In this document: in pieces, positions 1 through 64,000 of the stretch
Numbering within the stretch: the stretch's first letter is position 1
Layout of the letters: each line of letters opens with the position of its first letter
NCBI RefSeq assembly: GCF_947623445.1
Contig: NC_135240.1
Location: 25,792,001 to 25,856,000, forward strand
Reading direction: 5' to 3'
Source of the DNA: Clavelina lepadiformis
Lineage: Eukaryota; Chordata; Ascidiacea; Aplousobranchia; Clavelinidae
DNA length: 64,000 nt
Notes under the pieces: generated by a model
Told to the model about the DNA's origin: nothing
Databases searched by the model: none
What the model saw: the letters and a program-made list of their open reading frames with translations, nothing else
Position numbers and translations under genes: made by a program

Positions 1-526
1 TATGTTGGTGAGAGTTACCTCTGCAGCTGAACCATATCATCGATCGGTTTGGGAAAATAAATGCTTGACAGACTGCGGTTTTAAACCGTCATTAAATTTT
101 CACCTTCAATATTCATTCATTATTGATTTAACTTTAACAAATATCAGCCATCTGTCGGTCAATTAAGCCCACCACGTACATTTTAAGGAACAAATTTAAA
201 CCACGCTTCAGATCAGTGCAATAAAACACACTGTACTGCTGGAGGATAGGGCACAAAAATTGCACGTAGCCCATCGCCAGACTAGCATTTGCACTGATGA
301 AAACGAGACAGAATTTTATACGAGGAAATGGTGTTTGTCGTTCGTTGTGTTAATGTATTTTTATTGGGTCAATATTGATAGTATGTATGCTATCACTTTC
401 AGAATAAAAATTAGACAGATGAGCCAAATTGAACATTTTGCTGTATAGCATGAGGCGAATTACGATTGGTTGCTATGTTAACTGCATTAAAAATTCTGAA
501 AATGAATGAATTTTACCTAATTTACA
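1..526. other. Upstream flank of SLC6 copy 1
   Basis: No coding region is supported here. From about position 64 on, the sequence resembles 17629-18072 upstream of the second SLC6 copy (shared stretches around the CATTCATTATT and CCATCTGTC words), so it belongs to the duplicated unit. It probably holds promoter or outron sequence. The short open frame at 260-448 has no family resemblance and is not kept as an open frame in the second copy. Confidence 0.5.
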
Positions 527-527
527 G
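520..527 (+). promoter_or_regulatory. Splice acceptor before SLC6 copy 1 start (possible trans-splice site)
   Basis: A TTTACAG acceptor-like sequence ends 56 bases before the ATG at 584. No coding sequence lies before it in the window. The same word sits 45 bases before the ATG of copy 2 (18073-18074). It is either the 3' end of a 5'-UTR intron or a spliced-leader addition site as used by tunicates. I cannot tell which from DNA alone. Confidence 0.45.
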
Positions 528-583
528 ATCTTCAGTTGTAGCTTTTGTAATATTACTTTATTATACTTTATTTAAACTGCAAT

Positions 584-3500
584 ATGTCAAAAAGTGAAGC
601 TAAAAAGGTGAGTTGGTAAGATAGCAACGTGCACATTTAAACGGGCTATGACAAAAAAGCCTATAAATGTCACCCATGGCTTTAGCGTTAAAGTTGATCA
701 CATATTAAGATTTATTTGTAGCATGTTTGATTGGAATTGAATTAAGCTAATCATTGGTGGTGTGTTTCGCGCCCAAAATATTGTGCTTTGTAACTTTATC
801 GCACGGTAGCATTTTCTTGGCGTTAGACATCCGAACATCAACTTCGTGTGCCGAATGGTTAAAATGTTTTGTGATATGAAAACATCATTGGTAAGTTTCA
901 CGTCATTTGTGTCCTAACCACAAGTGGACGTTTTAGCGGTAGCGGTAGCAGTACACTCCGAGAATGAAGACCTCATTTTCATCGCAAGTCAATTGTTTCT
1001 GATTGTTAAATTTCCCAGGTTACCTGGCGAGTGAAAGCAGTGAGTAGTGAATTCAGCTGTTTTATGCAGCGGTGGATCAATTATTTTTCTTTTCACTGGC
1101 TTTACTGTTTGAAGTGCCTGAACGCTGTTGTCAGCATTATTCGTGAAACACCGAATTGTAGATCGGCGCTTTGCTAAGGATGTTGTCAAATTTCAAACCG
1201 TGTTGGTTGTTATAGTGCTGCTCTAGATGACATAATAATAGTGTGGCTGACGTAATTGCTGGATGCGTGCACGCTCTAACACACGTAACGACTGACGTAA
1301 AACATGGAAAAATATGTTATCTTTATTATCAGCCAACACCAGCATTGCCATTTGCAAAACATCTAAAGCTGGAATTTTTTTGTGCATTTTTATAAATGTC
1401 ATGTATATATTGCTTAAGTGGCGTTTAGCGTAATTTGTTTTTGGCCTTTAGAGTTTTAATCCATTTCAAACCAACTTTTGTTGACCTTGTAGTTATTTAA
1501 ACACTGTATTTTTCAAGTCCAACTCATTTTCAAAACAACTTACTCAGCACGTTGTTAAATCTTTATCACGTTAGAGGAAAAAAAAATTTGTTTATTATTG
1601 TGTCTGTCACAAATGACTGCCAAGATAATTTTTAATTTTTAATCCAAACAAATGTTTAATTTCCTAATACACTTACACCTGGGTAGGTGAAAAAATCGAC
1701 AAATCGTGTTAGTTTGCTTATTTTGCAACACCTGTGGCTGAATGCATTCCAACTCACTGTCATCACTTTGCCATTGGGCGCGAATAAACATCGGTCCCTT
1801 TTCACATATTATAAAAAATAGTCCTTAAATTTCCCAAACTCACTAAGGATTTATCTTAATTTGGTCGATTTACAGCAAGAAGATGAATCCTCCTCCGAGA
1901 GCTTGGTGGAGAAGAATGAACCGGAGGTAAGAGTGAAACCAGCGTGAGGCTAATTACCAGTTCCCTGGTTAACTATACAAGCCATCAACTTACTTACTTG
2001 TCATGTCTTATTCATGCACTTTTTTGCAAATGAGCTTGGTTATACGCGATACGCGACTGTTTATTCATCTAATTAACCTTAAATAAAAGTATTCACTGAT
2101 ATTAAATAAGTAACTGCATAAGTAACCAGAGAAGAATTTACCGGCAGAAGGTTTACCGGTTTGATATCGAGTTAATGTTGCCACCTTCTTATTAACGCAA
2201 TTTTTTGTCTTATTGCTGCCTCATGTTTTGGGAATTTGAAACGATAATTCCATTTTCGGCAGCACGAACTGAAAATGAAAACTCTTTAACGTTGCCTTCT
2301 TTAGTTGATAATTTTTTAATCCAACTAAAACCAAACCAATGATTACTAGTAAGGAAAATTTTAACGTTGCTTCTCGTGATAGATTGACGTCACATCCTTA
2401 TTGTTTGCTCAGGGGGAAGAGAGAGAGACTTGGGACAAGAAACTCGACTTCATGCTCTCTTGTATTGGATATGCGGTCGGCCTCGGCAATATTTGGAGAT
2501 TTCCTTATCTCTGTTATAAGAACGGAGGAGGTGAGAGCTAGAAAATTCCAAACCGTTGAAGTACTTCGTCTCAGCGGTGCGGTTTATTTTAACAGAACTG
2601 TTTCACTTTCTTATAATTTTACACTGAGAGGGCAACTTTCGATCTCTCTATTCATCCAGTGCTTACCACGTTTGTAGTTCTTCGATATCGGATGTTAACA
2701 TTTTCCATGAAATCCTTATCGATTTCCTGGTAATTGCACCATGTAATAAAATGAAAGGCTGACTGGTGGATAACAGTAAAACTGGACAAAGTGAAACTTC
2801 TGTTATCTAGTTCTTAACACATTTCTTACAGTGTTAAACGTAATAGTTTGGAAATAATGGTAAATGAAGTGTCAAGTAGCTTTTGTGTTTACGGGCGCAA
2901 TGTAGAGGTACAGTAAAGCTTGTATTAAGTATTGAACAGAAAAACAGGCTGTAGCTCGCCAAAACAATGCATTGATAAATAAGAAAAGCGATAGTTCTAG
3001 AAAAGTTATGATGACGCATATAAGTCTGCTCCTCTACTAGATTGAAATTAATTATCCACAGCCAATCAGAAAATTGCAACGTCAAAGTTTTTTCAAGTCA
3101 AGTAAATGAATAATGAAGATCCACAAAAAGCCATCGATTTTACAAAAATCAATAAATGGGAGTCGATATATAGAACAAACCGAAAAAGATCGGACGTTGG
3201 AATTTATTTTTAACAGTTTCTTGTTAGCCTAACCTAAATATTATGACATGAGAAGCTAACCCTAAAAAATCGACCTTTTAATATTAATCAAGCTTAGATG
3301 AAACTTAGATGAGCTTAGATGAAAATTGCTAAAATTAATTTTTGGATGTCAATTCTCCAAGCCCAGCAATGTCCAATCGAAACGCTTTAAAATGACGTCA
3401 TTTTTAAATGCGGGCCTCACATTGAACAACCTATTACACTTCATTAAGTTTAACACGAAGTATAAGTAAAACTCAACGCTCTTAATTGAAGTAATTTTAA

Positions 3501-6500
3501 ATAACTTGTGCAAAATTTGAGCATGTTGTTGCGGCAACTCCCTTGCATTTCTGATGCGTCCCACAAATGCCAAGTGTACGGCGCTCACCACGATAAGGCA
3601 TTTGACAGCTCTTAACGTCTCTAGGAGTGTAAATTTGCCACATGCCACAATAATGAGTATAACAGGCGAGCCAGATCGCTACACCGTTCGAGGTGAAAAT
3701 TTGTTCCTTTCAGTCAATTTCCACAAGTCAGAGTGTACTGGACAACTATTTGCTGTTTCCTGGAAAGATTAGTTGTTATCATCTTATCATTTGTTAACGA
3801 AAACCATTAACTGACCGCACAAACCCATCAACTAGGCCGCATGTGGCCTTTTGTCTGCTTTCAGTAAGCTTTTAGTCAGGCCGAGTTTTGCTCGAATCGC
3901 AAATGCTTTAGCCTGACATTATTGTTGCTTGCCATTTCTTTATGATGTCACAAACATCATTATTGTGATAGGTGCTTTCCTCGTGCCTTATTTTATCTTT
4001 TTGGTCCTGTGCGGCATTCCTTTGTTCTTTTTGGAACTCAGCTTCGGTCAATTTGGTGCCCTGGGTCCTGTCGCCATTTGGAAGGTCGCTCCACTTTTTA
4101 AAGGTACAGGTTTAAACATAACTTTTTATGTTAGAGAATGCTGGTAAGTTAATTCATAAAGTTTTCAATAAATGAAAAATGAGAAAATCCCTTTTGCAGA
4201 ACAATTTCACGCACACAGCAAACACAAAAGACAATCAAAAATTTTCAATCTTATTTTTCGGACGCTATGATTTATTCTTTACTTTACCAGGTGTCGGATA
4301 CTGCATGATGATGATTTCTTTCATCGTGTGCATCTACTACAACGTCATAATCGCCTACAGTTTGCATTTTATCTTCAATTCTTTCACTTCTGTTCTGCCC
4401 TGGTCGACTTGTGGCAATGTATGGAACACGGAATTCTGCAGAGACAAAGTGCAAAGTAAATGCTAATTGTTTGTCGAATAGTTATTAGACATTGGACTGA
4501 AATCCATTCGACCAAGTGATTTAGCATGAATACTGACATACACCTCAGGCCCGTAAGTAAGAGGAACCAAAGGGAAGATTAGCCCACCCTGTAAAAGACC
4601 CTGTAAGTCTGGTTTTGTTGTCCGGGCCTCCTCCAGAAAATTCGTCACCTCCTCTGGTATGTCTATAAAAAACAACATTGCTTTGTTTGCAAAGAATGAA
4701 CATTTACATGGCAGACGCCAACGTCACTTCACCGCCCGAATGGACCGGGGTGAAATGCAAAGCGGGGGCGGGCTGGTTCGATGCCACTGGCATGACCTTC
4801 GTCAATGCCACAAACCTCAACGACGTTGGATACATGGGCAAGGACGATTGGGCGAACGAGACAGAAGTCAACGGCAGCTGCATAACATTTTCCACCGCCT
4901 CACAGGAATACTTTAGGTATGGCGCCACCTTATCTTTTATCTTTAATATGGGTTTGTTGTGGTTTGATCCTCACCATCAGTAAAAGTTAGATGTGAATCA
5001 TAACTAATCCTGTTTTATATCATCCCAGTCGTAAAGTTCTTCGTCTAACTGAAAGCATTGCTGAAACCGGCGGAATCCAGTGGGAACTGGTGGGCTGTCT
5101 CGTTCTAGCTTGGGTTATCGTCTTTGTGTGCTTGTTCAAGGGCGTAAAGTGGTCGGGCAAGGTAGGTAGATAATCGCTTCGACATACAGAAACTGCAATT
5201 CAAATAAACTACAACAGCAACCTTCCAAATTTGAATAAAATCAACCCCGATTTGCATCTTGTGGATAAGGTGATTGCGGAAGTCGTTAAAGTCTCGGTTG
5301 ATAACAAGTGATGGTTACGGCTTTTCGCGGAACTAGAGCGTTATCGTATAATAAAAATTCAAAACGTGTTTTAAAAATGCGGTCTATGGAACCCTCGCTT
5401 GCTTTTTTCTACCAATAGGGAGGCTTAATATTTTTGCAGAATGGATTTAAGTCTTCTTATTTTAATTTGTGTGACGCAATGGAAAATCACCGCGCGGTTC
5501 GATTGAAATTTAATCTATGATGGACGAAAAATTTCCTGTAAGACCTACCATACGCAGTTTCCCGTTTCTATAACAATAAAGCTGCGTGGTGGCTATTCAG
5601 CCAGGCACCATGCACCAGTTAGTTGGGTCTTAAACTGCGTTTAATGTCGCTTTTTATGTTTATGCACCAAATATCGTTCGTCGTGAAATAGATTTTGCTG
5701 TTTGTAATTTTTTTTGCGCCAAGTTTGACTTCAGTTTGGTATAAAACAGATATTTATTACTATCTATTTGAAATCAAACTTTGCAAATGCAATTTTTTAA
5801 ACACAATTTTCGTCATCATCTTTTGATGAACTCATAATTACGCAGGAATTTTTTGCCATACGTCATCATATTCCCCTGGACTCTATATATGTTTGGTCGC
5901 ATATTCATCTTAATTTTTCCTCCAGATCGTCTACTTCACAGCGACCTTTCCCTACGTCGTCCTCTTTATTCTCCTCATCCGTGGAGCCATGGAGGAGGGA
6001 GCCGCGAAGGGGATCGCTTATTACATCACGCCCAACGTCACCAAGCTTCAGGAAATTGGGGTGAGTTTTTGATGAAGACTTTAAAGAACACGTCATTCAA
6101 GGCAGCGATAGTACAGTCGGCGCCCCGTTGTTACCACTTCATATCTATATTCGAATTACGTCATAATACTTCGAAATCTCAATTGGTGACTAACAAGGGT
6201 ATGTTTTGTTGTCTGCCATGTATCAAGGGGTAGTTAAAGATTTTGGCAATTGAAAAGAGGCGTTACGTTATCTTCTTCGTCACTTTAAACATCCAGGGTT
6301 GCGTTTCATTATACTGTATTTATCTGCCTTAAAAGTAGAATAGAATAATTGTTCGGTTCGGTTCGTTCGGTGAACAACTTGAAACTGATCAGCTACAGTA
6401 AAACAAAGTTATCTCGTAGATGCCTATACTAACACGCATCGCGATTGTTGTTCATTGGCCGAATTACTGTATGTCGTCTTATACATTAAATCAAGCCTCG

Positions 6501-9500
6501 TGTAACTAAGATTTTAGGGTCTGGTGAAGTATTAAACATGCAGCGTTTTTCTGTCCGCATGACGTTAGGCAAACTTCAATATTTTCATAAGTATTTTATG
6601 TGATGCTCCCAATGTGGAAATTGCTTCTAAATTTGAATAAAGGATTTTGGACAAATTTTGGTGCATTTACCCGGGATGCAAATTTAAGCGAAAAAGTTAC
6701 AATCATTTTTTTAGCTCTTCGGCTATATTTGAAAGCCTTTTTATTGCCTTTCTTTTTGCACGTTTTACAGTATCCTTTGCATTCACATTTTGTCATAACT
6801 GGTTTGACCTTTCTTAACACTTTCCACTTTCTTAAGAAAACACCCTTCATGACTTACATTACAGGTTAAAATCTTACAACCAGTTCAACTTAAATGGATG
6901 GGAATATTTTTGGTTTATTAAGAAACTTCTTTTATTAGTGCTTGGGTCAGTACGTTGTATAAAGCTTTTTACCGGACACTTGATCCTATCTCAAGTTAAA
7001 TTTGATGCCGTAGTTAAGCGTTTAGTATGGGGTGCTCTTAATGGCCTATTGACTTTTGGCTAAAACACAAAAAGGATTCATAGTGGCCTCTCTTAAACGG
7101 ATGCTGCGTGGGAATTAGGTCAATCAAGTTTTAATTAAAGACCGATTTCAAGCGTCTATCGTTTTTCACTGGTCATTAATCAAGTGTCTTTGTGTATAGA
7201 ATTCTTGAAAGAATTATTTTAAATGCTTGTGTGGAAGCATTAGCTTTTCGCTGCTGTGTTCAAGGTAATTTTAAAGCGTAATAAATTGATTATCGATGGT
7301 GTTAACGTCAGAACACGGGCCATGTAAGGTTACAGAAATTATGAAGACCAGAAAACGAAACTTACTAACAAACGTTTCCAGAAAAATTGTACATCTTAAA
7401 CGCCATGTGTAGAACAACACCTCAAACATGTTTCCATCATGCAGTGACTGGTTAGCTAACATTTGCTTAATGTTGTCTTTCAAACAATGTCTGGGAAACG
7501 TGTTAAAGAAAACTACATGCCCATTGTGGTGGAAAAATCAATATCGCTGTCCAGATCGATTTATGGAAATACACCCAACCTCTTTCCGTTTGTGACGACA
7601 TAGAGACGACATCCAAAGTTGATATTTGAATCGAGATTCTGGCTCATGATGGAAGCGACTAGAATTCTGGTTGTTTACTGTGCTTGTATATTTTTTGGTT
7701 TTGTGCTGTGATCATTAGGTTGTGTACAGTAGTTATTATTACAATGTCACGGCAGTTTTCACAAGTTAACTTTAGACCTGATTAGGTTTTTAGTACCTCA
7801 TTGTGTTACGCACCGACTTAAATAAAAGAGAGAAACTTTTACTGAACACCCAGCAATGCTTTTGCTAACAAATCCAATAAAAGCTCTTCAAAGCGAACGA
7901 ACATCCCAAGCTTACCTCACACTTCATTAATATTATGAGCAGTGATGAGTGGTCTTAAAGAAAAAGGAACTATGTTTTTTATACTTGATTTTTCAAACGT
8001 GGACAGTTGTTAATCGTGGCGGTTGGATGATTTTGTTTGAAAATTCTGGGTATGTTCTGGAGTTGTTGTATTTGGTGAAATGCCATTTTTGGCTTGTTTG
8101 ATTTCGTCTGATATTTTTAGTTTTATTACTCGTTTGAACAAATTGCTAGAATTTTCTGTACACGACGTTTCTAAAGATGAAAATCTTTATTTACAGTCGA
8201 TTCATTGTCAGTTTTTTTTGTTATGCTTTTGCAATTCATAAACTTTGGTAATTATTGTTTTTTTTATTTACAGGTTTGGTCGGACGCCGCAATTCAGATC
8301 CTTTACTCTCTGGGTGCGGCCTGGGGTGTTCTGCTTTCCTATTCATCTTTAAACAAGTTCCACAACAACGTGTACAGGTATATCAAGTGACCTACAGTTG
8401 CATTACATGCACAAACGGAAAACAACAAAAATTGACACCGAAAAAACATCTGAAAAATCCAGACCAAAAACATTAAAGGATAGGCAAGAATCGAACCTGA
8501 GCATTACTGTTTGTATGTATTTGACAGAGATGCAATTTCGATTTGCACAATAAACTGCTGCACGAGTGTTCTTGCTGGTTTTGTCGTCTTCTCAGTGCTT
8601 GGATCTCTGGCTCACCAAACCGGTCGTGAAATCGAAGATGTCGTTGACCAAGGTAAAAATTGTTTTTCGATATCGTCCGAAAAGATTATTATTATCGATT
8701 AATGTTTTGCAAATATCGATTGATTATCGCGTTTATAGGTGCTGGTCTTGCCTTCGTCGCCTATCCAGCTGCAGTCGCCAACCTCCCTGCTGCCCCCGTG
8801 TGGGCGTTCCTTTTCTTTTTCATGCTCCTGAATCTTGGTTTGGACACTCAGGTAGCATCCATTGTTGCAGAGTTTAGGTCAAGAAGTCTGGGAGGCTGGA
8901 ACACGGTTTCGCGTTAAAGATATTGAGCCTTGATATACCGGTCTCCAAATGTCATCAACAACAATAAATCAAATGTTGACATTTATTCACACAAACTAAC
9001 CAAGGTTTCAATTAACATAGTTGATGTAGTTTTAAGCGTCAACATATTTTCCAATCTCAACGATTTTATAATTTGCTTGCTTGTCCATTTACGCATTTTT
9101 TTCTTCTAAAGTTATTTGTTAATCTGATAGAAAACAAATTTTTCGTTTCAAAGAATTATTTTCAAGTTTCTACGAGTTGCAATAAACTCATGTACGCTAA
9201 AAATATAACTTAGTGTAACCTAATCATGTAAAGTCCATTTAAGAGATTTTACCAACCTCAAAAATGTAAACTTGCCAAACTTACAACTTTATACTAAATT
9301 CAGTAGGTGATTTTAATTCAACAACTACGAAATAATTATGTCGTAGTCTGAAAATGGTCTGATACCAGCTTTAAATAAAAACCGACATTCTACACATATG
9401 TACAAATACCTTCCACATACAAACCTTGACAGATTGATTCACTAACATAAACATGTTACATTCTAAAACTAGCACAATGGCCTTAAAACCAGGTCACATT

Positions 9501-12500
9501 TAATGCACAAGACCAATGTTCCAGCCTCCACTAACCGCCAATTACTTTTATCTATATTAAGCTTTTATCGAATTCAGACAGGTATGTGGATTTTTATGTC
9601 ATAGTTTGCTCTTTTTTAGAACATTTATTTCTATATTTTTATTTTGTTTCTTCTAAAACTTTACCTGGCAAGGAAGTTTGTGATTGTCAAAGATTATTGG
9701 TTGATTGTTTCAAGTTAAACTTTTTACAGCAAGACGACTGCAATGGACAAAACATAAAAAGTAGTATTTTTTTATTGATTTGAAAATGCAGTTTACTGCG
9801 TTCTGGTAATACAAATACCTGCAAATTTGAATCAATTTGGTTGGAGTGGATCATAAGTTTGCTGACGTTTAATTAAAAGTTTCAAAACATGAAGATGTTT
9901 TCATTGACATTTTTAAAATCATTCTCTTTGATGACAAACTTCCTTACCCTGTACTATGACCTCAAGTGGTGAAGAGAAACTCAGACACCATATTCTGCTA
10001 TATCTGATGTCAATGCCACCTCGTTTTATTGCTGTGAAGATAACTGACAAGCGACAATCAGAATTAACTAGCAAACCGTGTTTGGTTTTCTTTTCACTAT
10101 TTGGTACATGGCTTTCCCGACTATATTTCAATTAAATTATAATACAGTGTATGAAAGTTTTGCTTTGCTGTGACAAAGGGAATTTCCCAAAATAGTAACC
10201 GAAATTATAATTGGTATATTTTTTTCTTACAGGCCTGAACTTGAACATATATACAAATTTTTTTTGCATTTTTATATTTTTACTTTTGATTTTGTTGTTA
10301 CTATATTGCGTCAGGATTGTTGTGAGTAAGTGGATGTGATATTTTGTACGGGTGCTGCCTGCAATTACTTGACAAATGCTTCTGCATACAAAATCAAATG
10401 GCTCATTTGTATAGCTGAAGTGTGTAGGTTAAAATAGTATGTCTGAGCTACCCTATCACTTGTAGAGGGCTAAAGGCCAATTCTTATATATCAGTTACGT
10501 TTCAAAACCTTTCTACAGTTTTCTTGGTGAGCCGATCACTGTTTAGTTTGCATATTAAAAACTTAACCGGTTTGTAAATAACAGCTTTGGGTGTAAGATA
10601 TACTTCTCTAGACAAATGGGTTTCATGGAGTGTTGTGGCGTGTGTAGCTGAATGAATGTGATACAGTGATGTTTTCAACGTGAAGAAACTAACGATGAGA
10701 CTTCCTTTCTGCATTGTCTCTGTTAGGGGCAGGCCCAGGGCAACAACGATGAAAGAGGCAGTCCCCCGACTTTCAGCCTGCCCCCCCGCCCGTATTGCTG
10801 GTAATCATCGGAATCAGTATATTAGTGAACTTGTATTTCGTTGCTTCTTTTTGCTGCTTCTGTTAACCTCTGTTATATGGGCAATTGTTGGCGTGGCTTT
10901 TCCGATTATCCCGTGGCTTCTGAATTATCGATTCAGGACATGATTTACACCACGAGTTGTGTTTCATAACCAATCAATAATTATCTAAGAATATATCTTG
11001 GCACCAGACCACGCCAACACAAAGTGGTACATTTGGCCTTGTGGGCTAAAGAATACGTTGCAGTACAATACATCTGTTTGAGCATGGGAAACAAACCGAT
11101 GTAAAACAGCCAGCATTTGTTCCAAATTAGCATTATTTTGCAATTCAGCCCCTCGCAAGATTGGCGTTTCTTCAACAAAACTTTTTAATGGTTGGTCTGT
11201 TTAAATTCATTGGTTTGTTATTCCAGTTCATAGGACGGGCTATCCTGATTTTTTTATTTAGAAAGCCAAACCAGGCTTTTGGAAACATATTTTAATATTA
11301 TTATATCACAGTAAAAACCATGAAATGCATACAGCCAGAATTTAATCATTGCCTTGTTCATTTGCCATGTTTTGAAATGTCATTCTTACGCAGCATGTGA
11401 CCTGCATGTCATCAAATCAGCAACCGATTAGATTACAGCGCTCGGCTTGCAACTGCATCCCGTGGTCGCTATGACTGACGATGGCTCCTGTTCAGTAGTC
11501 ATGATGACCAGCCACAAATTCGGGCAATACATTAAAAAAAAAACTGAAAAAATTGTGTATCGATCGGTACTTGCACAAAGGCCAGCTCGGTAACCGGGGC
11601 TCGAGCGATGAGGGTCTATCGCTGAGTTTAAACTGTGCAAAGACTTTCTTCAGTTCGAAAATAAAGATAATGTAATCATCTATACCATATCATATGATCA
11701 GCAATATCAGCTGATTGTCTTTTTAACATTTGAAGTTCAAAGTATTATGACAAATACTTGTTTGTTCAATTACAATAGTTATCTGTTAATGAACAGGGCA
11801 ATGTTTAAGATATGCAATGGTTTCAATACTTTTGATTTTGCGGTTTACAATTTTTTTTTAGAACGCCTGTCAACTTGTGGCTGTTTTTTTTTAACCAGGT
11901 TAACCTTTATTCATAGACTTAACTGCTGCTGAATATGCCAAGGTGTGACCAAATTTTTTTAAAAACAATCACTTTTTTAAAGCTAAATTTGGATTTTCAC
12001 AATTGGAACTTTAGAGTGAAAAATTATGGACTGCTTTAGCTCTGCTTTTTTAATTAATAAAGGTTGACCTAGTTATGGGCACATACAAAGTTCGGGCAAA
12101 AAATTGCATTTGTTTTAGCATCTATACATCGGATGCCTAATCTGCAAATTATTCAATTTTTAGCGCCGGCTTACCACTCTTTTTCAGCAGCCAATTTCTT
12201 TTTTCCCAACGCACACAGGGTTTGCAAGATACCAAAATAACCCATTTATTATACTTGTTAAGTTTGGAATGATTGAGGGAGTCACCAAGGGTTTGTTGGA
12301 TGAAGTGTCCTGGTTCCGTAGAAATCGAGTCAAGTTTTTGGCCGGCCTCTGCGTGATTCAATTTGTTCTTGCTATTCCAATGGTCACTGAGGTATGGTGG
12401 TAGGTTGTAGCTGCAATGACATAGTGCCAGCAATTAAGCTAATTTGGTTGCTTTAATTGACGATACCGGCTTCTGTGTGTGGCCTATTTGCCTTATCAAA

Positions 12501-14236
12501 AAGGCGTCCTAATGTTTCAGAGCGGAATGTATTGGTTAAATCTCATCGATTGGTACTCCTCGGGATTTCCGCTTATGACTGTTGCGGTTTTGGAGATCGG
12601 TTGTTTGTCCTGGAATTACGGTAGGTTCTTTCCTAATCTATTTACTGTACTTGAAGCGAGTTATATAAACTTAGCCTTTGTATTTCTTTACTTAACTGAC
12701 GATTGACAAACAAGACTCATCTCTATAACACATGAAAAAACATTGTAGGTTAATGGTCAATTGTAATCTATCTCCAATACCACAAAATTAAGCATAAGAG
12801 CGGTTACGCGGTTTTATGATGTGCTTAAGATGTGAACCTATCTATACCTGTGTTGATGGCTTCTGGTGATTTTTATGTCAGGTGTTGACCGCTTCATTTA
12901 CGACATTGAGTGCATGATCGGGAAACGACTCTTTCTCTGGCAGTGGTGGAAGGCATTGTGGCTTGTGATAACTCCTGTCTGTATCGGGGTGAGTTGGACT
13001 AGGTGCTCTTAAAGTTTGTAAGGTTTGTTTGGACATTGCGACACCTGAAAATATTAGAGTAAGTGTACCATTTTCGATCGGGGCCCAAATTTCAATCAAT
13101 TGTTTTTCGTTTTATAAGTCGTGAAGAACCTGGGTAATCGACTTTTTTACATTAATTTTGGAACCGAGATCCTACAACTTTGCTGACTTTTATCTTCTAA
13201 ATTTATATAATTTTAAAACTGTTTGAAAACTAAACTGAAAACAACCACAAGTTATAGCCTACTATTGTTTTAGGCTATAACAAGAATTTCATTTTATACA
13301 TCTAGACTACCAAATAAACCAAAATAGCTGTAATGATCTTATCAGACTAATGTTTTATCATGCATATTTGCAAAGCCCCATTGACTATTATTTTCTAGGC
13401 CTGTAAGTTGTGGTGCCCGTGATGCATCTACATGTATGCCTTGCAGCACGTTATGATATCCGGTTTGGCGATAACGTGCCAGTACATTTAGCCTACTTAA
13501 AAACAATAGGCCGTAATGTTTTATGGTATTCGTTATGCTGTGTTAGACGTATATGTTTAACTAATCGGGTGGTTTTTGTTTTTAGTTTGTGTTGACTGCA
13601 TATGTCAGTTTCTACTCCCCGGTTAAATACAACGGCAATGGTTACCCGTCTTGGGCCGAAGTTATCGGTTGGTTTTCCGCCTTTACCTCCATTATCGCCA
13701 TACCAGTTACGGCTATCTACCAAATTCTGAAGCATCCTAGAGCAAAAGGAACAATGTTTGAGGTAAAAAAGTGAAGTTAACTGTAGTAATCTTGCATTGA
13801 ATAAATATAAACAAGTCAACAGTACGTCAAATATGGTCACAATATTCATGCACGTTTTAAGTCTTCAAGGCGTTTCTACTTTTTTCTGTACATTGGTGCA
13901 TACTATTAACAATAAAAGCCGGCACTTTAACATGTGGCAAAGATAAAATAGCTTAAACCGTGCATGAAAGTAATAATAGTTATAACTTGTTGATGACAAC
14001 TAGCCCGACCAATAAGCCAAACCAATCTTCTTCAGAGGGTAAAGGAGCTCTTGAAGTCCGATCCGGACTGGGGACCGCACGACCCGAACGTCGAGTACAA
14101 GTACAGATCCAATAAGAAGGTGATAGAGATGAAAGAGCGAGGTTCCGAACCACTGACCTCCTGCTGCGCTGGAGAGCAATCCTCCTCCTCCAGTTCTGAG
14201 TCTCTGGAGCCTCCGAGCTACGCTGCGGCCGTTTAA
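584..14236 (+). CDS. SLC6 Na+/Cl--dependent amino-acid/neurotransmitter transporter, copy 1
   Basis: Plasma-membrane symporter of the SLC6 (LeuT-fold, 12 membrane segments) family, closest in feel to glycine/proline-type members; the substrate is inferred. Exons: 584-607, 1876-1926, 2413-2530, 3972-4103, 4291-4455, 4715-4916, 5029-5161, 5926-6060, 8274-8377, 8528-8652, 8739-8851, 12263-12391, 12521-12620, 12882-12988, 13586-13762, 14036-14236. All junctions are in phase and sum to 671 codons plus TAA, a normal family length. TM1 carries the family motif NIWRFPY at about residues 51-57. The long second extracellular loop has four N-glycosylation sequons (about N166, N194, N211, N216) and the [10 protein letters not shown] cysteine pair. 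TM6 reads NLGLDTQ. The C-tail contains DPDWGP, as in glycine transporters, a serine run, and ends SYAAAV. The ATG was chosen because both copies share MSKSE and a donor follows in phase. Exon 8 ends EIG where copy 2 has DIW. Introns range from about 90 bases to 3.4 kb. Confidence 0.93.
10727..10800 (+). other. Candidate cassette (poison) exon in SLC6 copy 1 intron
   Basis: This 74-base block lies in the 3.4-kb intron between exons 11 and 12. It has a pyrimidine-rich acceptor (TCTCTGTTAG) and a donor (CTG|GTAATC). It is identical in copy 2 (25607-25680), and the next ~45 bases differ by one base, while the rest of the intron has many differences and indels. The length is not a multiple of three. 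Joined to exon 11 it reads [16 protein letters not shown]..., and joined to exon 12 it gives TGA within three codons. Inclusion would truncate the transporter before TM7. It could instead be a terminal exon, since TGGTAA is a stop if the donor is skipped. Confidence 0.5.
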
Positions 14237-14301
14237 CCGTTTTTCCTGCAGCGTTAGTCATTGTCATCCCGTACGTCTTTAAATCAAGGGACATGTCTAA
14301 A

Positions 14302-14307
14302 AATAAA
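14302..14307 (+). terminator. Poly(A) signal, SLC6 copy 1
   Basis: AATAAA lies 66 bases after the TAA of SLC6 copy 1 and is the first canonical signal downstream. A second AATAAA-containing stretch lies near 14697. Confidence 0.5.
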
Positions 14308-14708
14308 GATCAAGTGATCGACCGTTTATGCTACAAATACACGTAGCCTAAGCCTCTGGCTACCCAAAAATGACTTTAAAACATCTTTGGTGTCACTCTG
14401 TTTGTGTGTTTTATATTGCGTCACCGCGATATTGTCCTAATCCTTTCCTATGGAAATGATTTTGTAAACAAATGCGTGTGCACTACGTGTCTGGTTGACG
14501 CATCAAGGAGAATGTGCGCTTAGTTTCTATTTTGTGAACTATGCTCACTTTTTGATGCACTATGTGCATTAAACATTCGTAGTGCTAGATATTAGAAGGT
14601 AACACGGTTTTAATAACAGAGTAATGTTGTTACAACGAGAAAGCCGTATACATATTTTAGCAGGTTCGAAACGATTTGCATCAAAAGCTGACTTTAAATA
14701 AAAACTAT

Positions 14709-14750
14709 TCGAGTTTCTTGTGACTTACCGATGTGTCTGAAAATATGTCA
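14709..14750 (-). pseudogene. Remnant of RAD51AP1 last exon behind SLC6 copy 1
   Basis: This stretch aligns to 30575-30622, the intron/exon border of the last RAD51AP1 exon: fourteen identical bases (TCGAGTTTCTTGTG), a 6-base gap, then 23 of 28 matching. On the minus strand an acceptor-like TTTTCAG is still visible. The coding frame does not continue on either side. It is best read as the end of the duplicated segment that carried SLC6 plus the 3' tip of RAD51AP1, now decayed. Confidence 0.5.
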
Positions 14751-17560
14751 AGAGTGCTCAGTCAAATTTAATTGACTAAGATATTAATCAACAGGGTATG
14801 CAACTTAGCTTTTGTTGAATATAAAGTAACAAACGCTCAGTCAAAACTTACTGACGTGTTCAGATTCAGACCGGCAAGGCCGACCCTCGAACCATATAAG
14901 GGTAAGTGCTAGAAAAGCACGTGCTGGAAGCGAAGCACATGTGGAAATGAGAGAAACTCACTAAGAAAAAAGAATGAGTTGACGTAGTTCTGTTGGAATA
15001 GCAGGTTCTCCGCATGACGTATTTAGGAGTAGGTTTTGTTAAAAACGTTTGCCTGGTAGACTGTGTCTTATGCTGAAATTACGTTTTAGATTTGATTTGA
15101 GAAAGTTATAGTTGGAAGTGCAGTGTCAAATAAGAAAATCTTAAAAAATAAATACATTGCTGTGTAAACTTTGTTGATCAGGTCTGTAGGTATGTCAAAT
15201 AAAGTATTCATGGCAGGAAGTTTCAAAGTATCAAAGAAAAGAAAATGTTTGAAAAAAGAAAGGAAAATCAATTTTTCCATATTTTAAATCGGCCAATGAA
15301 CACCCAAGTCAATTAAGCTAAAACTGTCAATGATACAGCGCTTAATGGCCATAAAATTAGCGGATATGTGCGATTTTGCGTGGTGGCAGACAGAGACGAC
15401 CCGAAGACCATATCGTTTGCGCGTAACGCGTGGATATATCTACACCGGAAAGAAATCATTGCTCAAACAAAAACATCGTAAAAGTCAAAAGTTGTTGATA
15501 ACTTTAATGTTTTTCCACAATGCAAATAGTTTGAGTTAATTTAAGTCATAATGCTGAAAACATTCCAGAAATTACCGCAATAACGTCATTGAGGTGTTAT
15601 TACGTACAAGCTACTTTGGGTTATCAGTTTATCACGAAGTTGTTGTCGAGGTATAGGGCCATGTAATTCGTTAGCCGTGCTGGAAAGTGTTAAGTATTAA
15701 AGACCACAAATTGGCAAACAGAGAGAGCAGAAAAAGCCAAGAATTGAATCACTTATTTTGTGCATCAAAGTTTTTCCAAACAACACTAGTATTGCGGCGT
15801 TAAATCTCCATGCAGGTTTGAATTGCTACAATATAAGATTAAATAATGCCTTAATCTATCTCGTTTATAGTATACATTATGTTATATGTCATAACCTCGA
15901 GCTCACGAAAAATAACCGTTAACGCGTCGCCGGTAAAGTAGACACTTTGTAATACGGATGAGTAGAAGTATGTGAGCTTTGGTTACCACTTGATCATTTT
16001 CCAAACACGTCGTTAAAAAAAAGAAAGGTTACTTTTGATACTGACACCCAAACTATAGTAATGGGACAATTCCAGCCCAGTCTCAGTCTACTTCAAATCG
16101 GATTCGACAAATATGGTAGAACGGTTATGCATAGACATTGGTGTAATTTATATTTTGTCAGTGAAACAAATTTCGACATTTGTAAGGATGGTGTGAATCA
16201 AATGCTGTAGTTTTAGTCTATCATTAATTTGCTTTTTCGAACAAGAAATGAATCACTTGTTACTTCATGCCGGACAACACTGTCCAGTGCCCACTGTGCG
16301 TTTCAGGGCTATAAAAGTTCCTTTCAGAGGTTATCTCGATTGACTACTTCCCGCGCCCTTTATCACTGTTCCAGAATAGCATTCTTGTTACGTCACAATG
16401 CCACGCTCTGAGTCATAAGCAGATCGTTTAAGATGAATTCATTCTGACAGTTAAAAGATGTTATTTTTTATTTATTTATTAGTCTCATTTTGTTTGGGTA
16501 AGTTGCTTCAGAAACCTCTGTTGATTTACCTTACTTGGTCTGTTTCATTCAGCCTATTGTGATACCTGGCGTGCTACGGTTACTTGTTATGTATGTTACA
16601 TAGCTTTGTTTAGTAACAATGATTATCACCGGTTAGAAATCACCAAGAATAGCCCAATCAGTGTTGTTTTTGCGCTTAACACCGTTCAGAATAATGATAC
16701 TAGAATTGAAAATGTTTCAATAATTTTATCATAGACAAAGTGCTAGGTGTTCCTGGGATATTGTAAGCCCTAAACTTTATTCCCTCTCCTGAGTTGCGTC
16801 TACTTTAAATGTTCCATCTCCAAGTACTGTACTGTCAGCACAATTCCCCATTGTTTCGCCTGGCTGGCTTAAGTTTTTTTTATGTTACCGGGGAGAAAAC
16901 TTTAATGGTGACACCCACTGAGTGCGACACGAGGCTCGTTAAAAGCAGGTACCTAGTTTTGAGAAATTCCAGCCGTTTGTTAAACAAACTAAGAAATTTT
17001 CGTTGCCATGTGCTGACGCTTGATGAAAAACGACCTTGGAAATCAAACATTTTATATGATATCACATTTAGAAGTAAACACAAAAAACAACCGATGGTGC
17101 GTAACAACCGAACAATCTTCTTAAGCATGAACTTGCCCACTATATAAGCTTACAAGGAAAGAAGCTTCTTATAGAGCAGTAACCCATAAATAAAGGTTTC
17201 TCATAAAATAACTACTGCACATAAAATAAGTTTCAAATGAAACTACATCCATGAAGAACATTTTATTTTCCCTTGGGAATAGGCTTTCTTGCAAAATTCA
17301 AAGGGGAAACAACGTATGAAATGTGCACAGGGAAAAACTTCCTGGTCGCTATAAAGGGTTGAATTGTGGCTAAATTTAAACATAGTGTTCTTATTTAAAT
17401 TGGGTTTAGATTTTGATATAATAACGTTTAAGTAAGTTTAAAAAATAAATCAGAAAAATACGTTTAAACGTTTAATTTTCTAAACTGAATAGACCTGTTA
17501 ACGTCAATGATTCATTTTACAATCATGCAAAATAATTATAGCTATAATGAAATTGATGTG
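14751..17560. other. Intergenic spacer between the SLC6 copies
   Basis: No exon with family resemblance and no RNA gene was recognised. Short open frames (for example 16809-17147 and 15330-15539) overlap open frames on the other strand and lack protein-like motifs. Around 14840-14950 there are short palindromic words such as AGCACGTGCT. Otherwise this is AT-rich spacer. Confidence 0.4.
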
Positions 17561-18070
17561 TGAATAGTGATTTCCATCGCCCGAAGGTTGCCTGCGTTTT
17601 TAAAACTATCTGTCTGCAAAGAGAAATTGCTTGACTGACTGCAGTTTTAAAACACCATTAGAATATCTTGTGCAATAATCATTCATTATTCATTTAACTT
17701 CCATACATTTTCATCCATCTGTCAAACCCAACATGTGCATTTCTAAGGAGCAAATATAAAGCACAGTTGAGTTTCGACGTACGCTGAATGACAAGTTACA
17801 AAACTCTTCACGTAGCCAATAGCGATAAGGCCAATATTCGTCATCTTGAAAATGGGACAATTTCGTTAGAAGAAATACAGTAAAAGGCGTCCGTGCTAGC
17901 CGTGTGTCCGTTGGGTCAATATCGATGGTCTGGTGTTTCGTTCACAACAGAAATTAACAAGCTTGGACAGAACAGCCAAATTAGGCTGCATAGCAGCATG
18001 ATGCGAGTCAGCCGATGTAATTCCAGTAAGTGGATTAAAAATTCGGAAAATAATGATTTTTAACCATTTT

Positions 18071-18074
18071 ACAG
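18071..18074 (+). promoter_or_regulatory. Splice acceptor before SLC6 copy 2 start
   Basis: This TTTACAG acceptor, followed by ATCTTCAGTTGTAG, is conserved with 521-527 in copy 1. It is a candidate 5'-UTR or spliced-leader acceptor. Confidence 0.4.
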
Positions 18075-18119
18075 ATCTTCAGTTGTAGCTTTTGTAATAT
18101 CGTTTATTTGAACTGCAAT

Positions 18120-21100
18120 ATGTCAAAAAGTGAAACTGAAAAGGTAAGCTAGCAAGATAGCAACGTGCACATTTTGCCAGGGTTTGATAATAATTATAGC
18201 ACCTTTTGATCTTAATTATATTTTAAATACGACACCTTTCTTTATAGTATAAGCTGAACACAAATTAAGGGATTTATAAAGGAACTTATAGAAACTTATA
18301 GAAAAAACCGGCTTACAATGAAATATGCATGTGCAATGCAACGCACGTTGTTCACTGATTTGTGTACGCTATGTGTAGTATACAAGAAGTCCAACTGCAT
18401 CAAATACAACCGGTTATGTTAGTGCAGACTTACTCGTGTTCCATTAGTATTGTTATTATTATGTCACCAATGACTGTCAAGATAATTTTTAATTTTCAAT
18501 CCAAACAAATGTTTAATTTCCTAATACACTTACACCTGGGTAGATGACAAATCGTAGCCGTGTTAATTTTCTTATTTTGCAACATTTGTGGCTGAATGTA
18601 TTCCAACTCACTGTCATCACTTTGCCATTGGGTGCGAATAAACATCGGTCCCTTTTCACACGTTAAAAATAATCCATAAAATTTCCCAAACTCAATGAGG
18701 ATTTATCTTAATTCAGGTCGATTTACGGAAAGAGGATGAACTCTCCTCCGAGAGCTTAGTGGAGAAGAAGGCACCGGAGGTGAGAGATAAATAATTGATC
18801 AATTGATGATTGAATTGATCTAAAATCGGGTTAACGTTGCAATCTTCTTATTAACGCAATATTTTTCTTATTGCTGCCTCATGTTTCGGGAATTTGAAAC
18901 GATAATCCAATTTTCGGCAGCACGAACTGAAAATAAAAACTCTTCAACGTTGCTTTCGTATTTTGATAATTTTTTACTTCAACTAAAACCAAACAAATGA
19001 CTGCTGGTAGAAGGGATTTTAACGTTGCTTCTCGTGATAGATTGACGTCACATCCTTATTGTTTGCTCAGGGGGAAGAGAGAGAGACTTGGGACAAGAAA
19101 CTCGACTTCATGCTCTCTTGTATTGGATATGCGGTCGGCCTCGGCAATATTTGGAGGTTTCCTTATCTCTGTTATAAGAACGGAGGAGGTGAGAACCATA
19201 AAATTCCAAACCGTTGAAGTTCTTCGTCTCAGCGGTGCGGTTTATTTTAACAAAAGTGTTTCATTTTCTTGTAAATTTCCATCGAAACATATTTCTTTGG
19301 AATATGACGTTTTGTGTTAGTGTGGTATGAAGGTAAGGAAATGACAAGTTTCGAAGGACGTTTCAAGGACCCGTGTGGGGCAGAGTAAAGCTGGTATGGA
19401 CAGAAAACCAGCTTGTAGCTCGCGTTACCAAACATGAGAGAAAACAAAGCAATGATAAATAAACATGATTTGAAACATGATAATTACGCTTATAGGCGGA
19501 CTGGGCTGAAACCCACTGACAAACAAAAACTGCAATGATACAGATTTTCAAGATAATGGATGAAACCGATAAAGATTTCTAAACAGTCATCGTTAATTAA
19601 GTAAATGATTAATGAATATCCATAAAGTGTAGTCCACTTTATAAAAATTACTGTTTTGTGACTTAAAAAACATCTTTATTGTGATAGGCGCTTTCCTCGT
19701 GCCTTATTTTATCTTTTTGATCATCTGCGGCATTCCTTTGTTTTTTTTGGAGCTCAGCTTTGGTCAATTCGGTGCACTGGGTCCTGTCGCTATTTGGAAG
19801 GTCGCTCCACTTTTTAAAGGTACAGGTCTAAATATAATTTTTTTAAATCTTTACAAGCTTACCAACAAATATGTCCTTGTAGGTAAGTTGGTAGTTAAAG
19901 GCCATAAAAGTGCTTATGTGGAAAAACTTCCGTTAGCCAGCGAATATCAAAAAACTAACAAATTCAGTTGTAGTTTTGCGGACGCTATGATTTATTCTTT
20001 ACTTTACCAGGTGTCGGATACTGCATGATGATGATTTCTTTTATCGTGTGCATCTACTACAACGTCATAATTGCCTACAGTTTGCATTTTATCTTCAATT
20101 CTTTCACGTCTGTTTTGCCTTGGTCGACTTGTGGCAATGTATGGAACACGGAATTCTGCAGGGACAAAGTGCAAAGTAAATGCTATTGTTTATCGTTAAT
20201 GGAATAAATCAATGGAGTAAAATAAACAAATTAAGTTTAAATGGATAATAAATAAAATTGCTAATTGTTAATCGAATACTAATTTGCTAAGCTAGTTGAG
20301 CTTAAAAGCACTTAAAGCAAATATAATTTTGAACTGTAAAGTTGATTTCATGGATCAAATTATTTAGATAAAATACTATCATAAACAGTGCCCTCATAAG
20401 TATAAGCTAAATGATCAATTTATATAAAGAATAATATACCGTTGTTCATAAAGAATGACTCTTTACATGGCAGACGCCAACGTCACTTCACCGCCCGAAT
20501 GGACCGGGGTGAAATGCAAAGCGGGGGCGGGCTGGTTCGATGCCACTGGCATGACCTTCGTCAATGCCACAAACCTCAACGACGTAGGATACATGGGCAA
20601 GGACGATTGGGCGAACGAGACAGAAGTCAATGGCAGCTGCATAACTTTTACCACCGCCTCCCAGGAATATTTCAGGTATCTTGCAGCGTTTTCGTAAAAA
20701 AAGAACACAATGGTGTGGAAAACCCATTTGTAAAAGTTCAATTTGGATCGCAACTGTTTTATCGTGTTTTTTATCGTGTTTTAATCGTGTTTTATATCAT
20801 TCCAGTCGTAAAGTTCTTCGTCTAACTGAAAGCATCGCTGAAACCGGCGGAATCCAGTGGGAACTGGTCGGTTGTCTCGTTCTAGCTTGGGTTATCGTCT
20901 TTGTGTGCTTGTTCAAGGGCGTAAAGTGGTCGGGCAAGGTAGGTCGAAAATAATCAATGGATAGTTGGTAGATAATAGTTTGGCGATTCGTCGCATTTAT
21001 CTTTATTTTTCCTCCAGGTCGTCTACTTCACAGCGACCTTTCCCTACGTCGTCCTCTTCATTCTCCTCATCCGTGGAGCCATGGAGGAGGGAGCCACAAA

Positions 21101-24100
21101 GGGAATAGCTTATTACATCACGCCCAACGTTACCAAGCTCCAGGACATATGGGTGAGGTTTTATGAGGCTTATTAAGAAACGCGCCACGTCATTCAAGGC
21201 AGCGATGGAACAGTCTGCGCCACGTTGTTACCACTTCACGTTGGTATTCGAATTACGTCATAATATTTCAAAATCCCAAGTGATGTTGGCGATTGAAAAG
21301 GGTGTGTTTTGTTCACTTTTCAATGATTCACTTCCGGTTTCCATTAACGACCACTACTCCAGTTATTAATCAGGGGCTGTTTGATTTGACAATGGAAGCG
21401 ACGTTTTATCTCGCCCTATTTGCCACTAAACAAACGCCCAGGGTTATTTTCGTTTGGTTTGTGAAAATAGCAATCGATCGGTTATGTAAACAACTGCATT
21501 CTGAGAAGGGTGTATTAAAGTTTTCTGCAGCATACATTACAGGTTAAAATCTCACATCCGCTTCACTTACATCAGCGTGAATTTTTTAATTTATACAGAA
21601 AACGTCCTTTGTAATGCTTGGGCCCGTACATTGTATAAATTTTTTACCGGACACTTGATCCTATCTCATGTTAAATTTGATGCTGTGAGTAAGCGTTTAG
21701 TGAGAAGTGCTCTGAATGGCCTATATTTTGTTACCGACTGTTAACTAAACACAATAAGGATTCACAGTGACCGTTTACGAACTGGTGTTATGCGGGACCT
21801 GGACAAACCAATTCTTGTTCACGACACAATGTGTTTGTGTTTAACCTTTTCTTAAGAATCATTTTAGAAGCTCGTACGCAAGTCTTACTTATATGCTACT
21901 GTGTTTATGGCAATTTTGAATGAAAAAAAAATTGATTGGGCTACCGATGATGAAACATGAACAAACGCCTGATATTTCGACTTAGTAATGTGACAAAAAT
22001 ATGTGTGATAACTGATAACTAGGGCAACCAGTTTTTTGACCTAAAAAGTTTAAATTTTGACGTTATTTTGACCTAAAAAGTTTAAATTCTGACCTTATTT
22101 TGACCTAAAAAGTTTCAATTTTGACGTTATTTTGACCTAAAAAGTTTAAATTCTGACCTTATTTTGACCTAAAATGTTTAAGTTTTGACCTTATTTTGAA
22201 AAACGCTAAACTGATAGTCTCTACAGTCTACACTGTCTACAGCAACTTTCTAATCTAAAGCTGCATTTAAAATTGACAAAACGCTTTTTTAGTGTTGCTT
22301 TTTTTTCGTTTCTGCGTATTAAGATTGACAACTTGCAGTTTCAAATGCAATGCCTTCACATCGTGACGTCACCAGACGCGCTGAAAGGCCTTCCCTCTCT
22401 TTGTGGCTTTGGTTCTAAGTATAATTTGGGGCACTGGAATTGTTTGCGGTACAAGAAAAGAGAAAAACGGAAGAATAATATTGCAAAATGGTTACAAAAT
22501 TACAAGTTTAATAGATTTTGACCTAAAAAGAAGACCTAAAGAAACAAATTGACCGTATTTTGACCTAACGTAACATTTTGACTTTATTTGACCTAATAAC
22601 TTCTATACCACATGTCGTACACAGCTGAAATTTGTTTTGTGCTTGTTTGATAGCATTCTGAGCAGGTTAAAAAAAATTGACCATATTGACTTTTGGTTGC
22701 CCTACTGATAACCTTTCAAAACCCGCCTGGGAAACGTGTTTACCATAACCGCATATCGCAGAAATAATCGATATACGTTTCCAGATAGATTAGTCGAAAT
22801 ACAAGCCCCACTCCCTTTTATAGTTATACACTGTAGACTTGAGAACCTATCTGAATGAAAATTCTAGCTGGAAGCTTCTAGAATTCTGCATGTTTACTGC
22901 GCTTGTATTCTTGTTTGAGCTTCGATGATTGGGCTGTAGTTACAGTGTACCAATAGTGGGTTAATATGTTATCCTTAGACCTAATTAGGTCTTTAGTAGA
23001 CATACCCCTTTATGTTACACGCCCCTAAATAAAAAACAATTAAAAAACAACAAAGTTTTGCTGAAACATTTAACAAAAGGCCTTCATGAAAACTAGCTTG
23101 TTTAAGCATCGTTCTTTGGGAACTGTTCATCGCATGGCCTTTGCTTATTTTCGTGTTTGTTGCTTGTTTTTGCAGGTTTGGTCGGACGCCGCAGTTCAAA
23201 TCTTTTACTCTCTGGGTGCGGCCTGGGGTGTTCTGCTTTCCTATTCATCTCTAAACAAATTCCACAACAACGTGTACAGGTATATATGACCAACAATGGT
23301 ATCATCTATAAATGCAGAATCAAAATCAACAGAAATCACCGCAGAAAAAATGACTGGAAAAACTAAAAAAGTTAAAGATTGCGTTTATGCTTGAATATTG
23401 TTGAACAGAGATGCAATTTCGATTTGTGCAATAAACTGCTGCACGAGTGTTCTTGCTGGTTTTGTCGTCTTCTCAGTGATTGGATCTCTTGCTCACCAAA
23501 CCGGTCGTGAAATCGAAGATGTCGTTGATCAAGGTAAGAGTTATTTATCGATGTCCTGTTTAACGACTATTATTATCGATTAATTATCGCGTTTATAGGT
23601 GCTGGTCTTGCCTTCGTCGCCTATCCTGCTGCAGTCGCCAACCTCCCTGCTGCCCCCGTGTGGGCGTTTCTTTTCTTTTTCATGCTCCTGAATCTTGGCT
23701 TGGACAGTCAGGTAACATCCTTTGTTGTAAAATTTTGGCCCTGAAGTTCGGAGACTGGAACACGGTTTCGCGTTAAACATTTTGATTCTTGACACATCAG
23801 TCTCCAAATGTTAGCTGCGCAAATAATTTTAACACCAAAACAAACCAAATTTGAAAATAACGGAGTTGATGCGATTTTGAGCTTAAATCGCAGTCAAGAT
23901 CTTTTCTGGTTTAATTTGCTTAGGCCTATGCGTATATCCGTTCAAGCAAATATTTTATGGTAAAATTATTTGATAATCTGTTAGAAAACGAATCTTTGGT
24001 TTCGAATAATTAATTATTTTTAAATTTCATTATTGAGTTTAATCATTGATGTGCGCAGAAAATGTAACAACTGTAAGTTACATTCAGAAAACGTCAATTT

Positions 24101-27100
24101 AAAAGATTTTACCTTAAATCCGAAAAGAAAAATATTCCAATTTTGAAATAAATATTTTTGTCAAATGAAAACACGATTTCGGTGGATAATTTCATTTCAA
24201 AAATATAAAGTATTATGACATAGTCTGCAAATTATTTAATAAGAACTTAAAAAAAATTTGAATAAACAAAAAATTTTGCAAATGTTTTATCAATACCGAC
24301 ACAATAGTGATAAATAATAATTTATAATCTATACAAGTGTTGGCTTACAAATGCAATCCACACATAAAATGTAGTAAATTTATTGAATAACCTCTACGTC
24401 TTACATGCCCAACACCAGCAGACTGGTCTTAAACAGGGCAAATTTAATGCACAAGACCAATGTTCCGGTCTCCACTAACCACCAATTACTTTTTGTCTAT
24501 GTTAAGCTTTTATCGAATTCAAACAGGTATGTGGATTTTTATGTCATAATTAAGTTTTTTTTTTTAAACATTTATTGTCCATATTTTTATTTTGTTTCAT
24601 CTGTTTTTACTTGGCAAGGAAGTTTGTGATCGTGAAAGGTTATTGATTGATTGTGCCAAGTTAATTGCTTTTGTTTCAAACGACTTAGATTAACTCAAAA
24701 TGCAGTTTTGGCCTACAGCGTCCTGGTAATGAATAGAAATAACTTAAATTAACTTGATCTGGTTGAAGTGGATCATAAATTTGTTAGGGTTTAATCAAAA
24801 CTTTCAAACAAAGCAAATGTTTCAATTTGCAATTCACTTTTCTCATTCTCTTTGATGACAAACTTCCTTCCATGTACTATGACCTCAAGTGGTGAAGAGA
24901 AACTCAGACACCACACTCTGCTATGTCTGATGTCAATGGCACCTGACTTTATCACTTTGAAGATAACTGACAATCAGGGTTTCATCAGCGAGCGAGTGTT
25001 GTTGATTTTCTTTTCACTATTTGGTGCATGGCTTTGCCAACTCTATTTTAATTATGATATATGGAAGTTTTATCTTACTGTGACAAAGGGAATTTTCGTA
25101 AATAAAAACTTAACTGTTAATTAGTATTTTCGTTCTTACAGGCCTGAACTTGAACATATTTACAAATAAATATATATGATTTTTGCATTTTTACTTTTGC
25201 GTTACCATATTGCTACAATGTTGTTGTGAGTAAGCGGGTGCTGTATTGTGCAAGTGCAAGTGTGAGTGTGCTATTTGCAAGTATTTGACAAATATTTCTC
25301 TATACAAATTTATATGATTAATTTGTATTCAGTACATAGGCCAATTTTTATATATCAGCTATGTTTCAAACACGGTCTATAATTTTCTTGGTGAGTCGAG
25401 CACAGTTTAATGTGCATGGTAGATACTTCGCCAGTTGTAAAGTGACAAAATTACCAATCCGGTTTGGGTTTGAGATAAAATATTTCTATGGGCAGATGGG
25501 TTTATTGGAGTGTTGTGACGTGAGTAGCTGGATGAATGTGAGACGGTGATACTTTGAACGTAATGAAACTAACCATAAGACTTCCTTTCTGCATTGTGTC
25601 CGTTAGGGGCAGGCCCAGGGCAACAACGATGAAAGAGGCAGTCCCCCGACTTTCAGCCTGCCCCCCCGCCCGTATTGCTGGTAATCATCGGAATCAGTAT
25701 ATTAGTGAACTTATATTTCGTTGCTTCTTTTTGGCTGCTTTTAGTAATCTCTGTAATGTTTTCTGGTCTTTCTTTTGCTGGCTTCTCCATTATGATGTGG
25801 CTTAGAACAATAATGCACGTGGCCACGTGAGCCAAAGCATACGTTGCACTGCAAAATATACTGTAATATGAAAAACAACCCGATGAAAAACACTTGGCGT
25901 TTGTTTCAAATTAGCTTGCATTACTTTGTGATTCACTTCTTTAGTTTAAATAATTGGCATTTTCGACAAAACTTTCGAGTATTTAAAGTTCTCAGTTTGT
26001 TACTGCAGTTTGCAGGTCGGGCTTTCTTGATTTTGTTCATTAAGAAAGCAAAACCAGGTTTTTGCAAACATGTTTTCAGTTAGGTTTATTATTTTTATTC
26101 AAAGCAAAAACCATGAAATGCATACATCCCGAAATTAATCATTGCCATGTTCATTTACTGCTTTAGAAAATGTCATTAAATATAGTACGCCTATGTGGAA
26201 AGTATGTGATCAAAGCAAATAGCCTAAACAAAGTCGGTTGGTTATCATTATCACATATTGAGTTCAAAGTATAATACAAATACTTGTTAGTTCAATTACA
26301 TCATTTGCTTGTCAATAAACATGGCAATGTACAAGATATGCAAAATGGCTTTAATACTTTTCACTTTTGCAATTTACAAATTTTGTTGTATGCTTGACCC
26401 TATGGCTTATGGCTATATTTTGGCTTAACCTTTATCGTTGGTTCCTGCCGAGGTTTAACCAAAACGGTTTCGGAAAATCATATATAAAGCTTAATTTAGA
26501 TTCTCTTAACCTGGGTTATAGTGAAAAATTATGGACTGCTTGAGCTCTGATTTTTGGCTTAATAAAGGTTGATCTTGTTATGGACACATACAAAGTTCGG
26601 GCAAAAAATTGCATTTGTTTTATTCTCTAAGCTTATAAGTATCGGATGTGTTTTCTCCAACTTTTTTCCATTTTTAACGCCGGCATACCACTGTTTCTTT
26701 GAGCAGCCAACTCCTTTTTTCTAAAATAACCACACAGGGTTTGTAGAGTACCAAGCTAAACAATTTATTATATTTGTTAAGTTTGGAATGATTGAGGGAG
26801 TCACCAAGGGTTTGTTGGATGAAGTGTCCTGGTTCCGTAAAAATCGAGTCAAGTTTTTGGCCGGCCTCTGCGTGATTCAATTTGTTCTTGCTATTCCAAT
26901 GGTCACTGAGGTATGGTGGTAGGTTGTAGCTGCAATGACATAGCATAAGCAGTTAAACCATTTGCTTGCTCTAATTTACGATACGGGCTCTTCTGTGTAA
27001 CCTATTGGCTCTATCATATACTGTAAGTGCGTTAATGTTACAGAGCGGAATGTATTGGTTAAATCTCATCGATTGGTACTCTTCGGGATTTCCGCTTATG

Positions 27101-29816
27101 ATAGCTGCGGTTATGGAAATCGGTTGTTTGTCCTGGAATTACGGTATGCTCTTTTCTAGTGTCCAACGATTTACCTAAATTGGTTGTGGTTCTTGGTGAT
27201 CTTTATGTGATTTTTATGTCAGGTGTTGACCGCTTCATTTACGACATCGAGTGCATGATCGGGAAACGACTCTTTCTCTGGCAGTGGTGGAAGGCATTGT
27301 GGCTTGTGATAACTCCGGCATCTATCGGGGTAAGGTGGACCAGGTGCTCTTAAAGTTTGTTAGATTCACTATCAGAGCCGTACGACACCTTGGGGTAATA
27401 GGGTAGGTGCGCCATTTTCAATCTGGGCCGTTTGGCTACATGCAGTAATCTGCTTTGAGACTTAATAAAAACGGTGACTGCGACTCTGGAAATTTGCTGA
27501 CTTCTATCTGGGTACGAAACTGCAAAGCGATCTATGATTTCATCACCATTCTCGTAGTTGACCTTTTCTTATCTGCGAAGCGAGACACACGCGTTTGACG
27601 TCACGTGACCAGACCCTGTGTGCTCAATCAATTTTGTCACGTCAAATGAGTGACAACTATGATCAATGTTTATTTAGGAGGGAATGACACAAAACAATTT
27701 TATAAACTTTAATTTGATTGCTTGCCAAACGTGACGTAAACATGGGATCCACATTCTAGAATAACGAATCCTAAAGAACCGAATGTCAAAGATTCGCATT
27801 TAAATTTCGTATTTTTCCCGAATCTTAGGAACTAGTTTTATTTTAAGTTTGAAGGTTTTTCACTGGCAGGGGCTGGAGATGTTGTTGTCGATTGTTATTT
27901 CACATTCCGACACTATGTGGTGGGTGCGGTAATCGTCATGAATTAAACCGTGTTTTATGTCAACTGACGATTGTAAACTTGCTCGAACCATGATAATTTT
28001 GTGAGCTCATTGCAAATTCAAAACAAAAGCACTGCTGGTGCTAAATATTTTCAACTTTTATGCTATTCTAGAATAGGATTCGAATTTCTAGATCCGGAAT
28101 AAACTGTTCTAGATTATTCTAGAATAGTCTAGTATTTTGTATTGTACATTCCTAGACGTAAAACATTTTGCAAAAACGATCGACAACATAGACTCACGTA
28201 GCCTGTCTACTTCACGATAGTAAAAATAGTCTATAGCATGTTAGTAAAATCAATTTGTTGGCTTTGCTTTTGCTCAATAACCGTTAAGTTACCCGTTAAT
28301 AGCCTGGGAAAATTTTATGGATTATTTTTAAAGTTATAGACTGCAGTAGAGGCTACCATTTTTTAGCCTATTTTCTCAATTAAGTGCCTTGAGCTCGTTA
28401 CGCAGACATGCGTGCCTGCCAAACGTCTTGTTCATTCGCTGTTTGTGTAAAATAAAAAGGTTGATTTTGATAAATCGCGGTTCTATCTAATCTAAATGTC
28501 TGATGCGTCTTTTAGGCCCAGACTTGCTAAGCCCTCTGCCATAACCTTGCAGCATGTTAAAGTACTTGTATCTGTTTTGGCGATAAAGTGGTTCACCAGT
28601 CTGCCTGAATTTTGTAGGGTGTAATATGTTATGGCATTCGTTATAATACTGTGTTTAGACGCCTATGTTAACGCGCTGCCTGGCATAGCGAGACATTTAC
28701 GTGAACTGCCTTTCGGAAACAGTAGCCCATAAACTCGTTATATTCTCTTTAAATTACATATTAAAATTGTGCGGTTTTCTAAACAAAATTTAGTCCTGAT
28801 TAACTACCGGTAATTGTTTTTACGGTACAACGTAAACACTGGCAAATGTATTATTCTTAAATTCTGGCTAAAATCACTACAGAGCAACAATACTATATCC
28901 CATTGCAATAAACGAATGACAAGAAAAGGTCAAAAACGTGTCTCCCACTGGCTTTAATGGATCGTTTATTGATACGTCATAGAGGTTCAAGTATGGCCAC
29001 TTGCAGTTAATTAAAAAGTGATGGGGAGATTGAAAGGAGATGTTACAATGAGTTTAACCAAACTGGTCATTTTTCTTTCTAGCTTGTGATGACAGCCTAT
29101 GTCACTTTTTACTCCCCGGCGAAGTACAACGGCAATGGTTACCCGACTTGGGCCGAAGTTATCGGTTGGTTTTCTGCCTTTGCTTCCATTATCGCCATAC
29201 CAGTTACGGCTATCTACCAAATTTTGAAGCATCCTAGAGCAAAAGGAACAATTTTTGAGGTAAAAGATTCTGCAGTTGATTGAAGAAACTTTGCATTGAC
29301 TGATTATATTTTGGGTTTAGAGAATGAGCTAGTTGTCAACAGCAAGTCATTATGATCAATATTTTCATGCACGTTTCACAACTTTTGTTACTTTTTGTCC
29401 ATGCATTAACGCATGCTATTTTCATCTGGCATTGTTTTTCCATCCCCACTATGTCAATGAAGAAAAATGAAACCATGTAATGTCATCAAATTTCTGATGA
29501 TTTGGTTATAGTTGTCTGCCTGTATATTTTGCAAAACCTACTGCTCGGGTGCTCGCAGTACTTAACGAACTTTGCTAAATGATAAAAATATCACATTTTG
29601 TAAATCGAGTTCTCTCTTCTTCAGAGGGTAAAAGAGCTCTTGAAGAGCGATCCGGACTGGGGACCTCGCGATCTTCACATCGAGTACAAGTACAGATCCA
29701 ATAAGAAGGTGATAGAGATGAAAGAGCGAGGTTCCGAGCCACTGACCTCCTGCTGCGCTGGAGAGCAATCCTCCTCCTCCAGTTCTGAGTCTCTGGAGCC
29801 TCCGAGATACGTTTAA
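18120..29816 (+). CDS. SLC6 Na+/Cl--dependent amino-acid/neurotransmitter transporter, copy 2
   Basis: Tandem paralogue of the gene at 584-14236, same 16-exon structure and phases. Exons: 18120-18143, 18717-18779, 19071-19188, 19688-19819, 20011-20175, 20474-20675, 20806-20938, 21018-21152, 23176-23279, 23409-23533, 23599-23711, 26782-26910, 27044-27143, 27223-27329, 29083-29259, 29625-29816; 672 codons plus TAA. By eye the proteins differ at only a few percent of positions, e.g. LVLCG/LIICG in TM2, QILYS/QIFYS in TM5, LDTQ/LDSQ in TM6, VAVLEIG/AAVMEIG in TM8 and [18 protein letters not shown] in TM11. Exon 2 is 12 bases longer because a different acceptor is used. The C-terminus ends PPRYV rather than PPSYAAAV. 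The four extracellular sequons and NIWRFPY are kept. Both copies therefore look functional, and differences in membrane segments leave room for altered substrate preference (inference). Confidence 0.93.
22020..22704. mobile_element. hAT-type MITE in SLC6 copy 2 intron 8
   Basis: Non-autonomous element with 11-bp perfect terminal inverted repeats (TAGGGCAACCA...TGGTTGCCCTA), flanked on both sides by the 8-bp target duplication CTGATAAC (22012-22019 and 22705-22712). An 8-bp duplication is the hallmark of the hAT superfamily. No transposase domain is seen; the open frame at 22273-22521 has no recognisable motif. The matching intron of copy 1 lacks the element, so insertion followed the gene duplication. 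Confidence 0.85.
22037..22198. repeat. Tandem repeat inside the MITE, ~38-bp unit
   Basis: About four to five copies of a unit built on TTATTTTGACCTAAAAAG followed by TTTAAATTCTGACC-like sequence. Degenerate copies of TTTTGACCTAA recur at 22517-22595 near the other end of the same element. Confidence 0.8.
25607..25680 (+). other. Candidate cassette (poison) exon in SLC6 copy 2 intron
   Basis: Identical to 10727-10800 in copy 1, with acceptor CCGTTAG and donor CTG|GTAATC. Downstream, one frame (from about 25670) stays open to a TGA near 25830 and would encode a hydrophobic stretch ([17 protein letters not shown]...). In copy 1 that frame is broken by a one-base deletion, so a splice-regulatory role is favoured over a protein-coding one. 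Confidence 0.5.
27400..29000. other. Expanded intron 14 of SLC6 copy 2
   Basis: This intron is about 1750 bases, against about 600 in copy 1. The extra DNA includes a GTCACGTGAC palindrome near 27600 and a cluster of TCTAGA/ATTCTAGAAT words at 27755-28135. I could not define element ends or a target duplication. No exon was recognised. Confidence 0.4.
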
Positions 29817-30489
29817 CCATTCCATCCTCTTCTGTTGGTCAATTTAGTTATCTTGAGCAACCTCAATCAAGGGACCTGTCTCAGGATAATTATCAAGTGA
29901 TAAATCGATGTGGCAACACATGTATGCCTCTAGTTATTGACAAATGACTTTGAAACAACTTTGGTTATATTTGTGCGTTTTATGTAGCTTTTCAAAATAT
30001 TCTTTCAATCTCTTTTCCCATGGAAATGATCGTGTAAACAAATGCCAGTGCACTATGTGCACGGTTGGGGCATCAGTGACTATGCGCGCTGTGTGTGCTA
30101 CTTATCATGCTTATCTTGTGTACAACTTATGCACTGTGTGCATTATATATTCGTAGCATTGGGTATTAGAGAGGATAACCGGATGAGACAATATTTATCA
30201 CAGAGTAACATTCTTATAATCGGAAAATCGTACAAAGTAAGTCCTGAACACACACTGGCATATTTTTGTAAGTTTTGGATGCAACTTTTAAATAAATCTA
30301 TTCGGTATTATATTGCCCGAGTTATTTGAAGTACTCTGACCATGGCAATAGTTTACTCGCTTCAATCATATATTTATTCAAGTAGCTGATGGCAGCAAAT
30401 CGCGGATACAAAAGTGAAACAAGTAAGATCTCATTAACATGAAAAAAATCGTTCTAAAATGTGCAAACTAGTGAGCGGCGGGTTTAGAA
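29817..30489. other. Tail-to-tail spacer between SLC6 copy 2 and RAD51AP1
   Basis: This 3'-UTR and spacer DNA is shared in part with 14237-14700 behind copy 1 (for example the GTGCACTA and ATTCGTAG words). AATAAA on the plus strand at 30291-30296 can serve SLC6 copy 2. TTTATT at 30373-30378 is a minus-strand AATAAA that can serve RAD51AP1. The two transcripts would end within about 100 bases of each other. Confidence 0.5.
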
Positions 30490-33400
30490 TCAACCTGGTT
30501 TCACGTTCACGTGCAGAGGTTTCAACCTGACATTACGAGAAAGACCAAGTCGCAACGTGGGCGTTAACGTGGCTTCGAGTTTCTTGTGCGGAGGACTTCC
30601 CGATGTCCCTAAACATATGTCAATTAGTAAAAGCCCAAGTGTACACAAATTAAGCTGATAGCTGACGTTGGCACTTGTCCCTAGAACATGAGCATTGTGC
30701 TAACAACAGTCGGTTGCATTAAAAGCTCACCAGGTGGCGTCCATGAAGGCTGTTCGAACTTTTTCAAAATTGGATTTGCATAATTAACAGGAGCCACAGA
30801 TTTAGACAAGCCTGTTCCTCGAGGTTTAGCAGACACCGGAAATGCTGAAAAAAACTGTAATGTTTGACAACCGGATAGTGCTTTATAGCAAAATACTAAC
30901 CTGTTTCAGCAGTCGTCTTTGTACTTTTCACCTCCATCTTTTTAGTTTGATTAACTTTGTGAGTGTTTTTCTGATTTGTACTTGGCTTATTTTTTATTCG
31001 ATTTTTCGTGCTTGATTTCTTTTCTTTCTTTATTCTTTTTGGTTTTGAAGGTTTCTTCTCTTCACTAAAGTCACTATCGTAATCACTTTCCTGATTTGTG
31101 AACTCTGTTATACAATCAATACTTTGTTATAATATCTTTAACACCAAAAGTGAGGTTGCAATGGTGCACCATACCATTAAAATTTGTAGTATAGGGTGCA
31201 GCATTTTTAGCTAAACTGGAACTAATGCCATTCATGACGAAAAATTACAATCTTATCACATTAAACAACAGCCAGTAGAGCACATAGTTAAATTAACATA
31301 TTACCATACATTAATGCTATTGCTATACAATGGATGTTATGTTTCGCTTAGGATAACACCCACTCACAGTTGCATCCATGTGGATTCTACATTTATGAGC
31401 AACTGAAAAGCAGGTTTTGAGATATGTGCTTTATTCAATACAAAATAATAAGACTGGTCTTATTATTTTGTTTTTATATTTTGTATTATAGTGGTTACTA
31501 TTACTATTGTATATTTTGTTTTTATTTGTATTTTTATTTTGTATTATTTTCTATTATAGTGGTTACTATAACTGAATCAGCTGAAAGGGCCATCACACAA
31601 CAGATTATGCACATGAATGACAAGTCTATGAATACTGCTATGGGTACATTTCAAGTAATGGTCCAGTATACATTAATTAAAAGTCTAGAATCTAGATCTT
31701 CTGTAGCAACAGAAAGCCAACCAGAATACACACGGCCATAATCACTTTGCCAATAAAAGTAAAAAAGCCAATAAAGTTGATGTAATTGAATCTATAATTG
31801 TGCGAGTAGATTGGCGGTTAGCTCAATCAGGTTTCTCAGATTAAACAGCCAAAAAGCAGAAAAATAAAAAACATAGCAGATTTCATCAGCTATTGACTAA
31901 AAAGCCAAGATTTTAAACAGAAATTTATGATAAAAAATTTGAGAATAGTTGTTTGTGGCCCACCAAGACACAAGGATAGTGTAATGTGGCCCATACTCAT
32001 AAAATGTTAGGCGCCCCTGGTTTAAAACAGCACGTTGATACATTGGGTGGACCGTTTTAAATTTTAATCATCTCGGTTGGCAACAAACTGAATGCATTAA
32101 AGTAAACAAACCTTCGTTATCACTGCTGCTGTGATCTGAGGCGACATAGTTATCTTCTTCATCTTTATTTTTGGATTTCGTCCTGCTCCTGGCTCTCGGT
32201 AGTTCCTCTTCTGCAGGGATCTCGACTTCTGTGATCTTGTCATCCACCTGGCATATCACTCCGTTTTCACTTGTTCTGGGAAGGGAGATAAAATTCTTAC
32301 ATCAACCTGTGGCGGCTTGGCTGGCTTTTGTAAAATCCTTACGTCTTTCATAGAAATGTGTTTTCCAGAACAATTGGAGTTTTTAAACTTTCAGTCCCGC
32401 CACATCATTCTTATGAAAGAGTTTTCCAGCTAGTAAATGGAGTTTAAAACTTGCCTTTTCAGAACACTGCAAACTACCGTTGGTATGTTTGAAAACTTGC
32501 TACGAATAACTTCGTGTGAAAGCTCCTTATTTAGTACGTTACCAGGTCGCTTCCAAGTAACTGTTTCCAACTTAACCGAATTTAATTTGCATTGCAAACG
32601 CACCGATTTTCTCGTTCACACGCTTTGAAATGTTCATGCTTTTTTTGTCATATATTTCCGCCACATCGCAGCACGTTTTATAAGCTTGAACTTTTGTGTG
32701 AGACTCCCTCAGAGCCTCAGAACCTCAGTCACAGACGCGAAGTTATAGACATATGTAATATCGTACTACTGTAGTCGTGGTGATTGAATCAGTAGATATC
32801 GTGCAAACAGTCGCATGACTTGTGTTCTCGGTTATTTGTAATATTGAGAAAGTGTACAGCACCTACAATAAAAGCCATTCTGGCAAACGGTATTTGTCAT
32901 AAAATAATAAGAACGCATCGCCGTCAATAAGGTTAGAGAATTCTAACCGCACGCAACAATAGAGTCAGATATTAATGTAGTAGGTTAACTAAGTCAATAA
33001 CGTAAGCTAAGACCGATAAACTCTGCGTCTGTAACTGTATCTGTCGGCATCAAACCTCTGCATTCCAACAACCCCAACCTCGACAGACTACCAACCTCTA
33101 CAAACCTATGCTTCAATAATGTCGAAATGGCGGTAATATTTTTATGAATCAAATTTCAAAGAACAATATCACATGTTACATCACTAGATTTTGCAAAAGA
33201 CAACAGACTCTATTGGAGCTCTACGTATTAAATGGATAACAAACAACGAATAAACATACCACAACCTTCACCTTTTTCTAGGCAAAACTATTTGTGCCGG
33301 TTTTATGTTCTCTTTGTCGTTATCTTTTGGAGGGCAGATTTGTGCTTTGGTGGTAAAAATCGTGCTGCTGCCATCCAAACTGTCGTTTGAGTTCTAAAAA

Positions 33401-36270
33401 CAAAGTAATTTTAATTGAATGGTTTCATGAAAATTATACAATGAACTGGTCAAGCTGGGTTGACAATGTTTTTAAAAATTTGAATAGATAAGCAAAAAAA
33501 TGGATAACCGAATTCTTATATTTAACAAATAAAACAGTTAAATCTTATGTTTCACGTTGCCTTTTTAATATGAAGCCATTTCAAAACTTTCAGATACAGT
33601 ATAGGATTTAGTTTTCAACAATAAACTGCATAACATTGAAAAAAATAGGCTAAATCTGACAAACTGTATAGTTATAGCTGCTTGACACAGGTTATTTGTT
33701 TTATTGTATTGTTACGTCATAAAGGCGCTTCATCAGGCAACTAGGTAACAAAATGCGGGTTAAACAAGGTATTTATAATTGAGGAAGCACTGTACACACA
33801 AACATGGCAACATTTTAAAGAAAATGTTGAACATGTCCCTCAACCAATGTGAAAAATGTCAATGTGACAATAATTTACAGTTATAGTTGACATTCAATAC
33901 AAGGTGCGTTTGTATAAACTAGCACAAAAGCGAGAGATAAAGATGAACCTGAGATGAAGCCAATGAGAGTTCCAATGCACGATCCAAGTCATCTTTAAAC
34001 CAACCTTGGTCATCTGGTGTGAAACTGTAGAAATTACATCGACCATTTACTGGTTATGATCTATTCTGTCAAGTTGATGAGTATGAAAGTTTTTCAGAAC
34101 ACGTCATTGTTAAAACTCAAGCTTACATTACATTCAATACCATGTAGGATAGTTCTGGATGCCTGTGTAATCAATAAATTCACAGCAGGCAGCAATATAA
34201 ATTAATATGTTGACCAGCACAAACCGAGCTTTGGGCTCTTTACGGCTGGTTTTCTTTGACGTTGATTCTTTTTTTGTTTTCTTCACAGGTGGTGGAGTTG
34301 AAGTTTCAAAATCGTCTGAAAACAACTTGGATAATTCAAGCTCTAGCAATAAAAACACAAACTCAAGACAAAGCAACAAGACTGATTAATTCGAACACAG
34401 GCACGCCTGTACATTTTTCCATTCTGGGCCTACATATTATTATAAGTATGTGTATTTTTTATATATTTTAACTATAAAAAAAGATGTAAAGTAGTAGGTT
34501 TAATAATTTTAAATTGATTGTGCATTATAGTGCACCCTTTCTTGTTTCACTGTTTCAGGTTTTTCTAATCAGGGGTTTATCCGACTTTGGCCTAATCCAG
34601 ACCAGAAAGTACAGAGGTTTTGATAAGAATTCGGCCGTGCTGAGCAATAAAATTTGGCATGATGCTGTGTGCTGCCTCTAACTTTTTTATTTATTGATTA
34701 TATATAAGTCGACATTCACATAATTAATATCGCCTTTTTTACAAAACAATGTAAGTGGAAACAATATAGACCTAGAGTGTGCATGTTGAAAAGTCTCAAG
34801 CAGGTGCGACTGTGCGTAGCCTAGCACACCTTCCACTATGGAAGCCTTGGCCTAATGAATTAAGAAAAAGAATAACTTAGTCTTGGAAAATTTACAAAAC
34901 TTATTGATGAAAAGCCAAATAATATGACCAACTATCAAAAATAATCGAGCATCAAGCTTGAACTGTAAAGTTTGTTTCAAGTCTGTCTGCGCGGTTTTGG
35001 TGTGCATGTTTTTTGACTTGATTTCGACACAGCTGCCATACTAATGCCTGTTTATTTTATGTAGGTTATTGTGTCCTATTACTCCTATTGATGAAGAATT
35101 AAACATTCTACTTTCACATAGAAAAAGTGTTCCCTAAGCTAATAATTAAAACTTAACAATCCAGGGATAAACTATAAGGTACTTCTATATTTAACAAACC
35201 GTCACTGGCATCATCTTTTCCAAACTTTGAGTAATCAACAGTTTGTCTTGATCTGTAACAAACATACAAATATTACAAAAGCATTTCGCTTAAGCCAAGT
35301 AAACTTAACCTATTTGCCAGCTTATACAGATTAAAAATACTTTGGATGCGGACTCCATAATCCTAATAGAAAAGTATGGTAGTTTTTTATGAGAAATCGT
35401 GCAGGCAAAGACATATATTTCAGCAAGATGGCTCAATTTTTCTCGTATAGGCTTTTATTTTAAATTGGTGTTTAAACAACCAAACTTGTTTGTTTGTTTA
35501 TTTCTAACTAGCATAAATGTGAAAAAATTCGGCGTCCCCTTTGGCTCGACTGGAAAGTAAAGCAGTTTTCAACAAGAACTCATGCGTGCAAAAACACAAA
35601 TTCCAGTGTGATGGCGTACACTGAAGCCTTATTTCTTTGTTTATTCATTATAAATTGGCGTTTAAACAACTAATTTTCTTTGTTTATTTAATATAAATTG
35701 GTGTGAAAACAAAAAAGTTCGGAGTGCATGTTGAGGAACCGCGTGCGTGCAGGTCCCACTATTCAAAGCCATGATACAGTTTAACGACTAGTACATAATA
35801 TTTAAAATTGAATAACTGCATAATGTACATTTAATAATTAATATAATGCAGGGTAATAAAGATGCCACTGGAAACAGGGTGCATTTCCCGCACCCTTCCA
35901 GTTACGCCGCGGATCTACGGTTAAGCGGCGTAAGCACGGTTTGACCTCAGCGTGACACGGAGCCAATTCACGTCTTGGCGCAACAATCGCAACTGAAAAT
36001 TCACTTTGATCTTCCGTTTTTCTCTTGCTTAGACAAAAAAAAGCACAGTGTCTTATTCTTTTTAAAGATCGCAGTTGGCATGACGTCTTTGACGCATTAG
36101 GCTAATAATGTACCCCAAACTGACCTTAAGCGTACGCATGTTACATGTCACGCTTCGGCTGTCACTGTAAGGTTAGCAAAAGTAAGCCAAATAAAGTTAT
36201 TAGTTAATTCATAAATTACTACTAGTAATTACAGCTTCCTTTACTACACTATTTACCGTCTTGGTTTCAT
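30490..36270 (-). CDS. RAD51-associated protein 1 homologue
   Basis: In vertebrates RAD51AP1 binds DNA and RAD51 and stimulates strand invasion in homologous recombination in the nucleus. Exons in reading order: 36257-36270, 35200-35252, 34225-34342, 33949-34024, 33272-33393, 32112-32275, 30901-31104, 30731-30844, 30490-30608; all phases match and give 327 codons plus TGA, close to the human length. Recognition rests on order and motifs. The N-terminus MKPRRSRQTVDYSKF matches the family's basic/VNYSQF start. A short helix DDLDRALELSLAS matches the family's DLEVALALS. There are acidic and lysine-rich middle segments, a WTPPG element, and a C-terminal LRLGLSRNVRLKPLH, which matches the RAD51-binding tail LRLGLSRLARVKPLH. 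The protein is highly charged with no membrane segment. A dispersed repeat sits in the intron between 32276 and 33271. The first coding exon is only 14 bases, so it is the least certain. Confidence 0.88.
32345..33105 (-). repeat. Dispersed repeat family R, copy A (in RAD51AP1 intron)
   Basis: Reverse-complement match to 62612-63345 and 61905-62492. Shared words include GGTTAGAATTCTCTAACC-type sequence next to TTGCGTGCGG, CAGGTCC/GGTAACGTACTA, and ATAAAGCC/GTAGGTGCTGTAC. No terminal inverted repeat or coding domain was seen, so the class is unknown. Confidence 0.75.
35450..35720. repeat. Degenerate short repeats in RAD51AP1 first intron
   Basis: The word TAAATTGG(T/C)GTTTAAACAAC or a close variant (the last copy reads TAAATTGGTGTGAAAACAA) occurs three times (about 35462, 35651, 35692), next to TTTGTTTATT runs. 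Irregular spacing; origin unknown. Confidence 0.45.
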
Positions 36271-36282
36271 CTTCTGGAATGT

Positions 36283-36340
36283 AAAAGCTTCATATGCTCG
36301 AAGCCTGGTAGAAAAGCTTCATATGCTCGAAGCCTGGTAG
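36283..36340. repeat. 29-bp tandem repeat upstream of RAD51AP1 start
   Basis: Two perfect copies of a 29-base unit (containing AAGCTTCATATGCTCGAAG) end 12 bases before the RAD51AP1 ATG on the minus strand. Each carries an ATG on the minus strand (CATATGAAGC). An acceptor-like CATTCCAG at 36274-36281 separates them from the coding exon, so they may be removed as intron or outron. Confidence 0.8.
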
Positions 36341-36891
36341 AAAAGCTTCGTCAAACATTCACACTTGAGACTCTCAAGTTTTCACTTCTTAACTCAACTC
36401 TTAATGCTTGCAAATTCCCGCCTTCCTTCACAGGGGAATCACCATTTTAGTTGGGCTCCGCTTACATAGAAATGTTATTTGTTTGAAGATGTTTTTAAAT
36501 GCCTGTCTTGATTAGCTTCGGTTGCGAAAAGGTTGCGGTAACAAAACGAATTATTCAGCAAAAGTTGTAAAGTTTTGGTGAGAATTTTCAGAACACAAAA
36601 TAAAAAAACAAACTAATCATACCTTAATAGCAAAACTGGAATTACCCAAAAAGAGAATATCGATACTGTATGAGAGAATGTAATTTAACGAACCAGAAAA
36701 TAATAAAAATCAAACTAACTGAAAAATGATTACTCTCTTAAGTATTTCTTGGTCCGTTAATTCAAATTCGACTAAATTTTATTTGGTAATTTATATTTTG
36801 TTAAACTGTATTCGCATTTTGGATATTTCAGTTTTAGCTGTTTACATTAAATTATAGGTGACAAGTTAGATCGGAGACTTTATACTATAGA
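36341..36891. other. Upstream region of RAD51AP1
   Basis: AT-rich, no exon recognised. It probably holds the RAD51AP1 promoter. The short inverted stretch around 36570-36680 is simple AT-rich sequence. Confidence 0.35.
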
Positions 36892-37232
36892 CAGGGTTGC
36901 CATACCGTCCTTTTTTATAAGATTTGTCCTTATTTTAAAGGTCCGTGTCTTAGAAAATATGTTTGTCCTTATTTATAAGAAATGTCCTTATTTTCACTTT
37001 CGTCCTTATTTTTAGGGCGGATGTGGGCACTTTTGTCCTTATTTTGGGCATTTTGTCACCTTACGATACCATTTTGTACCAAAGAGATACCAAAATTATG
37101 AACATGCAGATAGTGTCTTGTTTTTTTTTAGGAACATTGGGTGCTTTCTGTTGTTGTACACTGTTTAAGGTGGTATTCCTCGTTGATTTTCTAGTCGTCC
37201 TTATTTTTGAGTTGAGACTGATGGCAACCCTG
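36892..37232. mobile_element. hAT-type MITE, 341 bp
   Basis: Terminal inverted repeats CAGGGTTGCCAT...ATGGCAACCCTG (12 bp perfect), flanked by identical 8-bp target duplications ACTATAGA (36884-36891 and 37233-37240). The interior is built of repeated GTCCTTATTT words. The open frame at 36963-37334 crosses the element end and is not a gene. Confidence 0.9.
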
Positions 37233-37240
37233 ACTATAGA

Positions 37241-40200
37241 TCACAGATTATTTTATGATTTTCTCTCCCAAAAATTTTGTCTAAATTCAACTAAATGTTA
37301 TCTTTGTATGTTATTTTTTGTTGTGAAAAATTAATTTAGACGACTCATTTTTACACTTCAGCATTTTTTGCCAGACATTCTTTTTCATGACATGGTCTTG
37401 TGTGGATGGTGCCACCCTAAAAGAAGGAAGAACTTAATAACGTCAAAATAAGATTAATAAGACATATGCCGGCCAGTTTATCATGTGGACAAAGTTGTTG
37501 GCAAAAAAAATAAAAACTGCAAATAACTGCTAATAAACAAAACCTGTGTTAACAAAGCAAAGATTATGTTTTTAAAAATAACACGTGCGTTGAGAAGCGG
37601 AAAATACTCGGAAGAACTAATAAATAACAAACCGTAATTTTAATAAAATAACGCCTCAGGGAATGGATAGACCGATAGTGATAGTGATAGATAGTGTTTT
37701 TGTAACTGTTCTGCACTTTACCATGAGAGAAACAGGGCGTAATATGCATTGAAATTAGTAGAATCAAAGGCCTCTGAAATGGACCGTACGAGTGCATCAT
37801 AAAAGAGTGAGTAGCCTAAGCATTGCTTTAATATATTGTTTTATTGAAGCAATATTCAAAAATACAATTTTAATGTTGAACTGATATATCTAAACCGACG
37901 TGCATGTTGCAAATATGTTCGGTTGGTAAAGGTAAGCTATAGCCTACATCAAAATGTGGAGCAGCATTTTTGTTTGCAATAGTTGCGCGGTATCATGACA
38001 TGACCAAACTCGTTTCCAGTCTATAAAGTATAACAGGTTTTGCCCAACATTTAGCGCGCTAATTGATTTGCATATCTGGCTAAATAGACCATACGTGTTT
38101 CGCCAGCAGGCACCATTATTGAAAAGTATTGCTTAATTTAATGTCCGATTCAAATCACGAATCAATGTCACTGCAGTGGAAGCTTTTATTGTTCAATTTG
38201 AAAGTATTTTTATTCAAAAACATAAAACTTTTTGAAAAATTGGATAAGTAATTACAGAGATAACTCATTAATTTATGAAATTTCGAGCTTACCGATACAT
38301 AATTTTGATCGTGACGAAAATGTATGCATGCTATAAGTATAAGGTATCAACGTTATGATAACTTTCTATGATTCAAAGAGGTATGGTATGTCGTCAGGTT
38401 GCGTTATGTTTGTTCGAGCAAATTCGGAACTGATACTTGCTTCTTTTTCCAATCATTTCATCTATATTTAACTTAATAAAGTTAAAGTTTACGCAGATCA
38501 CTCAACATCAATAACCAGTCACTTTATTTGTTTTATTTGATATGTGTTGCTGTTAAGTCTAACATGCTACTGACGTACTTTATAGATATATGCATGGTCG
38601 TCATATAATTTTCCAAACATATATTGCTTATTTTGTCACGCTCTGGTTACTCTTGTTTTGTCAGTTTCTAGGTTTTGCATTGATAATAATTTAACTTGCA
38701 TAGGTTGGCTAGTCTATAGGCTACTTTATATTCAAAACGTGCGTTGTTAAAAGAATTGCATTGGGACTACATACTACTGTATACCCCAATAGTAACTAGT
38801 AGTTAGTAATAGTATAACTAACACTATTAAGTAACACTAGTAGTAATTAGTAGTAGAGCTACTAACTACACTATAGCATCTTCGATGGTCATAATACTGA
38901 GTACATTTGTGTATAACTTGTTCTTCTTAGTATTTTCACCACATTACAATATCAAACATATAATCGTTGCTGTCTCCGTCATAATTGGTGGCAAATTTGA
39001 GATGATTTTTCGGTATTAATTGCTTCATCACTATCGTCCTCGCACTTGCGCTTCACTTGAATAACATGTTCGAGTAAACAGTTTTGAAAAAATATTCAAC
39101 AATATTTTTGACGTGTTAATTTGATTATTGTATTGTTTACTTTTCACTACTTGACTGTGGAGAACAAAAAGGATGATGCTAACCATGTTGTAAACTGTTC
39201 GAAGAAGAAATTCGCTCACAAACAAGTTTGGTTCTTATTTGCTGACCTAATGACTTTTCTACCACGCTTTCCTTTCCGCCAAAATTTGTTTTTCTGCTGG
39301 CTTTGTTGTATTCTGGGTAAACAGAAAACTTTTAATTTTTAGATTTTTCTACGTCACAAAGGAGGCCAAGTTCCTACCAGGGATCCACTTCTTTATAACA
39401 CCGGTTTATGGCTTGGACAAAACGGTAATACAAACATCTTTCTTGCCAGATGCCGCACATACATTAATGATGAAGTTACGGATAGACTACGATTAAATGG
39501 CTGCACTACTTGAAAGATGAAGTCCTAATGATCCAGTCCGACTAACATCAAATACAGTAACTGCATATCAGGTTTCGTGCATTCAGGCCCAATAAGAAGG
39601 GTCAGCCGAGGCGGTACCAGAGGTCCTATGCAATCATTTTATATGCCTGCATGCAATCTGCTAAGAATTGGCCAAATCTAGTGTTGGATAAGCGGCAGTG
39701 TTGAATTTGAAATCGCAGATTGTCCGCACTCTGGCCCATTTTAATGGGCGGAAAGTAGACAAATCGGGTGAAATAGATAGATTGCCTGTAGGATCAGAAT
39801 GGCGTCTTTCCGTTCTCAAATCAGGAAAAATTAAATCGCTTCTTAAATTATTATCTTTTGAAGTACAGCATCTCACTTTTTGTTGAATATTTTCTTTTAT
39901 TTCCAACATTGTTTGAAAGTAGTTCTCTTGATGTCTGTGAGCAGCCTATAACTTCGTTCGAGGGCAGCGATTGAGCACAAAGTTCACGGTTGATTGCACA
40001 TGAATGAAAATAGGGAACGTATTAGGTTAAAACAGGTCATGCGTTGTGAAGTAGGACGCTCAAAGTGTGGTAATGGTGATATTAGACTGCGTATCAAGAA
40101 TAGGTCAGTCGGTCACCCAACGACTTTTTCCTGTCGGTTTACAAATGGGTCAGTGATGTTCAGCTGCATTTGCAAATCATTATCGGTTTCCTATGCCGCG

Positions 40201-40770
40201 TACCTTTTTTTGCTTTGGACTGGTGTTCTCTTTGTAGTGTTTGGAAGTTGTTATGAAATAGGCTGCCATTATTTCACCGGAAAAATTCGTACGCTCAAAG
40301 TATACCTGTATACAGGTTATATGCATATTTTTTTAAGCCAGCATCATTGTGGTCGTGAATTGCCTAACTAACATATTTGTTACTATGTCTGCAACGTCAG
40401 AACCTATTCTTAGTGCAACATTGTAAAATTATAAGCCCATAAGCAAGTTCCAAGTACAGTCATTCGGTTGTTTAGCAATTTATGATGAATTTGGTAGTCA
40501 TTGAATTTTTGAATCTAGTTTACATTGCACTGCAGACCTATGTCAGGATTGAATATTGAGGATTGAGTACATTATCATGTCATGACTTGCTTCATTTTCT
40601 ATTAACTCATTACTCCTTCCAATACAGGCCTTAAAATTGGAGCGCTAAAGTACAAAAGACTCAAACTTTTTTAACCGCTTCTTGTTTTGCTGCATCACAC
40701 AAATTTTTTATTTATGCAAAAAGTTTTTTTCAGCATAGCTTGAATCATTTTTGCATTGCTTGGTGGCTTT
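37241..40770. other. Intergenic region upstream of the ABCB gene
   Basis: No gene is supported. Two exon-like pieces were noted: minus strand 37372-37427 (acceptor CTTCTTTTAG, open to TAA, HTRPCHEKEC) and plus strand 39343-39414 (acceptor TTTTTAG, donor ACG|GTAATA, open frame YVTKEAKFLPG). Neither could be joined to a recognisable gene. 38780-38880 is low-complexity with TAGTAACTAGTAG words. Confidence 0.4.
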
Positions 40771-40790
40771 AGGGCCCAGCAAAGAACAGA

Positions 40791-43700
40791 ATGGTATGTT
40801 CTGGTCTTTGTTCATGTTATAAATGATATTTGGTAGTTAATGATATTGTGGCAATTTTACAAGTATACGTTTCATAAAAGTTTTTGCATACTTTAAATGC
40901 AAGTTTCGATTATTATTTTATTGTTAATTTATCAACGTTGTTTAGGAGAAGCAAGTTTCTTTGTCACCTGAGGCTCAGAAGTTGTTGAACAAAGAAGATA
41001 GAAGTAAAATTTGGGTTAAGAGGAAATCACAGGAAATTGCTGGAATTGAAATGTTGGTTAATTGTCTTCAAAAATGTAACTTTACACTGTCTCAATCTTT
41101 GTGCAGTGTTTGTTGTATGTACCGTTGTACTGCACCAGTTACTACTAACAATAACATAGGTAGAAAACATCCTTTGATAGTTGTACCTGGGCATACTTAA
41201 AAGAACCATCTCTTTAGCTTGCTTTACCACTAGGAAATATGTTTAATTTCATGCTTTTCCCAGGAAACAAGATCTAAACAAAACAGAAGACTGTGTGCAA
41301 ACCGACCAAAATGACAACAGAGCAAATGAAGATAAAGTTCAACCAATCTCTTATTTTGCATTGGTAGGTGCTTGTAATGGAAGGATGGTTTCACATTAAT
41401 CGTATTTTTGATGTTATTAGTCATTCAATTAAAATGTTAAATCAATGTGTTATTATTTACTGCTGATAGGATCATTGTTGTCATAATAGCCTATATAATT
41501 ATATGAGTTATTATGTCTCTTTTTTCAGTTCCGATATTCCAACTGTCTTGACTGGTTTCTATTTATTATTGGAACAGTATTTAGTCTTGCAACTGGTGCT
41601 GCCACACCGATTTTATTTGCTGTCTTTGGTGATTTAACAACACAGTTCACAGATTTTGGTGTTTATTCAACGTGCTTCTTCACTTACAAGTTATGTGCAA
41701 TGCAAGGAGTGATCAATTTGACTGAAGTGTAAGTGCTAGTGGCAAAGAGCAATGCACTGTTTGTGTTAGATTTACAGCAAAAATTTCACATATCCATGCA
41801 TTTGTCCAGCTTGATATAGATTTACATAAAGTAATTTATATTGAAGCAAGTTAGGAACTGATAGCATTTTAACATTTTTGTTGTTTTACATTCAGTGAAT
41901 GGAATGTTACTATCATTAATGTTGTTAATAATTTTGAGTCAAACAGCATAGACACATGTGTTAAATTTGTTTATGTGGCATGCACTACATTTGTCGGTGC
42001 AATGGTCTACATGGCATGTTGGTCGACACTTGCCACAAGGTAAGTTGCATGTACCATTGTAAACTACACTTTAATAGTTTAGTGATTTCTGAAATTCATG
42101 TTCAGGATTTATTAGCGATGTGCTTGTACTTTATTATATAAGTTGTTTTCTGATTTTAGGCAAATCGAAAAAATACGTTTGAAGTTTTTTCATTCTGTTC
42201 TTCGGCAAGACATGACCTTTTACGACCTTCTATCAGCTGGAAAATTAAACAATCGATTAAATGAGTAAGTTATAATAAATGGAAACTTGTTATCGGTATC
42301 ATTGGAAAAGTGATTGGCATTTCATTTTACCAGCAACATGACCAGAATAAAGCAAGGCATTGGTGACTCGATGGGAATGACTCTTCAGTTTACCGGTGTT
42401 CTGATTGGCTGCATTGTTGTTGCTTTCATACGTTCATGGAAAATAACATTGGTCAATCTTGCCGGCGTACCTTTTCTAGGAATTGTTGCAAGCATTTTGT
42501 TCAAGGTAGCGATGAGAATTAATTGTAGATTGCTGTCAGTAGTTTTTGGTGGTTTTTCAAAAAGTTAGTTATTTGTTATTCTGATGTGACACCTCGTTGC
42601 AGAGTTTCTCTGCAGTAAACTGATTAAAATAGTAATTATTGTATTGCACCCATGAGTACAGTTTGTTGTTTGGTAACTCTTTTAGCTGGTTTAGATGTAA
42701 ATGTTATCTCATAAGGTAGAAATGATTATTTGTTATCAAAATTAAAGGTTTTCAAGTGAGTATGTAAATTTGACATGGGTGCAGTTACGTTACAAGGGAA
42801 CCGATTAAAGTATCATAAGTATTCCAAGCACAAGTATAATGGACATAATTATATATTTTGGTGTGTCTGTTTAATTATTATCAATTTATCTACGTATTGA
42901 AATAACGGTAACTTATGATAGGTGTGTGTGGTACAAGCAGTTTATAAGTTTTAGTAGTTTATATACAGTATGTTATATAAAGGTCAACACACTGTACTCA
43001 GAGAAGGAGCTTAATGCGTATGCGAAAGCTGGATCGATTGCTGAAGAGGCATTTCTTGCAATTCGAACTGTTGTTGCATTTGGCTGCCAAGACAAGATGA
43101 TTGACAGGTTACATTTTCTGTTTATGACGTATAAGGCAGCTTACACTTCTTAATCAGTTAGCTAGTGTGACGTCTCCAAATTCAGATTTTCATGTTAAGC
43201 GACATATTTTGAGCGCAGATATTCTTCTAATTTGCACCAAGCAAAGGTTGTTGGAGCAAAGAAACGAACCTTGCTTGGCCTCAGCTTGGGCATAAACCGC
43301 TTCATCGTGTTTGCGATGTACGCAGTGTCCTTCTGGTATGGGTCGATACTGGTCATTGACGGAGAAATATATGTTGGGGATTTTGTAGCTGCGTTTTTTT
43401 CCGTCATTTTTGTGGCATTTTCCCTTGGTCTGGTATGGACAATCATAACACTTTTTACGTAGATTGCTATATTAACTCCCCGAAAAACTTTTTATTTTTA
43501 TTTGTTTTATTGTTGGGGAATTCCCTACTTTGATATCTCTAATCGTGAAAATATTTTTAGATCATGAAAAACATTGAATATTTTACTGAAGCTACAAGCG
43601 CTGGTGCTCAAGTATTTTCAGTGATAGACAGAAAATCAAAAATTGACGTCTTTTGTAAAGATGGTGTCAAACCATCTGAATATGAGAGCTCTGTGGAAGT

Positions 43701-46700
43701 TAAAAACGTCACATTCAAATATCCTTCAAGACCCAAGTCGGATGTAAATCACACCAAAATTATATGCATCATATCTTTTCTTTTGAAACGTACAGATAAG
43801 GTCTATAAATCTGAATGCAAAGTGTAGAAACGTATGTTTATCAGATGATAATGAGTAGTTAAATGTCAGTCAATCAGGCGCCTATAAAATTAAAACAAGC
43901 ATTGCATAGTCTTAGGATTAGTTAAACTTGAATAAATTTTAACATTTTCCGCCTTCAGGTGTTGAGGAATGTCAGCTTCACCATACCAGCCGGCAAGAAT
44001 GTTGCCATCGTTGGACACAGCGGCTGTGGAAAGAGTACAATACTCAAACTCATTCAGAGATTTTATGACATTGATGTTAGTGCAATAATGGTTATTTTGT
44101 GAACTAATTTTGTACCATCGTCAAAGGTAAAAATTTTCAGTCTCCTTACTTTTTCCCAATAGGATGGTGTTCTTTCAATTGGTGGTCATGACGTTCGATC
44201 TTTAAATGTTCGTTGGCTTCGTGAGCAAATTGGTCTGGTTTCGCAAGAGCCAGTGCTGTTTAATACGACAATAGCAGAGAATATTCGTTGGGGTCGTGAA
44301 GATGTCTCAGACGAAGAACTGATTGACGCCAGCAAGATTGCAAACGCTTATGACTTCATAAACACCCTTCCTGATGTAAGTTATTTCACAAATAGAACTT
44401 GGGCTTGTTTATCTGAATAATATTGGCATTGCATGAAGCTAGTCCAAATATTTTAGGTGGGTAAAGTTAAAGCGTGTGTATAAAACATTGTCACAGTGGG
44501 TACTAAGTACGCTTGTCAATATGTAATTAGTTGATAAAGATGGATAGTGCTACATACTTACAGAAGACCAGCATAATTTTTCTCGCAATAGCATTTGTTT
44601 TATTCTTGTCTTAGAACATCTAACATTCACAGAACCATACTGTAAGGACATTAGAGCAATATCATATCACAGTAGGAAAAAATAATAATTTATTCCTAAG
44701 ATCCAAGATATCTTCAAACACTGATAGGATTGTTCTCACAAAAATAATTATAAATTTAGAAATTTGACACGATAGTTGGTGATAGAGGGACAAAAATGAG
44801 TGGAGGGCAGAAACAGAGGATTTCGATTGCTCGAGCGGTCATCCGCAATCCAAAAATTCTTCTTCTCGATGAAGCAACATCTGCTCTAGATGCTGAGAAT
44901 GAAGCTCTGGTGCAGTCTGCTCTTGAAAAAGCATCTCAAGGTTCAAGACAGCTTTTTTATGATTTAATCTTGAGACGAACGCAGTTTAAATGATAACTTA
45001 GGAATCCTTTGCTCGTTTGAACCATTTAAACATAAAAATGCCACTGTTATTATTAGAATGTTTGTCATCATGTAGATTAGTTCAAAAAACAAGTAGTATA
45101 AGCAATGAAATGAAATATTATTATGAGCCTGACCTTGCAGACCGCACTACAATTATAATTGCTCATCGATTGTCGACCATCAGAGGAGCAGACAAGATCA
45201 TTGTGTTGGATGGTGGTGAGGTAAAAGAAGGAGGAAGACATGAGGAGCTGATGGAAGTTGATGATGGCATCTACAGGAATCTAGTCAGCACTCAACTCAT
45301 CAAGGATCAAGAGCCAGCCTTGCCGAATGACTTGGACATATCCAATGGTTGGTCTCTTCGTTACAACTTACAACCCATCCATGGTCGGCATGACAGTACA
45401 TCTTCATTGCTAGTCCCTTTTTATGACATAACAATCATCCGCGCAATAGCACGAGTCTCTCCATTGGTATTATTAATAAAGATACACGTTGTAAAGATTA
45501 GCACACTGGTTTACACTGCTGGGTTAGATTTAATGCTTTTGCTAGCTTTATTTAAGTTGTTAGTGTGTGGTTTTAATAGTACATGATCACAAGCATCAAA
45601 AGTTGTCGTGCCACTGCGTACATTGAACCATTTCACTCTGTTTATTGTTACCCACAAAGGAAATGGCAAGATAAACAAGAAACAGGCCGGGGACATATCC
45701 TTGGAAGATGAGCAAAAAGAAGACGAGGAGGATCATGACATGCTCACTGATGCTCCATTTAAAAGACTCTGGATGCTAAGCAAGCCAGAATGGCTGTTCA
45801 CAGCAAGTAGGCGTCTCACAATGTGCAAATGCTTTCACGAATTGCTTGCACACAGGTTTTTGTAAGGTTTTACTTTGGTGGCCACCAATCAATTTTAAGA
45901 GACTTCTACTTTTAAAGATTACCTGCTAATTTTGACAGATCGTTGGAGAAATTTAAGAGACCATATTAGTCCCCCAAAAATACCTTTATAAAACCACGCT
46001 TGCATAAACAGGCTAGTTAAAATCTCGATCCAAGAATTCATTCTTCCTCCAGTTGGATGTTTCTTCGCGATAATCGCTGGAGCAGGAGATCCTCTTCTTG
46101 CTCTCGTTTTTGGTGAGGTGCTCAAGATTTTCACGACGACAAACGATCAGTTGCACCGGGCGAGGATTTACAGTCTCACGATGTTTGGACTCGGAGTGTC
46201 CACGTTTTTTTGGTTTTGGATGAAAGTAAGAGCAGTGTCTTTTATTGACAGTGTTTGCTTTTGAAAGCATGAATGTCATAGGAGTTCCACATATAGTATA
46301 AGGAAGGGTCACACCATTAGTAATTCGAAAGCTTTTTGGCAGGCTACAACTGTTTTACCTACCTGTGCGTCACTTGCCCAATTAAAGTCTCTTTAAAATA
46401 AATGTGACGTTTTTACTATAACGACCTACCATTTTACAGTTTGTATATTCACCCCGTATTTTCTCCAATCGCTTTAGTCGGTTTTCCTCTCCAAATCGGG
46501 CACGGGGCTAACCGAACGTTTGCGCAAAGCCGCGTTTCGTGCAATCCTGAGGCAAGACTTGGCCTTCTTCGATGAACCGAGCAACAGCAGCGGAACTTTG
46601 TCCGCTCGTCTCTCATCAGACGCCGGCAAAGTTGACGGTTGTATTGGAACAAGAGCCGGTCTTTTGTGTCAAAATTTCGCTGCCGTTGGTATGTGCTTCA

Positions 46701-49700
46701 TGCTTCATGCTTGCGGTTTTACGCGAAAATAACGTGTTAAGTTTTCTAATTTTGAACCCTACTCTGCCAGGTTGTGCAATCAGCATCGCGTTTGCTTTCA
46801 GCTGGCAGATGGCGCTGCTGATGTTAGCGGTAGTACCTTTCGTCGCACTGGGCAGCATGCTGGATATGTTTCTAATCACCGGCCATAACAAGACGCAACA
46901 AAATACACAGGAGAGCGCAGGTATTGAAATGAGGCCCGCTAGGGACCATCTGACAGTCTAATTGAAAAAGTTCCTCTCGGCATTTTCTCGATAAATTGTC
47001 TCTTGGTTCCTTGCAGCTGATCTCGCTTCCCAGAGCATCAGGAATATTCAGCTTGTGGCATCTTTAACGAAAGAGGCAGAGATATACCGGAAATATGAGA
47101 GCATGCAGAACATGAGCAGCAGGTGTGAGCGGATTAAACCACATCGGTTATTTCCCTTAGTCTTAGATCTACAACGTCTGGATAGAAACCATACTGAACA
47201 AAGCAGTTGAACATGCTTTAGATTAGAATTTTGCCTAAACGTCAAACGTGTTTGGAAAAGAAAAAAATTTGTCTTGAAATTTTTGCAGACGGGACATCAA
47301 GAAAGGCCTCCTAATAAGTGTTTCCTACGGATATTCGCAGTCCGTCATCTTGTTCGTTTTCGCTTCTGTCTTTCGACTCGGAATACATTTGGTCGCCAAC
47401 GGAGAACTTGAATTCGAAAGAGTTTTTTCGTAAGTTGAGTTGACGATAGCATGTGACATGTGAATTGAGTGATCAAACAAATTATTTACCGAGCAACACA
47501 AAGTATGTAAACCACCAAGCAATTTAACCTATTGCGCCGCTGAAGGCTGCTGGAATGTCATAACGAAGTGACTATGTAGCGTGTAGGTCACACAGCCTGT
47601 TGTTAAGGAAAGCCGGTTAGGTTGGCTGCTAACCGTTAGCAGAATGAATACGCAAAAAGTTGATTTTAGCTGTTTTAGGTTTTATTGGAGTTAAATTTAG
47701 ATTAAAAAGTAGATTTACGTTAGGTGCAAGTTATTACGCTATAAATTTTAAGTTAGGTTAACAAGAAACTGTGAAAAATAGCTTTGATCGTACGACTTTC
47801 TCCGGTGAAATAGTGGCAGCCATTTCATAAGCTTTGATGCATTCCCTTACTAAGCTGTCATTCAACTCGCAGAATCATCCTGGCGTGCATATTCGGAGCG
47901 ATGGCTTTAGGACAGAACAGCGCTTTCGTTCCCGACTACGCTGAAGCGAAAATCGCAGCAGCTCGAATCATCGCTCTTCTTGACAGAAGACCGAAGATCG
48001 ACATATACAGCGATGAAGGACTACAACCGGTACCACGCTTTGATGTTTCCTTAATACCTAGTGCGAGCTGTCTTTATGACACTTTTCGGGCCATTTGGGT
48101 TTATTGAGCTTGAGTGTAGCTGAAAGTTTTTCTTTTCCTTGCCCTTTTCCTGAAAGAAAATTAGGGTTTAGGCTTTTAACAATTAATTAGCCCAGTTATT
48201 GTCCAGGCATAATTGTAGTAATTAAAGTTTTAAGTGGACTTTCACTTACCATGCCATGGACTTAATTGAAATCAAAGTTCATCAAGAAAAGGCGAAACGT
48301 CGCAGTTTTCACAGTTAATAGAATGATGGCAATGAAATTAAATGCTAAGTTTTAAGTAGAAAGAAACGACTCTACACATGCCGCGTCCGAAACTAGCACA
48401 AGAAAAAACAGAATGTGCAAGTTACGAGTAAAACAAAAACCTTCTTAGTTTTTATTTCGACTGATTGTAGGTTTCTTGAATTTTCGGAAAGATGCGTCTT
48501 TTTTGGTTTTTATACCAATGCTTTGTTATTAAAAAGTTCAGTGTAGTTACTGTAATTAGCAAGCAATTTGTAAAAGTTAATGCGAGTTATTTAAAGACGA
48601 AACTAGAATTAAGACGCGTATTTGCCACTTTCCTTTCCAAAGATAATCTAACATTGACATTTTGCCAACTTTTTTTAAAGGACTTTTGCAAAGGAGCGAT
48701 CGCCTTAAAATCGATCAAGTTCAAATATCCGACCCGACCTAACATGACCTTGCTTGACCAGCTTAACCTCACAGTGGAGAGTGGTCAGACCTTGGCGCTC
48801 ATTGGTCAATCTGGCAGCGGAAAATCGACCACAGTCCAGCTTATTGAAAGATTCTATGATGTGGATGAAGGACAACTGGTATGATGATGCACCAAAACGC
48901 AACAGCTTCAGTGTTGAATATCATGACATTCTGAGAGCATTTACTTTGCCACTGAGTACTTTTTCGCTTGATTTGAACTGAAAAGAATACTTTTTGCCGG
49001 GCAATATTTGTAAACCCCGTTATTTTGATTTGTGCTACAGTTAATTCGGTTTCTACGTTAAATCTGTTGCTATTATGCTGTAGCACGGTAATTATGACGA
49101 TCGATTTTCCATGTTGCGCAGTTGATTGACGGAGTGGACGTGAAAGAACTGAATGTGAATTGGCATCGTCAGCAGATCGGTGTCGTCACTCAGGAGCCGA
49201 CCTTGTTTGATGACACCATCCGAGCAAACATTAAGTAAATGAAAGACACTTCTACAAAGTGTCTTCTATTGTCTATGCATTCTTAAATACATCGCTTTAA
49301 AGTGAACCCGAATCCCTTGTCAACACCAACTGCGTTGTCAAATAGAATAAGTGGGAGCGGAATCGGTTTTCACGATGTGTTTTGAACTCTTCCACCAGGT
49401 TGGGCGACTGTTCAAGAGATGTGGACGATGATGAGATGCGCAGAGTCTCCAAGATAGCGAACGCTCATGACTTTATTCAACAACTACCGCAGGTATGGTG
49501 ACGTAGAATCATTGTGACGTCATAACTTAACTATGGTGACGTCAGACAAGCAGCTAAAGCTGTCGCCATTCCTGTCTTGGGTAAACACAGACCGCAAGGA
49601 CGATTCTTCAATGGTTGTGTACTTTGTGGTGAGAACATTTTTTTCCAGAAATACGACACGATTTGCGGTGAAGATGGGAGCCAGTTGTCAGGAGGACAAA

Positions 49701-51001
49701 GACAGAGGATCGCGATCGCGCGTGCTCTTCTGAGAAATCCGAAGATTCTTCTTCTGGATGAAGCAACATCCGCTCTGGACGCGGAGAGCGAAAAGGTAGG
49801 AATGAAATCGATTCGTGTAACTCATACGTGTCAAACTCCCGGCCCGCTTTACAATACAACTTGGCCCGCAATGCTATTTTATACATCTAAATATTTCCGG
49901 CCCGCGAGATCATTGTACAGTACTAAACTTACATTTTTACTGCAAGAAATAAGATTATAACAAATCGCACAGTACAGCAGCACAACAGTTGCCCCATCAT
50001 ACGATAGAATGAAACGATTTATTTTAACACTTGTAATCTGGGCTGCTTTTTTCTTTATTGTTTGTTATTTCTTCAGTACTTTTGCAAGGAAATGAATGAA
50101 ACATAATGATGTAAGAGAAGAATAACCAAAAATAGCCCAGTCAAGAATCGTCAAAAACATCAAAAATTTGGTGTTGTTTCGCTGCCTGTTCCAATTCATG
50201 TACTCGTGTCACGAAACGTTTAATCAAGTTTTATACTTACGGCCCGCGGCGTTAAATAAGTTTTGAGTTTTGGCCCCTGGTGCGATTAAGTTTGACACCC
50301 CTTGTGTAACTCGTCTAAAAAAGATCACCATCCCACCTCTGTCGGATGATGTAGCACCGAACTTCATCGCCGTTGTTATTTAAAATTCGTATTAAAATAA
50401 TGCAGTGATAAAACATCGATTTCAGTTTTTTGGCGTAACTTCATATTCTTTATTTTCTACGATAAGATCGTACAAGCGGCGCTGGACCAAGCCACGGAAG
50501 GAAGGACTTGCATCATCATCGCTCACCGTCTGTCCACTGTGATGAACGCTGATCAAATAGCGGTCATCGACGATGGTAGGGTGGTCGAAACTGGGACCCA
50601 CGACCAACTTCTTGCACTTCGCGGAGCTTACTATCGGTCAGTGTGCCCCTGGAGCGTAATGGTGGCGAGTTCCGTTTGCACCACACTTCATGTTTCTTCT
50701 TTTATGTTATGTTATGCAATCTGCAATTCTACGGCTCAAGTTAACATGTTCAAATCATCAAAAACGTAAAAATTGTTGATGTTCTGGAGTGTAAAATGAA
50801 TAGCCAACGCATACGCAAACGAACAGAATGGCACCCATATAGGCAAGCTAAGACGGGTTTGAAAGACCGGGATTTTATATGAACCAACGAAATTGCATTG
50901 ATAATAATTAAGTGAACTTTCATTACAGGCGAATTTTGCTGTGTTTTGCTTTTAGGTTGGTGAACGCCCAACTCACGTCCGAAGAAGTGATGTCAGATTG
51001 A
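40791..51001 (+). CDS. ABCB full transporter (P-glycoprotein/BSEP type)
   Basis: ATP-driven efflux pump of the ABCB family, two membrane domains and two nucleotide-binding domains in one chain. Exons: 40791-40793, 40946-41052, 41264-41363, 41529-41728, 41896-42039, 42160-42264, 42334-42505, 42983-43107, 43219-43432, 43561-43743, 43959-44075, 44163-44375, 44760-44940, 45141-45347, 45660-45806, 46053-46225, 46478-46688, 46771-46920, 47017-47122, 47289-47429, 47873-48029, 48681-48878, 49122-49234, 49399-49492, 49649-49795, 50467-50636, 50956-51001; about 1307 residues plus TGA. NBD1: Walker [10 protein letters not shown] (~470), Q-loop VSQEPVLF, signature MSGGQKQR (~574), Walker [14 protein letters not shown]-loop [11 protein letters not shown]2: GQSGSGKST (~1094), [16 protein letters not shown] (~1200), [20 protein letters not shown]. 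Both ATP sites keep catalytic glutamates. An acidic linker ([12 protein letters not shown]) joins the halves. The first three-base exon and the exon 2 donor (AT|GTTGGT, chosen to keep phase) are the weakest calls. Substrate unknown; the family covers xenobiotics, lipids and bile salts. Confidence 0.94.
49824..50304. mobile_element. hAT-type MITE in ABCB intron 25
   Basis: Flanked by the 8-bp duplication TGTAACTC (49816-49823 and 50305-50312). The ends are imperfect inverted repeats sharing GTGTCAAACT, with GGCCCGC words inside each end, a pattern seen in many animal hAT elements. No coding capacity was seen. The left terminus is degenerate (ATACGTGTC against CAAGGGGTGTC). Confidence 0.75.
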
Positions 51002-52037
51002 GCAAGGTATTCGTTTTTATAAGTAACGGGTCATTGTATTAATTTTACTTTCATAACCTAATTAGGAGTAATTATTAATACATTTAATATATTTGATACG
51101 TCACGTTTTGCTTAAGTGTTAATTGAGTACAAAGAAACGCTTTTTAAGGACATTTACTAAGCGATTGTTTTTGCTTGCTTTTTATGATTTTGAATTTTTT
51201 AGTTTTATTGAAGTTTTGTGACAAAGTTTAATTTAATTTTGCATCCATATATTATATTTCCACTGTATTATATTGCTGGAAGCTACGTTTTTAACTGATT
51301 TTTTCGCTTTTCTCAAGAATATGTGTTCGAATCAATATGGTTGTATAATTTGCTTCTATAATTTCTTCCTTATAATCGTGTTTTTTTTTCTTCGCAAGCA
51401 CATGTCTGCCTTGACGATAGGCGCCATTTTGTCCCTAAAGGTTATCTTGTTGCTTATCTAATATCTTCAAGTGTTTTGCAGATTAACGTTGCATGTTCTT
51501 TGTAATAAATGCTTTCATGCAAACCAAGTTTGCGCAATCCAGAACCGTAATGATGAAATTCCTCACCCATTTTATGATTTTAAACAACCTCTTCTCAGAT
51601 CAGATCAACTCATTGCATTTGTCAATTTCTTTACCTGAAAATAACAATTCATAACGGCCATGCCACCAGATGTGATAAATACGTTGCAATTGTAATATTG
51701 TGCTTCTTTAATTTATTTCTCTGAAAGTGCAAGGAAAAAGAAGACAACATTGTGGCACTTACAAATTGGAGAATAAGATGGAAAAGGACAAATGTAGCTA
51801 ATAGTTTAGGCTGTTTTGGTGAGCATGTTTTCATCTTATTGTAGTTTTCGCTCTCCACAGCCTGTAGTGAAAAACAAACGATACGATTTATTGTCAAAAA
51901 TATATTGGCAGAAATATATCGGTGGCCTCATGCGAAATAGCATCTCACATCAAAACCAGTTAAAAACGTGATCGTGAAATATGTATGTGCTTATGACTGT
52001 CGATAGATTCCGACCGAAGTTTAAACTACTTGTTGGG
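51002..52037. other. ABCB 3' flank
   Basis: AT-rich 3'-UTR and spacer. The first good AATAAA after the stop is at 51504-51509. Short open frames here (for example 51273-51461) show no motifs. Confidence 0.45.
51504..51509 (+). terminator. Poly(A) signal, ABCB gene
   Basis: AATAAA about 500 bases after the ABCB stop, following a T-rich stretch. It implies a 3' UTR of about half a kilobase; no closer canonical signal was seen. Confidence 0.45.
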
Positions 52038-52268
52038 CAACGTTCCCTCTAATTTTTCACGAGTCTGAGCAAACACAATAACTCCCTGAGCGTTCCCTTG
52101 GACCACTGTGAGCAACATCAGACGTGCGCACTGTGGCCATTATTATGCGTTTATTTTATTTTTAATTCAGGTTGGATTTTTTTCTTGTGCGCAGCACAGA
52201 TTTTCTGTGCGCGGAGACCGTGTCAGCAGTGCGCATTTGCGCACGCGCGCAGCTTAGAGGGAACATTG
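52038..52268. mobile_element. hAT-type MITE, 231 bp
   Basis: Ends CAACGTTCCCTCTAA and TTAGAGGGAACATTG form a 15-bp inverted repeat with one mismatch. Perfect 8-bp target duplications TTGTTGGG lie at 52030-52037 and 52269-52276. The interior is rich in GTGCGC words. No coding capacity. Confidence 0.9.
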
Positions 52269-52276
52269 TTGTTGGG

Positions 52277-53256
52277 TATGCTTTGCCTATGCAAATAGAT
52301 GTGTTACACTGGTTTTTGCCCTGTATCTGTTACGTTTTTCCCTTGCGGCTGATTGCGCGTTTCCGTGGTTAATCAAGCACATGTGTCTTTTTATCGACGT
52401 GTGTCCGACAAGTAGTTGCACTGACAGTTTTGTATTGGAGCTCCTGAGATGAGCTGTGTGAAGACAAACTTAACTTAACTGCTTTTAAATAAAACATGTG
52501 CCTGTAATTCTAAGAGTGAGAACAGCAAAACGTAACAGATGCAATGTACATTCCTACTAACGTAGGAAATTTAACCGGATCCATTTGTAGGGAAAAAATC
52601 ATTGACCTCTTACCAGCCATTGTTGGTTTAAATTGTAAATATCTGTCATCGCTTGTTTGTTATTAGAATTTGAAATGCTGGCCTTTGTTTGCTAAAATTC
52701 AGCTTCGTCTAGTAAAAGTTCTTACAACCGATGTAAACCACAGCTCGCATTGCTTGTTTACTGCGAAGAAGATTTGACAATAACAGAGCACATATTTGAC
52801 AACAAAAGAAGCAATTTAGTTGAACGCAAACCTTGGACCGAAAAAGGCGCATGTCTGGCACTGAACAAAGTTTTCTTCGACCGTGAGACAGGAATGAGAC
52901 TGGAGGAAGCAGTCGTGCTTGGCGCGGTTATAGCGTTTTTGCTTGCCAAACCCAAACAAATTTCGATATAACAAATGGGTGATCAACAACCAAGCGAATC
53001 GTTTATTAGTTAAGATCATGTCGCTTCTATGCAGTCTGTCAGTTTCAAAGTTATTAAATATAGAAAAGCTTTCAAACAAACTTACTTAAGGTTGGTACTT
53101 TTACAAGAGAAAAAAACAAAAATAACGTACCACGCTGTAACCACCGCAATTATAGCATAACAAGAGGTAGGCCTAGACCATAAGGCTTATATTTTCAACT
53201 TACGTCATGAGCTTCACGTACCAGCTCCTTAAGACAGAGTAATATTGCGTTTGAGA
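52277..53256. other. Spacer upstream of SLCO
   Basis: No gene recognised. The open frame at 52750-52971 lacks family features and overlaps open frames on the minus strand. It likely contains the SLCO promoter. Confidence 0.4.
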
Positions 53257-56200
53257 ATGAAGAAAACACACAAGATGGAGAAGGATCACGACGACTCATC
53301 GGATGGTGACAACCACTCAGAGGATGTGGATGATGGACCAAGTCCGGAGGAAGGAGATTACAAGTTGTTCTGGTTCCTTAGGATCCCGTTCCTCCAGTTC
53401 CTGAATAATCCTAACGGCCTTATCGTTATTCATTGTTTATTCGGGATTGCTTCAGGTCATGGACATTACCATAGCGTAGCGAAATATTTTGTACTGTTTT
53501 TTCATAAAGGGATGAAAAGCTGTAGCAATACAAAAACTTCCCATTTTTCATTGTTGCACACGGGCAACCAGAATTACTGTACAATAGAAACGATTATAAC
53601 TTAGAAGAGAAAAAACAAAACAAAGATCTTACTTCAGTGAATGAAGGTTAAAATGAATTTAGATGGCAGATTACTGTATAAACATCAGGTTAATACCTGG
53701 CAACGTTTAAACTTGGATTAAACGTATCTTACAGAAACATCTTGTAAATCTAATTTTAAACAATTTCTGCTTTAATTAGGTGCAATGTCAAGTGGAATAG
53801 CGAATATCAACGTGGCAGTTCTCGAGCAGCGGTTCGGTTTGAATAGTTCGGATTCGGCGTTGATCGTTGTCGGATACGATATTGCATAATTTTGCGTCCT
53901 CACCGTTTTCGTCACCTACTTTGGGGGGAAAAGGCATCGACCGAGATTGGTGACCATCGGGTTTGCAACTTACGGACTAGGATCGTTGGTCTATGCCCTT
54001 CCGCACTTTCTCACCGCTCTTTATGAGTTTGGAGGAAGCAACTTGGAAGGTATTTCTCTTACTTTAAAATCGATTGATTATTTTCATTCCAACTTTGTTA
54101 TTAATTAAGCCTACTAATAACACTTTGTAAATATAGACCTACCTGCTACGGAATAAGCACTCTATACACGAGATATAGATATTAACTTAGTATCCAAATA
54201 ATAATTTTAAGTAAAGATTAAATAGGATATTTTGGAAACAATTAATCTGAATGAAAAAAATTAAATTCATTTATTTAACATTTCATCTTTGAAGTTATTT
54301 GCATCCCGGACTCTGAGATCGTTTGTGACGAAAGCAGGAAGAATTTGCGTTACAACATGTACATCATTCTGGTCGGCCAGTTGCTCATGGGTAGTGGAGT
54401 GACCCCGTTCTACACCCTGGGTCTTGCTTACATCGAGGACAGCGTCTCGAAACGGTCAGCCTCGATATACTTGGGTGAGTGAACCAGCCCGAACTAATTT
54501 ACATAAATATTCATTACGTTTTTATACGCTTGAATCTGTGCAATCATGCACACCTGGGTGAATGCGTGCGTGAATGCATTCACAAGCGCATGCATTCGTG
54601 CACATGTGCACATCTATACTCAGTCGTGGGATTCAGATCGGCTGGTGCTGACTGGTTCTAGGAATTTTAATGGCCTCCGCGAACCGTTTGTTAAAAAGCG
54701 TATGTATGGGCCTATGTGTATATCGGCCCCGGGTCAATATGATATGCTGCTATAGTGAGAGAACTGAATGTTAAAATATTTGAATCCCACAACTGCCTAT
54801 AGGTCCTTATATTGTTCTCTTAAAGTCAATCACTCTCTTTTGCGAATAAACAATGATAGAATGACAATGTAAGAATAAACCAACTTCACCTTTTAAATAA
54901 TTACAACCTATATAATGATCAAGTGTAAAGACACTAAATCCTATACTGGAAAGTTACTATACCTCCACACTGATGGTGACTGAAAATAGATAACTTCTCT
55001 CCCAGAAGTGTACTTGGTATAGTGCAATATATTGCTTATATTCCATCGCATGCGGTTTGATAGATATGGTACTTGACACTATTTAGTTATTACATTAGTG
55101 TAAACACTGAGGCTTTTGGAAATAAGCTTATACGAAATGTTTTCCAGGCATTGCAAATGCAGCATCAGCACTAGGACCAGTAATCGGTTTCATAGCAGGT
55201 GGAGTTATTTTATCCGATTATTACGTCGATTTCGACAAAGTATCTGAGTAAGTTGCTTGACACACCATATAAGCTACATAAATGGTCATAAAATTTTGTA
55301 ACCATTGTAGCCTGCATTGACAGATAACGACTTCATAGTAAATAAATAACTGCATCCCGCATTTACGGCTGCACCCTGCAACCAATTGTAAGTTTATTGC
55401 AGCAGGAGCCAATCAACAGCCGTGAATGATTTGTAAATATCTCAGCGGGATTCAAAACTTTATCAAACGTACACATCTGCTGTAGAGGTTCTAATATAAG
55501 TAAACGTTAAAAATTTTAGACCCCCGCTTCCTAATTACGACCCAAGATGGGTTGGTGCATGGTGGGTATTTCTCTTGGCGGCTATGGAGTTCACTTGGCT
55601 CCTTGCGGTACCCATGTCAGGATTCCCAAAACAACTACCTGGTACGTTTTTCGTAATGACTGTGTCTAGTAATCAGGCTTTACATAATGTTGAAGGTGTT
55701 GTGCTTTACCTGGTTTTGCAACCAGTAGCGCTTCTTTATTTCGTTTGCTCATTGTGTTATTTGCAAATAGGAACAGCGAAGAACCGGAAAAACAGGGTCT
55801 CCGAAGTGCACCAAAACGGGGGCGCTCAAATCGCCAACAAAGACGGTTTTGGTTCCTCCTACGAGGACCTGCCCCGCGCCATCGTCACCCTACTGAAAAA
55901 CCCTACGTACGTCATAATCACCGTCTGTGGATGCTTGCAATCTCTTCTGATCGCCGGAACAGCGGCTTTCTTTGCCAAGTATATTGAAAATGCTTTCCGA
56001 ATGTCTGTAGGCGACGCAGCTGTACTGTCAGGTGACTAATTGTAGGCTGCTTATGAAGGATTATAAGTTATATTTGCTTTGCTTTGTAGTGCGCAAAGTT
56101 AATCTAGTATAGGTCACAGATAAACCAAACTCGAATCAAATAAAACGGAAATAAGCATAAACTTTTTTTTTCCAAACTGGAATAAGACGCTACAACGATG

Positions 56201-58709
56201 GACTCCGCATTATTGACTTCCACATTCGAGACGCAAACAACCCTTTTAAAGAACTTGAGAATAACAGCATAATTAAAATTCTTGTATTTCAGTTTATACA
56301 GTAAAGTTCTAGTATATTGTTTTATGCCTGACAAGTTCGTTTTTGGTAATTTTCTGGCTTTGTAAACTTTTTTTTGTTATGTCCTCGTTTAATTAGTTGT
56401 ATCTGTTTTTGTTAATTCGATTTTCGGTTATAAGTCTATTATTTTTCTATACACTAGACTCTTAGGTTTTTCCGATTTATCAAGTTATAAATCATGTGTT
56501 TTAGGCGCAGTTAGCGTGCCTGCTGGTGCAGTTGGGAACATTTTGGGAGGACTTTTGATCTAAGTTTATACTTTTAAGTGGAAAACACCAACCATGCTGA
56601 AATATTGCTCATTTGCTGTATTCTCGGTGGCTTGTTTGTCATGCTGCTTCCTTCTGCACTGCAGAGACACACAAATAGCAGGAGTCAATGTGCCTTATAG
56701 GTAATTCGTGCTTGAATGTCAATGATATCTTTTTCTGCCGGTTTGGTAAAATTTAGTTTGGTAATTCAAACCATGGTAGGCTATAGTTTAGGCTATGACG
56801 GATGCAAAAAATTTCCGATCTGTTGAAAACATTTCGGCATTGGGAATACCAACTGTTTGGAAAATTAGTCATTCAACTAAAGATAGGTTAATTTCTATAG
56901 TTTTTACCTAATTGATAAATTCGACTAAAGAGACCATTATTAACTTTGCAGTGACAGTTCTTTTAATTCTGTAACTTCCACCAACCTGACGTCATCCTGT
57001 AATAGTCACTGTCCCTGCCAAGAAGCTTACTACATCCCGGTATGTGGTCCCGAGGAAGTGACGTATTTCTCAGCTTGCCAGGCAGGATGTACCGAAGTGA
57101 ATTACTTTGTCCAACCAACGGTGAGCAGCTTCGTAGGGATTCTACCTCAACCAAAGGAACAATTAGGCTGACTAGTTTGAGGCAGTTCAATTTATCTTGA
57201 AGGTTAATTTTATTCAGGTTTACAGCAACTGCAGCTGTTTCCCGAATTCAACAGACGAGGCTGTCGACGGTAGGTGCCCATCGCCATGTTCAACTCGAAG
57301 CGCGTTCCTGGCGCTGTCGTTTTTCATGGTCATGTTCACGTTTTCCATCTTCACACCTATGCTGGTATCCACTTTCAGGTAAGATCTGATATAATTGCAT
57401 GGTGACACCACATCACCATCCCTGGGATATTCTAATTTCCTGTCCTAATGACAATGCTCAGCGAAATGAGAATAATGCATTTCATTTTATTTTCATTTGC
57501 AGCATCGCAATCACAGCAGCTTGGAGCAAAACATGTTTGAATATATTAATACTGTGTCCCGAAATCATACATTAATACATTTTTTAAATTAAGCAAAATA
57601 GGTCGATAGCCTACGCCACTAACGTTTTAAAAAATCAGAAAGGAGGCATTTATTTGAAGTTCCAGTTACAAAAAATTCTCGACGCTTTCATGTACGGCCT
57701 ATTATAAGTTATAATATTCGGGATAACATTCTTAATACCAAGCATTTTTAGGATTGTGCCAGAATCACTTAGGTCGTTTGCCTTGGGTTTGGAATATTTA
57801 TTTTACCGTGCTTTGGGGACAATACCAGGACCAAATCTCTACGGCGCTTTTATCGATGCCACTTGCCTTTTATGGCAGGAAACTTCATGCGGTGACAGGG
57901 GATTCTGTTGGACGTACAATAACAGAAACATGGCTCTTACTTTTCTTTACCTATGTAAGTTTTCTGTGGCGCTTTCTACATTATTTGCTTATTTAGTTTG
58001 AGCTTATAATATTGTCTACAAATGGCAGGGTCCCATTCAAGTAGCTTATATTGGAGATATTTCGTGTGTTTCCATGCTTATAGCCAAAGTCGGGATGTAT
58101 GCCCAAATGAATCTATATCGCTATGTCACATAACGTTACTATGTATATCTTTTTTGACGAAAATATTTGCGTATGCGATCTATGTTTTTTGGTTAAAATT
58201 TAAAAATGTACACAGCTAAAATGTATCTGTATAGTCTACTTTCTACTAATGTGGTGAACCATTGACGGATTGATAAGGAAGAAAATCATGATTGTACCAA
58301 ACATAGGTGATTGTCGCCCTTATGCAGTAGGCTGTACTACACATCATACTATACGCAGTTTACTGCCGCATGTGGACCTATTACAATCGTTTATTTTTGC
58401 GTATGAAAACACTTTTGAAACCTCGGTGCTGTTTTGCTGAGGTTAGTAATGTTTCGCTATGCTCGTTACACGATTTTCATTGCAGCTGTTGTTGGCAACG
58501 GTCTCTCTGCTCTATTGTTTCTTGTGGGGAGCTTCACTTACAAGCCCATGTATGTGGCCGAGTGTTCAACTGACATGGACACTGTTCAGCTTTCAACTGA
58601 CAGTGACAAAGATGGCAACAAGAAGAGCAAAGGTCACACAAATTATCCTTCCTACGACGGAAATTTATACGAAAATGCTAAATTAAACGAGGACTGTACA
58701 AAACTCTGA
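53257..58709 (+). CDS. SLCO/OATP organic anion transporter, interrupted by two in-frame TAA codons
   Basis: Twelve-segment membrane carrier of the organic anion transporting polypeptide family (uptake of amphipathic anions). Exons: 53257-53455, 53780-54049, 54295-54474, 55148-55247, 55520-55641, 55771-56031, 56505-56700, 56952-57120, 57218-57378, 57752-57954, 58486-58709; phases all match, 694 codons plus TGA, normal family length. Family marks: DPRWVGAWW and GFPKQLPG in exon 5, the Kazal-like extracellular domain (CPCQEAYYIPVCGPEEVTYFSAC, split by an intron before NCSCF) in exons 8-9, and VPESLRSFALG...GTIPGP...GAFIDATCLLW in exon 10. Codon 103 (53887-53889) and codon 397 (56561-56563) are TAA inside otherwise conserved segments (GYDIA*FCVLTVF, GGLLI*VYTF). 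All splice sites are intact, so this is a young pseudogene, a null allele or sequence error. The N- and C-tails are acidic/polar and cytoplasmic. Confidence 0.88.
53887..53889 (+). other. In-frame TAA in SLCO exon 2
   Basis: Read in the only frame that keeps OATP similarity on both sides, codon 103 is TAA. A single C-to-A change from TCA would explain it. No alternative splice site removes it without losing a conserved membrane segment. Confidence 0.8.
56561..56563 (+). other. In-frame TAA in SLCO exon 7
   Basis: Codon 397 is TAA, just after GNILGGLLI, where family members usually carry a lysine-rich turn (one base from AAA). Downstream sequence in the same frame remains OATP-like through to the end of the gene. 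Confidence 0.8.
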
Positions 58710-60020
58710 ATCGTTATTTTAGCCTTTATATTTCTTGGTTTAAAACAGCAAACTTTTGTAAAAGAATAAACTTTAGCTTGTAATCTCTAGCTCGTAATCT
58801 TTAGCTTTCACATCGACTTGGTTTGCTGTTGAAAGTACCAGTACTATAATTTTGTTGTGTTTGTAACTGTTGTGATTAACAGTTCTAGACAGAGGTGTGA
58901 ATTTTACATAGATTTACGATTATTACGCCGTTCTCTTTAAATCGGAAGGAATTGTGTGGAGTCGAAGCACAGCGCTGTGGGCTTAATTGCTTAATTTGGT
59001 AAAGTCCTATTAACCCATTCATAAGGAGTTGCATTGCATTAGCCTGTAAGGTAAATTATAATATGATAGCCTAATAGTCCTAGGCTCATTGTGCGCTGTA
59101 ATTGGTGCTTTTTTTCATGCAAATAAAGCGGCCGGTATTGCGATATTATGTGGAAGTTGTAAAATGCAGAGTAAGACGGTATCCTGGTTGATTTGGCTGG
59201 TTTTAGGTTGACAATGTCAAGTTTGGTAAGAGCCGTGAGTTAGATGTTGGTTGCAGATAATTGGATTCTGAAGTTAGTATTTTTGCTTCAGTAATAACCT
59301 TACTCAACTTGGAGTTTAACTTAAGTATTTAGAACACCACACTTAAAGAACAAAAATATTTTCTTCAAGGATTTACTTTACACTTTCAATATCGAAAATT
59401 GGGCTATCTAAACGGTCGGTTAAGTCAGTTGTCTAACTGCACAATTAGGCAACTAAGTATCTTATTAATTCAATCCTCCATGCAATGACATATAATTTCT
59501 TAAACGACTTTATAAAAAAACGGGATATGCATTCTGAAAACAAACAAGCAAAATACATTTTCTGGTTTTTGTTATCTTGATCAAAATGGCTTTAGCGGTT
59601 ATGGGAGAAGCGTAAAATGAAACAATTGCAACGCAGCATCATTCCATTTGCTCCCGAAGTTGGCAGAAGTAATTGAATTAGAGCTCTCATTAATTGACAA
59701 AGTTGTCTAATGTCATAACATAACCAATGCTGTTCGGAGCGCTATATGAGCGCAGGCTAAACGGGAAATAACGGTAAAATCTGCAAATAAGAAGAAAGCA
59801 AAAATACCGTAACATACTATGTAGGCAGTATTAGGCTCCACGCGTTAGCATTTGTCTTAAACTTCTTACAGCCATGTACTACTTGTACAGAAGGTGAGAA
59901 TTTTAAAATACTTTTAATTTTTACTTTTACTTTTTTTTTGTTTTGAAATACTTTTCGGCAGCGACTTTACCGGTTGTTTAACGTCCGTGCCAAACGCCTG
60001 ACAATTGAAAGTTTAGGCGT
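58710..60020. other. SLCO 3' flank and spacer
   Basis: AATAAA at 58765-58770, 56 bases after the SLCO stop, is a good poly(A) signal. The rest is AT-rich with no recognisable gene. Confidence 0.5.
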
Positions 60021-60076
60021 CCCGTCTAGTTTAGGCGTCCCGTCCCGTCTAGGCCACCAGCTGGCCAGACTCCCGT
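60020..60076. repeat. GTCCCGTCTAG / CCAGCTGG module
   Basis: Short repeats of GGCGTCCCGTCTAG are followed by TAGGCCACCAGCTGGCCAGA. The latter module recurs at 62576-62602 and twice at 63424-63480, each time beside tRNA-like or repeat-family sequence. Confidence 0.7.
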
Positions 60077-60144
60077 CGGCTTAGCCGGATTAGCGCGCTG
60101 GACTTCTAATCCAGAGGTTCCGGGTTCGAGACCCGGCAGGGATT
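60070..60144 (+). tRNA. tRNA-Arg(TCT)-like, probably a pseudogene or tRNA-derived repeat
   Basis: The anticodon arm CTGGA-CTTCTAA-TCCAG (anticodon TCT at 60105-60107) and the T arm CCGGG-TTCGAGA-CCCGG are perfect. The acceptor 5' strand does not pair with the 3' strand CAGGGAT, and the D arm is irregular. A near-identical copy lies at 63473-63547 with shared flanks of more than 100 bases, so it spreads as part of a repeat. Confidence 0.55.
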
Positions 60145-60426
60145 ATTTGGCTTAATATTTTAAAAAGCTAATCACTTAACTCTACATATTTTCATCCTAA
60201 ATTGAGAAAACCGTTAACATCATCGTCTACGGCTTCTATAAAGTAAATCTAGAATGAAACAATCTGGATTGGTGCGTTGTATTTATCCTCGATTAAACAT
60301 CGTTGCTTGGATCTGTGAATTTTATACAGCCACGAGTAAAACAACCGTGATATTAGTGCTAAATTAAACCTTTACCTAGTTTTGTGGTAATTATTATAAG
60401 AACGGAAATCCATACAAAACATCAGG

Positions 60427-60520
60427 GTCAGGATGGCCGAGTGGTCTAAGGCGCCAGATTCAAGCAGAGGCATAGTCGCTTTGTGCGGCTCTAGAGGCGT
60501 GGGTTCGAATCCCTAGTAGT
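60427..60520 (+). tRNA. tRNA-Leu(CAA)-like 5' part with intron-like insert, degenerate
   Basis: The first 38 bases match the eukaryotic tRNA-Leu(CAA) start (GTCAGGATGGCCGAGTGG, then CCAGATTCAAG). An intron-like stretch follows, and then a T-loop region GTGGGTTCGAATCCC. The 3' anticodon stem, full variable arm and 3' acceptor strand are absent, so it is unlikely to make a mature tRNA. Confidence 0.6.
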
Positions 60521-60574
60521 AGACTAGATATCTGTTGAGATCTGCCCGCGGATGTTCGCATCCTGCCGACAACG
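60521..60574 (+). pseudogene. tRNA-Ser 3' half fused to the tRNA-Leu fragment
   Basis: This segment aligns to the anticodon-loop-to-discriminator part of the Ser copies nearby (ACTAGATATCTGTTGAGATC, ending CCGACAACG), with T-arm changes GATG/CATCC. It starts directly where the Leu sequence stops, which makes a Leu-Ser chimera. Confidence 0.65.
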
Positions 60575-60650
60575 CTGACATAAAATTACAATTTCATAAG
60601 TGATTCGAGAAAAGTGCGATTTTATCAATTTGCATTGATCATTAAGCACA

Positions 60651-60732
60651 GTTGTCGTGGCCGAGTGGTTAAGGCGACAGACCCGAAATGTGATGGGCTC
60701 TGCCCGCGTAGGTTCGAATCCTGCCCACAACG
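60651..60732 (+). tRNA. tRNA-Ser(CGA)-like
   Basis: 82 bases, type II tRNA with long variable arm. Acceptor GTTGTCG pairs with CCACAAC except for one C-C. Anticodon CGA at 60684-60686. The anticodon stem (ACAGA/TGTGA) has two mismatches, so function is doubtful. A T-rich stretch follows. Confidence 0.6.
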
Positions 60733-60808
60733 CTGACATAAATTTTCTTTTTCATAAGTGATTCGAGAAAAGTGCCATTTTATCAATTTGCATTGATCAT
60801 TAAGCACA

Positions 60809-60890
60809 GTTGTCGTGGCCGAGTGGTTAAGGTGACAGACTTGAAATCTGTTGGGATCTGCCCGCGTAGGTTCGAATCCTGCCCACAACG
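60809..60890 (+). tRNA. tRNA-Ser(TGA)-like
   Basis: 82 bases, 158 bases after the preceding copy. The anticodon stem ACAGA/TCTGT is perfect, anticodon TGA at 60842-60844. The acceptor has one C-C mismatch. The 76-base flank shared by the other copies is cut off after CTGACATAA, and no T-run terminator follows closely. Confidence 0.65.
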
Positions 60891-60983
60891 CTGACATAAC
60901 GTCTAGTCGTAGCCAGCAAGCGAACTTGAATGGAATAGAGCACTGTTAATGGCGTTATTTCTCAAGGTTCGTACAAGCGTCAC

Positions 60984-61885
60984 AGTTAGTTCCCACTCCC
61001 AGTTACTAAATGTTTTGGGTTCAAATCCCTGCCCAAGCGCTGGTCGTCTATTCTTAGAAAATAAAACGAAATTATCCTACAAGACTTTGAAAGTTTAAGT
61101 GTGCAACAAGACTCTACAAAATTGAAGTTCAGTAACACACAAAAATTTCAGTCCCACAATGAAAAAAGGTGGAAAGGTATAAATCTACCGATAAGGTTGG
61201 ACGTAAGCGATGGCGCAGTGAAAATAGCGGAGAACAGCAAATCAAAGGTTTTCGGTTCAAGCCTCTGGCCATCCAAGCCTAGTCCAAGAAGATTCTGTCG
61301 CATAGTTCCCACTCGAAGGTAGGCCACTGAAGGTTTTGGGATCAAATCCCTGCCAAAAGGCTGGTCTTCTTTTCTTAGAAAATAAAACGAAATTATCCTA
61401 CAAGACTTTGAAAGTCGAAGTGTGTGATAGGACTCCACAAAATAGATTTTAACTCACATAAAAAAATTTCAGTCCCACAATGAAATAAGGTGAAAAGGTA
61501 TAAATGTACCAGTTGTCAGTGAAGTAAGCGATGGCGCAGTGAAAACATATGCTAGCAGCAAATCAAAGGTTCTCGGTTCAAACCTCTGTCCATCCAAGAC
61601 TAGCCTAAGAAGATACCGTCGCATAGTTCCAACTTCCAGTTAGGTAACTCAAGGTTTTGGGATCAAATCCCGGAGCAAGCGCTGGTGTTCCTATCTTAAG
61701 ATACGACGAATTATTCCTGAAAGACTTTGAAAGTCAGTGTAATAAGTAAGTAAAAATTTACTCACATAAAAATATTTCAGTCCCGCACTTTTCATGTTAA
61801 AAGATAGAAATCCCCCGGGTGGGTGGGTACACACACCAGCTAAGTGGAAATTTCAGTTAACAGCAAGGCAAAGGTTTGCAGAGGG
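60984..61885. repeat. Tandem array, ~316-321 bp unit with tRNA-like boxes
   Basis: Three units begin at TAGTTCC (60987, 61303, 61624). Each carries TTTTGGG(T/A)TCAAATCCC and AAATAAAACGAAATTAT-type sequence (degenerate in unit 3). Units 1 and 2 also have GATGGCGCAGTG (A-box-like) followed about 45 bases later by GGTTCAAGCC or GGTTCAAACC (B-box-like). Unit 3 is eroded. This looks like a tRNA-derived SINE amplified in tandem. Confidence 0.7.
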
Positions 61886-61904
61886 CTTGCACTGCTTATC
61901 AGTC

Positions 61905-62492
61905 TTAACTTGTTATTTTGACTTAATTTACCTGCCGAATTAATGATCTGACTCCGTGGTTGCGTGCGGTTAGAATTCTCTAACCTAACGTTCTACTAGC
62001 CGAAAGCCTTTATGTTATTACAGATACAGTTTATCAGAAACAATCCTTTATTGTAGGAACTGTACAAATTCCGATTAATACACAATCACAAACTTAGCAT
62101 TCACCATTTGAAACAAGTCTAAAACATTACAATTAACTCGACTAACGTAATACGTTCGTACGATTCTGTATCTCTGTCTGCGCGGTTACTCGCATATCAG
62201 TTCGAGTTTATAAAGCGGAGCGATGTGAACGGAAATATTCAACACAATATACACGAACATTTCAGAATGCGCGAACGATAAAATAAAGCGTTGGCAATGG
62301 GGATTATTTTCAGTTAAAACTCGGTTGTTATGAAATCACCTGGTAACGTACTAAACGGCGCTTTCACATGAAGTTATTTAGAGATAGTTTCCAAATATTA
62401 TGCGACAACTGCAGTTTTCATCACTAAACAATACTTCAATAAATAACTGGCGAATACTTTCCCACGAATGATATATTGGTATTAAAAGTGGC
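61905..62492 (+). repeat. Dispersed repeat family R, copy B
   Basis: Matches copy C (62612-63345) and copy A (32345-33105, reversed) over the TGCGTGCGGTTAGAATTC region, CAGATACAGTTTA, ATTGTAGG(A/T), GGTAACGTACTAAA and (T/A)GAAGTTATT words. Confidence 0.75.
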
Positions 62493-62565
62493 TCCCAGGC
62501 CACTACAAGTTCACGGTTCAAACCCAGTGAAAATTCGGTGGACTTGGGTCGGTCGTTGGTCTAGA

Positions 62566-62610
62566 CGGGGAGTCCAGCTAGGCCACCAGCTGGCCAGACT
62601 CCCGTCTAGA
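62566..62610. repeat. Palindrome with GACGGGGAGTC arms
   Basis: TCTAGACGGGGAGTC is followed after about 20 bases by GACTCCCGTCTAGA, its near-perfect reverse complement. The loop itself contains the palindromic CCAGCTGG. It would form a strong hairpin. Confidence 0.75.
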
Positions 62611-62611
62611 A

Positions 62612-63345
62612 TGTAGAGGTTGGGGTCATTAAAATGCAGAGGTTGATTCAGCAGATGCAGAGTTTATCGGTCTTAACTTATGTTATTGACTTAATTAACC
62701 TGCTGCATTAATTATCTGACTCTATGGTTGCGTGCGGTTAGAATTCTCTAACCTCTTGTCAGCCGAAAGTTCTTATTATATTATAACAGATACAGTTTAC
62801 CAGAAAAGGCTTTTATTGTAGGTGCTGTACACTTTCTCAATATTACGCATAACCAAAAACATAGTATTACCACTGCTAATAAGATGTCTATTGAATTACA
62901 ATCACCATGACTACCGTAGTACGGTCGTTCAAATCTCTATAACTTTCCGTCTGCGCACTTCTCGCGCAGAAGTTCGAGCTTATAAAATATGGTGCGATGT
63001 GGCGGAAATATACGACAAAAAAGGCATTAACATTTCAAAGCGTGTGAGCGAGAAAAACAGTGCGTTTGCAATGCAAATTACATTCGGTTAAAGCTGGAAA
63101 CAGTTTCTTGGAGTTTCTTGGAAAGGACCTGGTAACGTACTAAAAGGAGTTTTCACACGAAGTTATTCAGAGCAAGTTTTCAAATATACCAACGATAATT
63201 GCAGTGTTCTGAAAAAGCAAGTTCCTAAACTCCAATCACTAACTGGAAAACTCTTTCCCAAGAATGATGTGGTGGTATTGAACGTTTAAAAACTCCAACT
63301 CTTAACTGGAAAACTCATTTCCAAGAATGACGTAATGGTATTACA
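62612..63345 (+). repeat. Dispersed repeat family R, copy C
   Basis: The longest plus-strand copy, aligning in reverse to nearly all of 32345-33105. The 5' part contains GAGGTTGGGGTCATTAAAATG, which copy A also has. The open frame at 62822-63091 is repeat sequence, not a recognised gene. Confidence 0.75.
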
Positions 63346-63472
63346 TTTGCCACACAGGTCGCTACATTCCTCACCCGCTACGGAAGGAAAAAGATAACAA
63401 TTAAAATGTAACATACTGAAGAGCTAGGCCACCAGCTGGCCAGACTCCCGTCTAGGCCACCAGCTGGCAAGA

Positions 63473-63547
63473 CTCCCGTCGGCTTAGCCGGATTAGCGCG
63501 CTGGACTTCTAATCCAGAGGTGCCGGGTTCGAGACCCGGCAGGGATT
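63473..63547 (+). tRNA. tRNA-Arg(TCT)-like, second repeat copy
   Basis: Differs from 60070-60144 by one base in the T-arm region (GTGCC for GTTCC). Anticodon TCT at 63508-63510. Same irregular D and acceptor arms and the same downstream flank (TTATTTGGCTTAATATT). Confidence 0.55.
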
Positions 63548-63679
63548 ATTTGGCTTAATATTTTAAAAAGCTAATCACTTAACTCTACATATTTTCATCG
63601 TAAATTGAGAAAACCGTTAACATCATCTTATTATCAATTTTATCAAGATTTTATCAATTTGCATTGAACATTAAGCACA

Positions 63680-63761
63680 GTTGTCGTGGCCGAGTGGTTA
63701 AGGCGACAGACTCGAAATGTGATGGGCTCTGCCCGCATAGGTTCGAATCCTGCCGACAACG
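63680..63761 (+). tRNA. tRNA-Ser(CGA)-like
   Basis: The acceptor GTTGTCG/CGACAAC is perfect, anticodon CGA at 63713-63715. It shares the mismatched anticodon stem (ACAGA/TGTGA) with 60651-60732, which shows common descent. A T-rich stretch (TTTTCTTTTT) follows as a Pol III terminator. Confidence 0.65.
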
Positions 63762-63837
63762 CTGACATAAATTTTCTTTTTCATAAGTGATTCGAGAAGT
63801 GTGCGATTTTATCAATTTGCATTGATCATTAAGCACA

Positions 63838-63919
63838 GTTGTCGTGGCCAAGTGGTTAAGGCGACAGACTAGAAATCTGTTGGGCTCTGCCCGCGTAGGT
63901 TCGAATCCTGCCGACAACG
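63838..63919 (+). tRNA. tRNA-Ser(AGA)
   Basis: The best-formed copy. Acceptor GTTGTCG/CGACAAC, anticodon stem ACAGA/TCTGT and T arm all pair (one G-T), anticodon AGA at 63871-63873. Long variable arm. TTTT follows at 63936. The D-loop begins AAGTGG instead of GAGTGG in the other copies. Confidence 0.8.
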
Positions 63920-63995
63920 CTGACATAAAATTACGTTTTCATAAGTGATTCGAGAAGTGTGCGATTTTATCAATTTGCATTGAACATTAAGCACA

Positions 63996-64000
63996 GTTGT
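63996..64000 (+). tRNA. Start of another tRNA-Ser copy, cut by window edge
   Basis: The 76-base inter-copy flank repeats after 63919 and GTTGT begins exactly 158 bases after the preceding tRNA start, so the array continues beyond the window. Confidence 0.7.

Follow-up and report, generated by a model that had tools for sequence, protein, structure and literature searches.

Intron 9 of three tandem SLC6 genes of Clavelina lepadiformis contains a 74-nucleotide block that is conserved beyond neutral expectation, is framed by splice-like signals and would break the reading frame if included in the message. We propose, with a probability of about 0.5, that this block is a normally skipped poison cassette exon lying in a structured regulatory intron, through which the transporter would be turned down via decay of its message. 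From these features we infer the use of the block as an exon, its skipping by default, the decay and the role of the RNA stems described below. The main risk to the exon reading is a serious rival, in which the block is conserved as an intronic element and at no time spliced in.

Three tandem SLC6 genes

The window is the whole stretch of 64,000 nucleotides that was analysed (C1:25792001-25856000 in the species' own assembly of 209.06 Mb in 95 contigs). Two SLC6 genes were modelled in it with the same 14 core exons, both open to the final stop: copy 1 at 2413-14236 and copy 2 at 19071-29816, the end of exon 6 of copy 2 being shifted by one base, which keeps the frame. Copy 3, with the same core exons and likewise open to its final stop, lies a short way upstream of the window. 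When the assembled copy 1 protein is compared with the PDB, GlyT2 is the best match (5.7e-166), followed by entries named only Transporter and then by GlyT1, the proline transporter and others; by these matches the hosts are glycine-transporter-like SLC6 genes. The parts of the genes needed here are the following.

8739-8851, forward strand: exon 9 of copy 1, from the 14-exon model that is open in all three copies; it ends at a codon boundary (...LDTQ), and its donor CAG/GTAGCA opens intron 9
8852-12262, forward strand: intron 9 of copy 1, 3411 nt, unusually conserved
12263-12391, forward strand: exon 10 of copy 1 (FGMIEGV...), where the shifted frame meets TGA
23712-26781, forward strand: intron 9 of copy 2, 3070 nt

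Intron 9 of copy 3 measures 3147 nt. The constitutive acceptor of exon 10 (12263 and 26782) ends in TTAAG, an unusual AAG acceptor present in all three copies; a 20-nt candidate exon described below likewise has TTAAG. Copy 3 is a mosaic with respect to copy 1 (5029-13762): exons 5, 10, 11 and 13 are 81-87% identical and exons 6-9 and 12 are 94-98% identical. Between the same two copies dS is 0.09 in exons 6-9 and 0.45 in exons 10-13. The mosaic suggests past conversion among the coding exons.

Downstream of the SLC6 copies, a scan of nine of the 12 long frames revealed parts of two more genes, one for an ABC transporter (ABC_tran at 48480-48881 and 49526-49957 and, below the family cut-off, ABC_membrane at 46551-46958) and one for an OATP transporter, the two sets together occupying 46551-49957 and 55500-56036. 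Six tRNA genes, which account for all the Rfam gathering matches in the window, are found at 60068-60145, 60651-60733, 60809-60891, 63471-63548, 63680-63762 and 63838-63920; their triplets read Arg-tct, Ser-cga and Ser-tga, then Arg-tct, Ser-cga and Ser-aga, the last serine anticodon differing.

Conservation of the block and of intron 9

10727-10800, forward strand: 74-nt block of copy 1, candidate poison cassette exon C; 74/74 identical with copy 2 and 71/74 with copy 3; premature stop if included
25607-25680, forward strand: 74-nt block of copy 2, 74/74 identical with copy 1
10801-10862, forward strand: downstream flank with the weak donor GTAATC; 59/63, 60/62 and 57/63 columns identical (pairs 1-2, 1-3 and 2-3)

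A preliminary description of this DNA had reported the block as identical in the two SLC6 paralogues of the window, which our alignment bears out. In copy 3 the block lies at C1:25781894-25781967, and its three changes are all transitions, clustered in one short stretch. Between copies 1 and 2 the identity continues for five bases upstream and 32 downstream, making a 111-base identical run; the next longest run in intron 9 is 41 bases, and the other 12 introns have runs of at most 33. Copies 1 and 2 are 77% identical over the alignment of intron 9 and its flanking exons, a level at which the chance of 74/74 is about 4e-9; at an assumed 86% it is about 1.4e-5. Among the paralogues, intron 9 aligns with 64-77% identity, compared with 71-74 of 74 positions in the block.

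The surrounding intron had been described as diverged, and identity is indeed only 41-68% in the stretches that adjoin the conserved tract of the block. On the left side (10560-10684) the identities are 96/141, 70/143 and 82/143, and on the right side (10863-10960) they are 45/98, 47/98 and 36/87, for pairs 1-2, 1-3 and 2-3, respectively. A conserved downstream flank had also been described; its conservation stands, while its length of about 45 bases has to be revised to about 62, conservation fading at about 10862 in the three-copy alignment. The block has an exon-like GC content of 66%, compared with 35% for the intron and 57% for the richest non-overlapping 74-nt window in the intron of copy 1. 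Its distance from the exon 9 donor is 1875, 1895 and 1871 nt in copies 1-3, although the length of the intron varies from 3070 to 3411 nt. DNA searches of the own genome with the block, with the flank of exon 9 and with the two elements A and B described below returned the three tandem places only. An Rfam scan of 10500-11000 at permissive and gathering thresholds gave no family at gathering score (best E 5.6). A coding reading was examined by eye and set aside: the frame from the ATG at 10749 is open to about 10850 in the three copies, and the few substitutions do not favour synonymous sites.

The block is the most constrained part of intron 9 but does not stand in an otherwise neutral intron. 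In intron 9, 39% of the columns are identical in the three copies, compared with 6-28% in the other introns, except for intron 8 (65-86 nt) with 62%; intron 6, the next longest, reaches 17%. Among 74-column windows of intron 9, the best scores are 72 and 68 at the block and its flanks and 66 at element A, followed by 57 and 55; the maximum in intron 6 is 43. Of 20 further SLC6 loci, four showed an intron in the corresponding place of the protein, 172-287 nt long. As intron 9 is constrained as a whole, the conservation of the block does not by itself imply an exon.

Effect of inclusion on the reading frame

Inclusion had been predicted to shift the frame and to create an early TGA. This is the case in all three copies, where exon 10 is read as CLE and then TGA. 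Inclusion adds 27 residues before the stop (in copy 3, ERGGSPTF replaces ERGSPPTF). In each of the three copies the stop is followed by four junctions, the last of them 503 nt away. In general, messages are subject to nonsense-mediated decay when an early stop precedes the last junction by more than 50-55 nt; at 503 nt, the stop is of the kind expected of a poison exon. Whether the 20-nt candidate, the block or both are included, the result is a premature stop with four to six junctions downstream in all three copies.

We may then consider the following course of events. The block would be skipped by default, its inclusion being confined to certain cells or conditions. Once included, it would shift the frame so that exon 10 opens with a stop, with four junctions still to follow, and because the stop comes so early the message should undergo nonsense-mediated decay, turning the transporter down.

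Splice signals of the block

Sites were scored against an independent matrix built from 73 introns of 20 other SLC6 loci (a single best GT-AG solution with a score over 40 being required). The tandem genes' own sites, 39 donors and 42 acceptors, served as a second reference, of which the donors are not independent, as they represent 13 sites in three related copies.

10685-10726, forward strand: acceptor region of the block, with CTAAC at 10689, a pyrimidine-rich stretch and TTAG; 37-39 of 42 columns identical pairwise

The splice-like frame of the block had been noted before and is present as described: a pyrimidine-rich stretch and TTAG precede the block and GTAATC follows it. The CTAAC at 10689 is kept in the three copies, and in each of them the first AG past it is that at 10726. 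Conservation rises at this acceptor region, taking in the CTAAC, the pyrimidine stretch and the AG in all three copies, which counts for a poison exon. With the independent matrix, the acceptor stands at 16/73 in copy 1 and at 8/73 in copies 2 and 3, and against the tandem genes' own acceptors at 7/42, 3/42 and 3/42; by these scores it is usable, within the range of real acceptors. The donor CTG/GTAATC ranks 3/73 in each copy and 0/39 against the tandem donors. With the tandem-gene matrix, 63/187, 62/179 and 45/179 GTs of the intron (copies 1-3) score at least as high as the block donor, and 9/151, 26/127 and 26/123 AGs at least as high as the block acceptor. Three real donors of the tandem genes score 0.5, 3.8 and 4.2, compared with 4.1 for the block donor (independent matrix), so that the latter is weak rather than impossible. 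The earlier proposal of a poison exon is partly supported: constraint and frame effect, both seen in three of three copies, speak for it, and the weak donor (3/73, 0/39) speaks against it.

Over the intron as a whole, the strongest aligned sites are the donor at 9582 (52/73) and the acceptor at 10233 (47-52/73). With the 10th percentile of real acceptors as the threshold, to be reached in every copy, 5/33 aligned AGs qualify on the sense strand (10727 and 10733 being the same place) and 0/43 on the antisense strand; for aligned GTs the counts are 1/45 and 0/38. Lowering the threshold to the 5th percentile removes any preference of aligned donors for the sense strand (2/45 sense, 4/38 antisense). 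T exceeds A on the sense strand of intron 9. Compared with other AGs of the same strand, conserved AGs are better by only a marginal degree in most of the tests (p of 0.14, 0.037 and 0.17 at the 10th percentile; 0.38, 0.12 and 0.011 at the 25th). The motif CTAAC is kept in the three copies twice, at 9531 and 10689, both times ahead of a candidate acceptor. It weighs little, since it precedes real acceptors in only 3/61 independent introns and 0/39 tandem introns. Another conserved acceptor-like site of intron 9 lies at 11234 (scores of 6.5, 12.0 and 11.4).

Two further elements of intron 9 carry splice-like sites.

9562-9581, forward strand: element A, candidate 20-nt microexon (acceptor TTAAG) or zero-length recursive site (ACAG/GTATGT), aligned in three of three copies, with a strong donor at 9582
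10233-10258, forward strand: element B, start of a conserved stretch behind the strong acceptor TTCTTACAG/GC, which ranks 52/73, 47/73 and 52/73 in copies 1-3

Element A is preceded by the CTAAC at 9531. Its TTAAG is weak (1-2/73), its ACAG ranks 7-13/73 and its donor 52/73; the ACAG and the GTATGT are directly joined in the three copies. If element B is read on from exon 9, the second codon is TGA.

Complementary regions and RNA folding

8891-8903, forward strand: 5' arm of stem I, beginning 39 nt past the exon 9 donor
9517-9529, forward strand: 3' arm of stem I, separated by a single base from the CTAAC of element A
9670-9685, forward strand: 5' arm of stem II, 16 pairs with 9930-9945
9930-9945, forward strand: 3' arm of stem II, pairing with 9670-9685

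Stem I has 13 pairs, with 38/39 cells paired in the three copies (31-51% when the arms are slid) and one two-sided change, from G-C to A-U. Its predicted energy is -27.0, -24.3 and -25.7 kcal/mol, matched by 0/500 shuffles in each copy. Stem II has 16 pairs, one of them with a two-sided change, and 45/48 cells paired (29-54% when slid); with its flanks it reaches -28.1, -28.9 and -26.4 kcal/mol, and again 0/500 shuffles are as low in each copy. Both stems are at least 10 nt long, conserved and of low free energy in the three copies, the properties that define a conserved complementary pair. The covariation, seen in three sequences only, is equalled by 162/500 shuffles for stem I and 344/500 for stem II and is not significant.

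A search for complementary arms over the three-copy alignment gave 18 windows on five diagonals, compared with none in one pseudo-complement control. Under a stricter rule with five controls, the diagonals number 4 versus 0-1 at 12 bases, 5 versus 0-4 at 11 bases and, at 10 bases, 6 versus 0-4 with one mismatch and 1 versus 0 with none. Given control values of up to four diagonals the overall excess is modest, and the two stems stand out from it. The same search in intron 6 returned no arms, real or control; this intron is a weak control, as it has far fewer aligned identical columns. Ends of a transposon with terminal inverted repeats were also considered. The arm stretches match only the tandem copies (three, two and three places, in a search that skips very common words; the two places belong to the stem II stretch, for which copy 3 was not picked up), which speaks against such ends. 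An origin by transposition is disfavoured, as is gene conversion alone.

The positions of the arms of stem I suggest that this stem would bring the exon 9 donor beside an internal acceptor and help to direct splicing towards the unproductive outcome. Through 9668-9679, the 5' arm of stem II can also pair with the pyrimidine stretch of the block, at -11.4 to -15.3 kcal/mol, which is far weaker than stem II; the fraction of shuffles as good is 0.022, 0.000 and 0.046 in copies 1-3 (nominal values, uncorrected for many tests). The two could possibly form a competing fold. Another pairing of the pyrimidine stretch, with 10175-10186, was dropped, the fraction of shuffles as good being 0.062, 0.222 and 0.000 in copies 1-3. 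When the block is folded together with its flanks, two hairpins are predicted: one, GC-rich and of nine pairs, takes up the final G of the acceptor, and the other includes the donor. This local folding is no better than that of shuffles (five folds, z from -0.9 to -0.5), and a different fold is obtained for the 74 nt by themselves. The hairpins offer no covariation test, as their arms are invariant in the two copies folded and hardly vary in the third (by eye).

We may wonder at this stage whether these features make up one RNA-structure-gated off-switch, inherited by the three tandem copies. Stem I would dock the exon 9 donor at an internal microexon or recursive site and feed the unproductive 20-nt and 74-nt exons, the GC-rich hairpin at the acceptor would keep the 74-nt exon skipped, and the 5' arm of stem II would switch between competing folds until a protein or a small molecule tips the balance. 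This complete scheme is speculative and we hold it to be unlikely as a whole; if true, a tunicate would be regulating a solute carrier by feedback through unproductive splicing.

Other readings of the conserved tract

The block and the other conserved pieces could instead act from within the intron as regulatory elements, be it enhancer DNA, protein-binding sites or RNA structure, and never serve as exons; the AG and GT would then be incidental or decoys. We consider this possible, though doubtful. It agrees with the constraint on the whole of intron 9, with the weakness of the block donor and with the marginal enrichment of good splice sites among conserved dinucleotides; moreover, there are GC-rich runs, such as CCCCCCCGCCC, which we infer could bind proteins. 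On the other hand, the conserved acceptors are sense-only at the 10th percentile, the long-range complementarity points to a function in RNA rather than DNA, and breakage of the frame in three of three copies is expected of an exon, even if it would often also arise by chance. Recursive splicing, which is compatible with the poison-exon reading, would make ACAG/GTATGT at 9581/9582 a zero-length exon that rebuilds a strong donor behind exon 9, with the block used in the same stepwise removal. An acceptor and a strong donor do adjoin there in three of three copies, ACAG outscores TTAAG in all of them and stem I links the exon 9 donor region to 9581/9582, but the intron is just 3.1-3.4 kb long, an earlier aligned AG (9561) stands between the branch-like motif and ACAG, and pyrimidines are scarce immediately before ACAG; the chance of such use is in our view slim.

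Two other transcript structures are improbable. The block could begin an alternative last exon. Its acceptor would then be used, the reading frame continued from exon 9 would run for 25 codons to a TAA at 10801-10803, and the transcript, ending within the intron, would encode a truncated transporter. This would suit the acceptable acceptor, the weak donor and the TAA placed right at the putative donor in the three copies, as read from the alignment; yet the intron of copy 3 has neither AATAAA nor ATTAAA, the only two signals sought, downstream of the block, in copies 1 and 2 such signals come only after a further 450 nt or more, and conservation fades at about 10862. Equally, the donor at 9582 and the acceptor at 10233 could bound an intron within the intron, belonging to a nested or alternatively started transcript with a hypothetical first exon. 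These are the two strongest aligned sites inside intron 9, but no long reading frame is common to the copies (by eye), and element A sits behind a CTAAC and a pyrimidine stretch, as an internal exon would. A functionless tract homogenised by recent gene conversion is the least probable of all. The genes do form a tandem array, and between copies 1 and 3 dS is low in exons 6-9 and high in exons 10-13, a pattern to be expected after past conversion. Within the tract, however, each pair of copies shares states that are absent from the third, which argues against a single recent conversion, and intron 9 contains several separate conserved pieces. The preliminary description had itself named a recent conversion tract as an outcome that would overturn it; what we find is that copy 3 matches the block at 71/74 and falls to about half identity on both sides, with 48-49% to copy 1 just outside, which speaks against that outcome.

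Relation to known systems

It is chiefly from genes for RNA-binding proteins that poison exons are known. The ultraconserved poison exons of SR-protein genes combine extreme conservation with a broken frame and serve the self-regulation of splicing factors. The Clavelina block resembles them in that it would break the frame and is, together with its flanks, extremely conserved at the nucleotide level. Its host is a membrane transporter, unlike the SR-protein genes, so that the controlling factor would be another molecule. By the PDB matches of the copy 1 protein, the hosts resemble the glycine transporters GlyT2 and GlyT1 (SLC6A5 and SLC6A9), from which the Clavelina array differs by its three tandem copies. 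For Ciona, an amphioxus paper gives one GlyT and one GlyT2 (PMC8699752). The genome note of C. lepadiformis names the RNA run ERR10908613 (PMC10884593). In the excerpts surveyed of the literature on poison exons in SLC6 genes and solute carriers, ascidian glycine transporters, tunicate decay and splicing in C. lepadiformis, the exon is unreported.

A human study describes cryptic poison exons in conserved introns, which came to light in RNA-seq data; PCR with decay inactivated bore out seven of the eight that were tested (PMC11632617). A flanking complementary pair accompanied 25% of these exons, compared with 13% of annotated cassette exons; the authors of the study left this complementarity aside, energy differences and probing being lacking. 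The Clavelina block is similar in being a frame-breaking cassette in a conserved intron with conserved flanks and complementary regions nearby. It differs from the human exons as described there in that it is known from sequence alone, belongs to a tunicate transporter and is conserved between paralogues, not between species. Its two intronic stems near splice-like sites recall the conserved complementary pairs and RNA bridges presented in PMC8052449, with an arm that adjoins rather than covers the branch-like motif; unlike those pairs, they are known as sequence features of three paralogous copies. If the poison-exon reading is true, unproductive splicing would extend to the control of solute carriers in the closest relatives of vertebrates, and the three natural copies make the sequence rules directly testable. 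As conserved poison exons, some with complementary regions, are already known from these two papers (PMC11632617, PMC8052449), the block would be a candidate further case, in an unexpected type of gene.
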